From NCBI RefSeq assembly GCF_014926405.1, contig NZ_JACXXJ020000005.1, positions 3,723,629 through 3,787,628 of the forward strand: 64,000 nt of DNA, written 5' to 3'. The translations under genes were made by a program, and so were the position numbers. The notes under the pieces are model-generated. The model made no database searches. It was not told where the DNA came from and saw only the letters and a list, made by a program, of their open reading frames with translations. Within the stretch, counting starts at the first letter, position 1; every line of letters begins with the position of its first letter. The stretch comes from Agrobacterium vitis (GTDB taxonomy: Bacteria > Pseudomonadota > Alphaproteobacteria > Rhizobiales > Rhizobiaceae). This document shows, piece after piece, positions 1-64,000 of this stretch.

Positions 1-499
1 CAAAGACGACATCGACGAACTCCGAGCCGCGCTCGTAGCGTTCCGCATGGGGCGGCAGGCCCTCAAAGCCGTAATTATAGCCCGTCTCGTCATGGTCGGA
101 GGTCACGACATTCCAGCAGGCGCGGCCACCGCTCAAATGATCGATGGAGGCAAAAATGCGGGCAATGTTAAACGGCTCATAATAGCTGGTGGAGGCGGTG
201 GCGACAAAGCCAAGCTTTTCCGTGAGCACGGACAGCGCCGAAATCAGCGACAGCGGCTCAAACCGGTTCATCTTGGTGGGCGAGCGCGCCAGCGCATCGG
301 CATCGCCAATGGCGGCGGCGGGGGAATCGGCCAGGAACATGAAGTCGAATTTCGCCGCTTCGGAGATTTTTGCCACGTTCAGCAGGTGATCAATCTTGTT
401 GGCACCCTGCACATCGGCATCCGGGTGCCGCCACGCTGCCGGGTTGAAACCGAAAGTATAGACGAAGGTTCCGAGTTTCAGCGTGTCGGTGCGGGCCAT
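1..499 (-). CDS. LLM-class flavin-dependent monooxygenase (partial, C-terminus outside window)
   Basis: The reverse strand from 499 to 1 is open in one frame and runs off the left edge, giving about 166 N-terminal residues. It starts MARTDTLKLGTFVYTFGFNP and later has the stretch SIDHLSGGRACWNVVTSDHD, which is typical of the NtaA/SnaA/DszA group of FMNH2-dependent monooxygenases with a luciferase-like TIM barrel. These enzymes oxidise small sulfur or amino compounds with a separate flavin reductase; the substrate here cannot be told. It lies 20 bp downstream of the GntR regulator on the same strand, so it is probably the last or a late gene of the amino acid ABC operon. The family call is good; the substrate is unknown. 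Confidence 0.8.
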   Translation of the reverse strand, partial: MARTDTLKLGTFVYTFGFNPAAWRHPDADVQGANKIDHLLNVAKISEAAKFDFMFLADSPAAAIGDADALARSPTKMNRFEPLSLISALSVLTEKLGFVATASTSYYEPFNIARIFASIDHLSGGRACWNVVTSDHDETGYNYGFEGLPPHAERYERGSEFVDVVF

Positions 500-519
500 G
501 GGGATCTCTTCTTTTCTGA

Positions 520-1269
520 TCAGGTTGGAGTCATAATACGTTGGGATGGGGTAAAGCGGGCCGTGACGGCATGGCTGGCACCGGGATAGGTCAGGCGCAC
601 CTGGGTGACGGTTTCATCCAGCCGCCATGTTTGGCGCTCCACCACCAGAACCGGGGTGTTGGCGGCAATATCCAAGGTTTTAGCCGCCGCCTCATTGGCA
701 GCTTCGGCGGCAATGCGGTGTTCGGCGGCATTCCATGGAATGTGCGTCAAAAGCCACGGACCGGGAGCCAGATCGGCAAAATCAGCCTCTGCCGCCTGCG
801 GCACCACGCCCAGGTTGATGATACGTTCTTCAAGGCAGAAAGGACTATCATCAGCATAATGCAGACAGGCGAGGGTCAGCAGCTTGCGGCGCGGTGCGAG
901 AGACAGGTTTTCACACTCTGTCTTGGTCGGAGGGCGGATGGTTCGCGACAGAATGCGGTGATGGTAGGTCTTCTCTAACGAGATGACCTCATCACGGATG
1001 TCGTAAATTTCCAGAATGGCGCTTTGCGAGTTCTGCGGCATGACGATGCTGCCGGTCTTGCGCTTGCGCAGCACAAGGCCAGCGCGAGCAAGCTGGGTCA
1101 GCACCTTGTTGACCGTCATGCGTGAGCAGGCATATGTCTCGGCCAGCACTTGCTCGGACGGGATTTTATAGCCCGGCGGCCATCGACTTGAGAGAATATT
1201 GCTCTCAATGTCATCCAGAATACGCTGGTGCAGCGATTTGCTGCGTGTGTCTATCTCTTCAGTCATCAT
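520..1269 (-). CDS. GntR family regulator, HutC type
   Basis: This 249-residue protein has an N-terminal GntR winged helix (about residues 10-80, with IPSEQVLAETYACSRMTVNK as recognition region) followed by a UTRA effector-binding domain. This is the HutC layout, whose members repress histidine use or sense other small ligands. Its ATG overlaps the stop of the ABC ATPase gene by 4 bp (ATGA); a second ATG lies one codon downstream. As the regulator sits inside the transport operon, autoregulation by the transported or catabolised compound is likely. The ligand cannot be read from the sequence. Confidence 0.85.
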   Translation of the reverse strand: MMTEEIDTRSKSLHQRILDDIESNILSSRWPPGYKIPSEQVLAETYACSRMTVNKVLTQLARAGLVLRKRKTGSIVMPQNSQSAILEIYDIRDEVISLEKTYHHRILSRTIRPPTKTECENLSLAPRRKLLTLACLHYADDSPFCLEERIINLGVVPQAAEADFADLAPGPWLLTHIPWNAAEHRIAAEAANEAAAKTLDIAANTPVLVVERQTWRLDETVTQVRLTYPGASHAVTARFTPSQRIMTPT

Positions 1270-2057
1270 GCCAGCATCGATGCGCCGCGATCCAGATAGG
1301 TATCAAGGAATTGTTCCAATCGGGGATGGCGCGGCTTGGCAAAAACATCCGATGGCGCGCCAGTAAACAGCAATTTTCCCTGGTCGAGAAAGCTGATCTG
1401 CTGGCCAACCGTGGCGGCAAAGCCGATTTCGTGGGACACGACCACCATGGTCATGCCCTCGGCTGCCAGATCGCGCATCACGTTGAGCACTTCGCCGGTT
1501 AATTCCGGGTCGAGCGCCGAGGTTGGCTCATCAAACAGCATGATTTTCGGTTGCAAGGCAAGGGCGCGGGCAATGGCCACGCGCTGTTGCTGTCCGCCGG
1601 AGAGCTGCGACGGGTAGTGGCCTGCGCGGTTTTCCAGCCCTACCTTTTTCAGCTGCGCCATGGCGCGGTCTTCTGCCTCGCGTTTTGGCACTTTATGCAC
1701 GGTCTTCAGGGCTTCGGAGACATTACCAAGCGCGGTCATATGCGGCCAGAGATTGAATTGCTGGAACACCATGCCGATTTTGGAGCGCACGGCGCGGATT
1801 TGGGCGGCAGGCAAGCGTTCACGTTGACCATCGGGTTTTTCGAAATAGCCAAGCGCTTCGCCGCTTACGGTGATCATGCCCTCGCTCGCCTCTTCCAGAA
1901 AGGCCATGCAGCGCAACAGCGTGCTCTTGCCAGAGCCGGAGGGGCCAATCAGGCAGGAGACCTTGCCCTCGGGGATGTCGAGATCAATGTCACTCAACAC
2001 GGTGTTGGTTCCAAAGCGCTTGACGAGTTTGGAAACGGAAATGGCGGGAAGCGTCAT
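1266..2057 (-). CDS. polar amino acid ABC transporter, ATP-binding protein
   Basis: This 263-residue protein is the ATPase of a polar amino acid (HisP/GlnQ class) importer. The Walker A motif is GPSGSGKSTLLR, the signature is LSGGQQQRVAIARAL, and Walker B is IMLFDEPTSALDPE, followed by the H-loop (VVVSHE). It is of normal family length with no truncation. Four-base overlaps join it to the permease before it and the regulator after it, so translation of the set is probably coupled. Class assignment is firm; the solute is not known. Confidence 0.93.
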   Translation of the reverse strand: MTLPAISVSKLVKRFGTNTVLSDIDLDIPEGKVSCLIGPSGSGKSTLLRCMAFLEEASEGMITVSGEALGYFEKPDGQRERLPAAQIRAVRSKIGMVFQQFNLWPHMTALGNVSEALKTVHKVPKREAEDRAMAQLKKVGLENRAGHYPSQLSGGQQQRVAIARALALQPKIMLFDEPTSALDPELTGEVLNVMRDLAAEGMTMVVVSHEIGFAATVGQQISFLDQGKLLFTGAPSDVFAKPRHPRLEQFLDTYLDRGASMLA

Positions 2058-2722
2058 GGCGCGGAAAACCTCAATCTGCTCAAACGGGATTCAGCCTTGC
2101 GAGCCGCCCAAGCGGTGGCCTCAACAATGACCCAGTAAATAACGGCCAGCACGAAAATCGCCTCCAGAAAGGCATATTGCGCAGAACCAATGGCGCTGAC
2201 GGTGGCGGTGAGTTCGGGAACGGTGATGATCGACAACACCGCCGATTCTTTCAGAAGAATGATGGCCAGATTGACGCAAGGTGGCAGCACGATCAGCGCC
2301 ATTTCGGGCAAGAGAATGCGGCGAATAATTTGAAGCCGGGTCAGCCCCAGACATTCTGCCGCTTCCACATGGCCTTGGGGAACGGAGCCATAGCCTGCAC
2401 GGAAAATTTCCGAGTAATAGGCGGCGGAATAGACGGTGAGACCAATCAACCCGCAAGGGATAGGGTCGAGCGACAGGCCAACATAAGGTCCGCCATAATA
2501 GACAAGGAAAATCTGGATCAGAAACGGCGTGCCGCGTAACACTTCCACCACCAATCCCAGTGGAATATCCAGAAACCTGCCGCCGTAGCGCCGTCCTGTC
2601 GCGACGAGAAAGCCAACGACAATGCCCAGCACCATGCCGACCACCCAGATCCACAGGGTGGTGGTGGCACCGCTGAAAATTTCCGGTAGATGATCGAGAA
2701 TGACTTTCGGATCAAAGATCAT
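2054..2722 (-). CDS. polar amino acid ABC transporter, permease
   Basis: This 222-residue inner-membrane permease of the HisM/HisQ type has about five hydrophobic segments. The EAA loop near residues 120-140 (HVEAAECLGLTRLQIIRRIL) is the contact site for the ATPase. It forms a heterodimer with the permease encoded just upstream, whose stop codon overlaps its start (ATGA). Gene order binding protein-permease-permease-ATPase is the standard arrangement for this importer class. Confidence 0.92.
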   Translation of the reverse strand: MIFDPKVILDHLPEIFSGATTTLWIWVVGMVLGIVVGFLVATGRRYGGRFLDIPLGLVVEVLRGTPFLIQIFLVYYGGPYVGLSLDPIPCGLIGLTVYSAAYYSEIFRAGYGSVPQGHVEAAECLGLTRLQIIRRILLPEMALIVLPPCVNLAIILLKESAVLSIITVPELTATVSAIGSAQYAFLEAIFVLAVIYWVIVEATAWAARKAESRLSRLRFSAP

Positions 2723-3360
2723 TTGATCGCTCCCGGCAGGCTACGCTCGGTGATGCGGGCGATCATCGCCACGCTCCAGCAGATGATTAGATAAATCAGC
2801 GCTGCCGATGAAAACAGTTCAATGGGCAGATAGGTGGAGGCGGCAAGATCCTGTGCCATGCGGGTCAGCTCGACAATGCCGACGACCGAGACCAGCGAAG
2901 AGGATTTGAGGATCATGATCGCCTCATTGACCAAAGCCGGAAAGGTGAGTCGCAACGCAATGGGCAGTTTGATGCGTAAAAACGTCTGGCGGCCTGAAAA
3001 GCCTGCCATATCGGCAGCTTCCACCAAGCCTTTGGGGACACTTTCAAAGCCCCCACGCAGGTTTTCGGCCTGATAGGCTGCTGTGCAAAGTGACAAGCCA
3101 ATGATGGCGGCCACCACACTTGGCACATTGATGCCAATGAAGGGCAGAAGATTGTAAATCAGCAGCAATTGCACCAGCAGCGGCACGCCGCGAAAGAAGC
3201 TGATGAACAGCATGGTTGGCATTGTGTAGAGCCGTTTGCCGGAGAGCATGGCGCCAGACAGGGCAATGGCAATCAAAAAGCCGATGGCAATCGAAATCAC
3301 GCTGATGCCCAGCGTCCATCCGGCAGCCTTAACCAGCAAAAAGAAGAGTTTGAATGACAT
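2719..3360 (-). CDS. polar amino acid ABC transporter, permease
   Basis: This is the second permease of the importer, 213 residues when started at MSFKLFFLLVKAAGW (ATG at 3360). The frame stays open upstream to 3600, but that stretch is the translation of a palindromic repeat element (3412-3591) and looks nothing like a permease, so the shorter start is preferred. The EAA loop is visible (VEAADMAGFSGRQTFLRIKL). The 290 bp between this gene and the binding-protein gene holds the repeat. Confidence 0.9.
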   Translation of the reverse strand: MSFKLFFLLVKAAGWTLGISVISIAIGFLIAIALSGAMLSGKRLYTMPTMLFISFFRGVPLLVQLLLIYNLLPFIGINVPSVVAAIIGLSLCTAAYQAENLRGGFESVPKGLVEAADMAGFSGRQTFLRIKLPIALRLTFPALVNEAIMILKSSSLVSVVGIVELTRMAQDLAASTYLPIELFSSAALIYLIICWSVAMIARITERSLPGAIK

Positions 3361-3411
3361 GGCACCCCAGTCTCCGCTGTTGCGGACCACAATAAACGAC
3401 AGCGTGCGGGA

Positions 3412-3591
3412 TACCCCCCTCTGTCCTGCCGGACATCTCCCCCTCAAGGGGGGGGAGATCAGATAGATCACCACGACTTGCTTAAACTGACGCAACCGCA
3501 AAATGCCGTTCTGGCTGATTGACTGGGCGCTTCGGGCGAGTCGATCTCCCCCCTTTGAGGGGGAGATGCCTGGCAAGGCAGAGGGGGGGGT
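3412..3591. repeat. inverted-repeat element between binding-protein and permease genes
   Basis: Two arms of about 50 bp at 3412-3461 and 3541-3591 are near-perfect reverse complements of each other, separated by about 80 bp. Each arm also holds an internal palindrome built on CTCCCCCTCAAGGGGGAG-like sequence. This is the shape of a short non-coding palindromic or MITE-like intergenic element as found scattered in rhizobial genomes. It could fold in mRNA and lower expression of the genes behind the abundant binding protein. The named family was not determined. Confidence 0.8.
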
Positions 3592-3650
3592 AGGCGGCAT
3601 ATCAAGAGATCATATGCTGCTCCAGAAGCAGAGCCTCTGGATGTCCGACC

Positions 3651-4478
3651 TCAAAACGCCGGGTCTTTCACGCTATCAGGCGTATCAAACTTGGTGCCAA
3701 ACCACTTTTCCTGCAATTTCGCCATGCGGCCATCACCCTTCATCTTGATGATGGCGGCATCGACAGCATCGATCAGGCTGGCGTGGTCTGCATCTTTGGT
3801 GCCAACAAAGCTGAAATAGCTCTTTTTGCCAAAGGGTGGCACCACCACTTCAAAAGCTCCATTGCGCTGCTTGGCCACAAAAGCAATGTTGGGCAGCGAA
3901 TTGGCAACGGCCACCACGCGGCCAGCGGCCATATCGGCATAGGCGTCGTTGAAGGAGACATATTCACGCACATCAATTTTCTTCGGCAAGGTTGCGGAAA
4001 GTTCCTGCAACTGCGCCAGCTGGGCTGTGGCCTTGCCAACACCAACAGATTTACCCGCCAGATCCTCAGGCTTGGTGATGGTCTTGTCGCCAGCCTTTTT
4101 CAGGATAGCAACGGTGGCTTCAGCAATGGGCGCGGTGAAGCGGTAGCGCTCCATGCGCGCTTTGGTGACGGTGGCGGGGCCTGCAACAATATCGAACTTG
4201 CCTGCTTCAAGGCCGGGCAAAACGCCGTCCCACGGCAGGGCAATCCACTCAACCTTCACGCCCAATTCCTTGCCGATTTCGGCAAAGAGATCAACGTTGA
4301 GGCCGACGTGGTCGCCAGCATCAATAAAGTCGAACGGCGCAAAGGCGGTTTCCGTGCCGACTTTCAACGTGCCAGCGGCTTTGATCTTGGCCAGCGCATC
4401 TTCGGCATGGGCCGACACGCTCGCGCCAAACAACAGGGCAGCCCCAAGCGCCGCCTTCAGCAACAATCTTTTCTGCAT
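3651..4478 (-). CDS. polar amino acid ABC transporter, periplasmic binding protein
   Basis: This 275-residue family 3 solute-binding protein starts MQKRLLLKAALGAALLFGAS, a Sec signal peptide with likely cleavage after AHA. The mature start LAKIKAAGTLKVGTETAFAP is the standard opening of polar amino acid binding proteins. The open frame extends further upstream to 4565 but without the signal peptide at its front, so the ATG at 4478 was chosen. It is the first gene of the operon. The ligand cannot be assigned. Confidence 0.92.
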   Translation of the reverse strand: MQKRLLLKAALGAALLFGASVSAHAEDALAKIKAAGTLKVGTETAFAPFDFIDAGDHVGLNVDLFAEIGKELGVKVEWIALPWDGVLPGLEAGKFDIVAGPATVTKARMERYRFTAPIAEATVAILKKAGDKTITKPEDLAGKSVGVGKATAQLAQLQELSATLPKKIDVREYVSFNDAYADMAAGRVVAVANSLPNIAFVAKQRNGAFEVVVPPFGKKSYFSFVGTKDADHASLIDAVDAAIIKMKGDGRMAKLQEKWFGTKFDTPDSVKDPAF

Positions 4479-4687
4479 CACGATTTCTCCAGTTGCCCGC
4501 AACCCGCCGATCTCTCGTACCGGTGCAATTCCCCTCAGCCGTTTCTCGGCTATTTGACTATACAAATAGAGCGGGGAAGGGGGCAGCTGTCAATGCTATT
4601 GTGCGGAAAATAAGCGTGCTTATTTTCTAAGCAGATCTTTGGCTGGAGTCGAGGCGAATCCGCCCCTTTTTCCAGGAAACTGCTATT

Positions 4688-5323
4688 TCACGCGATGGCG
4701 ACGATATCGACGCTGATATCAGCGGGCCGGGAGGCTTCGATCACCAATCGCCCGTTGGGCAAGTCGTTGCCGTTCAATTTCCAGGCGATTGCGGCCTCGT
4801 CCAGTCCGTAATGAACCCAACGGTCCCGCAGGCGCTGTTCCAGCACCTCCAGTGGGGGGCCAACGAACACAGTCAGGTCGAAACAGCTTTGCAGACGGGT
4901 CCAAGGCGCGCGATCCAGAAGCAGGTAATTGCCTTCGACCAGAATGAAGCGGGTATCAGGCGAAATCGACCGGGCCGAGGCAATCGCCAATTCGCGGTCG
5001 CGGTCGAAGACCGGTACAAGAACCTCCTCATCGCCAGCCTTCACCGCCGTGACGATGTCGAGAAAGCCGCGCGCGTCGAAGGTTTCCGGGGCGCCTTTGC
5101 GCTTCAGCAGGCCGCGTTGTTCCAGAATGCCATTGTCCATATGAAATCCGTCCATCGGCAGGATTTCCGCAGTTTCGCCGCGCGCAATCAGCGCCTCGCG
5201 CAAGGCTTCCGACAGGGTTGACTTACCGGCCCCTGGCGGCCCGGCAATGGCGATCATGAAACGGCTGGCCCCTTGGGCCAGCCGCGTGATTTCCTCAAGA
5301 AGGGAGGAAATAGATGTTGTCAT
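4688..5323 (-). CDS. frcK: fructose-associated kinase FrcK (P-loop uridine kinase-like)
   Basis: This 211-residue cytoplasmic P-loop kinase has Walker A IAGPPGAGKST near residue 30 and a substrate region LPMDGFHMDN, as in the uridine kinase / pantothenate kinase-like fold. In Sinorhizobium meliloti the gene at this place of the frc operon was named frcK and proposed to act on imported sugar. The start at 5323 overlaps the frcA stop by 4 bp (ATGA), so upstream in-frame codons within frcA were ignored. Catalytic activity on fructose is inferred only from context. Confidence 0.82.
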   Translation of the reverse strand: MTTSISSLLEEITRLAQGASRFMIAIAGPPGAGKSTLSEALREALIARGETAEILPMDGFHMDNGILEQRGLLKRKGAPETFDARGFLDIVTAVKAGDEEVLVPVFDRDRELAIASARSISPDTRFILVEGNYLLLDRAPWTRLQSCFDLTVFVGPPLEVLEQRLRDRWVHYGLDEAAIAWKLNGNDLPNGRLVIEASRPADISVDIVAIA

Positions 5324-6102
5324 GCTGCAATCGCTTCTGCTGGTGCTTCTTTTGCACCCGTCATGAAGGCCACGGCATCCGACATGGTGTAATCCTTCGG
5401 ATTGATCACGCACAGGCGCTTACCAAGCCGATGGATATGGATGCGGTCGGCCACTTCAAACACATGCGGCATATTGTGCGAAATTAGCACGATCGGCATG
5501 CCGCGCGAGCGCACGTCCTGGATCAGCTCCAGCACGCGGCGGCTTTCCTTGACACCCAAGGCAGCGGTTGGTTCGTCGAGGATAACCACCTTGGAACCGA
5601 AGGCAGCGGCACGGGCCACAGCCACACCCTGACGCTGACCGCCCGACAGGGTTTCCACCGCTTGATTGATGTTCTGGATGGTCATCAGACCAAGCTCGGA
5701 CAACTTTTCACGGGCAAATTTGTCCATGGCAGGCTTGTCCAGCGCCCGGAACACGCTGCCCATGATGCCGGGTTTGCGCATTTCGCGGCCCAGGAACATA
5801 TTGTCGGCAATGGAGAGTGCCGGAGACAGGGCAAGGTTCTGATACACCGTTTCGATACCCGCCTTGCGGGCATCAATCGGTGAGCGGAAATTGATGGTCT
5901 TGCCTTCGAGCTTGATCTCGCCTTCATCCGGCGTCACCGCGCCGGAAATAGCCTTGATCAATGAGGATTTACCAGCGCCGTTATCGCCGATGACCGCAAG
6001 GATTTCACCCGGATAGAGATCAAAATCGGCGTTGTCGAGGGCAGTGACGCGGCCATAACGCTTGACGAGACCACGGGCGGTGAGAATCGGTTCTTGTGCC
6101 AT
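5320..6102 (-). CDS. frcA: fructose ABC transporter ATP-binding protein FrcA
   Basis: This 260-residue ATPase belongs to the CUT2 sugar importer class. Walker A is GDNGAGKSSLIK, the signature LSGGQRQGVAVARA, Walker B VVILDEPTAALG, and the H-loop LISHN. Unlike RbsA-type partners (about 500 residues, two ATPase domains fused) it has only one domain, as known for FrcA, so it should work as a homodimer. Its ATG shares one base with the frcC stop (TAATG). It energises uptake through FrcC. Confidence 0.9.
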   Translation of the reverse strand: MAQEPILTARGLVKRYGRVTALDNADFDLYPGEILAVIGDNGAGKSSLIKAISGAVTPDEGEIKLEGKTINFRSPIDARKAGIETVYQNLALSPALSIADNMFLGREMRKPGIMGSVFRALDKPAMDKFAREKLSELGLMTIQNINQAVETLSGGQRQGVAVARAAAFGSKVVILDEPTAALGVKESRRVLELIQDVRSRGMPIVLISHNMPHVFEVADRIHIHRLGKRLCVINPKDYTMSDAVAFMTGAKEAPAEAIAA

Positions 6103-7184
6103 TAGCCAGCTACCTTTCTGATCCATTGGTCAATTGCAACGGCGGCAATGATCAGCACGCCAATCAGCATATAGGTCCATTGCGGGTCGGTGCCGGCCAT
6201 GCGCAGGCCAAGCTGGAACACGCCGACGATCAACGCGCCAAACAGCATGCCCATGATGGAGCCGCGGCCACCAAACAGCGACATGCCGCCAATCACTACG
6301 GCCGTGATGGATTCGATATTGGCAAACTGCCCAGCCGTTGGCGATACCGAACCGATACGGCCAATCATCGCCCAACCACCCAGCGCACAGATCAGGCCGG
6401 CAAGGGTGTAGACGGAAATCAGCATGCGCTTGACATTGACGCCAGACAATTCCGCTGCATCGGGATCGTCGCCGACAGCGTAGAGATGGCGGCCCCAGGC
6501 GGTGTTGTTCAAGACATACCAGAGGACCGCAACCAGAAGGGCGAGTGCGATCACACCATAGGTCAGGACGGCACCGCCCAACTTAAAGCTTTGGCCAAAA
6601 TATTGCAGGATGGGCGCATTGGTGCCCAGGTCTTGCGAGCGGATTGTCTCGTTGCCGGAATACAGGAAATTGGCTGCCAGCACGATCTGCCACATGCCGA
6701 GTGTGACAATGAAGGGGGGCAGCTTGACGCGGGCCACCAGCACGCCATTGATGAAGCCGCAAATGCCGCCAACGGCAAAGCCGCACAGCACGGCAAGCGG
6801 GCCAGGCACGCCATAGTGAACGGCAAATTGCCCCATGACGACAGAAGACAGGACCATGATGGCCCCCACCGAAAGGTCAATCCCGGCGGTGAGGATAATC
6901 AGGGTCTGGGCTGCGCCGATGATGCCGGTAATGGCAACCTGCTGCAAAATCAGCGTCAGGGCAAAGGGTGAAAAGAATTTACCACCCAGAATGACGCCGA
7001 ACGCGATCAGTGACAGAATCAGCACGATCAGCGGTACGGCAGCCGGGCTGGAATGCAGGAAGTGCTGAAACTTTTGCAATGGCGTCTTGTCGTTGGTATC
7101 GAACTGCGCGACCGCAGTGGCACTGCCCGACAGCACATTCTCGTATTCAAGATGAGGTTTGGTGGCGGCTTTTGGCTCGCTCAT
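6102..7184 (-). CDS. frcC: fructose ABC transporter permease FrcC
   Basis: This 360-residue integral membrane protein of the BPD_transp_2 (RbsC-like) family has roughly nine to ten hydrophobic segments and the conserved stretch TLIILTAGIDLSVGAIMVLS. The start at 7184 (MSEPKAATK) was chosen over an upstream GTG-type start because a good ribosome site GGGAGG lies just before it. It imports fructose (in S. meliloti also mannose and ribose) delivered by FrcB. A hairpin separates it from frcB. Confidence 0.9.
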   Translation of the reverse strand: MSEPKAATKPHLEYENVLSGSATAVAQFDTNDKTPLQKFQHFLHSSPAAVPLIVLILSLIAFGVILGGKFFSPFALTLILQQVAITGIIGAAQTLIILTAGIDLSVGAIMVLSSVVMGQFAVHYGVPGPLAVLCGFAVGGICGFINGVLVARVKLPPFIVTLGMWQIVLAANFLYSGNETIRSQDLGTNAPILQYFGQSFKLGGAVLTYGVIALALLVAVLWYVLNNTAWGRHLYAVGDDPDAAELSGVNVKRMLISVYTLAGLICALGGWAMIGRIGSVSPTAGQFANIESITAVVIGGMSLFGGRGSIMGMLFGALIVGVFQLGLRMAGTDPQWTYMLIGVLIIAAVAIDQWIRKVAG

Positions 7185-7332
7185 CGGCTTTCCTCCCGTG
7201 GACCTCTTCTGAGGCTTGAGGGCCGGGCTGGACCGTGACACCAATTGCCGACGGCCGCCTGCGGCATTGTAGAATTTATGTATTCAACCCAGAAATCTGT
7301 CTATTACTCTTGGTTGCGTATCGCGCTTACCA

Positions 7333-7356
7333 GAAGGGCGGCCTGAGCCGCCCTTC
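7333..7356 (-). other. intercistronic hairpin between frcB and frcC
   Basis: A perfect 10-bp inverted repeat (GAAGGGCGGC, 4-base loop, GCCGCCCTTC) lies 24 bp after the frcB stop. On the minus strand it is not followed by a U-tract, so it is more likely a partial terminator or mRNA 3'-end stabiliser. Such a structure would let the binding protein be made in excess over the membrane parts. Confidence 0.65.
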
Positions 7357-7379
7357 CGTTGCAATATTTCAAGAGCGTA

Positions 7380-8405
7380 TCAGCCCCAGCACTTCTTCAG
7401 GCCTTCGGCGACGTCGATTGACGGTACGCCCTTGGCAGCCTTGTCGGTGACGAGCGAAACGCCCGTATCAAAGAAGTCCTTGCCAGCGGTTGGCTTTGGC
7501 TTTTCGCCAGAGTCAGCAAACTTCTTGATGGCTTCGATGCCCAGAGCCGCCATCATCAGCGGATACTGCTGCGATGTCGCACCAATCACGCCTTCCTTGA
7601 CGTTTTTCACGCCAGGGCAGCCGCCGTCAACCGATACGATCAGCACGTCCTTCTGCTTGCCAACAGCCTTGAGGGCTTCATAGGCACCAGCAGCGGCTGG
7701 TTCGTTGATCGTGTGAACAACGTTGATGTTCGGGTTTTTCTGCAGAAGGTTTTCCATGGCCGTACGGCCACCTTCTTCGTTGCCGTTGGTGATGTCGTGG
7801 CCGACGATGCGCGGGTCGGTTTCGTCACCAATCTTGTTCGGGTCCTTCGGATCAATGCCGAAGCCTATCATGAAGCCCTGGTCGCGCATAACGTCAACCG
7901 ATGGCTGGGCAGGGGTAAGGTCGAGGAAGGCAACCTTGGCATCCTTGGCCTTGTCGCCCAAGGTGGCGGCAGCCCACTGGCCAATCAGCTTGCCAGCAAG
8001 AAGGTTGTCGGTCGCAAATGTCGCGTCAGCGGCATTGACCGGATCAAGCGGCGTATCGAGTGCGATCACCAGAAGACCAGCGTCGCGGGCTTCCTTGACG
8101 GCAGGCACGATGCCCTTGGTGTCGGAGGCGGTGATCAGGATACCCTTGGCACCATCGGCAATGCAGGTTTCAATGGCTGCAACCTGGCTTTCGCTATCGC
8201 CGTCGATCTTGCCGGCATAGGACTTCAGCGTAACGCCCAGTTCCTTGGCCTTGGCGGAAGCGCCTTCCTTCATCTTGACGAAGAATGGATTGGTATCGGT
8301 TTTGGTGATCAGGCAGGCTGAAACGTCAGCAGCCTGCGCGCCTGTCGAAAAGACAACGCCAAGAGCCAGGGCGCCAAGCGTGGCGCCGATCAAATTGGTC
8401 TTCAT
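7380..8405 (-). CDS. frcB: fructose ABC transporter periplasmic binding protein FrcB
   Basis: This 341-residue type 1 periplasmic binding protein has a Sec signal peptide ([20 protein letters not shown], cleavage after AQA). The mature part begins [20 protein letters not shown], as in ribose/fructose binding proteins, and [20 protein letters not shown] follows near residue 85. The Shine-Dalgarno GGGAGGA precedes the ATG. It is the first gene of frcBCAK and divergent from frcR, the order known for S. meliloti. Family and locus identity are strong; ligand range is taken from that relative. Confidence 0.92.
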
Positions 8406-8755
8406 ATGGATCCTCCCAAGGACAAAGATAAACGCACCCTCTCAAGGGGCCGTCCGGTTCGCATGGTCCATCACCTCTCCCGTGTTGGCCCCCCATGCTT
8501 CCTGCCTCAAGAAAACACTATTCCAAATCCCTGTCAATAAATAAATCGAGTTGAATTATTAATCCACTGTGGCATGCTTGGCTCGGTCGTGGCAGGGCGG
8601 GAGGAGCCTGTGCCGGGTTGATACGGAGCAGGATGCTCAGGAGAATTGGTGTTCGGGCCAGGATGGCGAAATGCCGATCCGGCGGAGCTCGGGGCCTGGA
8701 AATTCTTGTCGCACGCGGCTCTCTGGCCGGGTTGGGCGGGATGGGAGGATGATCG
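8406..8755. promoter_or_regulatory. frcB-frcR divergent control region
   Basis: This 350-bp gene-free stretch lies between divergent frcB and frcR. An AT-rich patch at about 8521-8565 contains TTGACA on the minus strand (8537-8532) as a possible -35 for frcB, but no clear -10 is seen at the usual spacing. The ROK repressor would be expected to bind here. No convincing operator palindrome was picked out by eye. Confidence 0.4.
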
Positions 8756-9985
8756 ATGACAGAGGGAATGAATGCGGGTCTGGCGATGCCGCCCGCTGCC
8801 CTCGAGACGAGTGGCGGCGCCAATCAGGTCGGCGTGCGCGCCTATAACGAGCGGCTGGTCATGTCGCTGGTGCGCCGGCATGGCAGCCTGTCCAAGGCGG
8901 AAATTGCCCGGCGCAGCGGTCTCTCGGCCCAGACGGTGACGGTGATCATGCGGGTGCTGGAGCGCGAAAAGCTGCTGGTGCGCGGAGAGCCGGTGCGCGG
9001 ACGCGTCGGCCAGCCTTCGGTGCCGATGCGGCTCAATCCGGATGCGGTCTATTCGTTTGGGGTCAAGATCGGAAGACGAAGCGCCAATCTGGTGCTGATG
9101 GATTTCGTCGGCACGATCCGCCATGAGGTGCGTCGGACCTATCCTTATCCGATGCCCGGCCTCTTGCTGGATTTCATCGTCGGCGGCATTTCCGATATTG
9201 AGGGCAGGCTTTCCGTCGCGGAGCGGGCCCGAATTGCCGGTGTGGGTATCGCAGCCCCGTTCGAACTGTGGAGCTGGGCGGAAGAGACCGGCGCGCCATC
9301 AGAGGAAATGGATGTCTGGCGCGATACCGATCTGAAAGCCGATGTCGCGGCCCGGATTGGTTATCCGGTCTTCATCCAGAACGATGCGACCAGCGCCTGT
9401 GCTGCCGAACTGGTGTTCGGGGTCGGGCCGCACTATCCGGATTTCGTCTATTTCTTCCTCGGCTCCTTCGTGGGCGGCGGCATCGTGCTGAATTCCTCGC
9501 TGTTTTCCGGGCGCACCGGCACAGCTGGCGCGGTTGGGCCGTTGCCGGTGCAAAGGCGCGATGGCAAAACCGTTCAGCTTTTGAAGATCGCGTCGATTTT
9601 CGTGTTGGAAAACCTGTTGCGCGACTATGGACAGGACAGCCAGTCCCTGTGGTATTCGCCGAGCGACTGGGTGGACTATGGCGAGCCGCTGGAAATCTGG
9701 ATCCGCGATACCGCCGCAGCGCTGGCCCAGGCGATTGTGGCGGCGGCATCGATCATCGACTTTTCCGCCGCCGTCATCGATGGCGGTTTTCCGCAATGGG
9801 TGCGCCAGCGTCTGGTCGTGGCCATCCAGGAGGCAGCGCGTGATCTCGACCTCCAGGGCGTATTGATGCCCGAGATCGTCGAAGGCGCTGTGGGCCACCA
9901 GGCACGGTCGGTTGGCGGTGCCAGCCTGCCGCTGTTTTCCCGTTATCTTTTGGATCAGAATGTGTTGTTCAAGGAGTTACTGTAA
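8756..9985 (+). CDS. frcR: ROK family transcriptional regulator FrcR
   Basis: This 409-residue protein has an N-terminal MarR-like winged helix (about residues 30-95, LSKAEIARRSGLSAQTVTVI) followed by a ROK sugar-kinase-like domain. Position and family match FrcR, the repressor of the fructose importer in S. meliloti, which lies divergent to frcB. A Shine-Dalgarno GGGAGG sits 7 bp before the ATG. Ligand binding of fructose or a phosphorylated form is assumed, not shown. Its last codons carry the ribosome site of the next gene. Confidence 0.88.
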   Translation: MTEGMNAGLAMPPAALETSGGANQVGVRAYNERLVMSLVRRHGSLSKAEIARRSGLSAQTVTVIMRVLEREKLLVRGEPVRGRVGQPSVPMRLNPDAVYSFGVKIGRRSANLVLMDFVGTIRHEVRRTYPYPMPGLLLDFIVGGISDIEGRLSVAERARIAGVGIAAPFELWSWAEETGAPSEEMDVWRDTDLKADVAARIGYPVFIQNDATSACAAELVFGVGPHYPDFVYFFLGSFVGGGIVLNSSLFSGRTGTAGAVGPLPVQRRDGKTVQLLKIASIFVLENLLRDYGQDSQSLWYSPSDWVDYGEPLEIWIRDTAAALAQAIVAAASIIDFSAAVIDGGFPQWVRQRLVVAIQEAARDLDLQGVLMPEIVEGAVGHQARSVGGASLPLFSRYLLDQNVLFKELL

Positions 9986-10417
9986 ATGCTGAAGGGCCTC
10001 AACCCCATCCTTAGTCCCGAATTGTTGGCCACCCTGCGGGCCATGGGTCATGGCGATGAAATCGCCATTGTCGATGGCAATTATCCGGGTCTCGAACATG
10101 CAAAGCGGTTGGTGCGGCTGGATGGGCTCGGGCTTATTCCTGTGCTGGATGCCATTCTCTCGGTTCTGCCCATCGATGATTTCGTGCCGGAAGCGATTTT
10201 CCGCTCCACCGTCGGCAAGGATCGCGATGCACTTGACCCGGTCCATGCCGAAATCATCGCCTGCTGCGCCGCCCATGAGCCAAAACAGCCGGTCGTCCCG
10301 CTGCTGGGACCGGATTTCTATCCCCGCGTCAAGGCGGCCCATACAGTTGTGCAAACTGGCGAACCCCGCCTTTATGCCAATGTCATTCTTAAGAAAGGCG
10401 TGATATACCCACAATAA
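9986..10417 (+). CDS. RbsD/FucU family sugar mutarotase-like protein
   Basis: This 143-residue protein of the RbsD/FucU family has IVDGNYPG near residue 29, and the C-terminus ANVILKKGVI matches the family's conserved end. RbsD/FucU proteins interconvert anomers of imported sugars, making the usable form available. Its ATG follows the frcR stop directly (TAAATG) with the ribosome site AAGGAG inside frcR, so the two are translationally linked. A role in fructose/ribose anomer handling is a context inference. A terminator follows at 10498. Confidence 0.85.
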   Translation: MLKGLNPILSPELLATLRAMGHGDEIAIVDGNYPGLEHAKRLVRLDGLGLIPVLDAILSVLPIDDFVPEAIFRSTVGKDRDALDPVHAEIIACCAAHEPKQPVVPLLGPDFYPRVKAAHTVVQTGEPRLYANVILKKGVIYPQ

Positions 10418-10497
10418 CCTCTGATTGTGTTAGCCGCACTGGCGGACCTGCGGCTGCAAAGGGTGAAATGCCCTGGATGAGGTTTTGAGGTAGATGA

Positions 10498-10528
10498 GGC
10501 CGTGCGGGGCGTCCTGCACGGCCTTTTT
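10498..10528 (+). terminator. intrinsic terminator after frcR-rbsD-like pair
   Basis: An 8-bp GC-rich stem (GGCCGTGC / GCACGGCC) with a 10-base loop is followed by five T residues. Confidence 0.85.
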
Positions 10529-10560
10529 CGTTTCGTGTTTTTTACAGAGACGGTTTCAGC

Positions 10561-11052
10561 TCACGGCTTCGACAGCCTTGCCCGGGTTGAGCGCGGCGTC
10601 GAGAGAATGAGGCTGGTTTCGCTATTGGTAATGCCGGGAACCAGTCGCACACGTCGCAAGACACTGTCGAAATCCGTTAGGGTTGCCGCGCCCAGCTCGA
10701 CGATCAGGTCCCAGCGCCCATTGGTCGAATGTACGGCGGAAATCTCGGGAAAACCGCTCAGAGCGCGGATCACCTTGTCAGTGACATGACCCTGGATTTC
10801 GATCATCATGATGCCGCGCACGCCAAGATCGACCGTATCGGCCCGCAGGATCACGGTATAGCCAAGAATGGTACCGTCACGCTCCAGCCGTTCCAGCCGC
10901 GCCCGCACCGTGGCGCGCGAGGTGCCGGTTTCCAGCGCCAGATCGGAAATGCTGCGCCGGCCGTTATGGCGCAAAAGCGTGACCAGCTTTTCATCGAGAT
11001 CGTCCACGGTCTTCTCGCTTTGAGCAATAAAACTGCCATAACGATAAGCCAT
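10561..11052 (-). CDS. Lrp/AsnC family transcriptional regulator
   Basis: This 163-residue protein (from ATG 11052) has an N-terminal helix-turn-helix (ISDLALETGTSRATVRARLE) and a C-terminal RAM ligand-binding domain ending ITNSETSLILSTPRS. A GTG two codons upstream is an alternative start. It is transcribed divergently from arginase and ornithine cyclodeaminase, so it most likely controls arginine catabolism in response to arginine or ornithine. Such control is known for Lrp-type regulators of arginase genes in rhizobia and agrobacteria. The ligand is inferred. Confidence 0.9.
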   Translation of the reverse strand: MAYRYGSFIAQSEKTVDDLDEKLVTLLRHNGRRSISDLALETGTSRATVRARLERLERDGTILGYTVILRADTVDLGVRGIMMIEIQGHVTDKVIRALSGFPEISAVHSTNGRWDLIVELGAATLTDFDSVLRRVRLVPGITNSETSLILSTPRSTRARLSKP

Positions 11053-11130
11053 ATGCACATTATTGCCAATCTATATCGTTCAAATCGCCAGTTTCAAATG
11101 GTTGAATAGTGACAACAACAGGAGGTGCGT

Positions 11131-12063
11131 ATGGAGTGCAGATTGATCGGAGTTCCCTTGCAGATCGGCGCGGGCCGTCTGGGCTGTGAAATGGGACCGA
11201 GTGCGCTGCGCATTGCCGGGCTCGGTCCGATGCTGGAAGAGCTTGGCCATCGTGTTACCGATCTCGGCAATGTCGCGCCTGCCGCCTTCAAAACCCTCAG
11301 TCATCCCAATCCGGCTGTGCATCACCTGCCCGAAACCGTTGCCTGGATCGAGACCTTGTCCGAGGTCGCTTACCGCGAAAGTGCGGATGCCATGCCGATT
11401 TTTCTGGGTGGTGACCACGCGCTTTCGGCAGGTACGGTGCCGGGGCTGGCGCGCCGGGCGGCGGAACAAGGCCGACCGCTTTTCGTGCTCTGGCTGGATG
11501 CCCATACCGATTTCCATACGCTGGAGACCACGGAAAGCGGCAATCTGCATGGTACCCCGGTCGCTTATTTCACCGGTCAGTCCGGTTTTACCGGCTATTT
11601 TCCTGAACTCGCCGAAGCGGTTGATCCGGCTCATGTGGCAATGATCGGCATTCGTAGCGTCGATCCAGCCGAACGGGCCGCTTTGCGCCGGACCGGCATC
11701 ACCGTGCATGACATGCGTATGATCGATGAGCATGGCGTTGCCGTGCTGTTGCGGGCTTTTCTGGACAAGGTTCGGGCCGCGAATGGCTTGCTGCATGTCA
11801 GTTTCGATGTGGATTTTCTCGATCCGATGATTGCGCCCGCCGTGGGCACCACGGTGCCTGGTGGCGCGACGTTCCGCGAGGCGCATCTGGTGATGGAAAT
11901 GCTGCATGACAGCGGCCTGGTCTCCAGCCTTGATCTGGTCGAACTCAACCCTTTCCTGGACGAGCGGGGCCGCACCGCAATCCTGATGGCGGATCTGACC
12001 GCCAGCCTGATGGGACGGCAGGTCATGGACCGTCCGACACGCGATTATGCCGGGAGCGTTTGA
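11131..12063 (+). CDS. rocF: arginase
   Basis: This 310-residue ureohydrolase cleaves arginine to ornithine and urea. The manganese ligands are visible: GGDHA (His96), LDAHTDFH (Asp123, His125, Asp127) and SFDVDFLDP (Asp226, Asp228). The ATG at 11131 has an ideal GGAGG 5 bp upstream; a GTG two codons earlier would overlap that site and was rejected. It overlaps the ornithine cyclodeaminase start by one base, so the two enzymes form the route arginine to ornithine to proline. Confidence 0.95.
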   Translation: MECRLIGVPLQIGAGRLGCEMGPSALRIAGLGPMLEELGHRVTDLGNVAPAAFKTLSHPNPAVHHLPETVAWIETLSEVAYRESADAMPIFLGGDHALSAGTVPGLARRAAEQGRPLFVLWLDAHTDFHTLETTESGNLHGTPVAYFTGQSGFTGYFPELAEAVDPAHVAMIGIRSVDPAERAALRRTGITVHDMRMIDEHGVAVLLRAFLDKVRAANGLLHVSFDVDFLDPMIAPAVGTTVPGGATFREAHLVMEMLHDSGLVSSLDLVELNPFLDERGRTAILMADLTASLMGRQVMDRPTRDYAGSV

Positions 12064-13118
12064 TGAGTGCTATTGCCAATCTGAATATCGTCCCCTTCGT
12101 CAGCGTCGATCATATGATGAAACTGGTGCTGCGGATCGGGGTCGAGACCTTCCTGACTGAACTCGCCGAGGTGATCGAGGAGGACTTCCGTCGCTGGGAG
12201 ATCTTCGACAAGACGCCGCGCATCGCCTCCCATTCCAGCGATGGGGTGATCGAATTGATGCCGACCAGTGATGGCACGCTCTACGGCTTCAAATATGTCA
12301 ACGGCCATCCAAAGAACATGCGGCAAGGCCGCCAGACGGTGACGGCCTTCGGCGTATTGTCGGATGTCGGCAATGGCTATCCGATGCTGCTGTCCGAAAT
12401 GACCATTCTGACGGCCTTGCGCACAGCGGCGACCTCGGCTGTCGCGGCCAAATACCTCGCCCGGCCCGATGCCCGCTGCATGGCGGTGATCGGCAATGGC
12501 GCGCAAGCCGAGTTTCAGGCGCTGGCCTTCAAGGCAATCTGTGGCATCACGCATCTTCGGCTCTATGATATCGATCGCAGCGCCAGCGACAAATGCCTGC
12601 GCAATCTTGAGGCAAGCGGATTGGCGATAACGCTGTGCCATTCCTCGCAGGAGGCGGTCGAGGGCGCGGATATCATCACCACCGTCACCGCCGACAAGCA
12701 ATGCGCCACCATTCTCACCGACAACATGGTCGGCCCCGGTGTTCATATCAACGCCGTGGGTGGGGATTGCCCCGGCAAAACCGAATTGCACCGCGATATC
12801 CTCCATCGCGCCGATATTTTCGTCGAATATCCTCCTCAGACCCGGATCGAGGGGGAGATCCAGCAAATGGCTCCCGATCATCCCGTCACAGAACTGTGGC
12901 AGGTCATGACCGGCACGGCCAAGGGACGTAGCGATTCGCGCCAGATCACCTTGTTCGATTCGGTCGGCTTTGCCATCGAGGATTTTTCGGCCCTGCGCTA
13001 TGTGCGCAGCAAGCTGGCCGAAACCGGGCTTTTCACCGAATTGGACTTGCTGGCCGACCCCGATGAGCCCCGCGATCTCTATGGCATGGTGCTGCGCAGC
13101 AAGGCTTCCGTCGATTGA
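12063..13118 (+). CDS. ocd: ornithine cyclodeaminase
   Basis: This 351-residue member of the ornithine cyclodeaminase / mu-crystallin family converts ornithine to proline and ammonia with bound NAD. The dinucleotide fold is visible as MAVIGNGAQAEFQALAFK near residue 140, and the substrate region HPKNMRQGRQTVTAFGVL near residue 80. The start shares one base with the arginase stop (TGATG), showing coupled translation. This arginase-OCD pair is a common arginine/opine catabolic pair in Agrobacterium relatives. Confidence 0.95.
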   Translation: MSAIANLNIVPFVSVDHMMKLVLRIGVETFLTELAEVIEEDFRRWEIFDKTPRIASHSSDGVIELMPTSDGTLYGFKYVNGHPKNMRQGRQTVTAFGVLSDVGNGYPMLLSEMTILTALRTAATSAVAAKYLARPDARCMAVIGNGAQAEFQALAFKAICGITHLRLYDIDRSASDKCLRNLEASGLAITLCHSSQEAVEGADIITTVTADKQCATILTDNMVGPGVHINAVGGDCPGKTELHRDILHRADIFVEYPPQTRIEGEIQQMAPDHPVTELWQVMTGTAKGRSDSRQITLFDSVGFAIEDFSALRYVRSKLAETGLFTELDLLADPDEPRDLYGMVLRSKASVD

Positions 13119-13204
13119 TGACTAAAATTTCATGATCGACGGTATGGATCCTTTTGCCTTGATCCCCATTTCTGCATGGAGTCAAGTTTTACAAAGGATC
13201 TATC

Positions 13205-13363
13205 ATGGACGTCGTTCGCATTCTGTTTGCCATTCTTCTGCCCCCGGTCGGCGTTTTTCTCCAGGTCGGTATCGGTCTGCAATTCTGGTTGAATATTCTT
13301 CTGACATTGTGCGGCTATATCCCCGGCATCATCCATGCCATCTGGGTGATTCTGCGCAGGTAG
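13205..13363 (+). CDS. YqaE/Pmp3 family small membrane protein
   Basis: This 52-residue hydrophobic protein, MDVVRILFAILLPPVGVFLQ onward, has two membrane segments and the family's LPPVGV and LCGYIPGIIHAIW motifs. Members of the Pmp3/YqaE (UPF0057) family affect membrane potential and salt or cold tolerance. The ATG lies after AAAGGATC. It stands alone between ocd and the GH105 gene. No EcfG promoter was found before it, unlike other small stress peptides in this window. Confidence 0.9.
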   Translation: MDVVRILFAILLPPVGVFLQVGIGLQFWLNILLTLCGYIPGIIHAIWVILRR

Positions 13364-13495
13364 CATCCTGAAGTGACGCATTGACGGTTACCGGCTGGCG
13401 ACATGGCGATTGACAATGGGGCCAAGCCGGATGACCTTGGCGCCCGAGGCAACGGTTGGAGGACCGAAGCCTGTATCGCTTGGGAGGCCTGCCGT

Positions 13496-14611
13496 ATGAA
13501 TGTCGATCTGGTCGAGTATTTCGACGCCTATGCTCGTGATTATCAGCCTTATAAGGGCGGTAGCTGGTGCTATGAGGACGGTTGTCTCTATGCCGGGCTG
13601 ATCGCCCTTCACGAGGCGACCGGTGATACGAGATGGTCGGCGCATCTGAAGCGGCTGGTCGATGGCCAGTTGGATGATCAGGGCCAGATGCGTGATTACG
13701 TGCTGACCGAGTATAATATCGACAATATCCTGCCGGGTCGGGCGCTGATTTTCCTGCTGAAAACGACCGGTGACAATCGTTACCGGGTTGCGGCAGACCG
13801 GCTTGCCCGGCAATTGCAAAGCCATCCGCGTCTTGGCGCCGGACCTTATTGGCACAAGCTGCGCTATCCCCATCAAGTCTGGTTGGATGGGCTCTATATG
13901 GGCCTCGCCTTCAAGGCCGAATACGGAAAGTTGGCTGGCGAAGAGTCTATGGTCCGCGATGCGCTCGAGGAATTGCTGGTGACGCTCGAGCTGACCTCGG
14001 ATTGTGTGAGCGGGCTTTATCGCCACGGCTACGACGAGGAACGGCTGCAAGCCTGGGCCGATCCGCACACCGGCCTTTCGCCCGCCCATTGGGCACGGGC
14101 GATCGGCTGGCTGGCGATGGCCATGGTCGATCTCTATGGCCTGGTGCCAGAGGGCGCGGATAAGTCGATCCTGGCCGAAAAGCTTGGTGAACTTCTCACC
14201 CGGCTTTCACACTTGCGCACCGCGGATGGCCGCTGGTTGCAGGTTATCGATCAACCCGATCTTACCGGCAATTATCCTGAAAGCTCTGCTACGGCGATGT
14301 TCGCCTATGCCTCTCTGAAGGCAGCCCGGCTCGGGATCGCGGCGGCAAAGGCGGAGATTGGCGCGGAGGCATTGGAGAGCCTTCGCCGTCATGCGTTTGG
14401 TCCCAACGTCTCTGGCCGGATGGTAATGAAGCAGATTTGCTGTGTGGCCGGACTGGGCGGGTTTGGCGGCGTCTACCGGGATGGAACGCCTGCCTATTAC
14501 CTATCCGAAGCGTTGAACGACGACGACATCAAGGGTGTCGGTCCATTGATGATGGCTGAAGCGGAGCGTCTGCGTTGCGCGACACACTCCGCATCTCCCG
14601 CACTGGTCTGA
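13496..14611 (+). CDS. GH105 unsaturated rhamnogalacturonyl/glucuronyl hydrolase
   Basis: This 371-residue (alpha/alpha)6-barrel enzyme resembles YteR/YesR of glycoside hydrolase family 105, which removes the 4,5-unsaturated uronate left by pectin or ulvan lyases. Visible family stretches are YHKLRYPHQVWLDGLYMG-like (here YWHKLRYPHQVWLDGLYMG, aspartate near residue 128), HWARAIGWLAMAMVD and SSATAMFAYASLKA. The ATG at 13496 has GGGAGG 8 bp upstream; the earlier in-frame start gives a non-conserved extension. No signal peptide is seen, so it is probably cytoplasmic. A role in plant polysaccharide use is inferred. Confidence 0.85.
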   Translation: MNVDLVEYFDAYARDYQPYKGGSWCYEDGCLYAGLIALHEATGDTRWSAHLKRLVDGQLDDQGQMRDYVLTEYNIDNILPGRALIFLLKTTGDNRYRVAADRLARQLQSHPRLGAGPYWHKLRYPHQVWLDGLYMGLAFKAEYGKLAGEESMVRDALEELLVTLELTSDCVSGLYRHGYDEERLQAWADPHTGLSPAHWARAIGWLAMAMVDLYGLVPEGADKSILAEKLGELLTRLSHLRTADGRWLQVIDQPDLTGNYPESSATAMFAYASLKAARLGIAAAKAEIGAEALESLRRHAFGPNVSGRMVMKQICCVAGLGGFGGVYRDGTPAYYLSEALNDDDIKGVGPLMMAEAERLRCATHSASPALV

Positions 14612-14634
14612 CGGGAAGTGCCTTTTTCCGGTTG

Positions 14635-15588
14635 TTATTTGAGATTGAAGCGAAACGGTACCGTAATCGTCTTGCTGACACCTGGCGGAGGTGCTGGCAC
14701 CGGCGACGAACGTTTTATGGCATCGACCGTTGCCTGATCCAGATTCGGAAACCCTGAAGAACGGGAAATCGACACCGAGAGAACATTGCCGCTGTCATCG
14801 ATCTGGAAGCGGGCATAGGCAGTGCCTTCCTCCTTGTTGGCGCGGGCTTCGCTTGGATAGCGCTTGCGTCGCTCAAGATAGGCCGCCAACCGTGCCTGCC
14901 ATTTTTGTGGGCTGACGCTCGATGAAAACAGGCCAGAACTGGTGGTGGAGGCTGCCGTCCTGTCCGATTGCGTCACCTCTGCCTGGGCCTCGCGCTGGGC
15001 TTTCTGGGCCTGTGGCTGCGGGGCGGCTTTCGGTTGCTTCTTTTTAACCGGCGTCGTGTCTGCGGTCTCCACCGGCTTTTGCACTGGGCGAGTTACGGGC
15101 AGCGGGACTTCCACATTTTCCAGTTCCTTGGTTACCTGTTCCTCGACCGTCGGTTCTTCCACCGGTTTTGGCTCGGGTTCCGGTGGTGGTTCGGGCTGTA
15201 CTTCCGCGACTTCGGGTGGCGGTGGTGGTGTCTCCTCGACTTTTTCAGGCGGTGTCGGTTCCGGTGGCTGCACCTCGGGCGGCTGTGGCACGGGTGGCGG
15301 TTCGACCGGCTGGGGCGGCTTCTGCACCGCTTCGGATTTTACCTCTTCCGCATCCTGTTGATCGGGCGTGATCTGGTTTTCCTCGACCTTGGAAGCGACC
15401 GGTTCGGGAGCCAGCTCAATCATGATCGCAGCGGGCGGAGCACCGTCGGCCAACGGCTCTTCCGGCTGTTGCAGCATCAGCGCCACGGCACCGGCATGGG
15501 CGGCAAACACCAGGGTTCCGGCTGTACACCAGAGCAGCCAATCGAGGGCGGAACTGCGCCGCCCTGTCGGGTCCGCTTGCCTGCTCAT
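14635..15588 (-). CDS. tonB: TonB family energy transducer
   Basis: This 317-residue protein has one N-terminal membrane anchor (about residues 17-40) and a long Pro/Glu/Val-rich periplasmic spacer (about 50-160). The C-terminal TonB domain holds YPSEARANKEEGTAYARFQI and a final SKTITVPFRF strand. It carries proton-motive energy from ExbBD to outer membrane receptors for siderophores, heme or cobalamin. The start overlaps the exbD stop (ATGA). The strongly biased spacer creates long false frames on the opposite strand. Confidence 0.93.
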   Translation of the reverse strand: MSRQADPTGRRSSALDWLLWCTAGTLVFAAHAGAVALMLQQPEEPLADGAPPAAIMIELAPEPVASKVEENQITPDQQDAEEVKSEAVQKPPQPVEPPPVPQPPEVQPPEPTPPEKVEETPPPPPEVAEVQPEPPPEPEPKPVEEPTVEEQVTKELENVEVPLPVTRPVQKPVETADTTPVKKKQPKAAPQPQAQKAQREAQAEVTQSDRTAASTTSSGLFSSSVSPQKWQARLAAYLERRKRYPSEARANKEEGTAYARFQIDDSGNVLSVSISRSSGFPNLDQATVDAIKRSSPVPAPPPGVSKTITVPFRFNLK

Positions 15589-16052
15589 TGGCCGTTGGTA
15601 TCCTCTGCGGGCGGCGTAATGCTGGTCGCCTGCGGCAATGTTTCCACCCCAACCAGGGCGATCTTCAGATAGCCTGCGTCGCGCAGCAGGTTCATCACCG
15701 TCATGAATTCGCCGTAGCCGACATTCTTATCGGCGCGCAGGAAAATCCGCGTGTCTTTATTGCCCTTGGAGACCTGTTCCAGCACGGTCGGCAGCCTGTC
15801 GCGGCTGACCGTGTCATTGCCAAGCGCCAGGCTGAGATCCTGTTTCAGGGTGAGATAGACCGGTTCATCCGGCCGTTTCGCCGGTGCGGCGCTGGACGCG
15901 GGGAGATCGACATTGACATCGACCGTCGCCAGCGGCGCCGCCACCATGAAGATGATCAGCAGAACCAGCATGACATCGATGAAGGGCGTGACATTGATCT
16001 CGTGGTTTTCAACCAGATCGTCGCTCGAATTTTCGCGGATACCTCCAGCCAT
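15585..16052 (-). CDS. exbD: TonB system transport protein ExbD
   Basis: This 155-residue protein has one N-terminal membrane helix (NVTPFIDVMLVLLIIFMVAA), with the key aspartate of ExbD/TolR at FID, and a periplasmic domain. It forms the proton channel with ExbB. It lies 4 bp after exbB and overlaps tonB, a compact exbB-exbD-tonB unit. Confidence 0.94.
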   Translation of the reverse strand: MAGGIRENSSDDLVENHEINVTPFIDVMLVLLIIFMVAAPLATVDVNVDLPASSAAPAKRPDEPVYLTLKQDLSLALGNDTVSRDRLPTVLEQVSKGNKDTRIFLRADKNVGYGEFMTVMNLLRDAGYLKIALVGVETLPQATSITPPAEDTNGQ

Positions 16053-16056
16053 CGGA

Positions 16057-17079
16057 TTACTCCGTCACCACCTTGAGGCGGGCGGCGCGCACATCGGCCG
16101 GCACCTTGCGGAAATCGAGATCCCGGCTGACCAGCCGCTCCACCGCTGTTGCCGCATCCAGCAATTGCTGGCGATAGCCGGTCACCGCGCGGGCAAACAC
16201 GTTATAGATCACCACGGCGGGAATGGCGGCAACCAAGCCGATGGCCGTGGCCAGCAGCGCTTCGGCGATACCAGGCGCGACGACGGCAAGATTGGTGGTC
16301 TGCGACTGCGAAATGCCAATGAAGGAATTCATGATGCCCCAGACGGTGCCGAACAGACCGACAAAGGGACCGATCGAGCCGATGGTGGCAAGAATGCCGG
16401 TTCCGGCGGTCATCCGGCGTCCGGCGCGCGATTCGATCCGCGACAGAGCCGAGCTCACTCGTTCCTTGACGCCGTCATTGCCAGCATAATCGAGCGCTGG
16501 CTCTGATAGTTTCAACTCGCGTGCAGCGATCAGCAGCATGTCCGGCACGGTGCCGCGCCGCTTCTGCAATGCGCCTGCCGCTTGCGAGAGGGATCGCGCC
16601 TCTTGCAACACAGCCAGACCGCGCCGCAGCCTCGCCTTTGAGCCGGAGAGTTGAAGGGTTTTGACAAGCAGGATGGTCCAGGTTGCAACGGAGGCAAGGC
16701 CAAGGGCAATCATCACTGACTTCACGACCCAATCGGCGGCCATGAACATGCCAACAGGAGAAAGATCGTGGGGAATGTCGGAGCGCTGCACTGCGGCGGG
16801 AGCCTCCACTGCGACGCCTTCCGTGGGGGAGGGTGCCGGATCTGGCGTGCCGTTTTCCGCTGGTGGGGCTGTTAAATTGGTGGGTGCCGCAGGCGCCTCT
16901 TGTACCGGCGTTTGCGCAGGCATGGCTGGGGCTGGTTCGCTTGTGGTTTGGGCGGGTGCCGTCCCTTGCTGGGCCAAGGCGGCGGACGAACTCATCAGCG
17001 TGCCGGTTATCAGCAGACCCGAGCCAATAACCACGGTCATGCTCACGCGAGCGAGCGAAGAGGAGCGACGATACGCCAT
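16057..17079 (-). CDS. exbB: TonB system transport protein ExbB
   Basis: This 340-residue protein has a signal-like N-terminus and an Ala/Pro-rich periplasmic extension (to about residue 105). The MotA/TolQ/ExbB proton-channel domain follows, with three membrane helices and the stretch GTVWGIMNSFIGISQSQTTN. The long N-terminal extension is typical of alphaproteobacterial ExbB. ATG at 17079 is preferred to a TTG one codon earlier. A TGA-N9-TCA palindrome about 90 bp upstream suggests iron control by RirA. Confidence 0.92.
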   Translation of the reverse strand: MAYRRSSSLARVSMTVVIGSGLLITGTLMSSSAALAQQGTAPAQTTSEPAPAMPAQTPVQEAPAAPTNLTAPPAENGTPDPAPSPTEGVAVEAPAAVQRSDIPHDLSPVGMFMAADWVVKSVMIALGLASVATWTILLVKTLQLSGSKARLRRGLAVLQEARSLSQAAGALQKRRGTVPDMLLIAARELKLSEPALDYAGNDGVKERVSSALSRIESRAGRRMTAGTGILATIGSIGPFVGLFGTVWGIMNSFIGISQSQTTNLAVVAPGIAEALLATAIGLVAAIPAVVIYNVFARAVTGYRQQLLDAATAVERLVSRDLDFRKVPADVRAARLKVVTE

Positions 17080-17164
17080 CAAACAACCTTCCGATCAAAA
17101 TCCATTGCCAGCATGTCTCGCGCATGGCGGGGCCGTGCCTTTAATTGTTTGTCGATATTAAAGT

Positions 17165-17179
17165 TGAGTGATGTTTTCA
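17165..17179 (-). promoter_or_regulatory. candidate IRO box (RirA site) upstream of exbB
   Basis: The palindrome TGA-N9-TCA at 17165-17179 matches the IRO-box core bound by RirA, the main iron repressor of rhizobia. It lies about 90 bp before exbB, a gene usually iron regulated. The motif fixes only six bases, so a chance match in a region this size is possible (a few percent). Confidence 0.4.
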
Positions 17180-17330
17180 AGTATAATCTTGCCAAGGATG
17201 CATTTTCCCTGAGCTTGCCAGGGAAAAGTGGCTCCCGGTTTTCCCGATCAGCGGGCATGGAGCATGGCGGATTGTTGCCTGCGAAGACCGTGGAAAATTG
17301 CCTTGCCCGGTGTCGCCCATTGCCAATGAA

Positions 17331-17355
17331 GGAACATTTTCAGTTGCTTGCCGTT
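17331..17355 (+). promoter_or_regulatory. EcfG-type promoter for DUF1328 peptide
   Basis: GGAAC at 17331-17335, 16 bases, then CGTT at 17352-17355: the exact consensus of alphaproteobacterial EcfG promoters. It lies 32 bp upstream of the small gene at 17388. Confidence 0.85.
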
Positions 17356-17387
17356 CTCCTGCCGATAATTCTTTCAAGGAGCCTGTC

Positions 17388-17552
17388 ATGCTGCACTGGA
17401 TTTTGATTTTTCTGCTGATTGCTGCCGTTGCCAGCCTTCTGGGCTTTCGGGGCGTGGCGGGCGCCTCTGCCGGTATTGCGAAAATCCTGATCTTTATCGT
17501 GTTGGTAATCTTCATCATCGCCTTGGTCAGCGGCATTGTCATCGTCGCATAA
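17388..17552 (+). CDS. DUF1328 (YtjA-like) small membrane protein
   Basis: This 54-residue hydrophobic protein starts MLHWILIFLLIAAVASLLGF and continues with the family motif [12 protein letters not shown], with two membrane helices. DUF1328 peptides are common members of general stress regulons in Alphaproteobacteria; their molecular function is unknown. A good ribosome site AAGGAG precedes the ATG, and an exact EcfG promoter lies 32 bp before it. A close paralogue is at 20324. Confidence 0.9.
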   Translation: MLHWILIFLLIAAVASLLGFRGVAGASAGIAKILIFIVLVIFIIALVSGIVIVA

Positions 17553-17640
17553 AATACAGGTATTACAATAGACTTGCCTTATCCTGCGTCCTTCGGCGTG
17601 GGAGAAGATGCCCGTTCCTTGCCCCCCAAGGCGGGCGAAG

Positions 17641-17680
17641 CCGAAGTCCGCCGGATCTCCAGCTGACGGACTTCGGTTTC
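17641..17680 (+). terminator. terminator after DUF1328 gene
   Basis: A 10-bp stem CCGAAGTCCG / CGGACTTCGG with a 16-base loop is followed by TTTC-TTT. It may also act for the converging Crp/Fnr gene. Confidence 0.65.
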
Positions 17681-17731
17681 TTTATGAGAAACGGCAGATA
17701 GTGTATCGATTGATCTCAACAAAAATGCCGC

Positions 17732-18505
17732 TCATATAAATGGACGGCGCATGACGCCATCGGGCGTCCAGTTTGCGGCAGCCTGAAGACCGGCGCTGTC
17801 GAGGATCTCGCACCCACGGTCCAGCCAGCGGATCAGGCCACGGGCGGTCAGCTTTTTCAATGTCTTGTTGGTGTGAACGATCGAAAGGCCGAGCGTGTCG
17901 GCAACATGGACCTGGGTGATTGGCAAATAGGGTTTCTCCGCGTCGATGAGCCCAGCCACCCGGCCGCGATCATCCAGGAAAGCCAGCAGATAGGCAGCGC
18001 GTTCCAGTGCGGTGCGCCGGCCAATGCTGATCAGATGATCGTCCAGCATGCTTTCTTCGCGTGACGCAATCCAGGTCAGGTCGTAGCCAAGGCCTGGATG
18101 TTTTTCGAAAAGAGAAAAAAGCCGCTCTCGCTCAAAGACGCAGAGCCGCATGGGTGTCAGCGCTTCGACGGAATGGGCCATTTCATCAAAAACCGCGCCC
18201 TGCAAACCGATCATATCACCCGGAACCACGTAATTCAGAATCTGCCTGCGACCATCCTCGAGGATTTTATAGCGAAATCCCCAGCCGGTCAGGGTTGTGT
18301 AAAGATGGGCGCTATGGCTGCCTTCAACAAGGATTGTCGTCCCCGCGTCAGCATGAAATTCACCCTTTCGGAACGCGCGAACGAACTCAAGTTCGCCGGG
18401 TGTAAACTCCCGGAAATGATCGTTGAGGCGGATGGGGCAGACCAGACAGGCCGTGTGAATTCCGTTCTTGAGCCGTTCTCCATGTCTTGCCGGTTCCTCT
18501 GGCAT
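17732..18505 (-). CDS. Crp/Fnr family transcriptional regulator
   Basis: This 257-residue protein has a cyclic-nucleotide-binding-like domain (about residues 35-150) and a C-terminal Crp-type helix-turn-helix (YLPITQVHVADTLGLSIVHT). There are two N-terminal cysteines (CLVC) but not the four-cysteine cluster of true Fnr, so oxygen sensing is not supported. A strong AAGGAGG site precedes the ATG. It lies at the edge of the stress island without an EcfG promoter of its own. Target genes are unknown. Confidence 0.88.
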   Translation of the reverse strand: MPEEPARHGERLKNGIHTACLVCPIRLNDHFREFTPGELEFVRAFRKGEFHADAGTTILVEGSHSAHLYTTLTGWGFRYKILEDGRRQILNYVVPGDMIGLQGAVFDEMAHSVEALTPMRLCVFERERLFSLFEKHPGLGYDLTWIASREESMLDDHLISIGRRTALERAAYLLAFLDDRGRVAGLIDAEKPYLPITQVHVADTLGLSIVHTNKTLKKLTARGLIRWLDRGCEILDSAGLQAAANWTPDGVMRRPFI

Positions 18506-18646
18506 TCCGCCTCCTTATTTGCTTTTATTTTCAGTAAAGTATCAGGTGGAGCAAATGTTCCTGATTGAGGAGGGGTGACATGTCTTTTTTAAATGACCCG
18601 AAGCGATGAAGCACCGATAAGGGCTTTTAAGCAAAAAGGTTAATCA

Positions 18647-19075
18647 ATGACTGAAAAACCGCTGCATGTACTCGTTGCTGAAAAGCAGGCCTTGATCGCG
18701 ATCGAGATCGAGGTCGTGCTCACGGAAGTGGCAGGCGGCAAAATCACCGTTTGCCTCCCTCGCGATATGCCATTGAGATTGAGCGAAGCCCGCTATGATG
18801 TGGTGCTGATCGATGCGACCATCATGCCGGAGCAGAACCGTACGCGGTTCGATCTTATTCGAAGTCATAATGCCGGAGTGGTGTTTCTGACCTCCTTCGA
18901 CGAGGTGCCTGGGTTTAGCCAGCCAGAACCTGGCTTTGCGCTCCTGACAAAGCCGTTTGACGAGCAACGGTTGCTGGCTGCGGTATTCGAAGCAGCAGCC
19001 AATCGAGATCCTATGGGTGCTGGTTTAGAGACAAAGATCGAGGGGAATGGCGCCGATCAGGGGCCAAGTACATGA
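18647..19075 (+). CDS. single-domain PhyR-like receiver protein with altered acid pocket
   Basis: This 142-residue protein is a lone response-regulator receiver domain. Its closest visible relative in the window is the receiver half of PhyR: LLTKPFDEQRLLA aligns with LVTKPFNPDMVKA, and AEKQALIAIEIE with EDEPLIALDIE. The phospho-acceptor Asp56, Thr83 and Lys103 are kept, but the second metal-binding acid is Lys13. This may weaken or abolish phosphorylation. It lies convergent to ecfG. A role in tuning the stress response is a guess from location and similarity. Confidence 0.75.
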   Translation: MTEKPLHVLVAEKQALIAIEIEVVLTEVAGGKITVCLPRDMPLRLSEARYDVVLIDATIMPEQNRTRFDLIRSHNAGVVFLTSFDEVPGFSQPEPGFALLTKPFDEQRLLAAVFEAAANRDPMGAGLETKIEGNGADQGPST

Positions 19076-19125
19076 CAAGCAAATCTTCCGGTCGGCGCGA
19101 CCCGCACGCTGACCGGAAGATGTCA

Positions 19126-19692
19126 TTATACCGCGAATGCGCGTTTCGTTACCGCAGCGTCATGGGCGTCGGGTCCGAAATCACCTTCTCCGCTCACACC
19201 AAGAATCTCCTGCAGGCGGTTTCGCGCCCGGTTGATCCGGCTCTTGATGGTGCCGACGGCGCAACCGCAAATTTCCGCCGCTTCCTCATAGGCGAAACCG
19301 GAGGCACCCACCAGAATAATGGCTTCGCGCTGGTCGCTCGGCAGTTGATCGAGCGCCTTTTTGAAGTCCTGAAGGTCGAGCGAACCGTATTGCTGAGGAT
19401 GAACAGCCAGCTGTGAGGTGAAAATGCCGTCAGGGTCCGAGACCTCGCGGCCGCGCTTGCGCATTTGCGAATAGAATTCGTTGCGCAGAATGGTGAACAA
19501 CCAGGCTTTCATATTGGTGCCCGGTTCGAAATGATCCTGCTTTGCCCAGGCTTTCATGATCGTATCCTGGACAAGATCGTCCGCAACGTGGTGCCGCCCG
19601 GCCAGCGACACGGCAAACGCACGTAGATTGGGCAGGGCAGCCAGCATATCTCTCTTGAAGCCGCGATCATCCGATTGCTTTTCAAGGGTCAT
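19126..19692 (-). CDS. ecfG: general stress ECF sigma factor EcfG
   Basis: This 188-residue ECF15-type sigma factor has region 2 (HHVADDLVQDTIMKAWAKQD near residue 35, AWLFTILRNEFYSQMRKRGR near 67) and region 4 (LPSDQREAIILVGASGFAYE near 115). It directs polymerase to GGAAC-N16-CGTT promoters in the general stress response. In rest it is bound by NepR. Its start at 19692 overlaps the nepR stop by 4 bp, so sigma and anti-sigma are co-translated. The shared promoter at 19939-19963 is an exact EcfG site, giving positive autoregulation. Confidence 0.93.
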   Translation of the reverse strand: MTLEKQSDDRGFKRDMLAALPNLRAFAVSLAGRHHVADDLVQDTIMKAWAKQDHFEPGTNMKAWLFTILRNEFYSQMRKRGREVSDPDGIFTSQLAVHPQQYGSLDLQDFKKALDQLPSDQREAIILVGASGFAYEEAAEICGCAVGTIKSRINRARNRLQEILGVSGEGDFGPDAHDAAVTKRAFAV

Positions 19693-19904
19693 CGAGCAGT
19701 GTCCTTCCTGTCGCACTGTTTCCCCGCATTTTGTTCGGCGGCATCCAGACGCTCAAGCAAGTCCATGAAACGGTCCGGAATTCCCTCCTCCTGGACGGAA
19801 TCATAGAATTGCCGGAGCTTGCTGCTGATCGTGCCGTGTGCCTCAGCCGGGATTCCCCCGGTTCCGTCCTCTCCTGCGTCACGATGATTATGCTGGTTGT
19901 TCAT
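19689..19904 (-). CDS. nepR: anti-sigma factor NepR
   Basis: This 71-residue protein contains the NepR core ISSKLRQFYDSVQEEGIPDR followed by FMDLLERLDAAE; the flanks are short and variable as usual. It sequesters EcfG until phosphorylated PhyR takes it away. The start at 19904 is 28-35 bp after the likely transcription start. A longer in-frame start at 20012 lies upstream of the promoter and was rejected. A second copy lies at 25147. Confidence 0.93.
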   Translation of the reverse strand: MNNQHNHRDAGEDGTGGIPAEAHGTISSKLRQFYDSVQEEGIPDRFMDLLERLDAAEQNAGKQCDRKDTAR

Positions 19905-19938
19905 GATGTCTCTGACGGTTGATTTTAATGTCAGGCTT

Positions 19939-19963
19939 AACGGACCATATCTGAGAAGGTTCC
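19939..19963 (-). promoter_or_regulatory. EcfG-type promoter for nepR-ecfG
   Basis: On the minus strand GGAAC (19963-19959), 16 bases, CGTT (19942-19939). It lies 35 bp before the nepR ATG and implies autoactivation. Between it and the divergent site at 20268 about 300 bp hold no recognisable gene. Confidence 0.88.
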
Positions 19964-20267
19964 GCTTCTCCCCGCATATTTTTTCTCCGGGTTCGTCTCT
20001 AGCGTCAGACATGAGGCAAGGAGGAAATTATGCTGAAAATATAACGTGTTAAATTGAAATGTCGCATATCGAGAACAAGATGTCGAGTGACAGCATTTCA
20101 TCAAATTAAGGTGAAATGATAACGGTCCTCAATTGCCGGCTGTCGACGACAGCGATCTATGCACCCAGCTCGGTGTGCTGCGCTTTGGGCGGGCAAGACA
20201 TTATCGAGAAGATCCAGACTGTCGCTAACCGGTTTGCGACAAAAAGTAACGTCTTGACGAGGTGGAT

Positions 20268-20292
20268 GGAACTTTGGCCCCAGATTTTCGTT
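20268..20292 (+). promoter_or_regulatory. EcfG-type promoter for second DUF1328 peptide
   Basis: GGAAC at 20268-20272, 16 bases, CGTT at 20289-20292; the small gene starts 31 bp further on. The distance is nearly the same as for the paralogue at 17388. Confidence 0.88.
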
Positions 20293-20323
20293 TCTAAATC
20301 AGTTGATAACGGAGTTCAAATCC

Positions 20324-20488
20324 ATGCTGTATTATTCTCTCGTCTTTCTCGTCGTCGCTCTTATCGCCGCCGCATTGGGTTTTGGTGGTATTGCTGGCGC
20401 TTCGGCCGGTATTGCAAAGATCCTGTTCTTTGTCTTCATCGTGCTCTTCCTGATTTCGCTGGTGAGCCGTCTGTTCAGGCGCGCCTGA
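20324..20488 (+). CDS. DUF1328 small membrane protein (second copy)
   Basis: This 54-residue peptide, [20 protein letters not shown] then [16 protein letters not shown], has two membrane helices and a basic tail RLFRRA. It is a paralogue of the gene at 17388, with the same length and central motif. The two flank the ecfG locus and both carry exact EcfG promoters. Function is unknown. A strong hairpin terminator follows. Confidence 0.9.
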
Positions 20489-20509
20489 TCCCTGCAAACT
20501 GGTAACAAC

Positions 20510-20545
20510 GATAGGGCCCGGCAAATTGCCGGGCCCTATCGCGTT
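20510..20545 (+). terminator. strong hairpin terminator
   Basis: A perfect 15-bp inverted repeat around one central base (20510-20540, core AGGGCCCGGCAA) is followed by GCGTTTTA. Confidence 0.8.
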
Positions 20546-20629
20546 TTATCACCGGCCGGACGCACAGTGAGTGTGAAAAAGCTCACAATGCCCTCGGGTG
20601 TCCAGGGGCTTATGGATATCTGGAAGACT

Positions 20630-20944
20630 TTAGAAGCGGTTATTGTCCAAGGCCACAGCCTGCACTTGTCTTTGAGAACCGCCCTGGCTTTTCAACGCTT
20701 GCAGTTCGCGCGCCCCCATGATGGAGCGAATGCCGGTTTTTCCTGCAAGCAGGCTGGGTGCGACGGGAACACAATCCCCATACATCTTCAGGGCATAACC
20801 TTCCAGACGACGCAATTTCTCCGGCAGATCTGCCCGGCACAGGTTTGCATCGGCATAGTCGATCACGGCGACAGGCCGGTCTATGCAATCCGTTCGTTCG
20901 GGATGACAAGCAACAATCACCATTATTGCCGCAAAGCTCATCAT
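20630..20944 (-). CDS. hypothetical secreted or lipoprotein-like small protein
   Basis: This 104-residue frame starts at a double ATG (20944/20941) with a good ribosome site AAGGAG 7 bp upstream. The N-terminus MMSFAAIMVIVACHPE is a short hydrophobic stretch ending in Ala-Cys, which could be a lipoprotein signal. The rest holds four more cysteines or so and no family I recognise. A competing plus-strand frame has no ribosome site. It is included because of start quality and signal-like N-terminus; the existence of the gene is moderately supported. Confidence 0.5.
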   Translation of the reverse strand: MMSFAAIMVIVACHPERTDCIDRPVAVIDYADANLCRADLPEKLRRLEGYALKMYGDCVPVAPSLLAGKTGIRSIMGARELQALKSQGGSQRQVQAVALDNNRF

Positions 20945-21105
20945 GGCCAATCTCCTTACCCTCAAAAGGGTAACGGCCTTGCTATTCGCTTGTTCCTGAT
21001 GGGGCTGGCGGGAGAAGGGCAACATGGGCATGCTGTCGCCAAAATATCACAGTGATCAGCTGCGCATACCCGGGGAACCCGATGGTTCCCCGGTGCAGGT
21101 CGATT

Positions 21106-22173
21106 TCAGAAGCCGGCGTTATGCGTGGCCCCATGAATGAGGTCGTGGATATATTGAAGTTTCACCAAGACGGGTTCCGACAGCACGAAGGGATAGAGAT
21201 CCGGCTGGCCCATGCTGCGGTTGATACTGTTGACGGCGACAGTCAGCGGGACCCATGCATCGATCAGGGCTCTGACGCCATCCACTCTATAGGGGTCGAA
21301 ATCGACTTTCACGGTGAGGTTTTGTTCATCGATGATCGGACGGGTGCGCAGGCCGAACGCGTAGGCCGTTTCCAGGGCATCGACAATATGGATGTAGTGA
21401 GCCCAGGTTTCGGCGAAATCTTCCCAGGGGTGGCTGGCGGCATAGGCGCTGATGAAGCTGCCCTCCCAACCCGGAACCGGTCCATTGGCATAATGCCGTT
21501 GCAGGGCTTCGCCATAATCTTCTTCGTCATTGCCGAAAATTACCCGGCATTGCTCGAGTTGGTTGCCGTCGCGCACCAGGACATTCCAGTAGTAATGACC
21601 CACTTCGTGGCGGAAATGGCCGATCAGGGTTCGAAACGGTTCGCCCAGCGCGACACGCCTTGCTTCGCGCTCCGCATCGGAACCCTCGGCGATATTCAGG
21701 GTGATCAGGCCGGAATCATGGCCGGTCATGACGGGCTGGCCGCCGGTGCGGGCTGAATCGTCTTCCAGGAACTCGAAGGCCAGTCCGTCCGGGGTCGCTT
21801 CGGTGCGCGTGACCAAAGGCAGGCCGAAGCGCTGGAGCGAATAAAACAGCACGTGTTTGGCATTTTCGATTTTGCGCCAGTTTTCGAGATTGTCGTTGCT
21901 GGAGAGATCAGGAATAACCAGATTATGGCGGCAGGCGAGGCAAAATTCCTCACCGTCCTCGACCAGCCAGTTGCAAGCGTCATGGCGCGCATTGGCGCAG
22001 AGCCGGATAAAGCCCTGCTGCGGCACGCCATCGATCAGCGCGGCATTGCTGGAATCAATGGCGATAAACCCGTTATCGGATGGGCGAAAACCCAACAGGG
22101 AATGGCATGACAAGCATTGGGTGTTATCGAAGAACACCATGTTTCTGCAATTGGAACAATTAAAGAGGCGCAT
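21106..22173 (-). CDS. zinc-ribbon zinc metallopeptidase-family protein
   Basis: This 355-residue protein (from MRLFNCSNCRNMVFF) has N-terminal zinc-ribbon cysteine pairs (CSNC, CLSC, later CANARHDAC and CLAC). A putative zinc peptidase domain follows with HEVGHYYW near residue 225 and a downstream WEDFAETWAHY that can supply the third ligand. This matches a bacterial family annotated as putative zinc-binding metallopeptidase; substrates are not known. The frame continues upstream but loses similarity, so the ATG at 22173 was taken. It sits between the ecfG and phyR parts of the stress island without an EcfG site. Confidence 0.8.
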   Translation of the reverse strand: MRLFNCSNCRNMVFFDNTQCLSCHSLLGFRPSDNGFIAIDSSNAALIDGVPQQGFIRLCANARHDACNWLVEDGEEFCLACRHNLVIPDLSSNDNLENWRKIENAKHVLFYSLQRFGLPLVTRTEATPDGLAFEFLEDDSARTGGQPVMTGHDSGLITLNIAEGSDAEREARRVALGEPFRTLIGHFRHEVGHYYWNVLVRDGNQLEQCRVIFGNDEEDYGEALQRHYANGPVPGWEGSFISAYAASHPWEDFAETWAHYIHIVDALETAYAFGLRTRPIIDEQNLTVKVDFDPYRVDGVRALIDAWVPLTVAVNSINRSMGQPDLYPFVLSEPVLVKLQYIHDLIHGATHNAGF

Positions 22174-22427
22174 CAGGGCTCCATGGCTCGCTCCTGCACA
22201 GTCGCTCGCAAACCGGAATAGTGTTGCGACAGGATTATGCAGCAGGTTTGAATTGTCTCGCAAGTGGACTTGCATCGTTTCCGACGCACCGTATTGCGGC
22301 GGGGTGCAGTGTCGCGGCGTGTAAACGCATTCGCATACACAAAGTCCGCACTCACGAAAGCCCGCACCCACAAAAGATTGGCGAGAGGAATAGGTTCCCT
22401 GCTCAGGGATTGTAGCGTGAAATACAG

Positions 22428-23423
22428 TTATTCATGCAGTTCGACTGGAAATGTCAGCTCATAATAGACGCTTTCCTTATCGAACCGGTGGACGACATGG
22501 CCGTTGACGGAAGCGGGCACAACACGTTCGAGCACCGTGCTGCCAAATCGTCCCCTGGCGCGTTCCAGATCCTCGCCAGACAGTGTTTCAATCGGCTCGT
22601 TCCAGGTCACCCGGATTTCCTCGCCATTGCGTGTCCATTGCTGATGACAGGCGACCTCGATTTTCTTGCGTTGGCTGATGAAATCGCCGTGGCTGACCGC
22701 GTTGACGATCAGCTCATGAAGGGCAAGCCCGATATGCAGGGAAGCATTGGGCGACAGCAGAACATTGTCACCGGACACCTGAACGAGATTTGCCGTTTCC
22801 GGCACGTATTTTTCCAATTGCTGGCGGACCAGATCCTGAAAATAAGCGCCGCGCCAACTGGAATCGGTAATCAGGTCCTGCGACATCGACAGTGCATGCA
22901 GCCTGCCGCGAAACTTGCCCAGAAACTGGTCTAGCGTCCCGGAATAACGGGCTGTCTGAAAAGCGATGCTTTGAATGATCGCCAGCAGGTTTTTCGAACG
23001 GTGGCTGACCTCACGCAAAAGCGCGCGTAATAGGCGTTCGCGGCGCTTTTCTTCGGTCCGGTCCACCAGGATCGTCATCATGCAGACCTCTTCCGGGCTG
23101 ATGCGGATCATCCGGCAGCGAAATTCAAACACTGTATCGTCGCCCGGTTCGACATTCAGTTCCGCACCCTGGTCCGCCTCCACCAGCCCGGCTTTCAATT
23201 CCCGCAACTGGGCGCCAATTTCGGGTCCGAAAATCGAATCGTCACTGGGTTCTTCGCCATGGGCAAGCGGCCAACGCTGGGGCAGGGATGTAATGCAGAT
23301 ATAGCGCCCGTCCATGTCCTGAAGGGTCAGGCTTGCGCCAATATCCAGCAGGGCCGTGATAAAGAACTCACGCAAGGGCCTGTCAGCACGCTGCGGTTCG
23401 AACCATGTCAACCGATTTACCAA
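22428..23423 (-). CDS. HisKA_2-type sensor histidine kinase next to phyR
   Basis: This 331-residue soluble kinase has an N-terminal PAS-like sensor region (about 20-120), a HisKA_2 dimerisation box with phospho-accepting His141 (LREVSHRSKNLLAIIQ), and an ATPase domain with N box LALHELIVNAVSHGD. The likely start is TTG at 23423 with GGAG 9 bp upstream; no ATG fits before the PAS region. It follows phyR by 177 bp on the same strand, so it is the prime candidate for a kinase (or phosphatase) acting on PhyR, as in related GSR loci. The signal sensed is unknown. Confidence 0.86.
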   Translation of the reverse strand: MVNRLTWFEPQRADRPLREFFITALLDIGASLTLQDMDGRYICITSLPQRWPLAHGEEPSDDSIFGPEIGAQLRELKAGLVEADQGAELNVEPGDDTVFEFRCRMIRISPEEVCMMTILVDRTEEKRRERLLRALLREVSHRSKNLLAIIQSIAFQTARYSGTLDQFLGKFRGRLHALSMSQDLITDSSWRGAYFQDLVRQQLEKYVPETANLVQVSGDNVLLSPNASLHIGLALHELIVNAVSHGDFISQRKKIEVACHQQWTRNGEEIRVTWNEPIETLSGEDLERARGRFGSTVLERVVPASVNGHVVHRFDKESVYYELTFPVELHE

Positions 23424-23600
23424 GTGCTTCTCTCCAGCGGCGGTAGCCCTCTTTCAAGGGCGCGCGGCATCCATGCGCCTGCATAGTTTCACCAACATCG
23501 CAATGACGATCCGTTTTATCCGGCGCCTCGTGCTTCGACGCTATCTCTTCATTGACTGCGATGCCAAACCGAACCGGTCCACAATCGCATGGTCCAGCCG

Positions 23601-24395
23601 TCAGGCATCCTGTTTGGCATGTTCGTTGAAGAACAGTGCCTGGCTGATCAGTGCCTTGACCATATCGGGATTGAACGGCTTGGTGACGAGAAACGCAGGT
23701 TCCGGCCGCTCGCCGGTCAGCAAACGTTCCGGGAAGGCGGTAATGAAGATCACCGGTACGGTATCCACCTTCAGGATATCATTGATGGCGTCGATGCCGG
23801 AGCTTCCATCGGCTAGCTGGATGTCGGCAAGTACCATTTTCGGGTTGGTCCGGCCGTAAAGCTCAACGGCTTCCTTGTGGGTCCGGGCAATGCCGGTGAC
23901 GCGATGACCGAGATCTTCCACCATCTGCTCAATATCGAGCGCGATCAGCGGTTCGTCTTCGATGATCATGATATCGGTTGCCACCTGGCGGGAGATTTCC
24001 ACGGCGGCCTGGTTGAACAGACCCCGGAAGTCGCTGTCGCTGACGCCGAGCACTTCCGCAGCTTCCTCATAGGTAAAGCCTTCGACTGAGATCAGCAGGA
24101 AGGCGTGGCGCTCACGCGGAGGAACGGCCAACAGATTAGACGCGGCCCGTTTTTCCCAGGCAAAAGGCGAGGTCATTGGCCGGATTTCGACATGGGTCGA
24201 GCCAAAAATCGTGACAAACAGTTTATAAAGCGAAACCCGATCACTGCTGGCTTCGGGATAGACCGAAAGATCGGCGATCAGAGCCTCCAGAACAGCGGCG
24301 ACATAGGCGTCGCCCGATGTCTGCGAGCCCGTGACAGCTCGGGCATATCGCCTCAAATAAGGAATATGAGCAGCGACGCGGGTGGTAAGGGACAT
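23601..24395 (-). CDS. phyR: general stress response regulator PhyR
   Basis: This 264-residue protein has a sigma-like N-terminal half (residues 1-135, with degenerate sigma-2 and a sigma-4 part FTYEEAAEVLGVSDSDFRGL) joined to a receiver domain (141-262). The receiver has acids in IIEDEP, phospho-acceptor Asp191, Thr219 and Lys239. When phosphorylated it mimics EcfG and binds NepR, freeing the sigma factor. An exact EcfG promoter lies 45 bp before the start, so PhyR is part of its own regulon. Confidence 0.95.
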   Translation of the reverse strand: MSLTTRVAAHIPYLRRYARAVTGSQTSGDAYVAAVLEALIADLSVYPEASSDRVSLYKLFVTIFGSTHVEIRPMTSPFAWEKRAASNLLAVPPRERHAFLLISVEGFTYEEAAEVLGVSDSDFRGLFNQAAVEISRQVATDIMIIEDEPLIALDIEQMVEDLGHRVTGIARTHKEAVELYGRTNPKMVLADIQLADGSSGIDAINDILKVDTVPVIFITAFPERLLTGERPEPAFLVTKPFNPDMVKALISQALFFNEHAKQDA

Positions 24396-24439
24396 TCAGC
24401 TTCTCCAGTTTGCACGAATGCAGCATAAACTCGCTAGCA

Positions 24440-24464
24440 AACGCGGGGATCCAAAAAAAGTTCC
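24440..24464 (-). promoter_or_regulatory. EcfG-type promoter for phyR
   Basis: On the minus strand GGAAC (24464-24460), 16 bases, CGTT (24443-24440), 45 bp before the phyR ATG. Confidence 0.87.
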
Positions 24465-25146
24465 AAATTTCGTCCGGCTATTTGCCCGATCCGTGCGGGG
24501 TGCCGGTCGATATCGATCCATTCTATCCGCTTCATGCCCTGCACTTATATTATCGTGCAAAGAGACCGATGTGTCCCCGTCTCCAAGAGATCGCAATATA
24601 TCAAATCTGTCAAAGGCTTGAGATATTTGCAAAGGGTATGACGAGCGATCTTCGATGATTTTCGTCTTTATGGGCAAGGCAAACCACTGTCGCGAGACTG
24701 GGAAAAGAATGGGCAGGCGTTAAAATCAGATGATGCTCACGAGCTTATGCCAGTGGACCGGTGAAGTTCAAGACGCAAATCCTGCGGCAATCCTTTCCTG
24801 CCAAAATCATTGAAGGCTTTTCGGTCACTAGGGATAAAAGGGTTTTGATTCGACCAACAACCCCTGGATTTCTAGAATTGCTATAGATATCCACAGTGGT
24901 TTAAACAAGCAGCGATATTCATTCTGATGTTCAGGGTCAATGCATCGGATGCAGTTGATTTATATGTTCGAATGTTCGGATCTCTATTTGACAAAGATCA
25001 AGAAAGTCATACCCGGCATTGTGCTATTATCTTGTTTGTAACCGTCTTGGATACAAAAAACCAGGATTGCTCTTGCTGCGATCTATTTCTTGATAGAATG
25101 CATATCATATAACAAGCTCCCTCTCCAGGCCGCAGGCATTGACATC
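24465..25146. other. AT-rich region without a supported gene
   Basis: About 680 bp between phyR and the second nepR. From about 24830 to 25110 it is clearly more AT-rich than its surroundings. Short open frames here (for example 24927-25112 on plus) have no ribosome site or recognisable family. No GGAAC motif was found, so the second nepR lacks an obvious EcfG promoter. A small RNA is possible but not supported by a clear hairpin plus U-tract. Confidence 0.5.
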
Positions 25147-25341
25147 ATGTCCGAAAAAAAGTCCTCGAAATCCGTCAAAGCTCCGGCAAAGCAGAGCCAG
25201 GCCAATGCCATGATCGCGGCGCGTTTGAAAACCTATTACGATGAGCTTGTCGAGGAGGGGACCCCGGATCACTTTCTGGACCTGCTGGAGAGGCTCGATG
25301 CTGCCGAGCAGGCGGCGAAGTCCAAGTCGGATAAAGCCTGA
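25147..25341 (+). CDS. second NepR-family anti-sigma factor
   Basis: This 64-residue protein has the NepR core IAARLKTYYDELVEEGTPDH followed by FLDLLERLDAAEQ, close to the copy at 19689, with a lysine-rich N-terminus of different sequence. Two NepR-like proteins (RsiA1 and RsiA2) are known in S. meliloti, so a second copy is not without precedent. It has no adjacent sigma gene. No EcfG promoter is visible upstream; the ribosome site is weak (GCAGG). It may bind EcfG, another EcfG paralogue elsewhere, or PhyR. Confidence 0.9.
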   Translation: MSEKKSSKSVKAPAKQSQANAMIAARLKTYYDELVEEGTPDHFLDLLERLDAAEQAAKSKSDKA

Positions 25342-25381
25342 AACCGGTGTTTACGACACACGAGGTGACGGGAAATATAGA

Positions 25382-25419
25382 AAAAGCGTCATGTGTTTTG
25401 CAAATCACATGACGCTTTT
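25382..25419. terminator. bidirectional terminator between nepR2 and dps
   Basis: A perfect 14-bp inverted repeat (AAAAGCGTCATGTG / CACATGACGCTTTT) with a 10-base loop has T-runs on either strand. It lies between convergent genes. Confidence 0.85.
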
Positions 25420-25476
25420 GTTGTTCAAACCGGTCTTTTCGGTGAAACTGGCTCCGGCATTTTTCTGAAAATGCTC

Positions 25477-25989
25477 TTATGAAGCGATAATCGCCCGCAG
25501 CATCCACAATGCTTTTTCGTGGAAGGTCAGTCGCGCTGTCAGCATGTCTGATGTAACCAGATCGCCAGCTTCGTCGGCAGCCTCGCCGACCTCGCGCATC
25601 TGGCGCACGGCAGCCTCGTGGTCTGCGATCAGATCTTTGACCATGTCGATGGCGGCGTGATGCTGGGTCTCGCCAGTCTTTGGCGCGAAATTGCTGCTGC
25701 TTTGCAGGTTGACTGGGGCAAGATGCCCGAGGGCACGAATACGCTCGGCAATAATGTCGACGGCGGCAAACAGCGTGTTGTAATGCTCTTCCGTCAGTTC
25801 GTGGATCGGCTTGAACAGCGGACCAACCACATTCCAGTGATAGACCTGGGTCTTGATTGTCAGCGCATAAGTGGCTGCCAGGATTTTGGAGAGATCCTTG
25901 GACGCCTGCTCGCGGTATTTGTCTTCGAGACCGATGCTGATTTTTTCGTCGCGGGCTCTGGGCTTCAATACTTCTGCAACTTTGGCCAT
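25477..25989 (-). CDS. dps: Dps family DNA-binding ferritin-like protein
   Basis: This 170-residue protein begins MAKVAEVLKPRARDEKISIG. The ferroxidase signature of Dps is visible: VYHWNVVGPLFKPIHELTEE then HYNTLFAAVDIIAERIRALG. Dps dodecamers oxidise and store iron and protect DNA in stress and starvation. A positively charged N-terminal tail could bind DNA. No GGAAC promoter was found directly upstream; read-through from the DUF883 promoter via the gene at 26100 is possible. Confidence 0.93.
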   Translation of the reverse strand: MAKVAEVLKPRARDEKISIGLEDKYREQASKDLSKILAATYALTIKTQVYHWNVVGPLFKPIHELTEEHYNTLFAAVDIIAERIRALGHLAPVNLQSSSNFAPKTGETQHHAAIDMVKDLIADHEAAVRQMREVGEAADEAGDLVTSDMLTARLTFHEKALWMLRAIIAS

Positions 25990-26099
25990 GGATTTGGTCC
26001 TTTCGGTTAAAAACAAGGCGACAAAGAACACCGCCGAAACAGGGCTCCGTCGTCGGTTGAGGTTATGACTGCACTTAACAACTGTTATTGGATTTGCCG

Positions 26100-26534
26100 T
26101 TACTTACGGCCGATCCCTTGGCTGCGCGCAAACAGATAGGCCAGCATGCCGACCGCCGCGACCCCGACGATCGGGTTGACCTTCAGCATTCCGGGCAAGC
26201 GTCCCATCAGGCCCATGGTCAGTGGATCGGTCGCTGCCAGCGTCGCGGTTTGAAGAAATGCCCGCCTGCGCGCCTCACGGCGATTGATGATGGAGACGAC
26301 CGCTAGCGTGATCAGACCGATCAACACCGCGACGCCTGCAATCACCAGCCCGGCCGGACCTGCACCGATTTCAGCTGCCAGGAAGATCCAGCCGGACACG
26401 ATGGCTGCGACGATGGCAATCAGAAAACAAAATCCGGCGATAGCGCCAGCGATGGCGTTGCGCCGAGCCTTGTCGATCCTGGGTTTCACGCCTTCTGCGG
26501 CCACCAGTGTCAGACGTGTGAGCAAACCGAACAT
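26100..26534 (-). CDS. holin-superfamily-like (DUF1469-type) membrane protein
   Basis: This 144-residue protein has two or three strong hydrophobic segments (about 30-52, 60-80 and 118-135) and basic linkers. It lies 3 bp after the DUF883 gene, a pair often seen in stress loci of Proteobacteria, where the partner is annotated as phage holin superfamily or DUF1469. Function is unknown; a membrane or envelope stress role is assumed from the company it keeps. The family call rests on layout more than on motifs. Confidence 0.65.
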   Translation of the reverse strand: MFGLLTRLTLVAAEGVKPRIDKARRNAIAGAIAGFCFLIAIVAAIVSGWIFLAAEIGAGPAGLVIAGVAVLIGLITLAVVSIINRREARRRAFLQTATLAATDPLTMGLMGRLPGMLKVNPIVGVAAVGMLAYLFARSQGIGRK

Positions 26535-26537
26535 TGA

Positions 26538-26837
26538 TTAGCGCCGCGACAGCAGAGCGAAAATGAAGCCCAGACCAGCGGCAACCGCGACCGACTGCAA
26601 AGGCTTTGCCCGAATTTTATCTTCCAGATCCTGTTCAAGCGCGGAAACGCTGCTGCGTGCGGAGCTGATCGCATCCGATGCCTTGTCGCCGACCTGATGC
26701 AAGGTTGCACTGCCGAGGGAGGCGAGCGTGCTCGTCAGCGAGGCAACGTCCTGCTTGAGCTGCTCGATCTGTGCTTCGAGTTCCTTGGACCGTGCTTCTG
26801 CTTCCACATCGTTGACGGCTTCATTGATATCGACCAT
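26538..26837 (-). CDS. DUF883 (ElaB/YqjD-like) protein
   Basis: This 99-residue protein has a coiled-coil N-terminal part (ELEAQIEQLKQDVASLTSTL) and one C-terminal membrane helix with the typical end (KPLQSVAVAAGLGFIFALLS). DUF883 proteins such as YqjD and ElaB anchor in the inner membrane and bind ribosomes in stationary-phase E. coli. An exact EcfG promoter lies about 70 bp upstream, and the gene leads the operon with the membrane protein at 26100. Confidence 0.88.
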   Translation of the reverse strand: MVDINEAVNDVEAEARSKELEAQIEQLKQDVASLTSTLASLGSATLHQVGDKASDAISSARSSVSALEQDLEDKIRAKPLQSVAVAAGLGFIFALLSRR

Positions 26838-26907
26838 GGACGAACTCCTTCTGGATTTTAAGGCTGCGCAAACCGTTATCCCGTCTGCGGCGCGAACTCT
26901 ATCAACA

Positions 26908-26932
26908 AACGTTGCTCAGGCCCAAGGGTTCC
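26908..26932 (-). promoter_or_regulatory. EcfG-type promoter for the DUF883 operon
   Basis: On the minus strand GGAAC (26932-26928), 16 bases, CGTT (26911-26908), about 70 bp before the ATG at 26837. Confidence 0.86.
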
Positions 26933-27015
26933 ATTTTTCAACTATTTTCGGATCGCCTATCTTGCATGGGATGATTGTGTTGACCCCTGTGCAGCCGCGC
27001 CCGATCACCATAATT

Positions 27016-27040
27016 GGAACCTTCCAGATTGCATGGCGTT
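27016..27040 (+). promoter_or_regulatory. EcfG-type promoter for csbD-like gene
   Basis: GGAAC at 27016-27020, 16 bases, CGTT at 27037-27040; the CsbD-family gene starts 85 bp downstream. It is divergent to the DUF883 promoter, with 83 bp between the two -35 elements. Confidence 0.86.
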
Positions 27041-27124
27041 AATCTCATGCTACCATGCTCGCACCGCTGATATTTGATGGCGGCACGGGCTTCTTGAAAT
27101 CGCCAATCGGAAGAGGAGACCGCG

Positions 27125-27322
27125 ATGAACTGGAACCGTGTTGAAGGCAATTGGGAACAATTCAAAGGCAAGGCCCAGGCGCAATGGGGCAAGCTGACCG
27201 GCGATGACCTGGATGTTATTGCTGGTAATCGCAAACAATTGAGCGGCAAATTGCAGGAACTCTATGGAAAAGGCCAGGATGAGGCCGACCGAGAGATCGA
27301 CGATTGGGTCAAACGCCACTAA
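27125..27322 (+). CDS. CsbD family stress protein
   Basis: This 65-residue hydrophilic protein starts MNWNRVEGNWEQFKGKAQAQ and later has GKLQELYGKGQDEADREIDD. CsbD proteins are small, abundant stress proteins (sigma-B regulon in Bacillus, EcfG regulon in Alphaproteobacteria) with no known biochemical activity. A ribosome site GAGGAG precedes the ATG, an EcfG promoter lies upstream and a strong terminator downstream. Confidence 0.93.
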   Translation: MNWNRVEGNWEQFKGKAQAQWGKLTGDDLDVIAGNRKQLSGKLQELYGKGQDEADREIDDWVKRH

Positions 27323-27366
27323 TATACCCTAACCGCAGTCTGGCGACATGATGTCGTCTTGCGGGT

Positions 27367-27406
27367 GCGGCGCTGGAAACCATGATGGTTCTGGCGCCGC
27401 TTTTTT
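27367..27406 (+). terminator. intrinsic terminator after csbD-like gene
   Basis: Stem GCGGCGC / GCGCCGC with an inner AACCAT-TGGTT pairing is followed by six T residues. It may also serve the converging ligase gene poorly, as the U-tract is on plus only. Confidence 0.85.
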
Positions 27407-27418
27407 ATGACGTTATGG

Positions 27419-29035
27419 TCATGCTGGCAGCATATGCAGCAGCGTTTCCAGGCGGTCAGCATGACGCGGAAGTTTGTCGCTCCGTAACCGCGAAATCCGG
27501 GGAAAGCGCATGGCGACGCCGGATTTGTGCCGGGTGGACCGGTTCAGCCCTTCAAACGCCACCTCCACCACGAAGCCATGATCCGGCTCGGCGCGGATCG
27601 AGCGGACTGGTCCGAACCGGTCGATGGTGTTGTTGCGCACATATTTATCGAGAATCTCCAGCTCCTGATCGGTAAAGCCGAAATAGGCCTTACCCACCGG
27701 CACCAGCTGGTCGCCACCATCAGGCATCTGCATCCAGACCCCGAAGGTAAAATCGGAATAATAGCTGGAGCGCTTGCCATGGCCGCGCTGCGCATACATC
27801 AGCACCGCATCCACATTCAGCGGCTGCTTTTTCCACTTGAACCACGGCCCTTTGGCGCGTCCCGCCTGGTAGATGCTGTCGCGGCGCTTGATCATCACCC
27901 CTTCGATGACCGGATCGGGCGGGGCGTGTCGCAGCGCGTCCAGCTCGTCCCAGCTGGAAAAAGCAATCAGCGGCGAGAGATCGAAGCGCGTGGCCGGGGC
28001 TTTTTCGACAATCTCTGCAAGCAACCCCCGGCGTGCCTCATAGCCGAGGTTTCGCACATCCTGATCGCCGGTAAACAACAGATCATAGGCACGGATAAAG
28101 GCCGGGTAATCGCTGAGCATTTTCGTCGTGACGCTCTTGCGGTTCAACCGTTGCTGAAGATCGGAAAAGCTGCGGGTCGACTGGTTGGAGCGGGCGGTGC
28201 CGCCGACCAGCAATTCGCCATCAATCACCCCATCGAAATTCGCTGCGGCAACAATATCGGGAAAAGCTCCCGAAATATCGTCGCCGGAGCGGGAATAGAG
28301 CCGACAGGTGTCCCCATGGCGCGAAAGCTGCACCCGGATACCGTCCCATTTCCACTCGGCGGCATAATCGGCGGGATCGAGACCATCCAGATCACCATTG
28401 CCGACCGGATTGGACAGCATGACCGAATGAAAGATTGCCGGTGTCGCCAGCACAGGCTTGTCGGCTCCGTCCTGGAGCCAGGCAAACAGGCTCTCATAGG
28501 GTGGCTCCAGCCCATGCCAGAGCGTCTCGATCTCCCCGACATCCTTGCCCGACATGTCGGAAAGCGCCTGTTTGGCAAGCCTTGCCGAAACCCCGATCCG
28601 CAAGCCGCCGGTCGCAAGTTTGAGAAAGGCGAACCGGCCTGACGTGTCGAGTTGGTCGAGCAGATCGCGCACGGCGCCTCGCACCTGGGTACGACTGAGC
28701 GATTGCATGAGGGCCACGACCTCGCCAAGGCTCGGTTCGGCAATCTCGGCCTTTTCGCCGCGGTCCTGGTCCCAGACCAGCGAAATGGTTTCGGCGAGGT
28801 CGCCGACATAATCATAGGAATAACCGAAGAGAACCGGGTCCATCCGCTCCAGCACCAGGTCTTTCAGGAGGGCTGGCTTGACTGTTTTCAGATCAAGCGT
28901 TCCGGCCAGAACGCCCAGCGCATAGCCCCGGTCCGGGTCCGGCACGCTTGAAAAATAATCGGCCAGTAGCTTGAGCTTGCCATTGCGGCTCGGGGTCAGG
29001 ACGAGGCGGTCGAGAAGGGTGGCAAAGGCACGCAT
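27419..29035 (-). CDS. ATP-dependent DNA ligase (exonuclease-associated type)
   Basis: This 538-residue ligase has an N-terminal DNA-binding domain (about 1-200), an adenylation domain with the lysine nucleophile in AEWKWDGIRVQLSR, GVMIKRRDSIY as a later nucleotidyl motif, and a C-terminal OB fold. It seals nicks with ATP, unlike the housekeeping NAD-dependent LigA. The gene pairs with a metallo-beta-lactamase exonuclease just upstream (one-base overlap TGATG), a repair module known in many Proteobacteria. The start is ATG at 29035; a TTG one codon earlier was not used. Confidence 0.92.
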   Translation of the reverse strand: MRAFATLLDRLVLTPSRNGKLKLLADYFSSVPDPDRGYALGVLAGTLDLKTVKPALLKDLVLERMDPVLFGYSYDYVGDLAETISLVWDQDRGEKAEIAEPSLGEVVALMQSLSRTQVRGAVRDLLDQLDTSGRFAFLKLATGGLRIGVSARLAKQALSDMSGKDVGEIETLWHGLEPPYESLFAWLQDGADKPVLATPAIFHSVMLSNPVGNGDLDGLDPADYAAEWKWDGIRVQLSRHGDTCRLYSRSGDDISGAFPDIVAAANFDGVIDGELLVGGTARSNQSTRSFSDLQQRLNRKSVTTKMLSDYPAFIRAYDLLFTGDQDVRNLGYEARRGLLAEIVEKAPATRFDLSPLIAFSSWDELDALRHAPPDPVIEGVMIKRRDSIYQAGRAKGPWFKWKKQPLNVDAVLMYAQRGHGKRSSYYSDFTFGVWMQMPDGGDQLVPVGKAYFGFTDQELEILDKYVRNNTIDRFGPVRSIRAEPDHGFVVEVAFEGLNRSTRHKSGVAMRFPRISRLRSDKLPRHADRLETLLHMLPA

Positions 29036-30048
29036 CAATCGCCCTCGTCTTCATAGCCAACCAGATGCAGCGGCTTGGCGGCAATACCGTTCAACTCGCA
29101 CCAGCGCACCAGCGCCTCTTCGCGCCCATGCGTGACCCAGACGGCACCGGGTTGCAATTCGCTAATCGTCTCGATCAGTTCCGGCCAGTCGCAATGGTCG
29201 GATATGACCAGCGGCAATTCGACTCCGCGCTGCTTGGCCCTTTGGCGCACCATCATCCAGCCAGAAGCGAAAATCGGCAATGGGTCGTGAAAACGCCGCG
29301 CCCAGCGATCGGCAAAAGCTGAAGGCGGTCCAATGACGATGGCACCCTCGAAATGGCTGGAACCACCGTTTTCCACCGTTGCGGGGCGCAATTCGCCCAG
29401 CTCTATGCCCTGGCTCTGGTAATAGTCGCAGAGCTTGGCGAGCGCACCATGAATATAGATCGGTTTGTCATAGCCCGCCTGGCGGATCAGCGAGATCACC
29501 CTCTGCGCCTTGCCCAGCGCATAGGCTCCGACCAGATGGCTGCGCTGCGGAAACTGTTCCAGCGACCGTAAAAGCTTGCCGATTTCCAGCGCCGGATCGG
29601 GATGGTGAAAGACCGGCAGCGCAAAGGTTGCCTCAGTGATGAACACATCGCAAGGCACCGGCACGAAGGCCGCACAGGTGGCATCTGGCCGGCGTTTGTA
29701 GTCGCCGGAAACAACGATACGTGTTCCCCCGCACTCAATAGAAATCTGCGCCGAACCCAGAACATGACCTGCCGGATGAAAGCCGACGGCAACGCCGTCC
29801 AGCGTGACGGTTTCCCCAAAATCGACCGCCTGCGAAGATCCGGCAAAGTCCGCGCCGTAGCGCAACGCCATGATGTCAAGCGTTTGCCGTGTGGCCAATA
29901 CTTTATCATGACCGGCACGAGCATGGTCGGAATGGCCATGGGTGATCAGCGCCCGCGCCACCGGCCTTACCGGATCGACATAGAAATCGCCGATCGGGCA
30001 ATAGAGACCGGCAGGAGTGGGATAAAGCAGGGCCTCGGGCTTGATCAT
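29035..30048 (-). CDS. ligase-associated metallo-beta-lactamase exonuclease
   Basis: This 337-residue protein of the beta-CASP / mRNA 3'-processing-factor-like group has the zinc motif LITHGHSDHARAGHD near residue 35, GTRIVVSGDYKRR near 110 and ISDHCDWPEL near 260. Family members are called DNA ligase-associated exonucleases. The ATG at 30048 (MIKPEALLYPTPAGLY) was chosen because the upstream extension is not family-like. The frequent third and fourth partners (Lhr-type helicase, PdeM phosphoesterase) are absent from the window. Confidence 0.9.
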   Translation of the reverse strand: MIKPEALLYPTPAGLYCPIGDFYVDPVRPVARALITHGHSDHARAGHDKVLATRQTLDIMALRYGADFAGSSQAVDFGETVTLDGVAVGFHPAGHVLGSAQISIECGGTRIVVSGDYKRRPDATCAAFVPVPCDVFITEATFALPVFHHPDPALEIGKLLRSLEQFPQRSHLVGAYALGKAQRVISLIRQAGYDKPIYIHGALAKLCDYYQSQGIELGELRPATVENGGSSHFEGAIVIGPPSAFADRWARRFHDPLPIFASGWMMVRQRAKQRGVELPLVISDHCDWPELIETISELQPGAVWVTHGREEALVRWCELNGIAAKPLHLVGYEDEGD

Positions 30049-30194
30049 GATGCTAAAATAGGGCGGGAGGTGCAAGAAGTGTAGGGGATTGCAGGATGAC
30101 ACCCCACTTGCATTTGCGGTATCGAATAGAAAAAGTGTAGGCACTACCTGCGCGGCCTACAGATCTTTTGACCACTATATCAGGACCAATTTCC

Positions 30195-30431
30195 ATGAAA
30201 CCGATTTTCGTTCAGCTGCAATGTGTTCCCGGCAAGACCTATGAGGTGGCCGATGCGATCTATAAGGCGGAGATCGTCTCAGAACTTTATTCCACCTCGG
30301 GCGAATATGATCTGCTGATGAAGGTCTATATCGAGGATGGGCAGGACGTTGGCAAATTCGTCAACGAACAGATTTCGGCCGTACCCGGCGTGGTCCGTTC
30401 GCTGACGACAATGACGTTTACCGCTTTCTAA
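30195..30431 (+). CDS. stand-alone Lrp/AsnC ligand-binding domain protein
   Basis: This 78-residue protein consists only of the RAM (Lrp sensor) domain, beginning MKPIFVQLQCVPGKTYEVAD, with SGEYDLLMKVYIED in the middle. There is no DNA-binding helix-turn-helix. Such single-domain proteins bind amino acids and can join full-length Lrp proteins or act alone. It is convergent to the aminotransferase fusion (23 bp between stops). Its partner cannot be told. Confidence 0.88.
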   Translation: MKPIFVQLQCVPGKTYEVADAIYKAEIVSELYSTSGEYDLLMKVYIEDGQDVGKFVNEQISAVPGVVRSLTTMTFTAF

Positions 30432-30453
30432 GCGTCATCAGGCGAAGCCTGTG

Positions 30454-33378
30454 CTACCAACCTTCGGTCAGGACCTTGTCCAGCATGGCGACGAAGAAGC
30501 TGGCGCTTTCATAGGTCAGGCAGAGCGGCGGCTTGATCTTCAGGACGTTGAGATGGTCGCCGGTCGGCTGCATGATGATGCCGAGGTCGAGCAGTCGTTC
30601 GCAGATCGCGGCGGTCTCTTGGGCTGCTGGTTCCAGCGTCTGGCGGTCGCGGACCAGTTCGAGGCCAAGATAAAGCCCCATGCCGTGTACGGCACCGGCC
30701 AGGGGATGGACGGCAACCAGATCCTCCAGTTTTTCACGCAGGAAATCGCCGACATCGCGGGCATTGTCCTGCAAGTTTTCGTCGCGCATGATGTCCAGCA
30801 CCGTCATGCCGATCACTGAACTGACCGGGCTTCCACCGGAGGACGAGAAAAAGTAGCCGTCCTGCTCAAAGGCATCGGCAATCGCCTTTGTGGTGATAAC
30901 GGCACCGAGCGGCTGACCATTGCCCATGCCCTTGGCGATGGTGATGATATCAGGGATGACGCCCTGCTGCTCGAAACCCCAGAAATGATGGCCGAGACGG
31001 CCATAGCCGACCTGAACTTCATCGGCGATGCACAGCCCGCCGCGCGCCCGGATCAAGGGGTAGACGCCCTGGAGATAGCCGGGCGGCAAGGCGATGCCTC
31101 CCGCATTGCCAAACAGGCTTTCGGCGATGAAACCGGCGAGGCCTGTACCTGCGGCATCGATGTCCTCCAGCGTTTTTTCCACCTCGGCGACATAGGCGGC
31201 AGCGCTATCCGGTCCTCTGTGCGGGCCGCGATAGCTGTTGGGGGCGGTGACGGGCCACACCCAGTCCGGGCGGGTTTCCAGCGCACGCGGATTATCGGCA
31301 ATCGAGGTGGAGACCGCGTCGCTCGCCATGGTCCAGCCGTGATAGGCTTCCTTCAGGCTGACCAAGTTGCGTTTGCCGCTGGCTGCCCAGGCAAGCCGGA
31401 TGGCGAGGTCCACGGCTTCCGAGCCGCTATTGACCAGAAAAACCGTGTCCAATCCTTCCGGCGCAAGGCGCGCCAACCGCTCAGAAAATTCGGCGACGGC
31501 GCGGTAATGAAAGCGGGAATTGGTGTTGAGACGCGACCACTGCGCCCAGGCGGCATGGGCAAGGCGCGGATGGCCATGGCCGACGGTGGCGACATTGTTG
31601 ACCATATCCAGATAGGCGCGGCCCGCCATGTCGAACAGATGTTCGCCAAAACCACGCTCGATCTGTGGCGGATGAGCGTAATAGTGCTTTTGCGGGCTGG
31701 CAAAATGCTGGCTGCGGGTCGCAAGCAGGGCTTCGCTGCCTGGCAATGGCGCATCCAGATCGACGCCGAACAGGGCAGCCGGCGACAGGCAGACACGTCG
31801 CCAAGCATAGGCGTGATCGGGTCTGGCAAACAGCGGCGGCACGAGGTCAGGATCGCGGCAAAGCTGCAATCGCAGCCCGCCCACGGACCCTTCCGCGCCG
31901 GCAATCCGGCCAAGGGGCGTTCCTGCCTGCAATTCCGTGCCGTCTTCAAACTGGCATTCCAGCCCATGGATATGCAGGGCCAGATCCTGTGCCATCAAAA
32001 TGAAGTGTTGGCTGGTGCGCTTTAGCACGCAATCGAAGGGAACCACGGCCTCGGTTCCGGCTGGCAGGCAAGCATCGACATGCAGCGCAAAGGTTGCTGG
32101 CATGCGCGGTGATAAAAGCCTTGTATAGGACAGGCGGCATTCACCGTAGCGGGTCGCGGCAACGCCGGTATCGGCGGCGGCCTTGGCCAGCAGCTTCCAG
32201 TCGATCTGGGCATCGGCCCAATCGTCCTCGATCAGCGCGGGGCTGAGAGTGGACAGGTCGGTCAGATGCACGCTGAGCGGATCGATACCGGGCAAAAGTC
32301 GGCCAAGCACCGGGCGCTCTTCAGGTGGTTCCTGGCCAAGCGTGGCAAAGATCGCTGCTTCCATGACCGAGAAGGGCAGTGAGGTGGCGAGGGTGAAAAT
32401 TTCCCGTTCATGTTCCAGATTGCCGGAGACATAATCATTGTCGGGATCGATCGACAATTGTTGTTCGCTGCTGGCCACCAGCACGGCGGCGCGCGCGACG
32501 ATAAGGGGCCAAAGGGCTTTGATCTCGGCTTCATTCAACGGATAAAGCGCGTGAAAAGCCTGGATAACCGGCAGCACGCCGAAGGGATCACCATCGGCCT
32601 GGTGCAAGAGTGCCGCACACGTCACGGCAAGGTCACCCACCAGCCAGCCTGTCACCAGATCACCGAAATCGATCACGGCTTGCGGCAGAAGCCGACCGGC
32701 GGCATCGGGCGCGCCCATGATGTTGTCGCCGGTCAAATCGTGATGCACAGCCTGAAGGCGCAGCTCGCCCAGCAACGGATTGATATGACGCATGGTGACG
32801 ATCATCGCCTTGGCAACATCGTCACGGCGTTTTGGCTCGCTGACGGAGGCCAGCAGATGCAAGGTGACCGGTCCGGCCCGCCGCAGATCCCATTGCAGGT
32901 CACGGTCCAGGCCGGGATGGTCGAAATCGGCCAGCGCCAACGCCATGCGGGCGCAAAAGCTGCCGATGGCGCTCATGGTCGCAGGTGCAAGATAGCTTCG
33001 CTGGCTCAGGGATTCGCCGTCGATATAGGTCAGCAGGCGGGCGTAATAGCTTTCCTCACTGAGGGTGACGGCCACGATCTCTTCTCCGCTGAGCGAGGAT
33101 ACCGGTTCCGGGGCTATCGGGGCATCGGGGATTTGTGCCAGATGCCTCAAGGCCGCATTCTGGGCTTCCAGTTCGACGCTCGCATACTCCTGGCGGCAGA
33201 TTTTCAGGACGAAGCGGCGGTCGCCGGTATCCACGCGGAAATTGCGGTCCTGTTGGGAACCCAGCTCCTTGACGGTGCCTTCAAGGCCATACTGCTCTTT
33301 CAGCAGGGTCACTGCCGCCTCAAGCGTCACGTGAGGCCGCGCAAGCCCGGTGCGCTGAAAGAGAAGGGTGTTTGGCAT
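30454..33378 (-). CDS. APH kinase - lipoyl/M23-like - class III aminotransferase fusion
   Basis: This 974-residue three-part protein has an N-terminal aminoglycoside-phosphotransferase-like kinase (about 20-340) with VHHDLTGDNIMG as catalytic loop and VIDFGDLVTGW as metal loop. A middle beta-rich domain (about 400-540) has VPFDCVLKR and AGTPLGRIAG, as in M23/biotinyl-like folds. The C-terminal class III PLP aminotransferase (about 555-974) has Lys816 in IAKGMGNGQPLGA as the cofactor lysine. Such fusions act on phosphorylated amino alcohols or hydroxy-amino acids in related proteins, pairing a kinase with a lyase or transaminase. The substrate here is not known. A strong AGGAGG precedes the ATG. 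Confidence 0.85.
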   Translation of the reverse strand: MPNTLLFQRTGLARPHVTLEAAVTLLKEQYGLEGTVKELGSQQDRNFRVDTGDRRFVLKICRQEYASVELEAQNAALRHLAQIPDAPIAPEPVSSLSGEEIVAVTLSEESYYARLLTYIDGESLSQRSYLAPATMSAIGSFCARMALALADFDHPGLDRDLQWDLRRAGPVTLHLLASVSEPKRRDDVAKAMIVTMRHINPLLGELRLQAVHHDLTGDNIMGAPDAAGRLLPQAVIDFGDLVTGWLVGDLAVTCAALLHQADGDPFGVLPVIQAFHALYPLNEAEIKALWPLIVARAAVLVASSEQQLSIDPDNDYVSGNLEHEREIFTLATSLPFSVMEAAIFATLGQEPPEERPVLGRLLPGIDPLSVHLTDLSTLSPALIEDDWADAQIDWKLLAKAAADTGVAATRYGECRLSYTRLLSPRMPATFALHVDACLPAGTEAVVPFDCVLKRTSQHFILMAQDLALHIHGLECQFEDGTELQAGTPLGRIAGAEGSVGGLRLQLCRDPDLVPPLFARPDHAYAWRRVCLSPAALFGVDLDAPLPGSEALLATRSQHFASPQKHYYAHPPQIERGFGEHLFDMAGRAYLDMVNNVATVGHGHPRLAHAAWAQWSRLNTNSRFHYRAVAEFSERLARLAPEGLDTVFLVNSGSEAVDLAIRLAWAASGKRNLVSLKEAYHGWTMASDAVSTSIADNPRALETRPDWVWPVTAPNSYRGPHRGPDSAAAYVAEVEKTLEDIDAAGTGLAGFIAESLFGNAGGIALPPGYLQGVYPLIRARGGLCIADEVQVGYGRLGHHFWGFEQQGVIPDIITIAKGMGNGQPLGAVITTKAIADAFEQDGYFFSSSGGSPVSSVIGMTVLDIMRDENLQDNARDVGDFLREKLEDLVAVHPLAGAVHGMGLYLGLELVRDRQTLEPAAQETAAICERLLDLGIIMQPTGDHLNVLKIKPPLCLTYESASFFVAMLDKVLTEGW

Positions 33379-33656
33379 GGACTGCCTCCTGCAGAATCAA
33401 TCGGCTGAGAGCTGGGCCTTTCCGGTCTGAACTCCGGTCCGACCTGCATCATGCAAGCTCATGTCTGTCTTCTTTTGGTTTCTCGCGTTGGAAAGCCGAT
33501 AACCATGTTTCCTGACAAACTCTAGCAGAGAGAATCCGCGCGTCTATCGCCCATCTATAAAATAACATGGGGAACAAACGTTTGAGGTGTGGAAAGAGCC
33601 GGTTTCGCTTGTGAAGCGATCCTGCTCGATCCTTGATGGCTGGCCTTGATGCCTGA

Positions 33657-34541
33657 CTATCCCATGCGTTCCGATGCATAGGAGCCGGGGCTGGCCGGAA
33701 AAACCACGCTCTTGTTGCCGTTGATGAAGGTGCGATGATGGATATGGGCATGGATGGCGCGGGCGAGAACCTGGCTTTCCACATCGCGGCCGATCGACAC
33801 GTAATCCTCGGCGTTCTGGGCATGGGTGACGCGCGCGACATCCTGCTCGATGATCGGGCCTTCGTCGAGATCGGCGGTGACATAATGGGCGGTTGCCCCG
33901 ATCAGCTTCACGCCGCGCTCAAAGGCCTGCTTGTAGGGATTGGCACCCTTGAAGCTCGGCAGGAAGGAATGGTGGATGTTGATGATCTTGCCCGACATCT
34001 TCTGGCACATCGCGTCGGAGAGGACCTGCATATAACGGGCCAGCACGATCAGTTCGGTACCGGTCTGCTGCACAAGCTCCATCAGCTGGGCTTCGGCCTG
34101 CGGCTTGTTGTCCTTCGTCACCTTGATGTGATGGAAGGGAATATCGTGATTGACCACGACCTTCTGGTAGTCGAAATGGTTGGAGACCACGCCGACGATA
34201 TCGATCGGCAGGGCGCCGATTTTCCAGCGATACAGCAGGTCGTTCAGGCAATGGCCGAAGCGTGACACCATCAGCAGAACCTTGACCCGCTCTGTCGAAT
34301 CGTAAAGCCCGATCTCCATCTGGAAATTATCGACAATGGATGCAAGGCCTGCCTCGATCTTTTCGCGGCTTGCCCCCTGTTCGGAAATAAAGCTGACGCG
34401 CATGAAAAAACGGTCGGTATCGAGATCGTCGAATTGCGAGCTGTCGACGATATTGCATCCCATTTCCGCCAGATACCCGGAAAGGGCCGCGACAATGCCG
34501 CGCTTGGATGGACACGATACCGTCAGAACATAACTCGTCAT
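33657..34541 (-). CDS. purU: formyltetrahydrofolate deformylase PurU
   Basis: This 294-residue cytoplasmic enzyme hydrolyses 10-formyl-THF to formate and THF. It has an N-terminal ACT domain (about 1-85) and a formyltransferase-like catalytic domain with SRFGHCLNDLLYR, NIHHSFLPSFKGANPY (catalytic His) and TADLDEGPIIEQD (catalytic Asp). Length is normal for the family. The ribosome site is GAGGAAG. It is probably transcribed alone; 278 bp separate it from the aminotransferase fusion downstream. Confidence 0.96.
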   Translation of the reverse strand: MTSYVLTVSCPSKRGIVAALSGYLAEMGCNIVDSSQFDDLDTDRFFMRVSFISEQGASREKIEAGLASIVDNFQMEIGLYDSTERVKVLLMVSRFGHCLNDLLYRWKIGALPIDIVGVVSNHFDYQKVVVNHDIPFHHIKVTKDNKPQAEAQLMELVQQTGTELIVLARYMQVLSDAMCQKMSGKIINIHHSFLPSFKGANPYKQAFERGVKLIGATAHYVTADLDEGPIIEQDVARVTHAQNAEDYVSIGRDVESQVLARAIHAHIHHRTFINGNKSVVFPASPGSYASERMG

Positions 34542-34901
34542 CTCGTCTTCCTCTGATGTGGCCGGTTTGTACGGCCTCTTTCCGTTAAAGCGTCTTCCGC
34601 CTGAAGAAGCGGGTTGTTAGCCTTCTGATTTATGATGCATAATCCATTGTCAATCCCGATCAATTCAGGGGGCTTGGCTCCGACCTAGTAAACTATTTTT
34701 CTTTTAAGGAAAAGTGTTGAAGAGCCATGAGAATGAAACTGCCGGGTTTGCGGGGCAAAAGGTGGTCCGATTGCGTCTTCATGCGCCGCATTGTGTCGCA
34801 ACATTATGGTAGGACGCCGAATGACAGCGCAAATAAGTCCAGTCGCTGTTTGCCAGCACAATAGCTGCCTGCGTGACAGAACGAAAAACGAGGATAAGCA
34901 A
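34542..34901. other. purU - glycanase divergent intergenic region
   Basis: A 360-bp stretch between divergent purU and the GH5 gene. In-frame extension of the GH5 frame back to 34791 exists but lacks a ribosome site and signal peptide logic. No riboswitch-like structure or promoter motif stands out. Confidence 0.4.
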
Positions 34902-35993
34902 ATGGCAGTGATGACGACAGACAGATGTGAGAGCGTGTTGAAAAGGACCATAACCATGTCTGTGGCTCTCACGCTTTCGGTGGCACCGGTCATCAGCGGA
35001 CAAGCGTGGGCCGGTCAGGCCTGCATGCGAGGGGTCAATCTTTCTGGAGCGGAATTCGGTGAGATTGGCGGCGCCCCGGACAGGGCCTATACCTATCCCA
35101 GTGCCAAGACCATTGGCTATTTTGCCGAGAAAGGCTTCAATTCTGTAAGGCTTCCCTTCAAGTGGGAACGCCTGCAACCCAAACTCAAGAGTGCTTTCGA
35201 CGCTGACGAGCTGAAACGACTGGATACAGCCGTTGCACAGCTGAAGGAGGCGCATCTGCGGGTGGTGCTCGATCCGCATAATTTCGCGGTCTATCATCAA
35301 AAACAGATTAATGGCCCGGACGTGCCTGTCGATGCCTTCGCGGATTTGTGGATGCGGCTGGCCGCTCACTATGCCAATGACCAGACCATCGTTTTCGGCT
35401 TGATGAATGAGCCGTATGACATGCCCGCCAGCCAGTGGCTTCCGGCAGCCAATGCTGCCATTGCCGCCATTCGTCAAGTTGGGGCGAAAAACCTTATTCT
35501 CGTGCCTGGCGTGTCCTGGACAGGCGCCCATAGCTGGCAAAGCGACGGCTATGGCGGCGCCAATGGCGAGGTGATGCTGGGGGTGAAGGACCCCGGCAAC
35601 AATTATGCCTATGAGGTCCACCAGTATTTCGACGCGGATTTTTCCGGCACCAAGGATGAATGCAGCCGGGCAGGCGACGCGGTGGCCGCCATAGAGACCT
35701 TCACGGATTGGCTGCGCAAGAATGACAAGCGTGGCTATCTCGGCGAATTCGGCGCGCCGGGCGGTGAGCCCTGCGTTAAGGGCATCAAGGACATGGTTGA
35801 AGTGGTGGAGAAGAACCCGGATCGCTGGGTCGGTTGGGCCTATTGGGTGGCCGGTGACTGGTGGCCGGAAACCGAAATGCTCAACATCCAGCCCGGCAAG
35901 TCCGGTGACAGGCCGCAACTGGCTGGTCTGACCCCTTATCTGCGCGATTTCTCTGCTGCGTCTGCGGATTGCCCATCCTTGCGGTCCCGGTAG
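34902..35993 (+). CDS. secreted GH5 family glycanase (endoglucanase-like)
   Basis: This 363-residue protein has an N-terminal signal peptide (hydrophobic core TMSVALTLSVAPVISG, cleavage after AWA) followed by a GH5 barrel. The acid/base glutamate is in VFGLMNEPYDMP and the nucleophile glutamate in RGYLGEFGAPGGEP; VLDPHNF is also typical. It should cut beta-1,4-glucan-like bonds in the periplasm or outside. It leads into a polysaccharide synthesis locus on the opposite strand and may trim that polymer. Its last 58 bp overlap the polymerase gene end to end. ATG at 34902 follows GAGGATAAGCAA. Confidence 0.88.
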   Translation: MAVMTTDRCESVLKRTITMSVALTLSVAPVISGQAWAGQACMRGVNLSGAEFGEIGGAPDRAYTYPSAKTIGYFAEKGFNSVRLPFKWERLQPKLKSAFDADELKRLDTAVAQLKEAHLRVVLDPHNFAVYHQKQINGPDVPVDAFADLWMRLAAHYANDQTIVFGLMNEPYDMPASQWLPAANAAIAAIRQVGAKNLILVPGVSWTGAHSWQSDGYGGANGEVMLGVKDPGNNYAYEVHQYFDADFSGTKDECSRAGDAVAAIETFTDWLRKNDKRGYLGEFGAPGGEPCVKGIKDMVEVVEKNPDRWVGWAYWVAGDWWPETEMLNIQPGKSGDRPQLAGLTPYLRDFSAASADCPSLRSR

Positions 35994-37246
35994 GCCAGAA
36001 TTTTACTCCAGTCCACCGCATCGGCAGTGCCGATCAGAAACCACATCAGGGCGGCGGTCTTGATCGAATAGAAGGAATTGCTGATCAACATCAGCAAGAG
36101 AAGATAGATCACAATCATGCCCCGGAAGGCCCAGGCTTTGGGGTCTTTCATCGGTGAGAGCACGAAAGCTGCCCAGAGCCCGACAAAGCCGAACAGGCCG
36201 AAATTGGTCAGCGTGTAGGAAATACCGGAATCGGCGGTAAAGGCATCGGTGGTCTTTGCGCCGAGCACCACCTGGAAATCCAGGCTGTTGAGAATGCCTG
36301 CCGTCACTTTCAACCGGCCTGACAGATCATTGGCACCGCCTTCGGCCCCGACGATCAACCCATAGGCGGCAATCACCGCCAGCAGCAGGAACGGGGCGAC
36401 CAGCCAGACAGTTTTCGGAATGAACCTGTACAGCGGCCAAAGCAGGGTGATGGCAACGCAGGTGAAGAAGCCGAAGCGTGCATCGGCCAGAACAATGCTG
36501 GTCATGGCCAGTGCCATGACAATGAACCGCCACGGCATGGCGGGTCGAAACAGCGCCCAGGCATAGAGGATGACACCAAAATTGCCGGCCGAGACCGGTT
36601 CCAGAAATACCGAGGACACCCGATGCTGGCCAAGAAAGGGTAGGAGGGTGCGCGGCTCCGGTCGCAGCCCGGAAATGAACAGGCCCCGTGTCTGGCCGAA
36701 GCTTTCCTGAAGCGTCACGGTGCCGCGGGCGATGTAATAGCCGAGCACATTGAAATAATCGAGATAGCTTTCAAGCGCCAGATATTCGTAAAGCGCCACG
36801 GTGAGCACGATCAGGCCACAGGCGATCACTAGCCGGTCCGCCAGCCCGGCATGAGCAACCCTGCGGCCCATGAAATAGAACCCGACCGGGATGAAGATGT
36901 CACGCAGTGCTTTCAGGTCCAGCGCGCCGCGCAAGGCAAAGATCATCAGCATGTAGCTGACAAACAGCAGCAGGGTGAGGTAGAGGCCAGGCCGCCGGTC
37001 AACCGCCAATAGGAAGGCAGCGCCCAGCATGGTCATTTCCCCCAGCATGACATGGGTGTCACTGACAGGCATGATCCGGGTGTTGACGAAGCAGAGAAAC
37101 AGATTGAGCACCAGCCCGCCGATGACAGCGAAGGAGGCAATCGCCGAGATCAGCCATTCGGGAAGAAACGCCTGATGTTGCGTCTCATCCTCCGTTAGGG
37201 ACCGGTCGCCGGTGCCGGTCGGCCCGGTTTGTGCCGTCACCGTCAT
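35936..37246 (-). CDS. Wzy/O-antigen ligase-like polysaccharide polymerase
   Basis: This 436-residue integral membrane protein has about ten to twelve hydrophobic segments. A periplasmic loop at about residues 170-215 contains TVTLQESFGQTRGLFISGLR. The layout and its place behind a GumC-like gene indicate a Wzy-type polymerase joining lipid-linked repeat units. Its ATG overlaps the stop of the GumC-like gene by 4 bp. Sequence motifs in this group are weak, so the polymerase call rests on topology and context. Confidence 0.75.
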   Translation of the reverse strand: MTVTAQTGPTGTGDRSLTEDETQHQAFLPEWLISAIASFAVIGGLVLNLFLCFVNTRIMPVSDTHVMLGEMTMLGAAFLLAVDRRPGLYLTLLLFVSYMLMIFALRGALDLKALRDIFIPVGFYFMGRRVAHAGLADRLVIACGLIVLTVALYEYLALESYLDYFNVLGYYIARGTVTLQESFGQTRGLFISGLRPEPRTLLPFLGQHRVSSVFLEPVSAGNFGVILYAWALFRPAMPWRFIVMALAMTSIVLADARFGFFTCVAITLLWPLYRFIPKTVWLVAPFLLLAVIAAYGLIVGAEGGANDLSGRLKVTAGILNSLDFQVVLGAKTTDAFTADSGISYTLTNFGLFGFVGLWAAFVLSPMKDPKAWAFRGMIVIYLLLLMLISNSFYSIKTAALMWFLIGTADAVDWSKILAYRDRKDGQSADAAEKSRR

Positions 37247-39456
37247 CCCGCGGTCTCGAGCACGATACGACCCACGACCCGTTCTGCGTCTTCGCCCAGC
37301 CGCGTCAGCAGTTCATCCAGGGCGGCGGCCTCGTCTTGCGCCGTGGTTAAAACCAGAATGACATCGGCCTCGGCGGCAAGGGCAGTAAGATGCTGCTCGC
37401 CACCAACACCGCTGGCGTTGGTTCCTGTGCTGTTGGCATTGACCCCGGCGCCGCAGGCATTGATCAAGGTGAAATCGGTTTCCGCCTGAAGGCTTTGCTC
37501 GACAAATCGCGAATAGGTAGGGCGGACGGAGGCGGCTGATGCTCCCGCTGCTGGCCGGGCTGGCTGGTTATGGGGCAGGGCAATACGCTCGTAGCGCAGG
37601 ATATGCGAAAGAGGTGCGTCTTCAAGATCGGGCTGCTGCAATGCCTGGGCAAGGCTTGGTCGGGCATTGGTTTTTCTCTGTGAGCGGATCGCCACGCGAT
37701 GGTCGCGTATGGCACCATTGGCCAGCAGCACGCCGCGATCCCGATCAACCAGCTTCTGCGCCACATCGCCAATAAAGGCGCTGGCCATCGGCCTGCCGGC
37801 TGCGACGAAGAGAACGGTCAGATCAGCATAGCCTTCCCCGCATTCGATCAGAAAACCGGCTGTGTTGGCAACCGCATGGGACCACGCACCGCCCGCAGCC
37901 GGTTGTTGTGTGTTTGCCGGGTTGGATGCTGGAACAAGAGGCGAGACCAGCCGACGGCCAAAGGCGGCGATAAAGCTGAACGGATTGCGGGACTTCTGTT
38001 TTTCAGGTTCCGTAGCGTCGGCAATCAGAGCGATATGTCTTGCTGACGCAATGGGCGGTGCTGGGGGTGGTTCGCCTTTGCCAGGAGGCGATGAGGTCGC
38101 CGTGGCAGGCGCGGCGATGCCTGCTTGCGGCGCGACATCCTTGCGCGACAGGAGTTCCAGCACCACCGCCAGCGTGCTGCCGAAGGCCAGACCAAACAGG
38201 ATGGCGGCGGCAAGGATCATCACTTTGAGGGTCGTGACCGATTTCGCTGTCGCCACTGCCTCGGTGATAACGCGGGAATTGTTGATGGAGATCGTCTGTT
38301 CCTGGCTCAGCTCCTCGGCGCGGTTGAGGAAGGCCTTGTAAATGGTGCGGATGGCTTCAGCTTCGCTTTCCAGTTGGCGCAGGGTGATCTGGCGCGCGCC
38401 GCTGTCGAAACTGGTTTTTGTCAGGCTTTGCAGCTGGGTTTCCAGCGCCTTGCGGTTGGCAACCGCCCGGTCATAGCTGAGCTTCATCGACTGGCGTACG
38501 CGGTCCAACTCCTGCTGGATCGCCTGGCGCATGCTGGCCACCTGCGAATTGATCGCCTTCAACTGCGGGTGATTGCCGCCGAGATTGGCAGAGGCTTCGG
38601 CCTGGCGGTCCTGTAGCTGGACATAGCGGTCGCGCAGCAGCCCGACAGTGGTGGACTGCACCGCTTCTGGAATATTGCCGTTTTCAACGGCGGCAACGGT
38701 GAGATTGCGGGTCTGTTGGTAAATGGCCTGCTGCTGTTCTTCCGCGCCGCGCGCCGCGATCAACTGCTGGTTCAGTCCGGCCAATTGCTGGTCGATCACC
38801 AGCCCGGTGACGCCGGTGCTGGCCAGACCGTTGGCTGAGCGGAATTCCTCGACCGCCCTTTCGGCCTTCAGCACCCGGTCGCGCAATTCACTGGCCTGCG
38901 CCTGAAAGGCGGCGCTGGCCCGGCGCGCGGCATCGGAGCGGGCTTCGTCCACCTGTTTCAGGTAGACGGTGGCAATCATATTGGCAATGTCGGCTGCCGT
39001 TTTGGCGATGCGGTGCTCGACGGTGATCGACATGATGAAAGACTGGCCTTCGCGCTCGACTTTCACATGCCGGACCAGCCCGCCGATGGTGGCAGCCATG
39101 ACCTCAGCGGGGGATACGGCGCTGCTTGGCTTTCCCGCATAGAGATAGGGGTCCTTCGTCAGGTCGAGCCGGTTGACCACTTCTCCCAGCACGGCGCTGG
39201 ACAGGACGACATAGATCTGGCTGTCGAGGCTGGCCGGGTCGCTTTGTACGGCGGCTGTCGGCTGTCGGCTGTCGCTGCTGGTGGCAGACAGGCCGCGTGG
39301 ATCGAGCAGGATCTGGGTGGAAGACACATAGACAGGCTTCAGGCTGAGCGCATAGAGAAGCGCCAGACCGGCAAACAGCGCGGCAAAAAACGCCAGGTAA
39401 TACCAGCGCCGTCGCAAGATCCCGGGGATTTGAAAAATGTCGATGTCCATTTTCAT
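37243..39456 (-). CDS. GumC/Wzc-like polysaccharide co-polymerase with degenerate kinase domain
   Basis: This 737-residue protein has a Wzz domain with an N-terminal membrane helix (about 15-35), a long periplasmic coiled-coil part (about 160-370) and a second helix near residue 415. The C-terminal cytoplasmic region (about 500-735) lies where a BY-tyrosine kinase would be. However, its first strand reads VLFVAAGRPMASAFIGDVA, with no GK(S/T) P-loop, and no clear Walker B follows. It therefore probably controls chain length and export without ATP-dependent autophosphorylation. It is the first gene of a two-gene operon with the polymerase, divergent from the glycosyltransferases. Confidence 0.85.
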   Translation of the reverse strand: MKMDIDIFQIPGILRRRWYYLAFFAALFAGLALLYALSLKPVYVSSTQILLDPRGLSATSSDSRQPTAAVQSDPASLDSQIYVVLSSAVLGEVVNRLDLTKDPYLYAGKPSSAVSPAEVMAATIGGLVRHVKVEREGQSFIMSITVEHRIAKTAADIANMIATVYLKQVDEARSDAARRASAAFQAQASELRDRVLKAERAVEEFRSANGLASTGVTGLVIDQQLAGLNQQLIAARGAEEQQQAIYQQTRNLTVAAVENGNIPEAVQSTTVGLLRDRYVQLQDRQAEASANLGGNHPQLKAINSQVASMRQAIQQELDRVRQSMKLSYDRAVANRKALETQLQSLTKTSFDSGARQITLRQLESEAEAIRTIYKAFLNRAEELSQEQTISINNSRVITEAVATAKSVTTLKVMILAAAILFGLAFGSTLAVVLELLSRKDVAPQAGIAAPATATSSPPGKGEPPPAPPIASARHIALIADATEPEKQKSRNPFSFIAAFGRRLVSPLVPASNPANTQQPAAGGAWSHAVANTAGFLIECGEGYADLTVLFVAAGRPMASAFIGDVAQKLVDRDRGVLLANGAIRDHRVAIRSQRKTNARPSLAQALQQPDLEDAPLSHILRYERIALPHNQPARPAAGASAASVRPTYSRFVEQSLQAETDFTLINACGAGVNANSTGTNASGVGGEQHLTALAAEADVILVLTTAQDEAAALDELLTRLGEDAERVVGRIVLETAG

Positions 39457-39723
39457 GTCCAGGACCGGAAAACTCCAGCCGGTTGTCCTTCTGAGGGCAT
39501 TGTCATACCGTTGCTCCGAGGCGGAAAGTCCGCTGGCGAACCGCTAAAATGGCAGGCCATGGTTAATGATACCTAACAATTTGGCCTGTTAATCACGATT
39601 CTTTACCGCGTTTGTGCAAGGATAGGACATTTATGCACAAGTTGCTTTACCAATGTTTCAAGGCATTCTAACCAAACGATCAGGAAATTGAGGTTCTTTC
39701 CGTTTAAACCCGGGGGTATTGGC

Positions 39724-40917
39724 ATGATCATCGGCGCAAGGCGAGCGGTAAGGGAGGATAAATCCTCATCCGCACCTTTGATCGTCCAGGTGGTGCGGCA
39801 ATATCCGCCGGGCCGGGGTGGATTGGAAGATGTGGTCTCCAGCCTGAGCCGGGAACTGTTGCAACGCGGGTTCCGGGTGCGGGTCGTGACACTTGACCGT
39901 CTGTTTTCCGATCCCGGCAAAACCCTGCCAGCCCGCGAAGTGATTGATGGCGTCGAAGTGGTGCGCGTGCCTTATCGCGGCAGCAGCCGTTATCCGCTGG
40001 CATTTTCTGCCTTTCGCCATATCCGCGATGCCGATCTTGTCCATGTCCATGGGGTGGATTTCTTTTTCGACGCTCTGGCGATCGGCCGCTTCCTGCATGG
40101 CGCTCCCATGGTAGCGACCACCCATGGCGGTTTTTTCCACACCCGTAAGTTTGCCACGATCAAGCAGATGTGGTTCAGCAGCCTGACCCGGTTGTCGGCG
40201 AGCGCTTATCGGTCGGTGGTCTGCTGTAGCGCCTCGGATCTGGCCTTGTTTAGGGTCATTCAGCCCAGGCACTCGGTGTTGATTGAAAATGGCGTCGACA
40301 CCAGCAAGTTTTCCGGACTGGCCTCGCGCCAGCCGGTGAAACGGATCGTGACGATTGGCCGGTTTTCGGTCAACAAGCGGCTTGATCATTTGTTGCAGGC
40401 CATGGCCGTGCTGGTGAAGCGCGATCCGCAGTGGCGGCTCGATATTGCCGGTTCGCCATCGGATCTGTCCGCCCAGGATGTAAGCGCGCTCATCGACGCC
40501 AATGGTCTTACCGATCATGTCGGCCTGCATCTGCAACCCGATAACCGCCTTCTGGGCCAGTTGATGTCCAAGGCATCGATCTTTGCCTCGGCATCCGATT
40601 ATGAAGGTTTCGGCCTGGTGGCCGTGGAGGCGATGAGCGCCGGTCTGGTGCCTGTCCTGCATGAAAACGATGCCTACCAGGCGCTGGCAGCCCAGCATTC
40701 CGGCATTGAGCTTGCCGATTTTGCCGATGCCGCCCGCGCAGCGACGTCGATTGAAACGGCGTTCGCCCGGCTGGAAGATGAGGGTGCCGATCTGCGTCAC
40801 GCGCTTGCCGCTGATGTCAACCGCTATTCCTGGGAAGGCGTGGCGGAGCGCTACATTGCCCTTTACCGGCATGCCCTGCCTGCCATTCACCGTTGTGGGC
40901 ACGAGGCTGCGGCATGA
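39724..40917 (+). CDS. GT4 family glycosyltransferase
   Basis: This 397-residue GT-B fold enzyme has an N-terminal acceptor domain with GGLEDVVSSLSRELLQRG and the donor domain with KRIVTIGRFSVNKRLDHLLQ and the EX7E motif in SASDYEGFGLVAVEAMSAG. It transfers a sugar from a nucleotide donor to the lipid-linked repeat unit on the cytoplasmic face. Start is ATG 39724; an upstream TTG was rejected. It shares a 267-bp AT-rich divergent region with the GumC-like gene. Sugar specificity is unknown. Confidence 0.9.
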   Translation: MIIGARRAVREDKSSSAPLIVQVVRQYPPGRGGLEDVVSSLSRELLQRGFRVRVVTLDRLFSDPGKTLPAREVIDGVEVVRVPYRGSSRYPLAFSAFRHIRDADLVHVHGVDFFFDALAIGRFLHGAPMVATTHGGFFHTRKFATIKQMWFSSLTRLSASAYRSVVCCSASDLALFRVIQPRHSVLIENGVDTSKFSGLASRQPVKRIVTIGRFSVNKRLDHLLQAMAVLVKRDPQWRLDIAGSPSDLSAQDVSALIDANGLTDHVGLHLQPDNRLLGQLMSKASIFASASDYEGFGLVAVEAMSAGLVPVLHENDAYQALAAQHSGIELADFADAARAATSIETAFARLEDEGADLRHALAADVNRYSWEGVAERYIALYRHALPAIHRCGHEAAA

Positions 40918-42065
40918 GCAATGCCCAGGTGATGACTGATGTTAAGACGCGCCGTCATGTTCTTGTTGTGACCGGGCAGCATTTCGCCGATGCGCCGCGC
41001 AAGGTCGATCTGCATTTCATGGCACACAGTCTGCTGTCGCGGGGCGACAGGGTGGATTTCCTGGTCTGGCGGCTCAGCCCGATCAGCCGGCTGCTGAAGG
41101 ATGGGCGTTATGCCTTTGCCCGCACGCATCGCCTCAACCAATGGGAGGGTTTGAGCGAGGGACTGCGGCAATTCATCTGGTTTCAGCTGCTCCATCCCAT
41201 GAACCTGAAATTTTCCTGGCTCAATCGCCTGGCCGATCCGCTGTTTTCGCGCGTCAGTGCGTTTTTGCCCAAAGCGGTCCGCGATGGGCTGTCTTCCTAT
41301 ACCCATATCCTGGTGGAAAGCGGTCCTTCGCCGCTGCTGGCCCCGGTGCTTCGCCAGCATGCGCCGAAGGCCCGGATCATCTACCATGCTGCCGACCGGC
41401 TTTCGACCATTGGCGTGCCGCCTGCCGTTTACCGGACGCTTGAAAAGACCATCGGCCTTTACGATAGCGTCCATGTGCTGGCGCAGGCGCTGCTGGCGGA
41501 TTTTCCCAGCGATGCGCCGCTGCTTTACTTGCCGCATGGCATTGATAAGGCGGCTTTCGATGCGAGCGGTCAAAACCCCTATCAGAGCGGCGCTTACCAA
41601 GGCCGCAAGCATGCTGTCAGCGTTGGCGACATGCTGTTTGATGCCGATGCCATCGATGTCATGGCCGCCGCCAATCCGGACTGGACCTTTCATCTGTTCG
41701 GGGCCAAGGCATTGCCGCGCCGGGTGCTGCCCAATATCGTCGCCCATGGCGAACAGGCTTTCGAGCGGATCGTGCCGTTCATTAAATTCGCCGATCTCGG
41801 CATCGCGCCTTACCGGGATGGGGCAAGCGCGGATTATCTCAGCCAGTCGAGCCTGAAGATGATCCAGTATAGCTATTGCCGCTTGCCGATTGTCGCGCCG
41901 CATTTTGCTGCGATGGGGCGGGGCCACGTGATGGGCTATGACCCCGCCGATCCAGTCTCGATCCGCGCAGCGTTTTCAGCCGCAGGGGCGTTTGATCGTC
42001 AGACGATTGCAACGGATGGTGTTTTAAGCTGGGACGAGACAGTCGATGTCTTGTTTGCGGGGTGA
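40914..42065 (+). CDS. GumK-like glycosyltransferase
   Basis: This 383-residue protein has the N-terminal stretch VLVVTGQHFADAPRKVDLHF, which resembles xanthan glucuronosyltransferase GumK (GT70). Later it has the GT-B type donor region PYRDGASADYLSQSSLKMIQ. GumK adds glucuronate to a lipid-linked acceptor at the membrane. The start overlaps the preceding gene by 4 bp (ATGA), so both transferases are made together. The glucuronate assignment is tentative; general glycosyltransferase function is firmer. Confidence 0.78.
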   Translation: MSNAQVMTDVKTRRHVLVVTGQHFADAPRKVDLHFMAHSLLSRGDRVDFLVWRLSPISRLLKDGRYAFARTHRLNQWEGLSEGLRQFIWFQLLHPMNLKFSWLNRLADPLFSRVSAFLPKAVRDGLSSYTHILVESGPSPLLAPVLRQHAPKARIIYHAADRLSTIGVPPAVYRTLEKTIGLYDSVHVLAQALLADFPSDAPLLYLPHGIDKAAFDASGQNPYQSGAYQGRKHAVSVGDMLFDADAIDVMAAANPDWTFHLFGAKALPRRVLPNIVAHGEQAFERIVPFIKFADLGIAPYRDGASADYLSQSSLKMIQYSYCRLPIVAPHFAAMGRGHVMGYDPADPVSIRAAFSAAGAFDRQTIATDGVLSWDETVDVLFAG

Positions 42066-42119
42066 CGGAATGGATAGCAGCCTTGTGAATACGCAGAACA
42101 CCAGGGTTATGGTGAGGCA

Positions 42120-43640
42120 ATGAGCAATGGAATAGTCGCAAATTCCGCGTTCAATGCGGCGGCAGGGCTGACCCTGCTGGCGACGGGATTCATATGCTCG
42201 ATCTTCACGGCACGGGTTCTTGGCCCGGAAGCCAATGGGATTATCGCCTTTTCCGTCTGGCTTGCCTCCACGGCGGCACTGGTGGCCGAACTTGGCACCG
42301 GCGTGTTATTGCTGCGTCTGCTGCCGCAGCTGAAAGGGCAGGGTTACGGCGAAAGTGACCGCAAAGGGTTCGCCGCCTATCTACTTTGGCCGGTGGTTGG
42401 CTCGACATTGCTGTTGCTAGCCTTCTATTTCCTGTTTTTCTGGGTGGCTGAAAGCAGGCATTGGGCAGAAACCGCGCCTGAAGTGCTGGTGGTGACGGCG
42501 CTGTTGTTTGCCACGCAGGCCATCGGGATGTTTGCCAAGAATTACCTGATTGGCGAACAGCGGGTGGATATTTTCTTCCGCATGACCTTGACGGCCGGGC
42601 TGCTGCAATTGGTTGGCGTTGTGGCGGGTACCTTGCTGTTCGGTGTTCCGGGCGCGCTGTTCGGCTATGTTCTGGCCTATATTTCCCAGTTTCTCTTTGC
42701 TGCGTCCCTGTTGCGCCACAAGGTGAAAAGCTGTGGCATCGGGCTTCGTTATCTGCTTGGCTCCTCCTTCGTGCTCTCGCTGGAATTCATGGTGGATTCG
42801 ATCTTCCTGAACCGGATCGAGCTGTTTTTCCTGCAACGTTATCAGGGCATTGAGACGGTCGGCTATTATTCCGTGGCCTTCTCGCTGACCAATCTTGCTT
42901 TGCAGGTACCGATCCAGCTTTCCGGCAGTCTTGTGCCTTATTACGCCGAACATCTGCACCGCGCGCCGGGGGGACGGTTGCCTGTGGCGATGTTTGAAAG
43001 CGTGGTGCGCAGTCTCGCTTATTTCACGCTGCCGATGAGCCTGGGCCTGGCGGCGGTGTCGCATCGGCTGGTCACGCTGGTGTTTGGCGATGCCTTTGCC
43101 CCGAGCGCGCCGATGCTGACGCTGCTAGCGCTGTCTGTGCCGGTTGCCGTTGCCTGTCAGGTGGCGACACAATATCTGTTTGCCCTCGATAAAATCCGCC
43201 AAAGACTGTTTGTCGGGCTGGGCGGTGCGTTTATCATGCTGGTCGGGGATGTTTTGCTTGTGCCTTCCTACGGGGGAGAAGGTGCGGCTTTCGTGCGGAT
43301 CGTGGTGTTTACCGCCATGAGCCTGGCGATGCTGCGCTGGATGCGGTTCGAAGGGTCATTGGCGCCGCTGGGGCTTAGTCTTTTCAAGGTTACCGTGGCC
43401 GCTGGCTGTTGTGCGGCGGCGGCTTTGGCGGTGCAGGATGTGGTGCCGGGTATCGGTGGCCTTGTCCTTGCCATTGTCGGCGCCGTCAGCGTCTATTGCC
43501 TGGCGCTGCGGCTGTTGCGGGCCGTGCCGGAGGCGGATGTATCGGTCATGGCAGGGCTGATCGCCCGTTTGCCAAAACGGCTGGCGGGGCCTTTGAATGT
43601 GGTTTTGATGTTGCTGACCGCGACACCCAAACGGAGCTGA
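42120..43640 (+). CDS. Wzx-like polysaccharide flippase
   Basis: This 506-residue integral membrane protein of the MOP/PST exporter superfamily has about 12-14 hydrophobic helices. The N-terminal helix carries NSAFNAAAGLTLLATGFICS and the family-typical ARVLGPEANGIIAFS. It should move the finished lipid-linked repeat unit across the inner membrane for polymerisation. It follows the second transferase by 54 bp. With GumC-like and Wzy-like proteins it completes a Wzx/Wzy pathway; the priming transferase and outer-membrane porin are not in the window. Confidence 0.88.
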   Translation: MSNGIVANSAFNAAAGLTLLATGFICSIFTARVLGPEANGIIAFSVWLASTAALVAELGTGVLLLRLLPQLKGQGYGESDRKGFAAYLLWPVVGSTLLLLAFYFLFFWVAESRHWAETAPEVLVVTALLFATQAIGMFAKNYLIGEQRVDIFFRMTLTAGLLQLVGVVAGTLLFGVPGALFGYVLAYISQFLFAASLLRHKVKSCGIGLRYLLGSSFVLSLEFMVDSIFLNRIELFFLQRYQGIETVGYYSVAFSLTNLALQVPIQLSGSLVPYYAEHLHRAPGGRLPVAMFESVVRSLAYFTLPMSLGLAAVSHRLVTLVFGDAFAPSAPMLTLLALSVPVAVACQVATQYLFALDKIRQRLFVGLGGAFIMLVGDVLLVPSYGGEGAAFVRIVVFTAMSLAMLRWMRFEGSLAPLGLSLFKVTVAAGCCAAAALAVQDVVPGIGGLVLAIVGAVSVYCLALRLLRAVPEADVSVMAGLIARLPKRLAGPLNVVLMLLTATPKRS

Positions 43641-43797
43641 GGGGGCTACAGCCTCCCTTGTCCTTCCGGTTGGAACAAGGTCTGCTGGCGTCCTTTATAT
43701 ATGCTCAATAATTTTCACCTTAAATCCATGGAGATTTAAGGGATTATGCAGTAGCCGTCTTTGAGAGAGTGCCGTGGGGCAAGGAAAGGGCAGGTTG

Positions 43798-45708
43798 ATG
43801 GAAGCGATAACCGAGCGGGTTGGCCCGGCATCTGGCCAGCGGCTTCAGCCGCACCAGCATGCTGTGGCTCAGCCGGTCAGCTTTGCTGGCACCTTCGGGC
43901 TCTATCAGCCGGCGGAGGGCGCCAAGCAAGGTGTGGTGCGCAAATGCGCGGTGCTGTTTCTCCAGCCCTGGGGCTTTGAGGAAATGTGCACGCACAAGCT
44001 TTTCCGCATCATTGCGGAGGAACTGGCGTGTGAGGGCATTGCCAGTCTGCGCTTCGATTATCCCGGCACGGGCGATGCGCTGGACCCGCCGGACCGAACG
44101 CTTGGCCTGTCGCTCTGGCAAGATACGATCCGCGCGGCGCTTGAGGTGCTTGCCGAAAAGACCGGCGGCTTGCCGGTGATTTTGCTGGGGCATGGGCTGG
44201 GTGCATCGCTTGGCGTGGGCATGGCCGCAGAACTCGATGGCCTGGCGGGATTTGTCGCCATGGCTCCCGTGGCCTCGGGTCGTGCATATCTCAGGGAATT
44301 GCAGTTCTGGGCGCGGGTCATCGATGACGGATTGGGCCTGGCCGAACATTTGCGGCTCAGCGGGATGACGGCCATTGCCGGGCATGTGATGCCGGATGCA
44401 AAGGCCTCGGCCTTGAAGAAAACTGATTTTTCCGCCGTGCAGCCGCATCGCTCCATTCCGCATCTGTTCGTCAACCGGGCGGATCGGCCGGGTGACGGGC
44501 AAATGGCAAAGCAGTTGGAAGCAAAAGGCGCCCGCGTCGAGAGCATCGACTATCCGGGCTATGATGCGATGGTCGGCAATCCCGCCATGGCCCGCATGCC
44601 CATGGTGGCGGCTGAAAATGTCATAAGCTGGATCGTTCGCCGCGCAGCAGCGCTTGGCGAGCAAAAGCGTCCGTTGGCTGCCGATTCCTCACTGGCATCC
44701 GTACAAGGCGAAGATCAGGCGCACCTGGATGGCTTGGATTTTCGCGAGACGGCCCTTCGGTTTGGCCGGGGCAAACGGCTTTATGGTATTTTGTGCGAGC
44801 CGACCGGTCCCCGATGCGGCGCAAGCGTTCTGTTGCTCAACACTGCCTATGACCGCAGTGCGGGATGGGGACGCTCGGGTGTCGCCATGGCGCGCAAGCT
44901 TGCAGGCGACGGGATTGCCTCCCTGCGCTTCGATGTTGCCAATGTCGGCGATAGCCCGCCGGTGCCGGGCCTGCCGGATCAGGTGCTATACGCCGAAACC
45001 CAATATGACGATGTGGAAGCGGCGCTTGCCGTTCTCGAAGAGCGTTCACTGCTGCCCAGTGTGGTGGCCGGACGGTGCAGTGGCGGTTATCTCGGGTTTT
45101 CCTGCATGACCAAGGATCATCGCATTGCCGGAGCCTGCCTGGTTAATCCCTTCGTCTTCTATTGGGATAAGAGACGGCGGGTGGAAGACGGGCTAGCTGT
45201 GGTGCCGCGTTCGCTCGATACCTACAAGCATCGGCTGTTTCAGATGCAGACCTTGCGACGTCTCTGGCGGGGCAAGGTGGATGTGAAAAACGCGACCCGC
45301 AATTTCGCACTGGTTGGCGTGCGTCGTGTGTTGAGCCGCCTTGGCCTCGCCCAGGTCTTCAGCCGTGATGTCCGGCTGGAGCATCGGGCCGTGCGCGTCG
45401 CCTTTGCCGCTCTGGCAAAGCGAAAGACGCCGCTTGTGCTGCTCTATAGCGAGCAGGACGTGGGTCTTGACCATTTCTATCAGCATTTCGGTCCCCAGGG
45501 CCGCAAGTTGGAACGCTATCCCAATGTCCGCACCGACATTCTGGCGGAAACGGATCATAATTTCTCTCCCGCCGCTGCCCAGCAGCGCTATTTCGAGGAA
45601 ATCAAGGCGCTGGCGATGACGGTTCAGGCGTCGAAATTGCCTGCCCAGCAGATCAAAGCCGGTGTATCCGCAGGCAAAGAACCCGTCTCAGAACCGGAAG
45701 CGTCGTAA
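43798..45708 (+). CDS. tandem alpha/beta hydrolase protein (exopolysaccharide-associated)
   Basis: This 636-residue protein holds two alpha/beta hydrolase domains (about 28-285 and 315-620). Both carry the same repeat motif, ACEGIASLRFDYPGTGD and AGDGIASLRFDVANVGD. The nucleophile elbow of the first is GHGLG, with Gly133 where the nucleophile should be; the second is GRCSG with Cys427, and a possible catalytic His in ETDHNFS near the end. It resembles hydrolases linked to exosortase/EPS loci. It may add or remove acyl groups on the polymer. ATG 43798 is preferred to a GTG at 43774. Confidence 0.78.
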   Translation: MEAITERVGPASGQRLQPHQHAVAQPVSFAGTFGLYQPAEGAKQGVVRKCAVLFLQPWGFEEMCTHKLFRIIAEELACEGIASLRFDYPGTGDALDPPDRTLGLSLWQDTIRAALEVLAEKTGGLPVILLGHGLGASLGVGMAAELDGLAGFVAMAPVASGRAYLRELQFWARVIDDGLGLAEHLRLSGMTAIAGHVMPDAKASALKKTDFSAVQPHRSIPHLFVNRADRPGDGQMAKQLEAKGARVESIDYPGYDAMVGNPAMARMPMVAAENVISWIVRRAAALGEQKRPLAADSSLASVQGEDQAHLDGLDFRETALRFGRGKRLYGILCEPTGPRCGASVLLLNTAYDRSAGWGRSGVAMARKLAGDGIASLRFDVANVGDSPPVPGLPDQVLYAETQYDDVEAALAVLEERSLLPSVVAGRCSGGYLGFSCMTKDHRIAGACLVNPFVFYWDKRRRVEDGLAVVPRSLDTYKHRLFQMQTLRRLWRGKVDVKNATRNFALVGVRRVLSRLGLAQVFSRDVRLEHRAVRVAFAALAKRKTPLVLLYSEQDVGLDHFYQHFGPQGRKLERYPNVRTDILAETDHNFSPAAAQQRYFEEIKALAMTVQASKLPAQQIKAGVSAGKEPVSEPEAS

Positions 45709-48135
45709 GGCAGAGCCGCTGAGGATTTCGCCGCTGGGTTTCTCCGGTGTTAGAAGCCTGACCCGGCGGGCAAAACCCGGCGCCAGATGAAAGAAATCAT
45801 CGGTGCTGCGGCCGTCTTCAAGGGCGATATGGACGGATTGGGCCAGCCGGTCGGTTTCCAGCATCAGCCACCAGCCATCCTTTTCCTGCGACAGCGTGGT
45901 ACGGATCTCTGCGTCATGCATGGCCGGGGCGCGGCCTTGCGGGAAGTGAAAGGACTGACTGACGATCTCGCCGTTTTCCGCGTTGCTCAGGGTCGCCACA
46001 GTGACGTCATGGGCGGGCGGCCCGAAGCGGAAGGCATAGGTCGTGTCGAAAAACGCTCCAAACAGATCTGTGGCATGCAGTGTTATGCCGCTCTGCGGGG
46101 GCAAGATGACGGCGCGCCTTGCGGCTACGACCAGCGATTTACCGTCGCGCAGGCAGGTGAGATCCAGGGTCAGAGTATGTTGCCGCATCGTGTCATTGCA
46201 AAGATGCACATCTAGCCCATTGGTGCCTTCGTCGGTCATGGTGATGCGGATGGGGTTGAAGGCGCGCCGCGCTGCGTACCAGACGGGTTTCGGTGTGCCG
46301 GTCGCATCCACCAGTCCCCAGCCGGGACCGATGTTCAGGTCCTGAAAGATCCAGACCAGCGCGCCATTGCAGGATGAACCGGGCCGGCGCCATTCCGCAT
46401 AGGTTTCCTCCAGCACCTCTCCACTGACCGCCCGCGACAGATGCAGGTAACGCGCCGGATTTTCCCGGCGCAACCGAGCCGGATCGACACCGTAGAGCAG
46501 GGCGAGATAATGGTCGCGAATATCCTCGAAATCCCAGGAGGCACCCCGGTCTCGCGGCACACGCGTCTTCCAGCGAGGATCATGAACCGGCGACACGGAC
46601 AAATGGCTGTCGAGCGTCTGTTGCTGGGGGACATGGGCAAAGGCCAGGCATTCGGCGGCAAAACGGACTTGGGCGCGACGGGCGTCCTCAAGCGGGCGGC
46701 AATAGGCGCCGACGCCGTAATAATGGGTGACGCCGGTATCCGGGCTGAAGGGCATTGTGCCACCCATCGGTGAATTTTCCACATAAGGCAGATGTGGTGC
46801 AAAGCGCGCGCAGAGCTGCGGCAGAAGGCTGGTGAAGACAGGGCCTTTCCAGCTGGTTTCCGGCAGGCCCAGCATGGCGCCCTGCTGATAGACTTCGCTG
46901 CCGCCGCACAGGATCGCCAGCGAGGGAGAGGACTGTACGGCGCTTAACAGTTGCTCCACTTCCCGGCGGATATGGTCGGAAAATGCCTCGTCGGCAGCGG
47001 GATAGTCGAAATTGGCCAGCATGATATCCTGCCAGACCATTAGGCCCAGCTGATCACAGAGCCTGAAGAAATCGGCGCTTTCATAGGTCATGGTGCCGCC
47101 AATGCGGATCATGTTCATGCCAGCATCTGCGGCCATGCTCAGCCAGGACGCATAATCCTCGGCGGTGCTGGGCAGGCGGGTCAGGTTGGCATTGGTCCAG
47201 ACGGCACCCCGGCAGAAGATTTTCACGCCATTGACGAAGATCGCGAAATCCTTGCCATCCGCGCCCCGGTCAACCCGGATGCGGCGAAATCCGGTGAGAC
47301 CAAGCGAATGCGGCTTTCCATCCAGCGTCAGGTGAATGTCGTGCAGCACCGGCTCACCATGGGTGCGCGGCCACCAGGGCGCAACAGTGGGAAGACGAAG
47401 CTGGCCCGCGACATGGCCGTCGGCATCGGCTTTGAGATCGAGAGTCTCACCCGCACATGTCACGGATATGGCTGTCACACTGCCAGTCAGCTGGAATGCG
47501 ATGTCGAGCAGCCCGGTGCCGTTTTCATCGAGATCGGCGTGCAGCGCGAGGTCGGTTATCGTGCTTGTGCCGGGGCGGATCAGGCTGATTGGCCGATACG
47601 GCCCGACTGCATGAATATCAGGGCACCAGCCTGGCATATGGCCAAGGGCGGTTGTGCGCACCAGCCGCAGGCCCTGGTCGCTCATCATCTGCGGTCGCCA
47701 GCGGGCTCTTGGGCCTCGTCTTTCCAGATGAGGCTTGAGCGCGCGAAAGCAGATCGACAGGTCGTCCGAGCCGGTCAGCATTACATCGACATCATGGGCC
47801 TCGAACATGCTCTGCGATGACAGGATCAGCCTGTCGTTCAAATAGACCTCGGCAATGGTCGCCAAGCCTTCGAAGCGCAGCACCGCAGGGCCGGGCTGTT
47901 CGCCGGTCAGGGGGCGGAGATACCAGATGTCCTTGCCATGCAGCGGGCTTGGATGATCAGGATCGAATAGGCCCGCCTTGGTCAGCGCCTGGGCAACGGT
48001 GCCGGGTACTGGTGCCTGAAGGCGGGCGCTGGCGCGGTGCAATGCCTTCGGGCTGTCATAGGTGCCTGGCTCGCAGACCAGCAAGGTCCAACCGGCTTCC
48101 AGTGGGCGGATGTCGGCATCGAGATAGGTGATCAT
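45688..48135 (-). CDS. GH2 family beta-mannosidase-like glycoside hydrolase
   Basis: This 815-residue protein has the GH2 order: sugar-binding jelly roll (about 10-190), Ig-like domain (190-290), TIM barrel (290-600) and C-terminal beta domains. The likely acid/base is Glu414 in LAILCGGSEVYQQG (WNGxNE in classic mannosidases, so an atypical surrounding). The likely nucleophile is Glu495 in RFAAECLAFA. No signal peptide is seen, so it is cytoplasmic. It lies behind the carrier-protein module on the same strand, with a repeat between. Substrate may be a mannose-containing repeat unit or oligosaccharide. Confidence 0.82.
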   Translation of the reverse strand: MITYLDADIRPLEAGWTLLVCEPGTYDSPKALHRASARLQAPVPGTVAQALTKAGLFDPDHPSPLHGKDIWYLRPLTGEQPGPAVLRFEGLATIAEVYLNDRLILSSQSMFEAHDVDVMLTGSDDLSICFRALKPHLERRGPRARWRPQMMSDQGLRLVRTTALGHMPGWCPDIHAVGPYRPISLIRPGTSTITDLALHADLDENGTGLLDIAFQLTGSVTAISVTCAGETLDLKADADGHVAGQLRLPTVAPWWPRTHGEPVLHDIHLTLDGKPHSLGLTGFRRIRVDRGADGKDFAIFVNGVKIFCRGAVWTNANLTRLPSTAEDYASWLSMAADAGMNMIRIGGTMTYESADFFRLCDQLGLMVWQDIMLANFDYPAADEAFSDHIRREVEQLLSAVQSSPSLAILCGGSEVYQQGAMLGLPETSWKGPVFTSLLPQLCARFAPHLPYVENSPMGGTMPFSPDTGVTHYYGVGAYCRPLEDARRAQVRFAAECLAFAHVPQQQTLDSHLSVSPVHDPRWKTRVPRDRGASWDFEDIRDHYLALLYGVDPARLRRENPARYLHLSRAVSGEVLEETYAEWRRPGSSCNGALVWIFQDLNIGPGWGLVDATGTPKPVWYAARRAFNPIRITMTDEGTNGLDVHLCNDTMRQHTLTLDLTCLRDGKSLVVAARRAVILPPQSGITLHATDLFGAFFDTTYAFRFGPPAHDVTVATLSNAENGEIVSQSFHFPQGRAPAMHDAEIRTTLSQEKDGWWLMLETDRLAQSVHIALEDGRSTDDFFHLAPGFARRVRLLTPEKPSGEILSGSALRRFRF

Positions 48136-48150
48136 CGGCTATGCGTCCCT

Positions 48151-48253
48151 TTAGAGCATTTCCAGGAAAAGTGTGAAGCGGTTTTACGTCCGGAAATGCG
48201 CAAAACAAAGACCTGGAGCATTTCCGCGATTCAACGAAGCGCTGAAATGCTCC
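48151..48253. repeat. rhizobial-type intergenic palindromic repeat
   Basis: The sequence starts TTAGAGCATTTCCAGGAAAA and ends GCTGAAATGCTCC. It contains GAGCATTTCC / GGAAATGC pairs and AAGCGGTTTTACGTCCGG. This resembles a repeat seen many times between genes in Rhizobium and Agrobacterium chromosomes. It sits between DUF1839 and the GH2 gene, where it could stabilise or weaken read-through mRNA. Confidence 0.7.
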
Positions 48254-48289
48254 AAAAGCAAGACGGTGCCTGAATGACCCGATCTGGTC

Positions 48290-49258
48290 TCAGCCGATCT
48301 TGCTGGCAAGCCCCGTCATCAGCCTGTCCCATGCGTCAATCGCGGGGTCAAGCGCTGCTTTCAGTGGTTCGAATTTCTTGCGGGTGACGGCGCGGGCCAG
48401 TTGGAACTGGACGGTTTTTGCCAGCTCGGAAATCCGCAATGCTTCGGCAATTTCGCTCGTATAGCGATCGTCTGCTGCAAGCCAATGCAAGTGACTGGCT
48501 AGAAGCTCGAAATTCGCCCCGAATTGCCGCAACGTGTTGAAGGCATAGGTATGAAAATAGCCGAAGGGCCGCTCCGCGATGGCCTCCACCTGGGCTGGAA
48601 AGACCACTGCAAACGCCGCAAAGGGATTGTCTTGCGGGCGGCGGGCAAAGTGAAAGGCGAAAAGCCGCTCAGCGACCTGGCGCAGATGCGTCTCGTCAGG
48701 CCGAGTTTCGGGGAATTTGGCAAATTCCGTATAGGGCAGGAATGGAAGTGCGGCCTCCGGTGCTGCTAATTGCCAGATTCCGTCGAAATCCTCGGCTTCG
48801 AGCCGGAAAAATCCGCCATTGTGGAAATAATCCATTGAGCGGCCTGCGAGATCCAGCCGGTTGATACCGACCGTGGTCTTGCCATGGTGCTGGCGATAAC
48901 CGACGCCAGCGGTGTCAGGCATGAAATAGCTGTCCATTTCGACAAGGCACAACCGGCCACGGCTGATCTGCTGGGCCACATGCGTCTCGGCCCGATCGAA
49001 AATTGCCAGTTCTGTGACACGAATGCCGTAAAGCGCTTCAAGATCTTCCAGCGGTACCTTGAAGAAGGTGAACTGGTCGCCCTCGAAATCCTGGGTCAGG
49101 GTAAAACCCAGCATGGCCTCCGGCGGCAGGCCCAGCACGGACAGGACCTCGATCCACAGATCGACATAGCAATTGGTTTCCGGCCACATGCGCTCAGCCG
49201 AATGCAGTGCATGCGGCTGGTAGCGGGCCGGATCGAGCGGCAGGACCGTGGTCATCAT
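48290..49258 (-). CDS. DUF1839 family protein
   Basis: This 322-residue soluble protein of DUF1839 starts [20 protein letters not shown] and has WPETNCYVDLWIEVLSVLG near residue 30 and GDQFTFFKVPLEDLEALYGI near 65. The family has no known activity and is found almost always beside amino acid:carrier-protein ligases. Its start shares one base with the ligase stop (TGATG), and an upstream frame extension inside the ligase gene was dropped. It may use or release the aminoacyl group held on the carrier protein. Confidence 0.82.
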   Translation of the reverse strand: MMTTVLPLDPARYQPHALHSAERMWPETNCYVDLWIEVLSVLGLPPEAMLGFTLTQDFEGDQFTFFKVPLEDLEALYGIRVTELAIFDRAETHVAQQISRGRLCLVEMDSYFMPDTAGVGYRQHHGKTTVGINRLDLAGRSMDYFHNGGFFRLEAEDFDGIWQLAAPEAALPFLPYTEFAKFPETRPDETHLRQVAERLFAFHFARRPQDNPFAAFAVVFPAQVEAIAERPFGYFHTYAFNTLRQFGANFELLASHLHWLAADDRYTSEIAEALRISELAKTVQFQLARAVTRKKFEPLKAALDPAIDAWDRLMTGLASKIG

Positions 49259-50166
49259 CAGCCCCAGAGTGCGCTGCGCACCGATTGCGGCCAGGCCTTG
49301 ACGTCCAGCCCGTGGTGATGGAACAGCGCCAGGGCGATCCGCTCCAGACCGAAGCCAACGCAAGCGGTATGGGCAACCGAACCGTCTTCCAGGTTCAGGC
49401 CCCATTTGCTGCCAAAGGCATCCTGATGATAGTTGAAGCTCATGCAGGCGGTGGGCTTGGCGACCGAGGTGATCGGGATCAGCAATTCGAATTTCAGGTT
49501 CTGGTCGCGCTGGTTATTGGCCAGCATCTTGCCAGCGCGTCCGAAGAACGGATCGTTGGCAATGTCGATTTCAACCGGCAATGCCACCTCTTCCATCATT
49601 TTCAGGCCGCGATCCATCCAGGTCTGGCGGAAATCGGTGACATGGCTCTCTGAACCCATGCAGACATATTCGCGCATGCGAAACAGCTGCTGGCGGGCCG
49701 GATCGGTCGAGGGTTCATGGCGGAAACAATAGGATTGCAAGTCAAACAGTGCGCCGGAGGCTGCAATCGGGCCACGCTTGGCAATGGTTGGATAGAGCGG
49801 ATAGCAGGCGGCAGGCGTCAACACGATATCCGTCGCTTTCTGGTCCTTCGTCCAATCCTCGTCGGCATCCATGCATTTCAGCAGGCTGACATGGTCGAGT
49901 TCGTTGCCGCAGAAGCTGTGGACGGTGCCGGCCAGCTGCGGAAAGCTTTTCATATAGCCGCTGGTCTCGAAATAGGCGCGGTTCATGCCTGGCGGAAAGC
50001 GCAGAGCTTCTGCGCCATCCGCGCCACCGAACCGGTCGATCAACCGCTCGAAAGCGGCGATAACATCTTCAAACTGGCCGCTACGGCCATAAAGCCCGTC
50101 CACGCCAGTATCGATCAGCAGGCCGGCCTCGAACAGCCGGTCGAGAAAATTGGTTTGACTATCCAT
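49258..50166 (-). CDS. amino acid:[carrier protein] ligase (SerRS-like)
   Basis: This 302-residue protein is a class II aminoacyl-tRNA synthetase catalytic core without a tRNA-binding domain. Zinc ligands Cys121 (AACYPLYP), Glu166 (RMREYVCMG) and Cys269 ([11 protein letters not shown]) fit the atypical SerRS pattern, and motif 3 is [12 protein letters not shown]. Homologues Bll0957 and Atu2573 load glycine or alanine onto the phosphopantetheine arm of a small carrier protein. ATG at 50166 was taken; the longer frame runs into the flavoprotein gene. It lies 4 bp after the flavoprotein gene in the module. Confidence 0.9.
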
Positions 50167-50170
50167 TTGC

Positions 50171-51370
50171 TTACCCCAGCAGACGTGTGTCGAGTTTATG
50201 AACCAGCAACATATTGGATGTGTTGGCGAGAATGCGGTCATTGGAAATCATCAGCCGGGCGGAATGCGCGTCGCGCAGATGGCGTCCGAGGCTGTAGGGC
50301 GTGCCATTCTTGTAACCCATGATGCCGCAGATCAGCATGGCCTGGTTGATGATGTCGATAATCGTCTCGGACGAGGCGATCTTGACATTGTTCATCGTCA
50401 CCGAAAAGCCGAAGGACGACAGCTTGTCGCCATCGTATTTTGCCTCTTCATAGGCTTTCAGCGCGGCAACGACATTGGAGCGGACCAACTGCAACAGATT
50501 GGCGGCTTGCGCCAGATGCAAGGCACCAGGCGGCATCTGACCCTGGCTCTTGCGGGCGGCGGCACGCACGAAACTCTGCGCTCTCGCCACGGCATCGACA
50601 GCGATGCCGTACCAGACGCCGCTCCATAGAATATGGGAGGCGGCCAGCATCGACTGGGCGGCAATGTCGGCGAAGGGCTTCGGCAGGATCTGGACGGCCG
50701 GCGCTTCGCCCTTGAACAGGAAGCCATCGGACCGGGTGCCGCGCATGCCGAGCGTGTCCCAGTCCACGGTCTTGTCCAGGCTATATTGGCCCTTGAGAAA
50801 TACCGTCATCACCTGGTCGGACGGTGCGGCATCCTTATGGGCGCGCGAGGTGATCAGGATCGCATCGGCCTCTGCTCCATAGGAAATCACCGTGGCGTCC
50901 TTTTCCAGTCGGCAGGTGTCGCCGTCGATCTCGATGGCGCAGATGGAATTGCGCATATTGCCGCCAATGCCGCCTTCAGTCGTGGCGGAGCCGAGCAGCA
51001 ATTGTGCATCAGCGACCCGTGCCATGAAGCTGCGCTGCCAGGCATTGTCCTGGGCATGTTCCACGAGGCTGGAACATTTGATGTGATGCATGGCGAAAAT
51101 CATCGCGCTGGAGGCGCAGGCCTGGCCAAGCGTGGTGCAGATCTCGGCAATTGCGGCAAATCCGGCATTTTCACCGCCAAGCTCCGCTGGGATCTGGATG
51201 CCGAGCAGTTGCTCCGCCTTCAATGCGTCCACGGTCTCGCGCGGAAACCGGCCCTGGCGATCGACATCCTCGGCATATTGCGCCGCAATCGCGGCAACGC
51301 GCGCCGCGCGGGCAGCAAGATCACCTTGGGGAGGCGATGTTTCAAGGGCGTGAGTGGCCGGAACGGTCAT
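50171..51370 (-). CDS. acyl-CoA dehydrogenase-like flavoprotein (carrier-linked)
   Basis: This 399-residue acyl-CoA dehydrogenase fold protein has N-terminal helices, a middle domain with [18 protein letters not shown] and [14 protein letters not shown], and a C-terminal helical bundle. In context the substrate is probably an aminoacyl or acyl group held on the neighbouring carrier protein, not a CoA ester. Related flavoproteins oxidise prolyl-carrier proteins in pyrrole formation. Its start overlaps the carrier protein stop by one base (TGATG). The reaction is unknown. Confidence 0.82.
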
Positions 51371-51621
51371 CAGGCGACCTTCCGATCCTCCAGGATCTGG
51401 CGCACCGTGCGTTCGATGGCCTCGATGCTGGCAAAGGATTTGCGATTGAGCAGATGGTCTGGAAATTCGATGTCGAAGGCTTCCTCGATACCGAGCATCA
51501 GTTGCACGGAAGCAAAGGAAGACAGTCCCAGTGCGTAAAGATCGGCATCAGCCGCAATCTCTGCAACGGCAACCTGCAAGCCGCCAACTCTGCCCAGAAT
51601 AGTCCGAATGGTCTCGTTCAT
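51370..51621 (-). CDS. acyl/aminoacyl carrier protein
   Basis: This 83-residue four-helix carrier protein has the phosphopantetheine site YALGLSSFASVQ; Ser35 is the attachment residue, and the usual preceding Asp is Ser34. The acidic helix II that docks partners is visible (GIEEAFDIEFPDH). It is the first gene of the four-gene module and the expected substrate of the SerRS-like ligase. A ribosome site AAGAGGGG precedes the ATG. Confidence 0.88.
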   Translation of the reverse strand: MNETIRTILGRVGGLQVAVAEIAADADLYALGLSSFASVQLMLGIEEAFDIEFPDHLLNRKSFASIEAIERTVRQILEDRKVA

Positions 51622-51853
51622 CTCAACCCCTCTTAGGAAATCTGTCTGATCAGGAGAATTGCAATAGACCAGAAATCGTAAGATTAGGCTAATATGAATA
51701 TCTCAATTCTTTTGATCGTGTCTAAGATTCTAACAGGATCGTTGAAGTTTCAAATCTTTAAGGTTTAATATTCTCGGCTTTTTTTGGGTTTATCTGAATT
51801 TTCTAAAAGTTGTATATTTGAAAAATGTATACTTTTGATTGCGAAGGCTATTT
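51622..51853 (-). promoter_or_regulatory. AT-rich promoter region of the carrier-protein module
   Basis: About 230 bp, much more AT-rich than the flanks, between epmB and the carrier protein gene. On the minus strand TTGAAA and TAGAAT occur with a 15-base spacing in the middle, a weak sigma-70-like pair. No GGAAC site is present. Confidence 0.4.
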
Positions 51854-52903
51854 CTACTGATCGCGATAGATATGGTGATGTCCATGGAAGTCCGTGACCC
51901 GATATTGATCGCCTTCCTTGCTGATCCGGCTCGCATCGATTGGCGCCTTGCCATGGCCGCCGGGAATATCCAGTACGTAAGTCGGCTGACAGAGACCGGA
52001 CAGATGCCCATGCAGAGCCGAGACGATGGCCTGGCCTTCTTCTATACTGAGGCGGAAATGGCCGGTGCCGGGCGCCAGATCCGGGTGATGCAGGTAATAA
52101 GGCCGGATACGCATGTCGACGAAAGCGCGCATCAGCTCCGCCAACACGCCAGCATCGTCATTGACACCCCTCAGCAGCACCGTTTGACTTAAAAGTGCAA
52201 AGCCGGCTTGCAGAAGCTTTGCGCTCGCCGCCCTGGCTTGCGGCGTCAGCTCGCGCGGATGGTTGGCGTGAATGGCGATATAGGTGGTCTTGCCGCTTGC
52301 CTGCAAGGCGTCGATCAGATCCTTGTCGATACGGGCCGGATCGGCGACAGGAACGCGGCTGTGAAACCGGATGATCCGGACATGATCGATGGTGCCCAAT
52401 TGCTGCAAGATTGACCGCAGCCGGCGTGGCGACAGAACCAGCGGATCGCCGCCGGTAAAGATCACTTCCCAAATATCCTTGTGGTCACGAATATAGGCTA
52501 TGGCCGCGTCTAGCGCCGGGCCGGAGAGCAGGCCATCACCGTCCGGCCCGACCATTTCACGGCGAAAGCAGAAACGGCAATAGACCGGGCAGCTATGCAC
52601 CACCTTCAACAGAACCCGGTCGGGATAGCGATGCACAATGCCCTCCACCGGGCTATGGGCATGGTCACCGATCGGATCGGCCCGCTCCACGGGTTGATGC
52701 ACCAATTCGCCAGCCTGCGGCACGAATTGCGCGGCAATCGGGTCTTTGGGGTCTTTTGGGTCGATGAGCGCCAGCATTGCGGGGGTAATGGCAATGGCGT
52801 AGCGGGCAGCCACCGCGTCCAATTCCGGACCGGTTTCGGCAGCAACAAGTCCGGTCTCGACCAGCTCTCCGACTGTTTTCACGGTTCTGACGGGAGCGGT
52901 CAC
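51854..52903 (-). CDS. epmB: EF-P (R)-beta-lysine pathway lysine 2,3-aminomutase EpmB
   Basis: This 349-residue radical SAM protein of the KamA family has the iron-sulfur motif SCPVYCRFCFRRE (Cys105, Cys109, Cys112) and VIFTGGDPLVLSPRRL near residue 145. It turns alpha-lysine into (R)-beta-lysine for EF-P modification. The proposed start is GTG at 52903, overlapping the epmA stop as GTGA, since no ATG fits. The length and adjacency to epmA identify it as EpmB and not a fermentative KamA. Confidence 0.9.
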   Translation of the reverse strand: MTAPVRTVKTVGELVETGLVAAETGPELDAVAARYAIAITPAMLALIDPKDPKDPIAAQFVPQAGELVHQPVERADPIGDHAHSPVEGIVHRYPDRVLLKVVHSCPVYCRFCFRREMVGPDGDGLLSGPALDAAIAYIRDHKDIWEVIFTGGDPLVLSPRRLRSILQQLGTIDHVRIIRFHSRVPVADPARIDKDLIDALQASGKTTYIAIHANHPRELTPQARAASAKLLQAGFALLSQTVLLRGVNDDAGVLAELMRAFVDMRIRPYYLHHPDLAPGTGHFRLSIEEGQAIVSALHGHLSGLCQPTYVLDIPGGHGKAPIDASRISKEGDQYRVTDFHGHHHIYRDQ

Positions 52904-53973
52904 GGCTGCGGCTCCGCCACCGGCGTCCACAACACCTGATCGATCCGCTGCGCACCGGTCGCCAGCAGCACCAGCCGGTCGAAACCGAGCGCGATACCTG
53001 ACGCTTCGGGCATGATGGCCAGCGCTTCCAGAAAATCCTCGTCCAGCGGATAAGTCTCGCCATAGACCCGCTGCTTTTCCGCCATTTCCAGCATGAAGCG
53101 ACGGCGTTGCTCCTGCGGATCGGTCAGTTCGCCAAAGGCATTGGCCAGTTCGACACCGCAGGCATAAAGTTCAAACCGTTCGGCGACACGCGGGTCTTCG
53201 GCCGCAGGCCGGGCAAGGGCGGCTTCCGCCACTGGATAGCGATCGAGAATGGTGGGTCGGTCAAAGCCCAGATGCGGTTCGACTTTTTCAACGATCACCC
53301 GGCTGAATAGATCGGCCCAGCTATCATCTTCGGCGACGCGCATGCCCACCTGCCGTACCTGTGCGGCCAGATGGTCGCGGTCGGTTTCGCCACCGGCAAA
53401 CACGCTGCCCAGAAGATCGATGCCCGCATGGCGCTCGAAAGCGTCCGCAACGCTAAGCCGCTCAAACGGTGCAAAGGGATCGCAAACGCCGCCACGGAAG
53501 GAAAATTGCCGGGTTCCGGTCGTTTCGGCGGCAAGGGCCAGGATGGCGGCGCAATCGTCCATCAGCCGCTCATAGGGTTCTCCGGCGCGATACCATTCCA
53601 GCATGGTGAATTCCGGGTGGTGCAGGGGACCGCGCTCCCGGTTGCGGTAAACATGGGCAAAGCAGGCGATACGAGGCTCACCGGCGGCCAGCAGTTTCTT
53701 GCAGGCAAATTCCGGTGATGTATGCAGGTAAAGAGGATGCGATTTCCCGTCATTGCCGATAGCGCGTGTTGCGAAGGCATGCAGATGCGCCTCATTGCCG
53801 GGCGACACCTGCAAGGTTGCCGTGTCGACCTCCAGGAAGTCGTGACGGCTGAAATAGAGCCGCAGGGCGGCCTGGATGGCATTGCGGCCAAGCAGGAAGG
53901 GGCGGCGGTCGGCATGGACCCGCGGTGTCCACCAGGGAGAGGCGGAGAGGCGCTTTTCGCTCATTCCAGTCAT
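52900..53973 (-). CDS. epmA: EF-P lysine lysyltransferase EpmA (GenX/PoxA)
   Basis: This 357-residue class II LysRS-like catalytic domain lacks the anticodon-binding domain. It has [40 protein letters not shown] (motif 2) and [15 protein letters not shown] (motif 3). It attaches beta-lysine to a lysine of EF-P. It is divergent from efp (162 bp apart) and coupled to epmB. ATG at 53973 is used; a second ATG three codons later is also possible. Confidence 0.95.
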
Positions 53974-54135
53974 TGCACTCTTAATCTTTCGTCCTTGGCC
54001 GGTAATTCGGCTGCAACACGGGCTGGCTATTTCGGCAAATTTGGGTTAGGTGCGCCCCATGCAACGTCACAGCATGTCAAAGGGGCGCCGGGTCGTCCTT
54101 TACGATGTGTGTTTGAGAGATACAAGGAATTCCGA

Positions 54136-54705
54136 ATGGTCAAGGTCATCGCCTCTTCGGTCCGCAAGGGCAATGTTCTCGAAGTCGACGGCAAGCTCTA
54201 TGTCGTGCTTACCGCGCAAAACTTCCATCCCGGCAAAGGCACGCCGGTGACCCAGATCGACATGCGCCGCATTGTTGACGGCGTGAAAGTGTCGGAACGC
54301 TGGCGCACGACCGAGCAGGTGGAGCGCGCTTTCGTCGAAGACGTCAACCACCAGTTCCTCTACGAGGATGGTGAGGGCTTCCACTTCATGAACCCGGAAA
54401 ACTACGACCAGATCGTCGTGGATGTCGAGACCATGGGCGACCAGAAGGCCTATCTCCAGGAAGGCATGACCTGCGTTATCTCCATGTATGAAGGTGTTGC
54501 GCTGGCGCTTGACCTGCCGCGCCATGTGACGCTGGAAATCATGGAAACCGAACCGGTCGTCAAAGGCCAGACGGCATCCTCGTCCTATAAGCCTGCGATG
54601 CTTTCCAATGGCATCCGCACCCTGGTACCGCCGCATATCAATGCCGGAACCCGCGTGGTGATTGCCACTGAAGACAACTCCTATGTTGAGCGTGCCAAGG
54701 ACTGA
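54136..54705 (+). CDS. efp: translation elongation factor P
   Basis: This 189-residue three-domain factor relieves ribosome stalling at polyproline. The modification site is Lys34 in [10 protein letters not shown], and the C-terminal domain has [20 protein letters not shown]. The frame is open far upstream, but the ATG at 54136 gives the conserved N-terminus [16 protein letters not shown]. Presence of Lys34 with epmA and epmB nearby shows that the beta-lysylation branch is used. A terminator follows at 54762. Confidence 0.97.
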
Positions 54706-54761
54706 TGTCCGGCACTCCGGCGCCTTCATCTGTCGTTTCTGGCTGATGTTTGATTAAGGAA

Positions 54762-54794
54762 AAGCCCGGTTCGTTTTCGCGAGCCGGGCTTTTT
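54762..54794 (+). terminator. efp terminator
   Basis: Stem AAGCCCGG / CCGGGCTT with a 14-base loop that itself pairs partly is followed by four more T residues. Confidence 0.85.
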
Positions 54795-54872
54795 GCTGTT
54801 ATGCGGGAACTTTAAAGACGCTTATGTTCAGCGCTGTCGGCAATACGCAATGCAAACAAAGTGACCATCAAT

Positions 54873-54906
54873 AAAAAACGCCCGGCGATCAGGATCGCCG
54901 GGCGTT
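54873..54906 (-). terminator. terminator of the efflux operon
   Basis: A 14-bp perfect stem (AACGCCCGGCGATC / GATCGCCGGGCGTT) with a 2-base loop carries a U-run on the minus strand (complement of 54873-54878). It lies 20 bp after the outer membrane channel gene. Confidence 0.9.
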
Positions 54907-54925
54907 TGCATGAGAAGTCTGGTGT

Positions 54926-56377
54926 TTACTTGGCTTTGGCAAGCGCTGGCGGGATATCCGCAGGCTTGACAGTGGCTTCAATAGCCTGGGCCTTGCCATT
55001 AAAATTATAACCGCCGCCAATGGCCACATTCAGTGTCACATAGTCATTGGCCATTTGCTGGATCGACTCGGCAAGGCTTGCCTGAGCGGTGGTCAACTCA
55101 CGCTGCGCATCCAGGACATCGAGCAGGGACGACGCGCCGTCCTTATAGGATGCGGTCGAAAGTTCGAGCGCTTCCTTATAGGACTTTACATAGGCGCGAT
55201 TGGCTGCAACGGCGCGAGCATCGCGGTTATAGGCAGCAAGCGCGCTTTCAACGTCTTCGACGCCGTTCAGCACAGTCTGCTTCCAGGCCAGGTATTTTTC
55301 ACGAGCGACCGACTGGGCGTTCTTGACATTGGCACGCAGCGTGCCGCCATCGAAAATCGGCAGGTTGAGTGACGGGCCAAAGGACCAGGTATTGGCTGTG
55401 CCATGGGTGTTGGAATGCACATAGGACGGCGAAATCGAGCCGCTGAGCGTGATCGAAGGCAGCAACTGCGCCTGCGCATTGCCGATGTCGTAAACGGCGG
55501 CGGCCAGATCGCGTTCGGCCTTGCGAATGTCAGGACGGTTGCGGATCAGATCAGCCGGAATTCCCGACAGAACCACACGACGGGCAACCGGCTGAGGAGC
55601 ATGCTTCTTCAGATCGTTGATGAGCGTCGAGGCCGGAAGGCCAAGAAGCGTCGAGATGTGATAGGCATTGCTATAGAAATTGGCTTCGAAACCGGGAATA
55701 TCCGCCAGCTGCGAGTTGACCAGACCTTCGGACTGCACGACGTCGAGGCGCGAAGCTGCACCGGCCTCAAGCTGCAGCTTGGTCAGCGCAAGGGTTTCGC
55801 GGCGAGATTTGACGGCTTCGTTGGCGATTGCGATTCGAGCCTGATAGTAGCGGGCATCGATATAGGCTGTTGCCAGATCGGAAAGATAGGTCAGGCGAGA
55901 GGTATCGACGCTGGCATAGGCGGCATCAAGCGATGCAGTAGCGCTCTGCTTGGCGCGGCGATATTGACCCCAGAGATCGAGAAGCCAGGACGCGGAAAGC
56001 TCGCCTTTGGATTCCCAGGCCCGAGGCTGAGAATTATAGCCGCCATTGGTCTGGCTGCCGCTTTCGCTTGCCGTACCTGTCAGGCTAGGCAGGCCGCCGG
56101 CAGATGAGGTGACGACGGTCGCGCGCGCCTGCTCGATCCGCTCCAGTGCCTGCAGAACATCGAGATTCTGGTTGACGCCCTGGTTGATCAGCGTGTTGAG
56201 GCGCGCATCGTTGAACGCCGTCCACCACTGAACTGTGGTCGTGTCTTGCGCAGACTTCGTGCCGCCCTCAGTAAACTTGGCAGGAAGTGCGGTTTGTGGC
56301 GGGCTGTGCTCGGGCCCCATCACGCAACCTGACAGAAGCAGCATTGCAAAGGGCGCAGCTAAGCGTACGGAGACCAT
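54926..56377 (-). CDS. RND efflux outer membrane channel lipoprotein (NodT/OprM family)
   Basis: This 483-residue protein has a lipoprotein signal with lipobox LLLSGC (cysteine at 17) and two outer membrane efflux (TolC-like) repeats. Visible family stretches are VQWWTAFNDARLNTLINQGV and IRNRPDIRKAERDLAAAVYD, the latter typical of NodT/OprM. It forms the exit duct for the pump and adaptor encoded upstream. Gene order adaptor-pump-channel resembles ameABC of Agrobacterium. A hairpin at 56451 separates it from the pump gene. Confidence 0.92.
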   Translation of the reverse strand: MVSVRLAAPFAMLLLSGCVMGPEHSPPQTALPAKFTEGGTKSAQDTTTVQWWTAFNDARLNTLINQGVNQNLDVLQALERIEQARATVVTSSAGGLPSLTGTASESGSQTNGGYNSQPRAWESKGELSASWLLDLWGQYRRAKQSATASLDAAYASVDTSRLTYLSDLATAYIDARYYQARIAIANEAVKSRRETLALTKLQLEAGAASRLDVVQSEGLVNSQLADIPGFEANFYSNAYHISTLLGLPASTLINDLKKHAPQPVARRVVLSGIPADLIRNRPDIRKAERDLAAAVYDIGNAQAQLLPSITLSGSISPSYVHSNTHGTANTWSFGPSLNLPIFDGGTLRANVKNAQSVAREKYLAWKQTVLNGVEDVESALAAYNRDARAVAANRAYVKSYKEALELSTASYKDGASSLLDVLDAQRELTTAQASLAESIQQMANDYVTLNVAIGGGYNFNGKAQAIEATVKPADIPPALAKAK

Positions 56378-56450
56378 CTATTCTATCCCTGTTTCAATCC
56401 GAAGGCGCGCCGAGCAAGCAATGGGCCGCGACCGCCACAATCTCGAAAAT

Positions 56451-56473
56451 GCCGCGCTTTTATTGGGCGCGGC
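56451..56473 (-). other. hairpin between pump and channel genes
   Basis: A 7-bp GC stem GCCGCGC / GCGCGGC with a 9-base loop; on the minus strand ATTTTC follows. It is a possible weak terminator or attenuator before the channel gene. Confidence 0.45.
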
Positions 56474-56487
56474 AACTGTTTCTTAAC

Positions 56488-59400
56488 CTATCGTTTCTGC
56501 TCAGCTTGTAACAGCTCTTCTTTGGCTTTTGCACGGTTTGAAGCACGTCTGACAATGACAAAAAAGGATGGAACAAAGAAAATTCCGAGCAGTGTTGCAG
56601 AAAGCATACCACCGAGTACGCCGATGCCGATTGCATTCTGCGCTGCAGAGCCCGCGCCAGTGGCAATTGCCAGCGGAACGACACCAAGAATGAAGGCGAG
56701 TGATGTCATGATGATCGGCCGAAGACGGAGTCTTGCCGCCTCCAGGGTCGCATCCATCAGGCTCAATCCGTGTTCCTGCCGCTCCTTGGCAAACTCGACA
56801 ATCAGAATGGCGTTCTTTGCCGCCAGTCCGATTGTGGTGAGCAGCCCGACCTTGAAGTAGACATCGTTGTCCTGCCCCATCAAAGTTGCTGCCGCAACGG
56901 CGCCAAGAACACCGATCGGCACGGCCATGATCACCGAGAACGGGATCGACCAGCTTTCGTAGAGTGCCGACAGGCATAGGAAGACGATCAACACCGACAA
57001 GGCGTAGAGCAAGGGCGCCTGCGAGCCTGACAGTCTTTCCTGATAGGAGATGCCCTGCCAAGCGACGGTGTAGCCGCCTTCCATCTTGGAAACCAGACGT
57101 TCTACTTCATTCATTGCGTCGCCGGAGCTGACGCCGGGTGCCGCAGAACCGTCGAGCGAGAAGGCGGTGACAGCGTTGAAAGCCGAAATCGAAGGAAGCC
57201 CGTTGACCCATTTTGCGTCCGTGAACGATGAGAAGGGGACCATCTCATTGCTCGAATTGCGGGCATCCCAATATTTTATGTCCTCGGCCTGCATGCGGTA
57301 GGGTGCATCGGCCTGGACATAGACCTTCTTGATCTTGTTGTTCAGCGTGAAGTCATTGACATTGGTGCCGGCGAAAATGGTCGTCAGCATTGAGTTGGCG
57401 TCGGAAATCGTCACGCCCATGGCGCTCAGTTTTTCCTGGTCGAGAATAAGCTTGACCTGACTTTCCTCATCGCGGTCGTTCGGGCGCATGGCGGTGATAA
57501 CGCCGCTGCTATTGGCCTGCGCCAGCAGTTGTTTCGCAGCGATAGACAGCGCTTCCGAGCCGTGGTTCCCGTTATCGACGAGATACAAGGAAAAACCGCT
57601 GGAATTGCCCATGCCCTGAATGGCCGGTGGCAGAATCGGAAAGACCTGCGCTTCACGAATGGTCATGAAATAACCCATCGCTCGCTGGACGATGGCACTT
57701 GCGGCCATATCCGGCTTCTTGCGCAGGTCGAAATCCTTCAGCTTGGCGAAAACCAGGCCATAGTTCTGGCCGCTTCCGTTGAAGCTGAAACCATTGACGG
57801 CGAAAACCGAATCGACAACGCTGCTTTCCTTGTCGAGCAGGTAATCTTCAACTTTTTTCATCACTTCGCCGGTCTGCGCCGAGGTCGAGCCATTTGGAAG
57901 CTGGACGATCGTCATCAGCACACCCTGGTCTTCCTGCGGAAGGAAGGAGGAGGGCAGGCGCAGGAACAGCCAGGCGCAACCGCCGACCAGTACCGCGAAT
58001 ATCAACAGAAGCCGGAGCGGGCGCCTCAGCAGATGACCAATGGACCAGACGTAGCCATTGGTCGTGCGGTCGAAATTGCGATTGAACCACGCGGCTGGAC
58101 CGGTCGTCTTCCTATGACTCTTGTCTATCGGTTTCAGTATCGTCGCGCAAAGCGCAGGTGTCAGGACCAGTGCGACAACTGCTGAAAGCAGCATCGCCGA
58201 AATGATGGTGACCGAAAACTGACGATAGATAATGCCGGTCGAGCCACCGAAAAACGCCATGGGAACGAACACGGCCGTCAGCACCAGGGCGATGCCGACG
58301 ATGGCGCCAGTGATTTCACCCATGGATTTCTGGGTCGCCTCCAGGGGGGCAGGCCCTCTTCGGTCATGATGCGTTCGACATTTTCCACCACGACGATGGC
58401 ATCATCGACGAGAAGGCCGATGGCAAGCACCATGGCGAACATGGTCAGTGTGTTGATCGAATATCCCGTCAGCGCCAGAATGCCAAACGTACCAAGCAAA
58501 ACGACAGGCACGGCGATCATCGGAATGAATGTCGCCCGCAGGTTCTGTAGGAAGATCAACAAGACAAAGAAGACGAGGACGATGGCTTCAATCAGCGTAT
58601 GAACGACCTTTTCGATCGAAAGTGATACGAAAGGCGTTGTGTCGTAAGGATAGATGATGCTGACATTCTGAGGCAATGCCGGAGCGATCTGCGCCAGCTT
58701 GGCCTTCACACGCGACGCCGTATCGAGAGCATTCGCTCCCGTTGCAAGATTAACCGCGAAGCCGGATGCCGCCTGACGGTTCGACCGCGAGGTGGAGGTG
58801 TAGCTTTCCTGGCCGATTTCAACCCGGGCCACATCGCTCAAGCGGACATTGGCACCGCTGGTATCGACCTTCAGGATGATCCGCTCAAAGTCCGACACAG
58901 TGGTCAGCTGGCTCTGAGCTGTCATCGTGACGTTGATTTGCTGTCCTTCCACGGCAGGAAGACCGCCGACCGAGCCAACCGAAATCTGGGTATTCTGTGC
59001 TTCAATGGCTGAGGTGACATCCGCAGGTGTCAGCTGAAACTTGCGCAATTTGAACGGATCAAGCCAGACGCGCATGGCAAAGGCGGAGCCGAATGCATTG
59101 ATATTGCCGACGCCTTCCAGGCGTTTCACCTGGTCTTCAATCTGGGCGGAAAAGATATCGCCGAGGTCCGCCGATGTGCGCTTGCCATCCGTGGAGACGA
59201 GGGCACCGACCAACAGAATACTGGAAGTCGATTTCGTCACTTCGATGCCGAGATTCTGCACCACGGACGGTAATTGCGATTCCACCAGTTGCAGCTTGTT
59301 CTGGACCTGGACCTGAGCCATGTCCGGATCGATGCTGTTGTCGAATGTCAACGTGATGGATGACGATCCAGACGTCGATGAAGAGGTCATATATGTCAGG

Positions 59401-59621
59401 CCATCCAGCCCTGTCATTCCGTCTTCAATGATCTGAGTAACGGTCTTCTTGACGGTATCGGCGCTGGCACCTGTATAAGTGGCGCTGATTTTTACGGATG
59501 GTGGTGCGATTTCCGGGTACTGCGAAATCGACAGGCTGGTGATAGCCAGCCCGCCGCCAAGCATGATCACGATCGCGATCACCCAGGCGAAAATCGGTCG
59601 CCGTATGAAGAATTTTGACAT
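56488..59621 (-). pseudogene. RND multidrug efflux pump (AcrB/MexF-type), frameshifted
   Basis: Two overlapping frames together make one complete RND pump. The N-terminal part (58278-59621) starts MSKFFIRRPIFAWVIAIVIM and includes the proton-relay pair in LAIGLLVDDAIVVVENVER. It then changes after EEGLPP into unrelated residues. The next frame (to 56488) resumes MGEITGAIVGIALVLTAVFV and runs to the normal end with VGLLTTIGLAAKNAILIVEF. The break is at a run of six G (58344-58349 on plus); seven would restore the frame and give about 1044 residues, the normal length. Either a real loss or switch of function, or a sequencing slip. Confidence 0.88.
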
Positions 59622-59665
59622 GAGTTAATTCCTGATCACGATGTTGCAGGAGATGTCCTTTGACA

Positions 59666-60901
59666 TCATGATTTCGGTGCTTCCGTTGCAGTTTTGCCTG
59701 CTGCTGGCGCAATAACAAAGCCCTTAGAGTCGATTTCCGATGGGACCGGCTTGACCGTGGCGTTGTCGGTGATCGACTGGAAGCCATCGAGGATCAATTG
59801 GTCGCCTTCCTTGATGCCGTCATTGACCAGCCAGTTGTTGCCAGACAGCTTGCTGCTGCGGAATGTCCGGGTCTCAACTTTGTTGTCTGCGTTTACGAAT
59901 TTGGCGGTCAGGTCGCCATTGGCATTGCGGCTGGCGGCGCGTTGAGGAATGAGATAACCGTCTTCTTCGCCAACGGTGATCGTAGCGCGGACATACATGC
60001 CGGGCAGGATGAGATTGTCAGGATTATCGAACAATGCACGAATGGTCACTGTTCCGGTTGAGGTGCTGACCGCCATTTCGGACATGTCGATCTTGCCGAC
60101 ATGCGGATAGTCAGTGCCGTCCTCCATCGTCAGCCGGATATCGGTCGTCTCGGCATCCGCCTTGTTGCCGTTGCGCTTGAGATTGCTGGCGGCGATGGCG
60201 GCGCGCAGGCGCAGAAGATTAACGCTGGATTCGTTCAAGGAGATATAGATCGGATTGATCTGCCGCAGAGTCATCAACGATTCTGTCTGGCTGGCCGTGA
60301 CCACGTTGCCGATCGAATAATTGGTTGCCGACGTGACACCATCGAAAGGCGCCTTTACGGATGTCAGATCCAGATTGATCTGCGCGGTTTGAAGAGAAGC
60401 GCGCGATTCAGACACGGATGCCTTTGCCTGGAGCAGCGTCGTTTGGGCATCTTCATATTCTTTTTGCGATGCACCGGTATTGGCCAGACGCTCATAGCGC
60501 TGAAGATTTGCCTGGGCAGCTGGTACGCTCGCCTCAGACTTTTCCAAGGTCGCCTTGGCTTCATCCAATGAAGCCCTATAGGTATCCTCGTCGATCTTGT
60601 AGAGCAGATCGCCAGCCTTGACGAAGCTGCCTTCCTTGAAGGCGATTTCCTTGATCACGCCGCCGACCCGTGGACGAATGTCAGCGGATTGGAAAGCTTC
60701 TGCACGGCCCGACAATATGGTCGTCAGCGGTGCGGTGGATTTTTTAATCGCGAGAACGCTGACTGGGCTTGGTGGTCTTTCGCCTCCGGGACCCCCTGGT
60801 CCTCCCGGGCCGCCGGCTTGCTTTTTCCCGTCATCGCTGCATCCGCTCAGCGCAATCGCCGCCACGAGAATAATGGATGACAGGGTGAGATGTCTGGCCA
60901 T
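59666..60901 (-). CDS. RND efflux periplasmic adaptor (membrane fusion) lipoprotein
   Basis: This 411-residue adaptor has a lipoprotein signal (IALSGC, cysteine at 21), a Gly-Pro-Gly rich linker (GGPGGPGGPGGERPP), and a lipoyl/hairpin core (IRPRVGGVIKEIAFKEGSFV, coiled coil about 105-175). Beta-barrel and membrane-proximal domains follow. It bridges the pump and the outer channel. It starts the operon; a TetR gene lies upstream on the same strand with a 172-bp gap that should hold promoter and operator. Confidence 0.93.
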   Translation of the reverse strand: MARHLTLSSIILVAAIALSGCSDDGKKQAGGPGGPGGPGGERPPSPVSVLAIKKSTAPLTTILSGRAEAFQSADIRPRVGGVIKEIAFKEGSFVKAGDLLYKIDEDTYRASLDEAKATLEKSEASVPAAQANLQRYERLANTGASQKEYEDAQTTLLQAKASVSESRASLQTAQINLDLTSVKAPFDGVTSATNYSIGNVVTASQTESLMTLRQINPIYISLNESSVNLLRLRAAIAASNLKRNGNKADAETTDIRLTMEDGTDYPHVGKIDMSEMAVSTSTGTVTIRALFDNPDNLILPGMYVRATITVGEEDGYLIPQRAASRNANGDLTAKFVNADNKVETRTFRSSKLSGNNWLVNDGIKEGDQLILDGFQSITDNATVKPVPSEIDSKGFVIAPAAGKTATEAPKS

Positions 60902-61073
60902 GCGCAGATCCTAATTTCCGAGATAGTCTTGTTCTGACAGTTTCAGTAAAAGAAAATGATCACAAGACAATAACATTCCGTAACCGCTCTATCGACCGAT
61001 GTTTTTTGCGCTATGGCATCAAGGACACGGCTCGCCTACAAACGGCTTATCTTGTGACGTAAATTAACAACCG

Positions 61074-61742
61074 TCACTTTGCAAGTGGATTTTGCAGTGC
61101 GGTAGTCACCAGGCCAATCAGATCCCGGCAGCGAATATGGAGAATCTCGGGCTTTTCCCGCGTGATTGAAAGTGGATGGATAACCCCTTCCAAAGCGGTG
61201 GCAATGACGGATGCAGTATGATGCGGATCGGTTACGAAAAAGTCGCCCGTCGCCACGCCTTCAAGGACGATTTTTTCGAAAATTGCGCAAATCTTTTCCC
61301 TGTAGAGGTCGGCGGCGGTGAGTTCCAGATCGGTGGTCAGCACGATCATTTTGAACAAGTGCGGATTGTCGCAAACGTCCTGCAGCAGTTTAGTCAGCAG
61401 CCGCTCGGCGATCTGCAGCAACTTCATCTGTGGTGAAGAAAGCATTTCCAGGTCAGCGAGCCCGGCCATTAGTTTTTCGAGATGGGCTGTCGCGATCGCA
61501 TCGACCAGCGCGGTTTTGGAATGAAAATGCTTGAATACATTGGCCGGAGACATTTCCAGCTCTGCTGCGATATCCGCCATCGCCACCTGTTGGTACCCGC
61601 GCTGGCGAAACAGTTCCTCCGCCGCCCGCAGGATTTCCTGGCGCGTTTCGGCCGCCGGACGACGTGACCTGCGCGGGCGGCATGGTTCCCGCTTGCCAGC
61701 GCTTCGTCCGGTGGGCTTGCCTGTGGTTTTTGGCGCTGTCAT
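61074..61742 (-). CDS. TetR family transcriptional regulator of efflux
   Basis: This 222-residue protein has a basic N-terminal tail and a TetR helix-turn-helix (about 33-80, IAAELEMSPANVFKHFHSKT). The C-terminal ligand domain (TetR_C) ends LVTTALQNPLAK. It lies just upstream of the efflux operon on the same strand and is the likely repressor of it. The gene begins 5 bp after purC, so some read-through transcription is possible. An inverted repeat GTGACG-N12-CGTCAC overlaps its stop (61054-61077). Confidence 0.88.
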   Translation of the reverse strand: MTAPKTTGKPTGRSAGKREPCRPRRSRRPAAETRQEILRAAEELFRQRGYQQVAMADIAAELEMSPANVFKHFHSKTALVDAIATAHLEKLMAGLADLEMLSSPQMKLLQIAERLLTKLLQDVCDNPHLFKMIVLTTDLELTAADLYREKICAIFEKIVLEGVATGDFFVTDPHHTASVIATALEGVIHPLSITREKPEILHIRCRDLIGLVTTALQNPLAK

Positions 61743-61747
61743 GATCG

Positions 61748-62698
61748 TTAGCGCCGGTCGAGATAGGAGAAGAGATTTGCTTTCACGCGATCAAAGGGCG
61801 TTTCACCGGAATCATCAGCCTGGAACGTCAATCCTGTAATGGCCTCATAGGCCTGGATATACACTTTGGAGGTTGCCTCGACCAAGTCCTGTGGAATTTC
61901 TGGAATGTCGTCCTTATACGGATCGCATCGTTCCGCCACCCATGACCGTACGAAGTCCTTGTCGAAGCTTGCCGGCCGGGTTCCCTGGGCGAAGGCCTGT
62001 TCATAAGTCTCAGCAATCCAGTAACGGCTACTGTCTGGCGTGTGAATTTCATCAGCCAGAAGGATGTTCCCGGCCTCGTCTGTGCCGAATTCATATTTGG
62101 TATCGACGAGAATAAGGCCGCGCTCGGCCGCCTTCTGTTGGCCGCGAGCGAAAAGAGCCAGCGCGTATTGGGAAAGCTGCTGCCATTGATCAGGCGTCAA
62201 CAGGCCGTTATCGATAATTTCTGCGGGTGTGAGCGGTGCATCGTGACCACCGTCGAATTCCTTGCTGGTCGGTGTAATGATCGCCTGCGGCAGTTTCTGA
62301 TTGTCACGCATGCCGTCTGGCAATGTCATGCCATACATCGTTCGCTGCCCCTTCTTATAAAGCGTCAGGATCGACGTTCCGGTCGTGCCGGCCAGATAGC
62401 CGCGCACCACCACTTCCACGGGGAGGATCGTCAGGCGCTTGCCGATGACAATGGCAGGGTCGGGATAGGCAATGACATGGTTGGGGCAAATATCGGCGGT
62501 CTGTTCAAACCAGTAGCGCGCCGTCTGCGTCAGGACCTGACCTTTATAAGGGATGCAAGCCAGGATACGGTCGAAAGCGCTCAAACGATCTGTCGATATA
62601 ATGATACGGCTGCCATCGGGCAGATCGTAATTTTCTCTGACCTTGCCGCGATAATAGTTGGGAAGCTCGGGAAAAAAAGCTTCTTTCAAAATGCGCAT
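61748..62698 (-). CDS. purC: phosphoribosylaminoimidazole-succinocarboxamide synthase PurC
   Basis: This 316-residue purine enzyme joins aspartate to CAIR with ATP. Diagnostic stretches are [39 protein letters not shown] and [12 protein letters not shown]. It is the longer PurC type, closer in length to yeast Ade1 than to the about 240-residue E. coli enzyme. Rhizobial genomes usually carry a short PurC in the pur cluster too, so this may be a second copy. It is followed at once by the TetR gene. Confidence 0.95.
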
Positions 62699-62855
62699 CG
62701 CTTGGCCCCTTTATGTCGCTGCCATCTCGCGTTGGTGATCTGGTTCAAGCGCGTAAGTCAATTTTATTGCTCAAACACGTCATAAACATTCCAACCGGCT
62801 GCTCTCTACATGATGCAGTCCTAGCGCGCCTAACCCATCGCGGTGGGATTTTCAA

Positions 62856-62888
62856 AGAAAAAAGCGCGCGGCCATCGCACGCGCGCTT
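62856..62888 (-). terminator. terminator of the cbiM-like gene
   Basis: A 9-bp stem AAGCGCGCG / CGCGCGCTT with a 9-base loop and a U-run on the minus strand, 25 bp after the permease stop. Confidence 0.85.
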
Positions 62889-62913
62889 CCCATTCTCTTA
62901 AACTGCGCTGATC

Positions 62914-63567
62914 TCAGGCAAAGGTCAAACGGTCGATCTCGGTGATCTGGCTGGTCACGCGAAGGTGCCGTATCCGCCGTACGGCGAGGACGATGATAAA
63001 CGTGATGCATGCCTCAATGGCAAATACCGGTGCATAAGCAATGACCCAGCGTCCCCAATTGGCAAAGGCAAGCCCGTCGTTAGAAATAGCCAGCCAGAAA
63101 CCGACCATGGCCGACACCCCGGCATAATAGGTGGCATCCAGCCCCAATACTCTGGCGAGATTGAAGCGCTTGCCGATTTCGCCGGAAAAAAGACGCTTCC
63201 CAAGGGTATAATGCACCACCATCATCGGCAGCATCAGCGACAGGGCATTGACGCCGAGATGAGGAATATCCCCCGGCTCGAATAGAAATGCCTGTAAGAC
63301 GAGGCCAAGCGCAAAGCCCAGCATGGCGGGCGTAAAGCCGAAGAGAAGATAAATGGTGGTCGCACCGATCAGGTGCAATTCCGATGGCCCGACTGGCAGA
63401 TGCCAGACCTGCATCATGATTGAGAAAGCAATGGCGGCAAGCGCCGTCTTCGGGAGCATCAGGGGATGACGCCAAAGTGCAGGGAGTTGAGAGGCAACCA
63501 GCGACAGCGCTGCGGCATTGGCAAGCGCCACCCTGGCCGGATCGATAATGCCGACTTCTATATGCAT
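62914..63567 (-). CDS. CbiM-type energy-coupling factor metal permease
   Basis: This 217-residue membrane protein of the CbiM family has about six to seven helices. It begins MHIEVGIIDP, with the N-terminal Met-His that binds Co or Ni in CbiM/NikM, and has VGPSELHLIGATTIYLLFGF in the middle with further metal-liganding histidine. It probably takes up cobalt for vitamin B12 synthesis. No CbiN, CbiQ or CbiO gene lies beside it in the window. A cobalamin riboswitch lies in its leader. Confidence 0.87.
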   Translation of the reverse strand: MHIEVGIIDPARVALANAAALSLVASQLPALWRHPLMLPKTALAAIAFSIMMQVWHLPVGPSELHLIGATTIYLLFGFTPAMLGFALGLVLQAFLFEPGDIPHLGVNALSLMLPMMVVHYTLGKRLFSGEIGKRFNLARVLGLDATYYAGVSAMVGFWLAISNDGLAFANWGRWVIAYAPVFAIEACITFIIVLAVRRIRHLRVTSQITEIDRLTFA

Positions 63568-63636
63568 GTGACAAAGTCCTTTCTTCCGCGCCCTCCGCGC
63601 GGTGATGGTGAGAACCGCTTTCGCGGCATGCGTATC

Positions 63637-63795
63637 GGCAGGTCTCCTGGCTCACGGGTCTGGGCTTTGTCCGCCTTATCGGCCTTGAGGCCAATGGCAT
63701 GATGGACATCGCTCGCCGTTCACAGTTGCGGGGGCAGCCACGGTTTCGGCCCTTACTTGGGTCGTCCTCACCGTATTCCCTTTTCATCCGCGCGG
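63637..63795 (-). promoter_or_regulatory. cobalamin (AdoCbl) riboswitch
   Basis: On the minus strand the conserved blocks of the cobalamin riboswitch appear in order: GATGAAAAGGGAATACGGTG near the start, CCGTGGCTGCCCCCGCAACT (the B12 box core) in the middle, and CAGGAGACCTGCC at the 3' end. It lies 70 bp before the CbiM-like gene, which should be shut off when B12 is plentiful. The remaining 200 bp to the window edge show no supported gene. Confidence 0.92.
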
Positions 63796-64000
63796 GTTTT
63801 TGACACTTGCAGAACCGATACAACGCCACTTTAGGGAGCAGGTGTTCCCCTGTCCATGAAAAGACATCTACAGGCAGCGTTTTACGTGGTGACTGTCCGA
63901 ATTTCGCAGCTTGAACGACCCGCCAAACGGGAAAACCGAATTTCGTAATCAATATTTCATTTATTTATCAGTCGTTTATTGAAAAAATGACATCGCCATC

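Follow-up and report, generated by a model that had tools for sequence, protein, structure and literature searches.

The window analysed here, a stretch of 64,000 nucleotides of Agrobacterium vitis DNA, carries a tight group of genes for a carrier protein, a flavoprotein, an amino acid:carrier-protein ligase and a DUF1839 protein, which raises the question of what is made from a carrier-bound amino acid and which other genes take part. All four genes lie on the minus strand. The carrier gene (51370–51621, coding for 83 aa) overlaps by one base the flavoprotein gene (50171–51370), which is separated by 4 bp from the ligase gene (49258–50166; 302 aa counted from the ATG at 50166, with the reading frame open to 50241). 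The ligase gene overlaps the DUF1839 gene (48290–49258) by one base, given the first of the two ATGs of the latter, the second being located at 49255. This packing had been described in a sequence-only reading of the locus and was confirmed. Downstream on the same strand lies a gene for a module-type, beta-mannosidase-like GH2 protein (45688–48135), and a gene encoding a tandem alpha/beta-hydrolase is located on the plus strand (43774–45708). An Rfam scan of positions 43000–55000 gave no matches, and a promoter and terminator scan revealed no excess over shuffled sequence.

The order carrier, flavoprotein, ligase, DUF1839 and GH2 was found repeated in rhizobia, Azospirillum and Burkholderiales. 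Among the best 80 of 126 relatives, DUF1839, ligase, flavoprotein and GH2 were present in 80/80 loci and the carrier in 79/80, the carrier-less locus (L042) beginning within the flavoprotein gene. By name, 79 of these loci were rhizobial and one (L017) was titled Arenimonas. Chance or an annotation artefact was ruled out by such recurrence of the gene set. The counts were based on tblastn, since in GC-rich loci greedy ORF calling also picked frames on the wrong strand. The GH2 and both halves of the hydrolase accompanied DUF1839 in 19/19 genomes, whereas the GH2 and an intact two-half hydrolase occurred in 0/12 genomes with the ligase only, one of which had two short, separate hydrolase pieces. 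The tandem hydrolase is often detached from the rest of the module, and the hydrolase follow-up comprised 12 of the 19 loci that lacked both a hydrolase and an exopolysaccharide (EPS) homologue in the vicinity; it is nevertheless the sixth member of the unit. The four genes named in the sequence-only reading thus belong together as stated, but the unit is larger, the hydrolase having been missed, and the GH2, whose linkage is strict, belongs to it rather than being a mere neighbour. It is this strict co-inheritance of GH2 and hydrolase that defines the full gene set. The distribution is patchy (29/151 genomes of the family and 16/398 of the phylum). The EpmA/KamA/EF-P genes (51854–54705) were also considered as members; they were found within 10 kb in 64/80 loci but not in the remainder or in loci L102–L114, and are treated as a neighbour of the module.

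Residue conservation was assessed in complete proteins covering more than 80% of the query length, with the start codon found. The search of 109 loci left 59 ligase, 106 flavoprotein and 49 hydrolase sequences, along with 96 DUF1839, 91 GH2 and 95 carrier proteins, numbers that precede the addition of the window row and later exclusions. L110 and L141 refer to a single gene, which enters the flavoprotein count twice.

The ligase of the window scored 522.9 bits against NF005479 (curated cut-off 357), 466.9 bits against PF08893 and 326.5 bits against the structure 4h2w. It represents only the catalytic core of a synthetase (302–327 aa) without the tRNA-binding region, and its match to seryl-tRNA synthetase spans just residues 311–505 of 3w3s (527 aa). 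The zinc residues Cys121, Glu166 and Cys269 (C146, E191 and C294 in the longer numbering) were identified correctly in the earlier reading, as was Ser35 of the carrier. The Cys-Glu-Cys ligands were invariant in 60/60 aligned ligases and the phosphopantetheine Ser35 in 95/95 carriers. The carrier scored 36.8 bits with PF00550, 118.7 bits with NCBIfam PRK07081 and 106 bits with both 2jq4 (Atu2571) and 4h2w_C. Family and residues support the aminoacyl-thioester loading suggested earlier, and the ligase is predicted to load Gly or Ala onto the carrier. Ligase activity was reportedly published for homologues by Mocibob in 2010. In the literature searched, no function was found, since 2010, for the carriers aminoacylated by ligases of the NF005479 type.

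The trees of the ligase (24 rows) and flavoprotein (40 rows), constructed for a hand-chosen subset, divided alike with a support of 100/100. The crystallised ligase Bll0957 scored 714 bits with the ligase of L139, which lies on the side without DUF1839, GH2 and the intact hydrolase, whereas its structures gave 310–327 bits with the window ligase. Judged by score, Bll0957 is of the other lineage. No carrier was detected in the ligase-only loci by tblastn at E <= 1e-3 in stretches of about 4 kb, where a diverged carrier is possible.

ACAD-fold domains were detected on the flavoprotein, which is predicted to be a carrier-bound aminoacyl oxygenase or oxidase. In the column that we take to be the position of the dehydrogenase catalytic Glu (MCAD-376), the window protein has Ile375, and the 107 module flavoproteins have Ile (103), Val (3) or a gap (1). 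Fourteen of the 21 ACAD-fold matches of the same genome were aligned, and this column contained Glu in four of these paralogues (L170, L172, L173 and L174), Asp in six and other residues in four; Glu is therefore missing from 10/14 of them too. Position 247, presumably the alternative base position IVD-254, is Leu or Ile in 106/107 module flavoproteins according to a mapping inferred from pairwise alignments, and no aligned paralogue of the genome has Glu in this column. The fold comparison was tied between oxygenases and dehydrogenases (MsuC 36.5, DszC 36.3, ACADSB 35.8), so the oxygenation step rests on one missing residue. Carrier-bound oxygenation is proposed from the absence of the dehydrogenase Glu and from the fold shared with oxygenases of the KijD3/DnmZ/DszC type. 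Alternatively, the flavoprotein might dehydrogenate the carrier-bound aminoacyl group, as RedW does with prolyl-PCP and ColB1 with cysteinyl-PCP, which would give an imino or dehydro acyl group instead of an N-oxygenated one. We regard this as unlikely, if by no means far-fetched, since the column that holds Glu in four paralogues is occupied by Ile or Val and the second base position by Leu or Ile. The oxidation of the acyl group suggested in the sequence-only reading is weakened, in the dehydrogenase sense, by the Ile in place of the catalytic Glu. The dehydrogenase alternative concerns a single step and is compatible with the other readings of the pathway. Identity with L-prolyl-[PCP] dehydrogenase (NF045652) was rejected at 31 bits against a cut-off of 650.

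The DUF1839 protein matched the fold of carrier-dependent amide synthetases of the CcbD/CtaG group over its whole chain. A candidate nucleophile, Cys29, located near the N-terminus, was conserved in 62/62 proteins and in 95/96 of a second set. Conserved candidates for the other members of a triad, canonically Cys-His-Glu/Asp, were T127 (60/62), H145 (61/62) and H124 (61/62). In PMC10318531, DUF1839 is reported with His and Thr/Ser swapped relative to the usual triad, i.e., in the order C-(T/S)-H. A fold match is no proof of function, and DUF1839 is predicted from it to be a papain-fold amide synthetase acting from carrier to amine. The match gives a specific basis to the transferring role proposed earlier, and singles out the probable condensing enzyme together with its reaction, in which the group passes from carrier to amine to give an amide.

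The GH2 protein matched PF22666 and PF17753 as well as the beta-mannosidases 5n6u (175.7 bits) and 2vjx (143 bits). Its E414 and E495, conserved in 92/92 proteins, align with Glu residues of 2vjx which we take to be the catalytic acid/base and nucleophile, and the same roles are predicted for them here. The tandem hydrolase is related to exosortase-A hydrolases 2 and 1, its scores with TIGR03100 (98.9 bits) and TIGR03101 (63.1 bits) being under the cut-offs of 168.45 and 202.75, respectively. The C-terminal half has a nucleophile-type Cys435 in a GxCxG motif, where the N-terminal half has Gly; C435 and H595 were conserved in 50/50 proteins. One or two in-frame stops were read in some hydrolase matches (G662, G611, G728 and G886). 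In some rhizobia the hydrolase is fused to a Wzx-like flippase, the frame check of these fusions covering 10 plus-strand ORFs with L031 left out, and this fusion hints that lipid-linked glycan export is a route open to the product.

Beyond what was observed (gene order and co-inheritance, a split into two clades, conserved residues, matches of fold and the context of the loci), we tentatively propose, as a possibility close to evenly balanced, that the six genes form one pathway in which Gly or Ala is loaded, likely oxidised on the carrier and moved by DUF1839 onto an amine, likely that of a sugar or glycoside. Judging from family and residues, the ligase would adenylate Gly or Ala and charge the phosphopantetheine of the carrier. 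The ACAD-fold flavoprotein would then oxygenate the carrier-bound aminoacyl group, likely at N. Cys29 of DUF1839 would accept the aminoacyl group from the carrier, followed by attack of the acceptor amine as in CcbD, a step suggested by the fold. The GH2, in view of its Glu pair and strict co-inheritance, would cleave a beta-glycosidic bond of the acceptor or product, and the Cys-nucleophile half of the hydrolase may perform a further transfer or release.

The nature of the acceptor was considered in relation to the surrounding genes. EPS homologues (tblastn E <= 1e-8 to the GT, Wzx, Wzc, Wzy or GumK of the window) were found near 46/71 full-length rhizobial loci and in 0/20 control stretches, hand-placed at arbitrary positions in 7 genomes and in some cases on the module's own contig. 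Co-occurrence thus did not unlink the module from glycan genes. Of 16 plasmid stretches fetched, 12 were counted (L156, L157 and L162 were unannotated and L164 was an orphan DUF1839), two of them, from Caballeronia, being near-identical. Just 2/12 of these annotated copies of the whole operon had annotated polysaccharide-assembly genes, and 7/12 had no annotated surface-polysaccharide synthesis gene in the stretch fetched, for which the gene table is incomplete. The glycan link of the sequence-only reading is thus supported in part: the association with exopolysaccharide genes is genuine, yet stand-alone operons without such genes exist as well.

In a Burkholderia cenocepacia record, five genes of the module lie between Crp and sigma-54/VpsR regulators and are followed by manC, glycosyltransferases, Wzc, GH5 and Wzx and then by the hydrolase. 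This layout fits berA/berB and much of the bep list, whose listed members include a TIGR03100 gene. In Cupriavidus metallidurans CH34 (L157), manC, Wzc and the hydrolase are found next to the module. No literature on BCAM1343–1348 was found in a search that most subscription journals lay outside, and PMC12013268 gave no match to the module locus. The module might esterify or amidate the exopolysaccharide or its lipid-linked repeat with Gly or Ala, similarly to teichoic acid D-alanylation, and the EPS genes at 46/71 loci, the module genes within the bep-like locus and the Wzx-hydrolase fusions agree with this. It is close to the idea of the sequence-only reading and to a prediction of 2010. According to PMC7084887, the Bep repeat is Gal-Glc-Gal-Man without an amino sugar, which argues against an amide on it, the bond that the papain-fold relative CcbD forms. 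The same paper describes extraction in 0.3 M NaOH and measurement in 0.3 M NaOD at 50 C, and such alkali would strip O-aminoacyl esters. The six conserved genes include no DltB-type membrane acyltransferase, and the 7/12 plasmid operons also argue against decoration of a polysaccharide, which we consider rather improbable.

A self-contained pathway to a small molecule (a signal, a metallophore or a similar amide) with no glycan product was judged the more improbable, though not remote. Here the GH2 would remove a protecting sugar and the EPS linkage would be regulatory only. Some of the operons are compact sets of the six genes with no EPS gene annotated alongside, as in Azospirillum brasilense, two Azospirillum records have an ABC exporter and a Crp/Fnr regulator upstream of the operon, and the patchy distribution also fits. 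The Wzx-hydrolase fusions, the excess of EPS genes over controls and the EPS cluster beside the Burkholderia copy speak against it. For the proposed transfer to an amine, a broader version is possible but on the doubtful side: an NRPS-free line in which Gly or Ala, activated by a shrunken seryl-tRNA synthetase and held on a free carrier, would be N-oxygenated by a flavin enzyme and condensed by DUF1839 with an amino sugar, a dedicated GH2 and the Cys-nucleophile tandem hydrolase completing a new class of aminoacyl-sugar metabolite. The six-gene cassette would have been spread by plant- and soil-associated proteobacteria, its Burkholderia copy being flanked by BerA and BerB, the c-di-GMP regulators of a biofilm polysaccharide. 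If true, the set would be a small amide-making line that needs no NRPS domains and that in some hosts is linked with biofilm polysaccharide.

The module resembles several known systems in parts. DUF1839 shares its fold with CcbD/LmbD (lincosamides), CtaG (closthioamide) and AziU3 (azinomycin), but differs by an identity of 10–14%, another operon and, according to PMC10318531, the swapped residues. The same paper describes BtrH-type ACP:aminoglycoside acyltransferases, which resemble papain in fold and likewise take the acyl group from a carrier. BtrH was absent among the DUF1839 structural matches listed, which is not evidence that the two differ. Both halves of the hydrolase match the models of exosortase-A EPS cluster hydrolases (TIGR03100/TIGR03101), but with scores under the curated thresholds and with the two halves joined in a single protein. 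The ligases of Mocibob et al. (2010/2013; Bll0957; 3mey, 4h2s–4h2y) belong to the family of the window ligase, with the same zinc ligands and the same type of carrier, and the A. tumefaciens carrier Atu2571 is close to that of the window; Bll0957, placed by score, would fall on the opposite side of the tree split. The ligation of an amino acid to a cell-surface sugar is not new: in the available part of PMC2922099, a note in proof of 2010 predicted it for this neighbourhood and assigned the formation of the amide to Atu2574, the DUF1839 gene. The neighbourhood described there is alike (ACP, redox enzyme, the Atu2574 ORF, glycosidase and liposaccharide genes), and so is the proposed chemistry, in which monooxygenation accompanies an amide linkage to an amino sugar of the cell surface. 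To that note, a context prediction which in this part does not contain them, the present analysis adds the fold of Atu2574, the two-clade split, the hydrolase and the link to bep.

The module lay on the reverse strand of the window, with the carrier (51370–51621), flavoprotein (50171–51370), ligase (49258–50166), DUF1839 (48290–49258) and GH2 (45688–48135) genes following one another. The carrier and flavoprotein genes overlapped by one base, as did the ligase and DUF1839 genes; a 4-bp gap separated flavoprotein from ligase, and GH2 began 154 bp after DUF1839. A tandem alpha/beta-hydrolase gene on the forward strand (43774–45708), considered the sixth member, was convergent to GH2, the two ends overlapping by 21 bp. 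Beyond it lay polysaccharide genes, among them a Wzx-like gene (42120–43640) and a GumK_N glycosyltransferase gene (40893–42065). The best match of the window ligase came from A. vitis CG78 (99% identical). The zinc ligands of the ligase (Cys121, Glu166, Cys269) and the carrier serine (Ser35) named in the sequence-only reading were borne out in the window and were invariant among relatives. The gap between DUF1839 and GH2 (48136–48289) contained repeated and inverted GAGCATTTCC-like motifs, which we take to resemble a rhizobial intergenic repeat element. Directly upstream of the module (51854–54705), KamA-like lysine 2,3-aminomutase, EpmA and EF-P genes were located; they look like a separate system, although 64 of 80 loci analysed had them no more than 10 kb from the module.

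Of 126 ligase loci from named genomes, the 80 closest were used to analyse the conservation of the five genes. DUF1839, flavoprotein and GH2 accompanied the ligase in 80/80 of them and the carrier in 79/80, the exception being a locus beginning inside the flavoprotein gene. Of 13 further loci from more distant genomes, searched by tblastn (L102–L114), 11 had all five genes in identical order. The L103 flavoprotein, absent from the 20-kb tblastn summary, was found in a short stretch from the same place (L083), and of the two loci outside the 11, L102 had its GH2 and hydrolase genes adjacent on another contig of its genome and L106 had no ligase next to its DUF1839 copy. Burkholderiaceae-type loci had an additional, divergent copy of DUF1839 near the tandem hydrolase and apart from the ligase (L107:12232–13299, L106:88–1095, L157:12001–13020), in L107 and L157 also near manC. 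An orphan DUF1839 gene was detected on a conjugative plasmid of Rhizobium sp. NZLR1 (p3; L164:11968–12954), between ParB/helicase-like and Ti-type transfer genes, in a stretch whose annotation shows neither ligase nor carrier. Several DUF1839 entries in UniRef carry the name 'Serine--tRNA ligase' or 'Succinylarginine dihydrolase', the former name perhaps carried over from the adjoining ligase.

The predicted model of the flavoprotein (pLDDT 78.9) had an acyl-CoA-dehydrogenase fold, with fold scores tied between the oxygenases MsuC (36.5), DszC (36.3) and TdsC (36.2) and the dehydrogenase ACADSB (35.8). The alignment column that we take to correspond to the catalytic Glu376 of MCAD was occupied by Ile375 in the window and by Ile in 103 of 107 family members (Val in three, a gap in one), while at the alternative base position, its mapping being inferred, 106/107 module flavoproteins had Leu or Ile. 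Among 14 paralogues of this fold in the window's genome, the catalytic column held Glu in four, Asp in six and another residue in four, so other proteins of this fold lack Glu as well; it is the loss of any acid that separates the module flavoprotein from 10 of the 14. KijD3, an enzyme of amino-sugar N-oxygenation, ranked second among the sequence matches. The preferred reading is that the flavoprotein would N-oxygenate a carrier-bound amino acid, the missing base being the only direct evidence.

The GH2 residues E414 and E495, invariant in 92/92 sequences, aligned to Glu residues of beta-mannosidase 2vjx, presumably its acid/base and nucleophile. The hydrolase consisted of two alpha/beta-hydrolase halves akin to exosortase-A hydrolases, with scores below the cut-offs of those families. 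Its C-terminal half carried GxCSG with Cys435, which we read as the nucleophile motif, together with His595 in 50/50 sequences, and the nucleophile position of the N-terminal half was occupied by Gly (44) or Arg (6). A Cys nucleophile would fit thioester chemistry. The hydrolase and a Wzx-like flippase formed a single fusion ORF of 1103–1132 aa at 11 of 96 loci (L029:15844–19173, L034:15690–19001 and nine others). A Rhizobium plasmid gene of 1103 codons in the same place is known from its annotation alone, as an alpha/beta fold hydrolase. Five of the 12 annotated plasmid copies, those of Azospirillum and Mycetohabitans, had a compact operon in which the hydrolase gene came sixth.

DUF1839 (PF08893) was present in 16 of 398 genomes of the phylum sample, all within the 28 whose ligase family match exceeded the cut-off (16 more matched below it), leaving 12 with a ligase and no DUF1839. 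Co-inheritance was followed in 31 genomes, made up of 19 with DUF1839 (the 16 above plus three from the class sample) and the 12 ligase-only ones. Module-type GH2 and both hydrolase halves were found in 19/19 DUF1839 genomes, three of the hydrolase matches (G662, G611, G728) each being read by the tool with a single in-frame stop. None of the 12 ligase-only genomes gave a GH2 match at E ≤ 1e-10, and one, G688, had the hydrolase as two short separate pieces. GH2 matches above 700 bits identified exactly the 16 DUF1839 genomes of the 398, the next best reaching 146 bits. The hydrolase was no more than 10 kb from the module in 52/80 loci, and it was found elsewhere in the genome in all 12 tested of the 19 loci without a nearby hydrolase or exopolysaccharide (EPS) homologue. 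The occurrence was patchy (29/151 family, 5/385 class and 16/398 phylum-sample genomes; 59/72,556 plasmid records), and these counts are not independent events because the sampled genomes are related.

In the ligase maximum-likelihood tree, a single branch with 100/100 support divided the 13 rows with DUF1839 from the 11 without it, and the flavoprotein tree was likewise split (28 versus 12 rows); both trees were unrooted and contained long branches. Bll0957 (3mey), the ligase with solved structures, scored 714 bits against the L139 ligase from the DUF1839-less side versus 310–327 bits against the window ligase, and thus represents the lineage without DUF1839. In that lineage, the flavoprotein adjoined the ligase in 12/12 loci, and tblastn within the short stretches at those loci revealed no carrier.

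EPS homologues (tblastn E ≤ 1e-8 to the window's polysaccharide proteins) occurred within 10 kb in 47/80 loci, and near 46 of the 71 loci not cut short versus 0 of 20 control stretches of equal length (Fisher 5e-8, the loci being related). Of 13 annotated plasmid stretches, 12 contained all five genes in the usual order, the other being the orphan DUF1839 stretch. Among the 12, the Shinella WSC3-e and Rhizobium NLR16a stretches carried annotated polysaccharide-assembly genes, the R. gallicum stretch an exopolysaccharide repressor gene and both Mycetohabitans stretches a lipid A aminoarabinosyltransferase gene. The other seven had none of these annotations in the fetched stretch, which is weak evidence against a general EPS role of the module because the gene table is incomplete. 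On the conjugative R. gallicum plasmid pRGM101a (L166:583–15479), nifHDK-nifNX-fdxB and the repressor gene preceded the module; ORFs of similar sizes lay upstream of it in R. lentis (L065). Cellulase-like genes were noticed in the EPS region of the window (34791–35993, judged from sequence only), in a Burkholderia cluster (GH5, L156:33640–35166) and in Shinella WSC3-e.

In L156, an unannotated locus of B. cenocepacia CMCC(B)23006, a Crp regulator gene preceded the five module genes, which ran in their usual order from carrier to GH2. After GH2 came a sigma-54/VpsR regulator encoded on the opposite strand, then manC and two glycosyltransferase genes, then genes for Wzc, a GH5, a 430-aa protein with no family assigned and Wzx, with a further glycosyltransferase gene and the hydrolase gene last. 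Its two regulators were 93% and 95% identical to those of sampled genome G677, whose locus encoded Wza, Wzc, an acyltransferase, glycosyltransferases, a beta-helix protein and manC. The published bep locus comprises BCAM1330–1341 with a TIGR03100 hydrolase (PMC3584217, Table 2); berB is BCAM1342 and berA is BCAM1349 (PMC9684580, Table 2). The L156/G677 layout fits this arrangement, though incompletely: no relative of the Wza, the acyltransferase or the beta-helix protein of G677 turned up in L156, whose Wzc was just 30% identical to that of G677. The five module genes would be among BCAM1343–1348, which the literature search found named in no paper. Crp/Fnr-type regulator genes upstream of the carrier in Azospirillum (L154:8501–9208, with a chemotaxis gene between) and Burkholderia (L156:16438–17364) hint at shared control.

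A 2010 note in proof (PMC2922099) connected the ligase with ACP, a redox enzyme, the DUF1839 gene Atu2574 and genes for a glycosidase and for liposaccharides. It predicted ligation, through an amide bond, to the amino group of a sugar on the cell surface, together with monooxygenation; the earlier suggestion of glycan decoration by an aminoacyl-thioester module was therefore largely in print already. Added here are a specific fold match consistent with that prediction, a sixth gene that has a cysteine motif and can be fused to a flippase, an exclusive profile of GH2 and hydrolase, a split into two clades that sets Bll0957 apart, the EPS control, the bep-like location and the observation that the Bep structure conflicts with the amide model. 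Alkali strips O-esters. The Bep repeat is Gal-Glc-Gal-Man, without an amino sugar, as determined on material for which 0.3 M NaOH served for extraction and 0.3 M NaOD at 50 °C for measurement (PMC7084887). Such a repeat excludes an amide on it, and an O-ester on Bep may have been stripped by the alkali.
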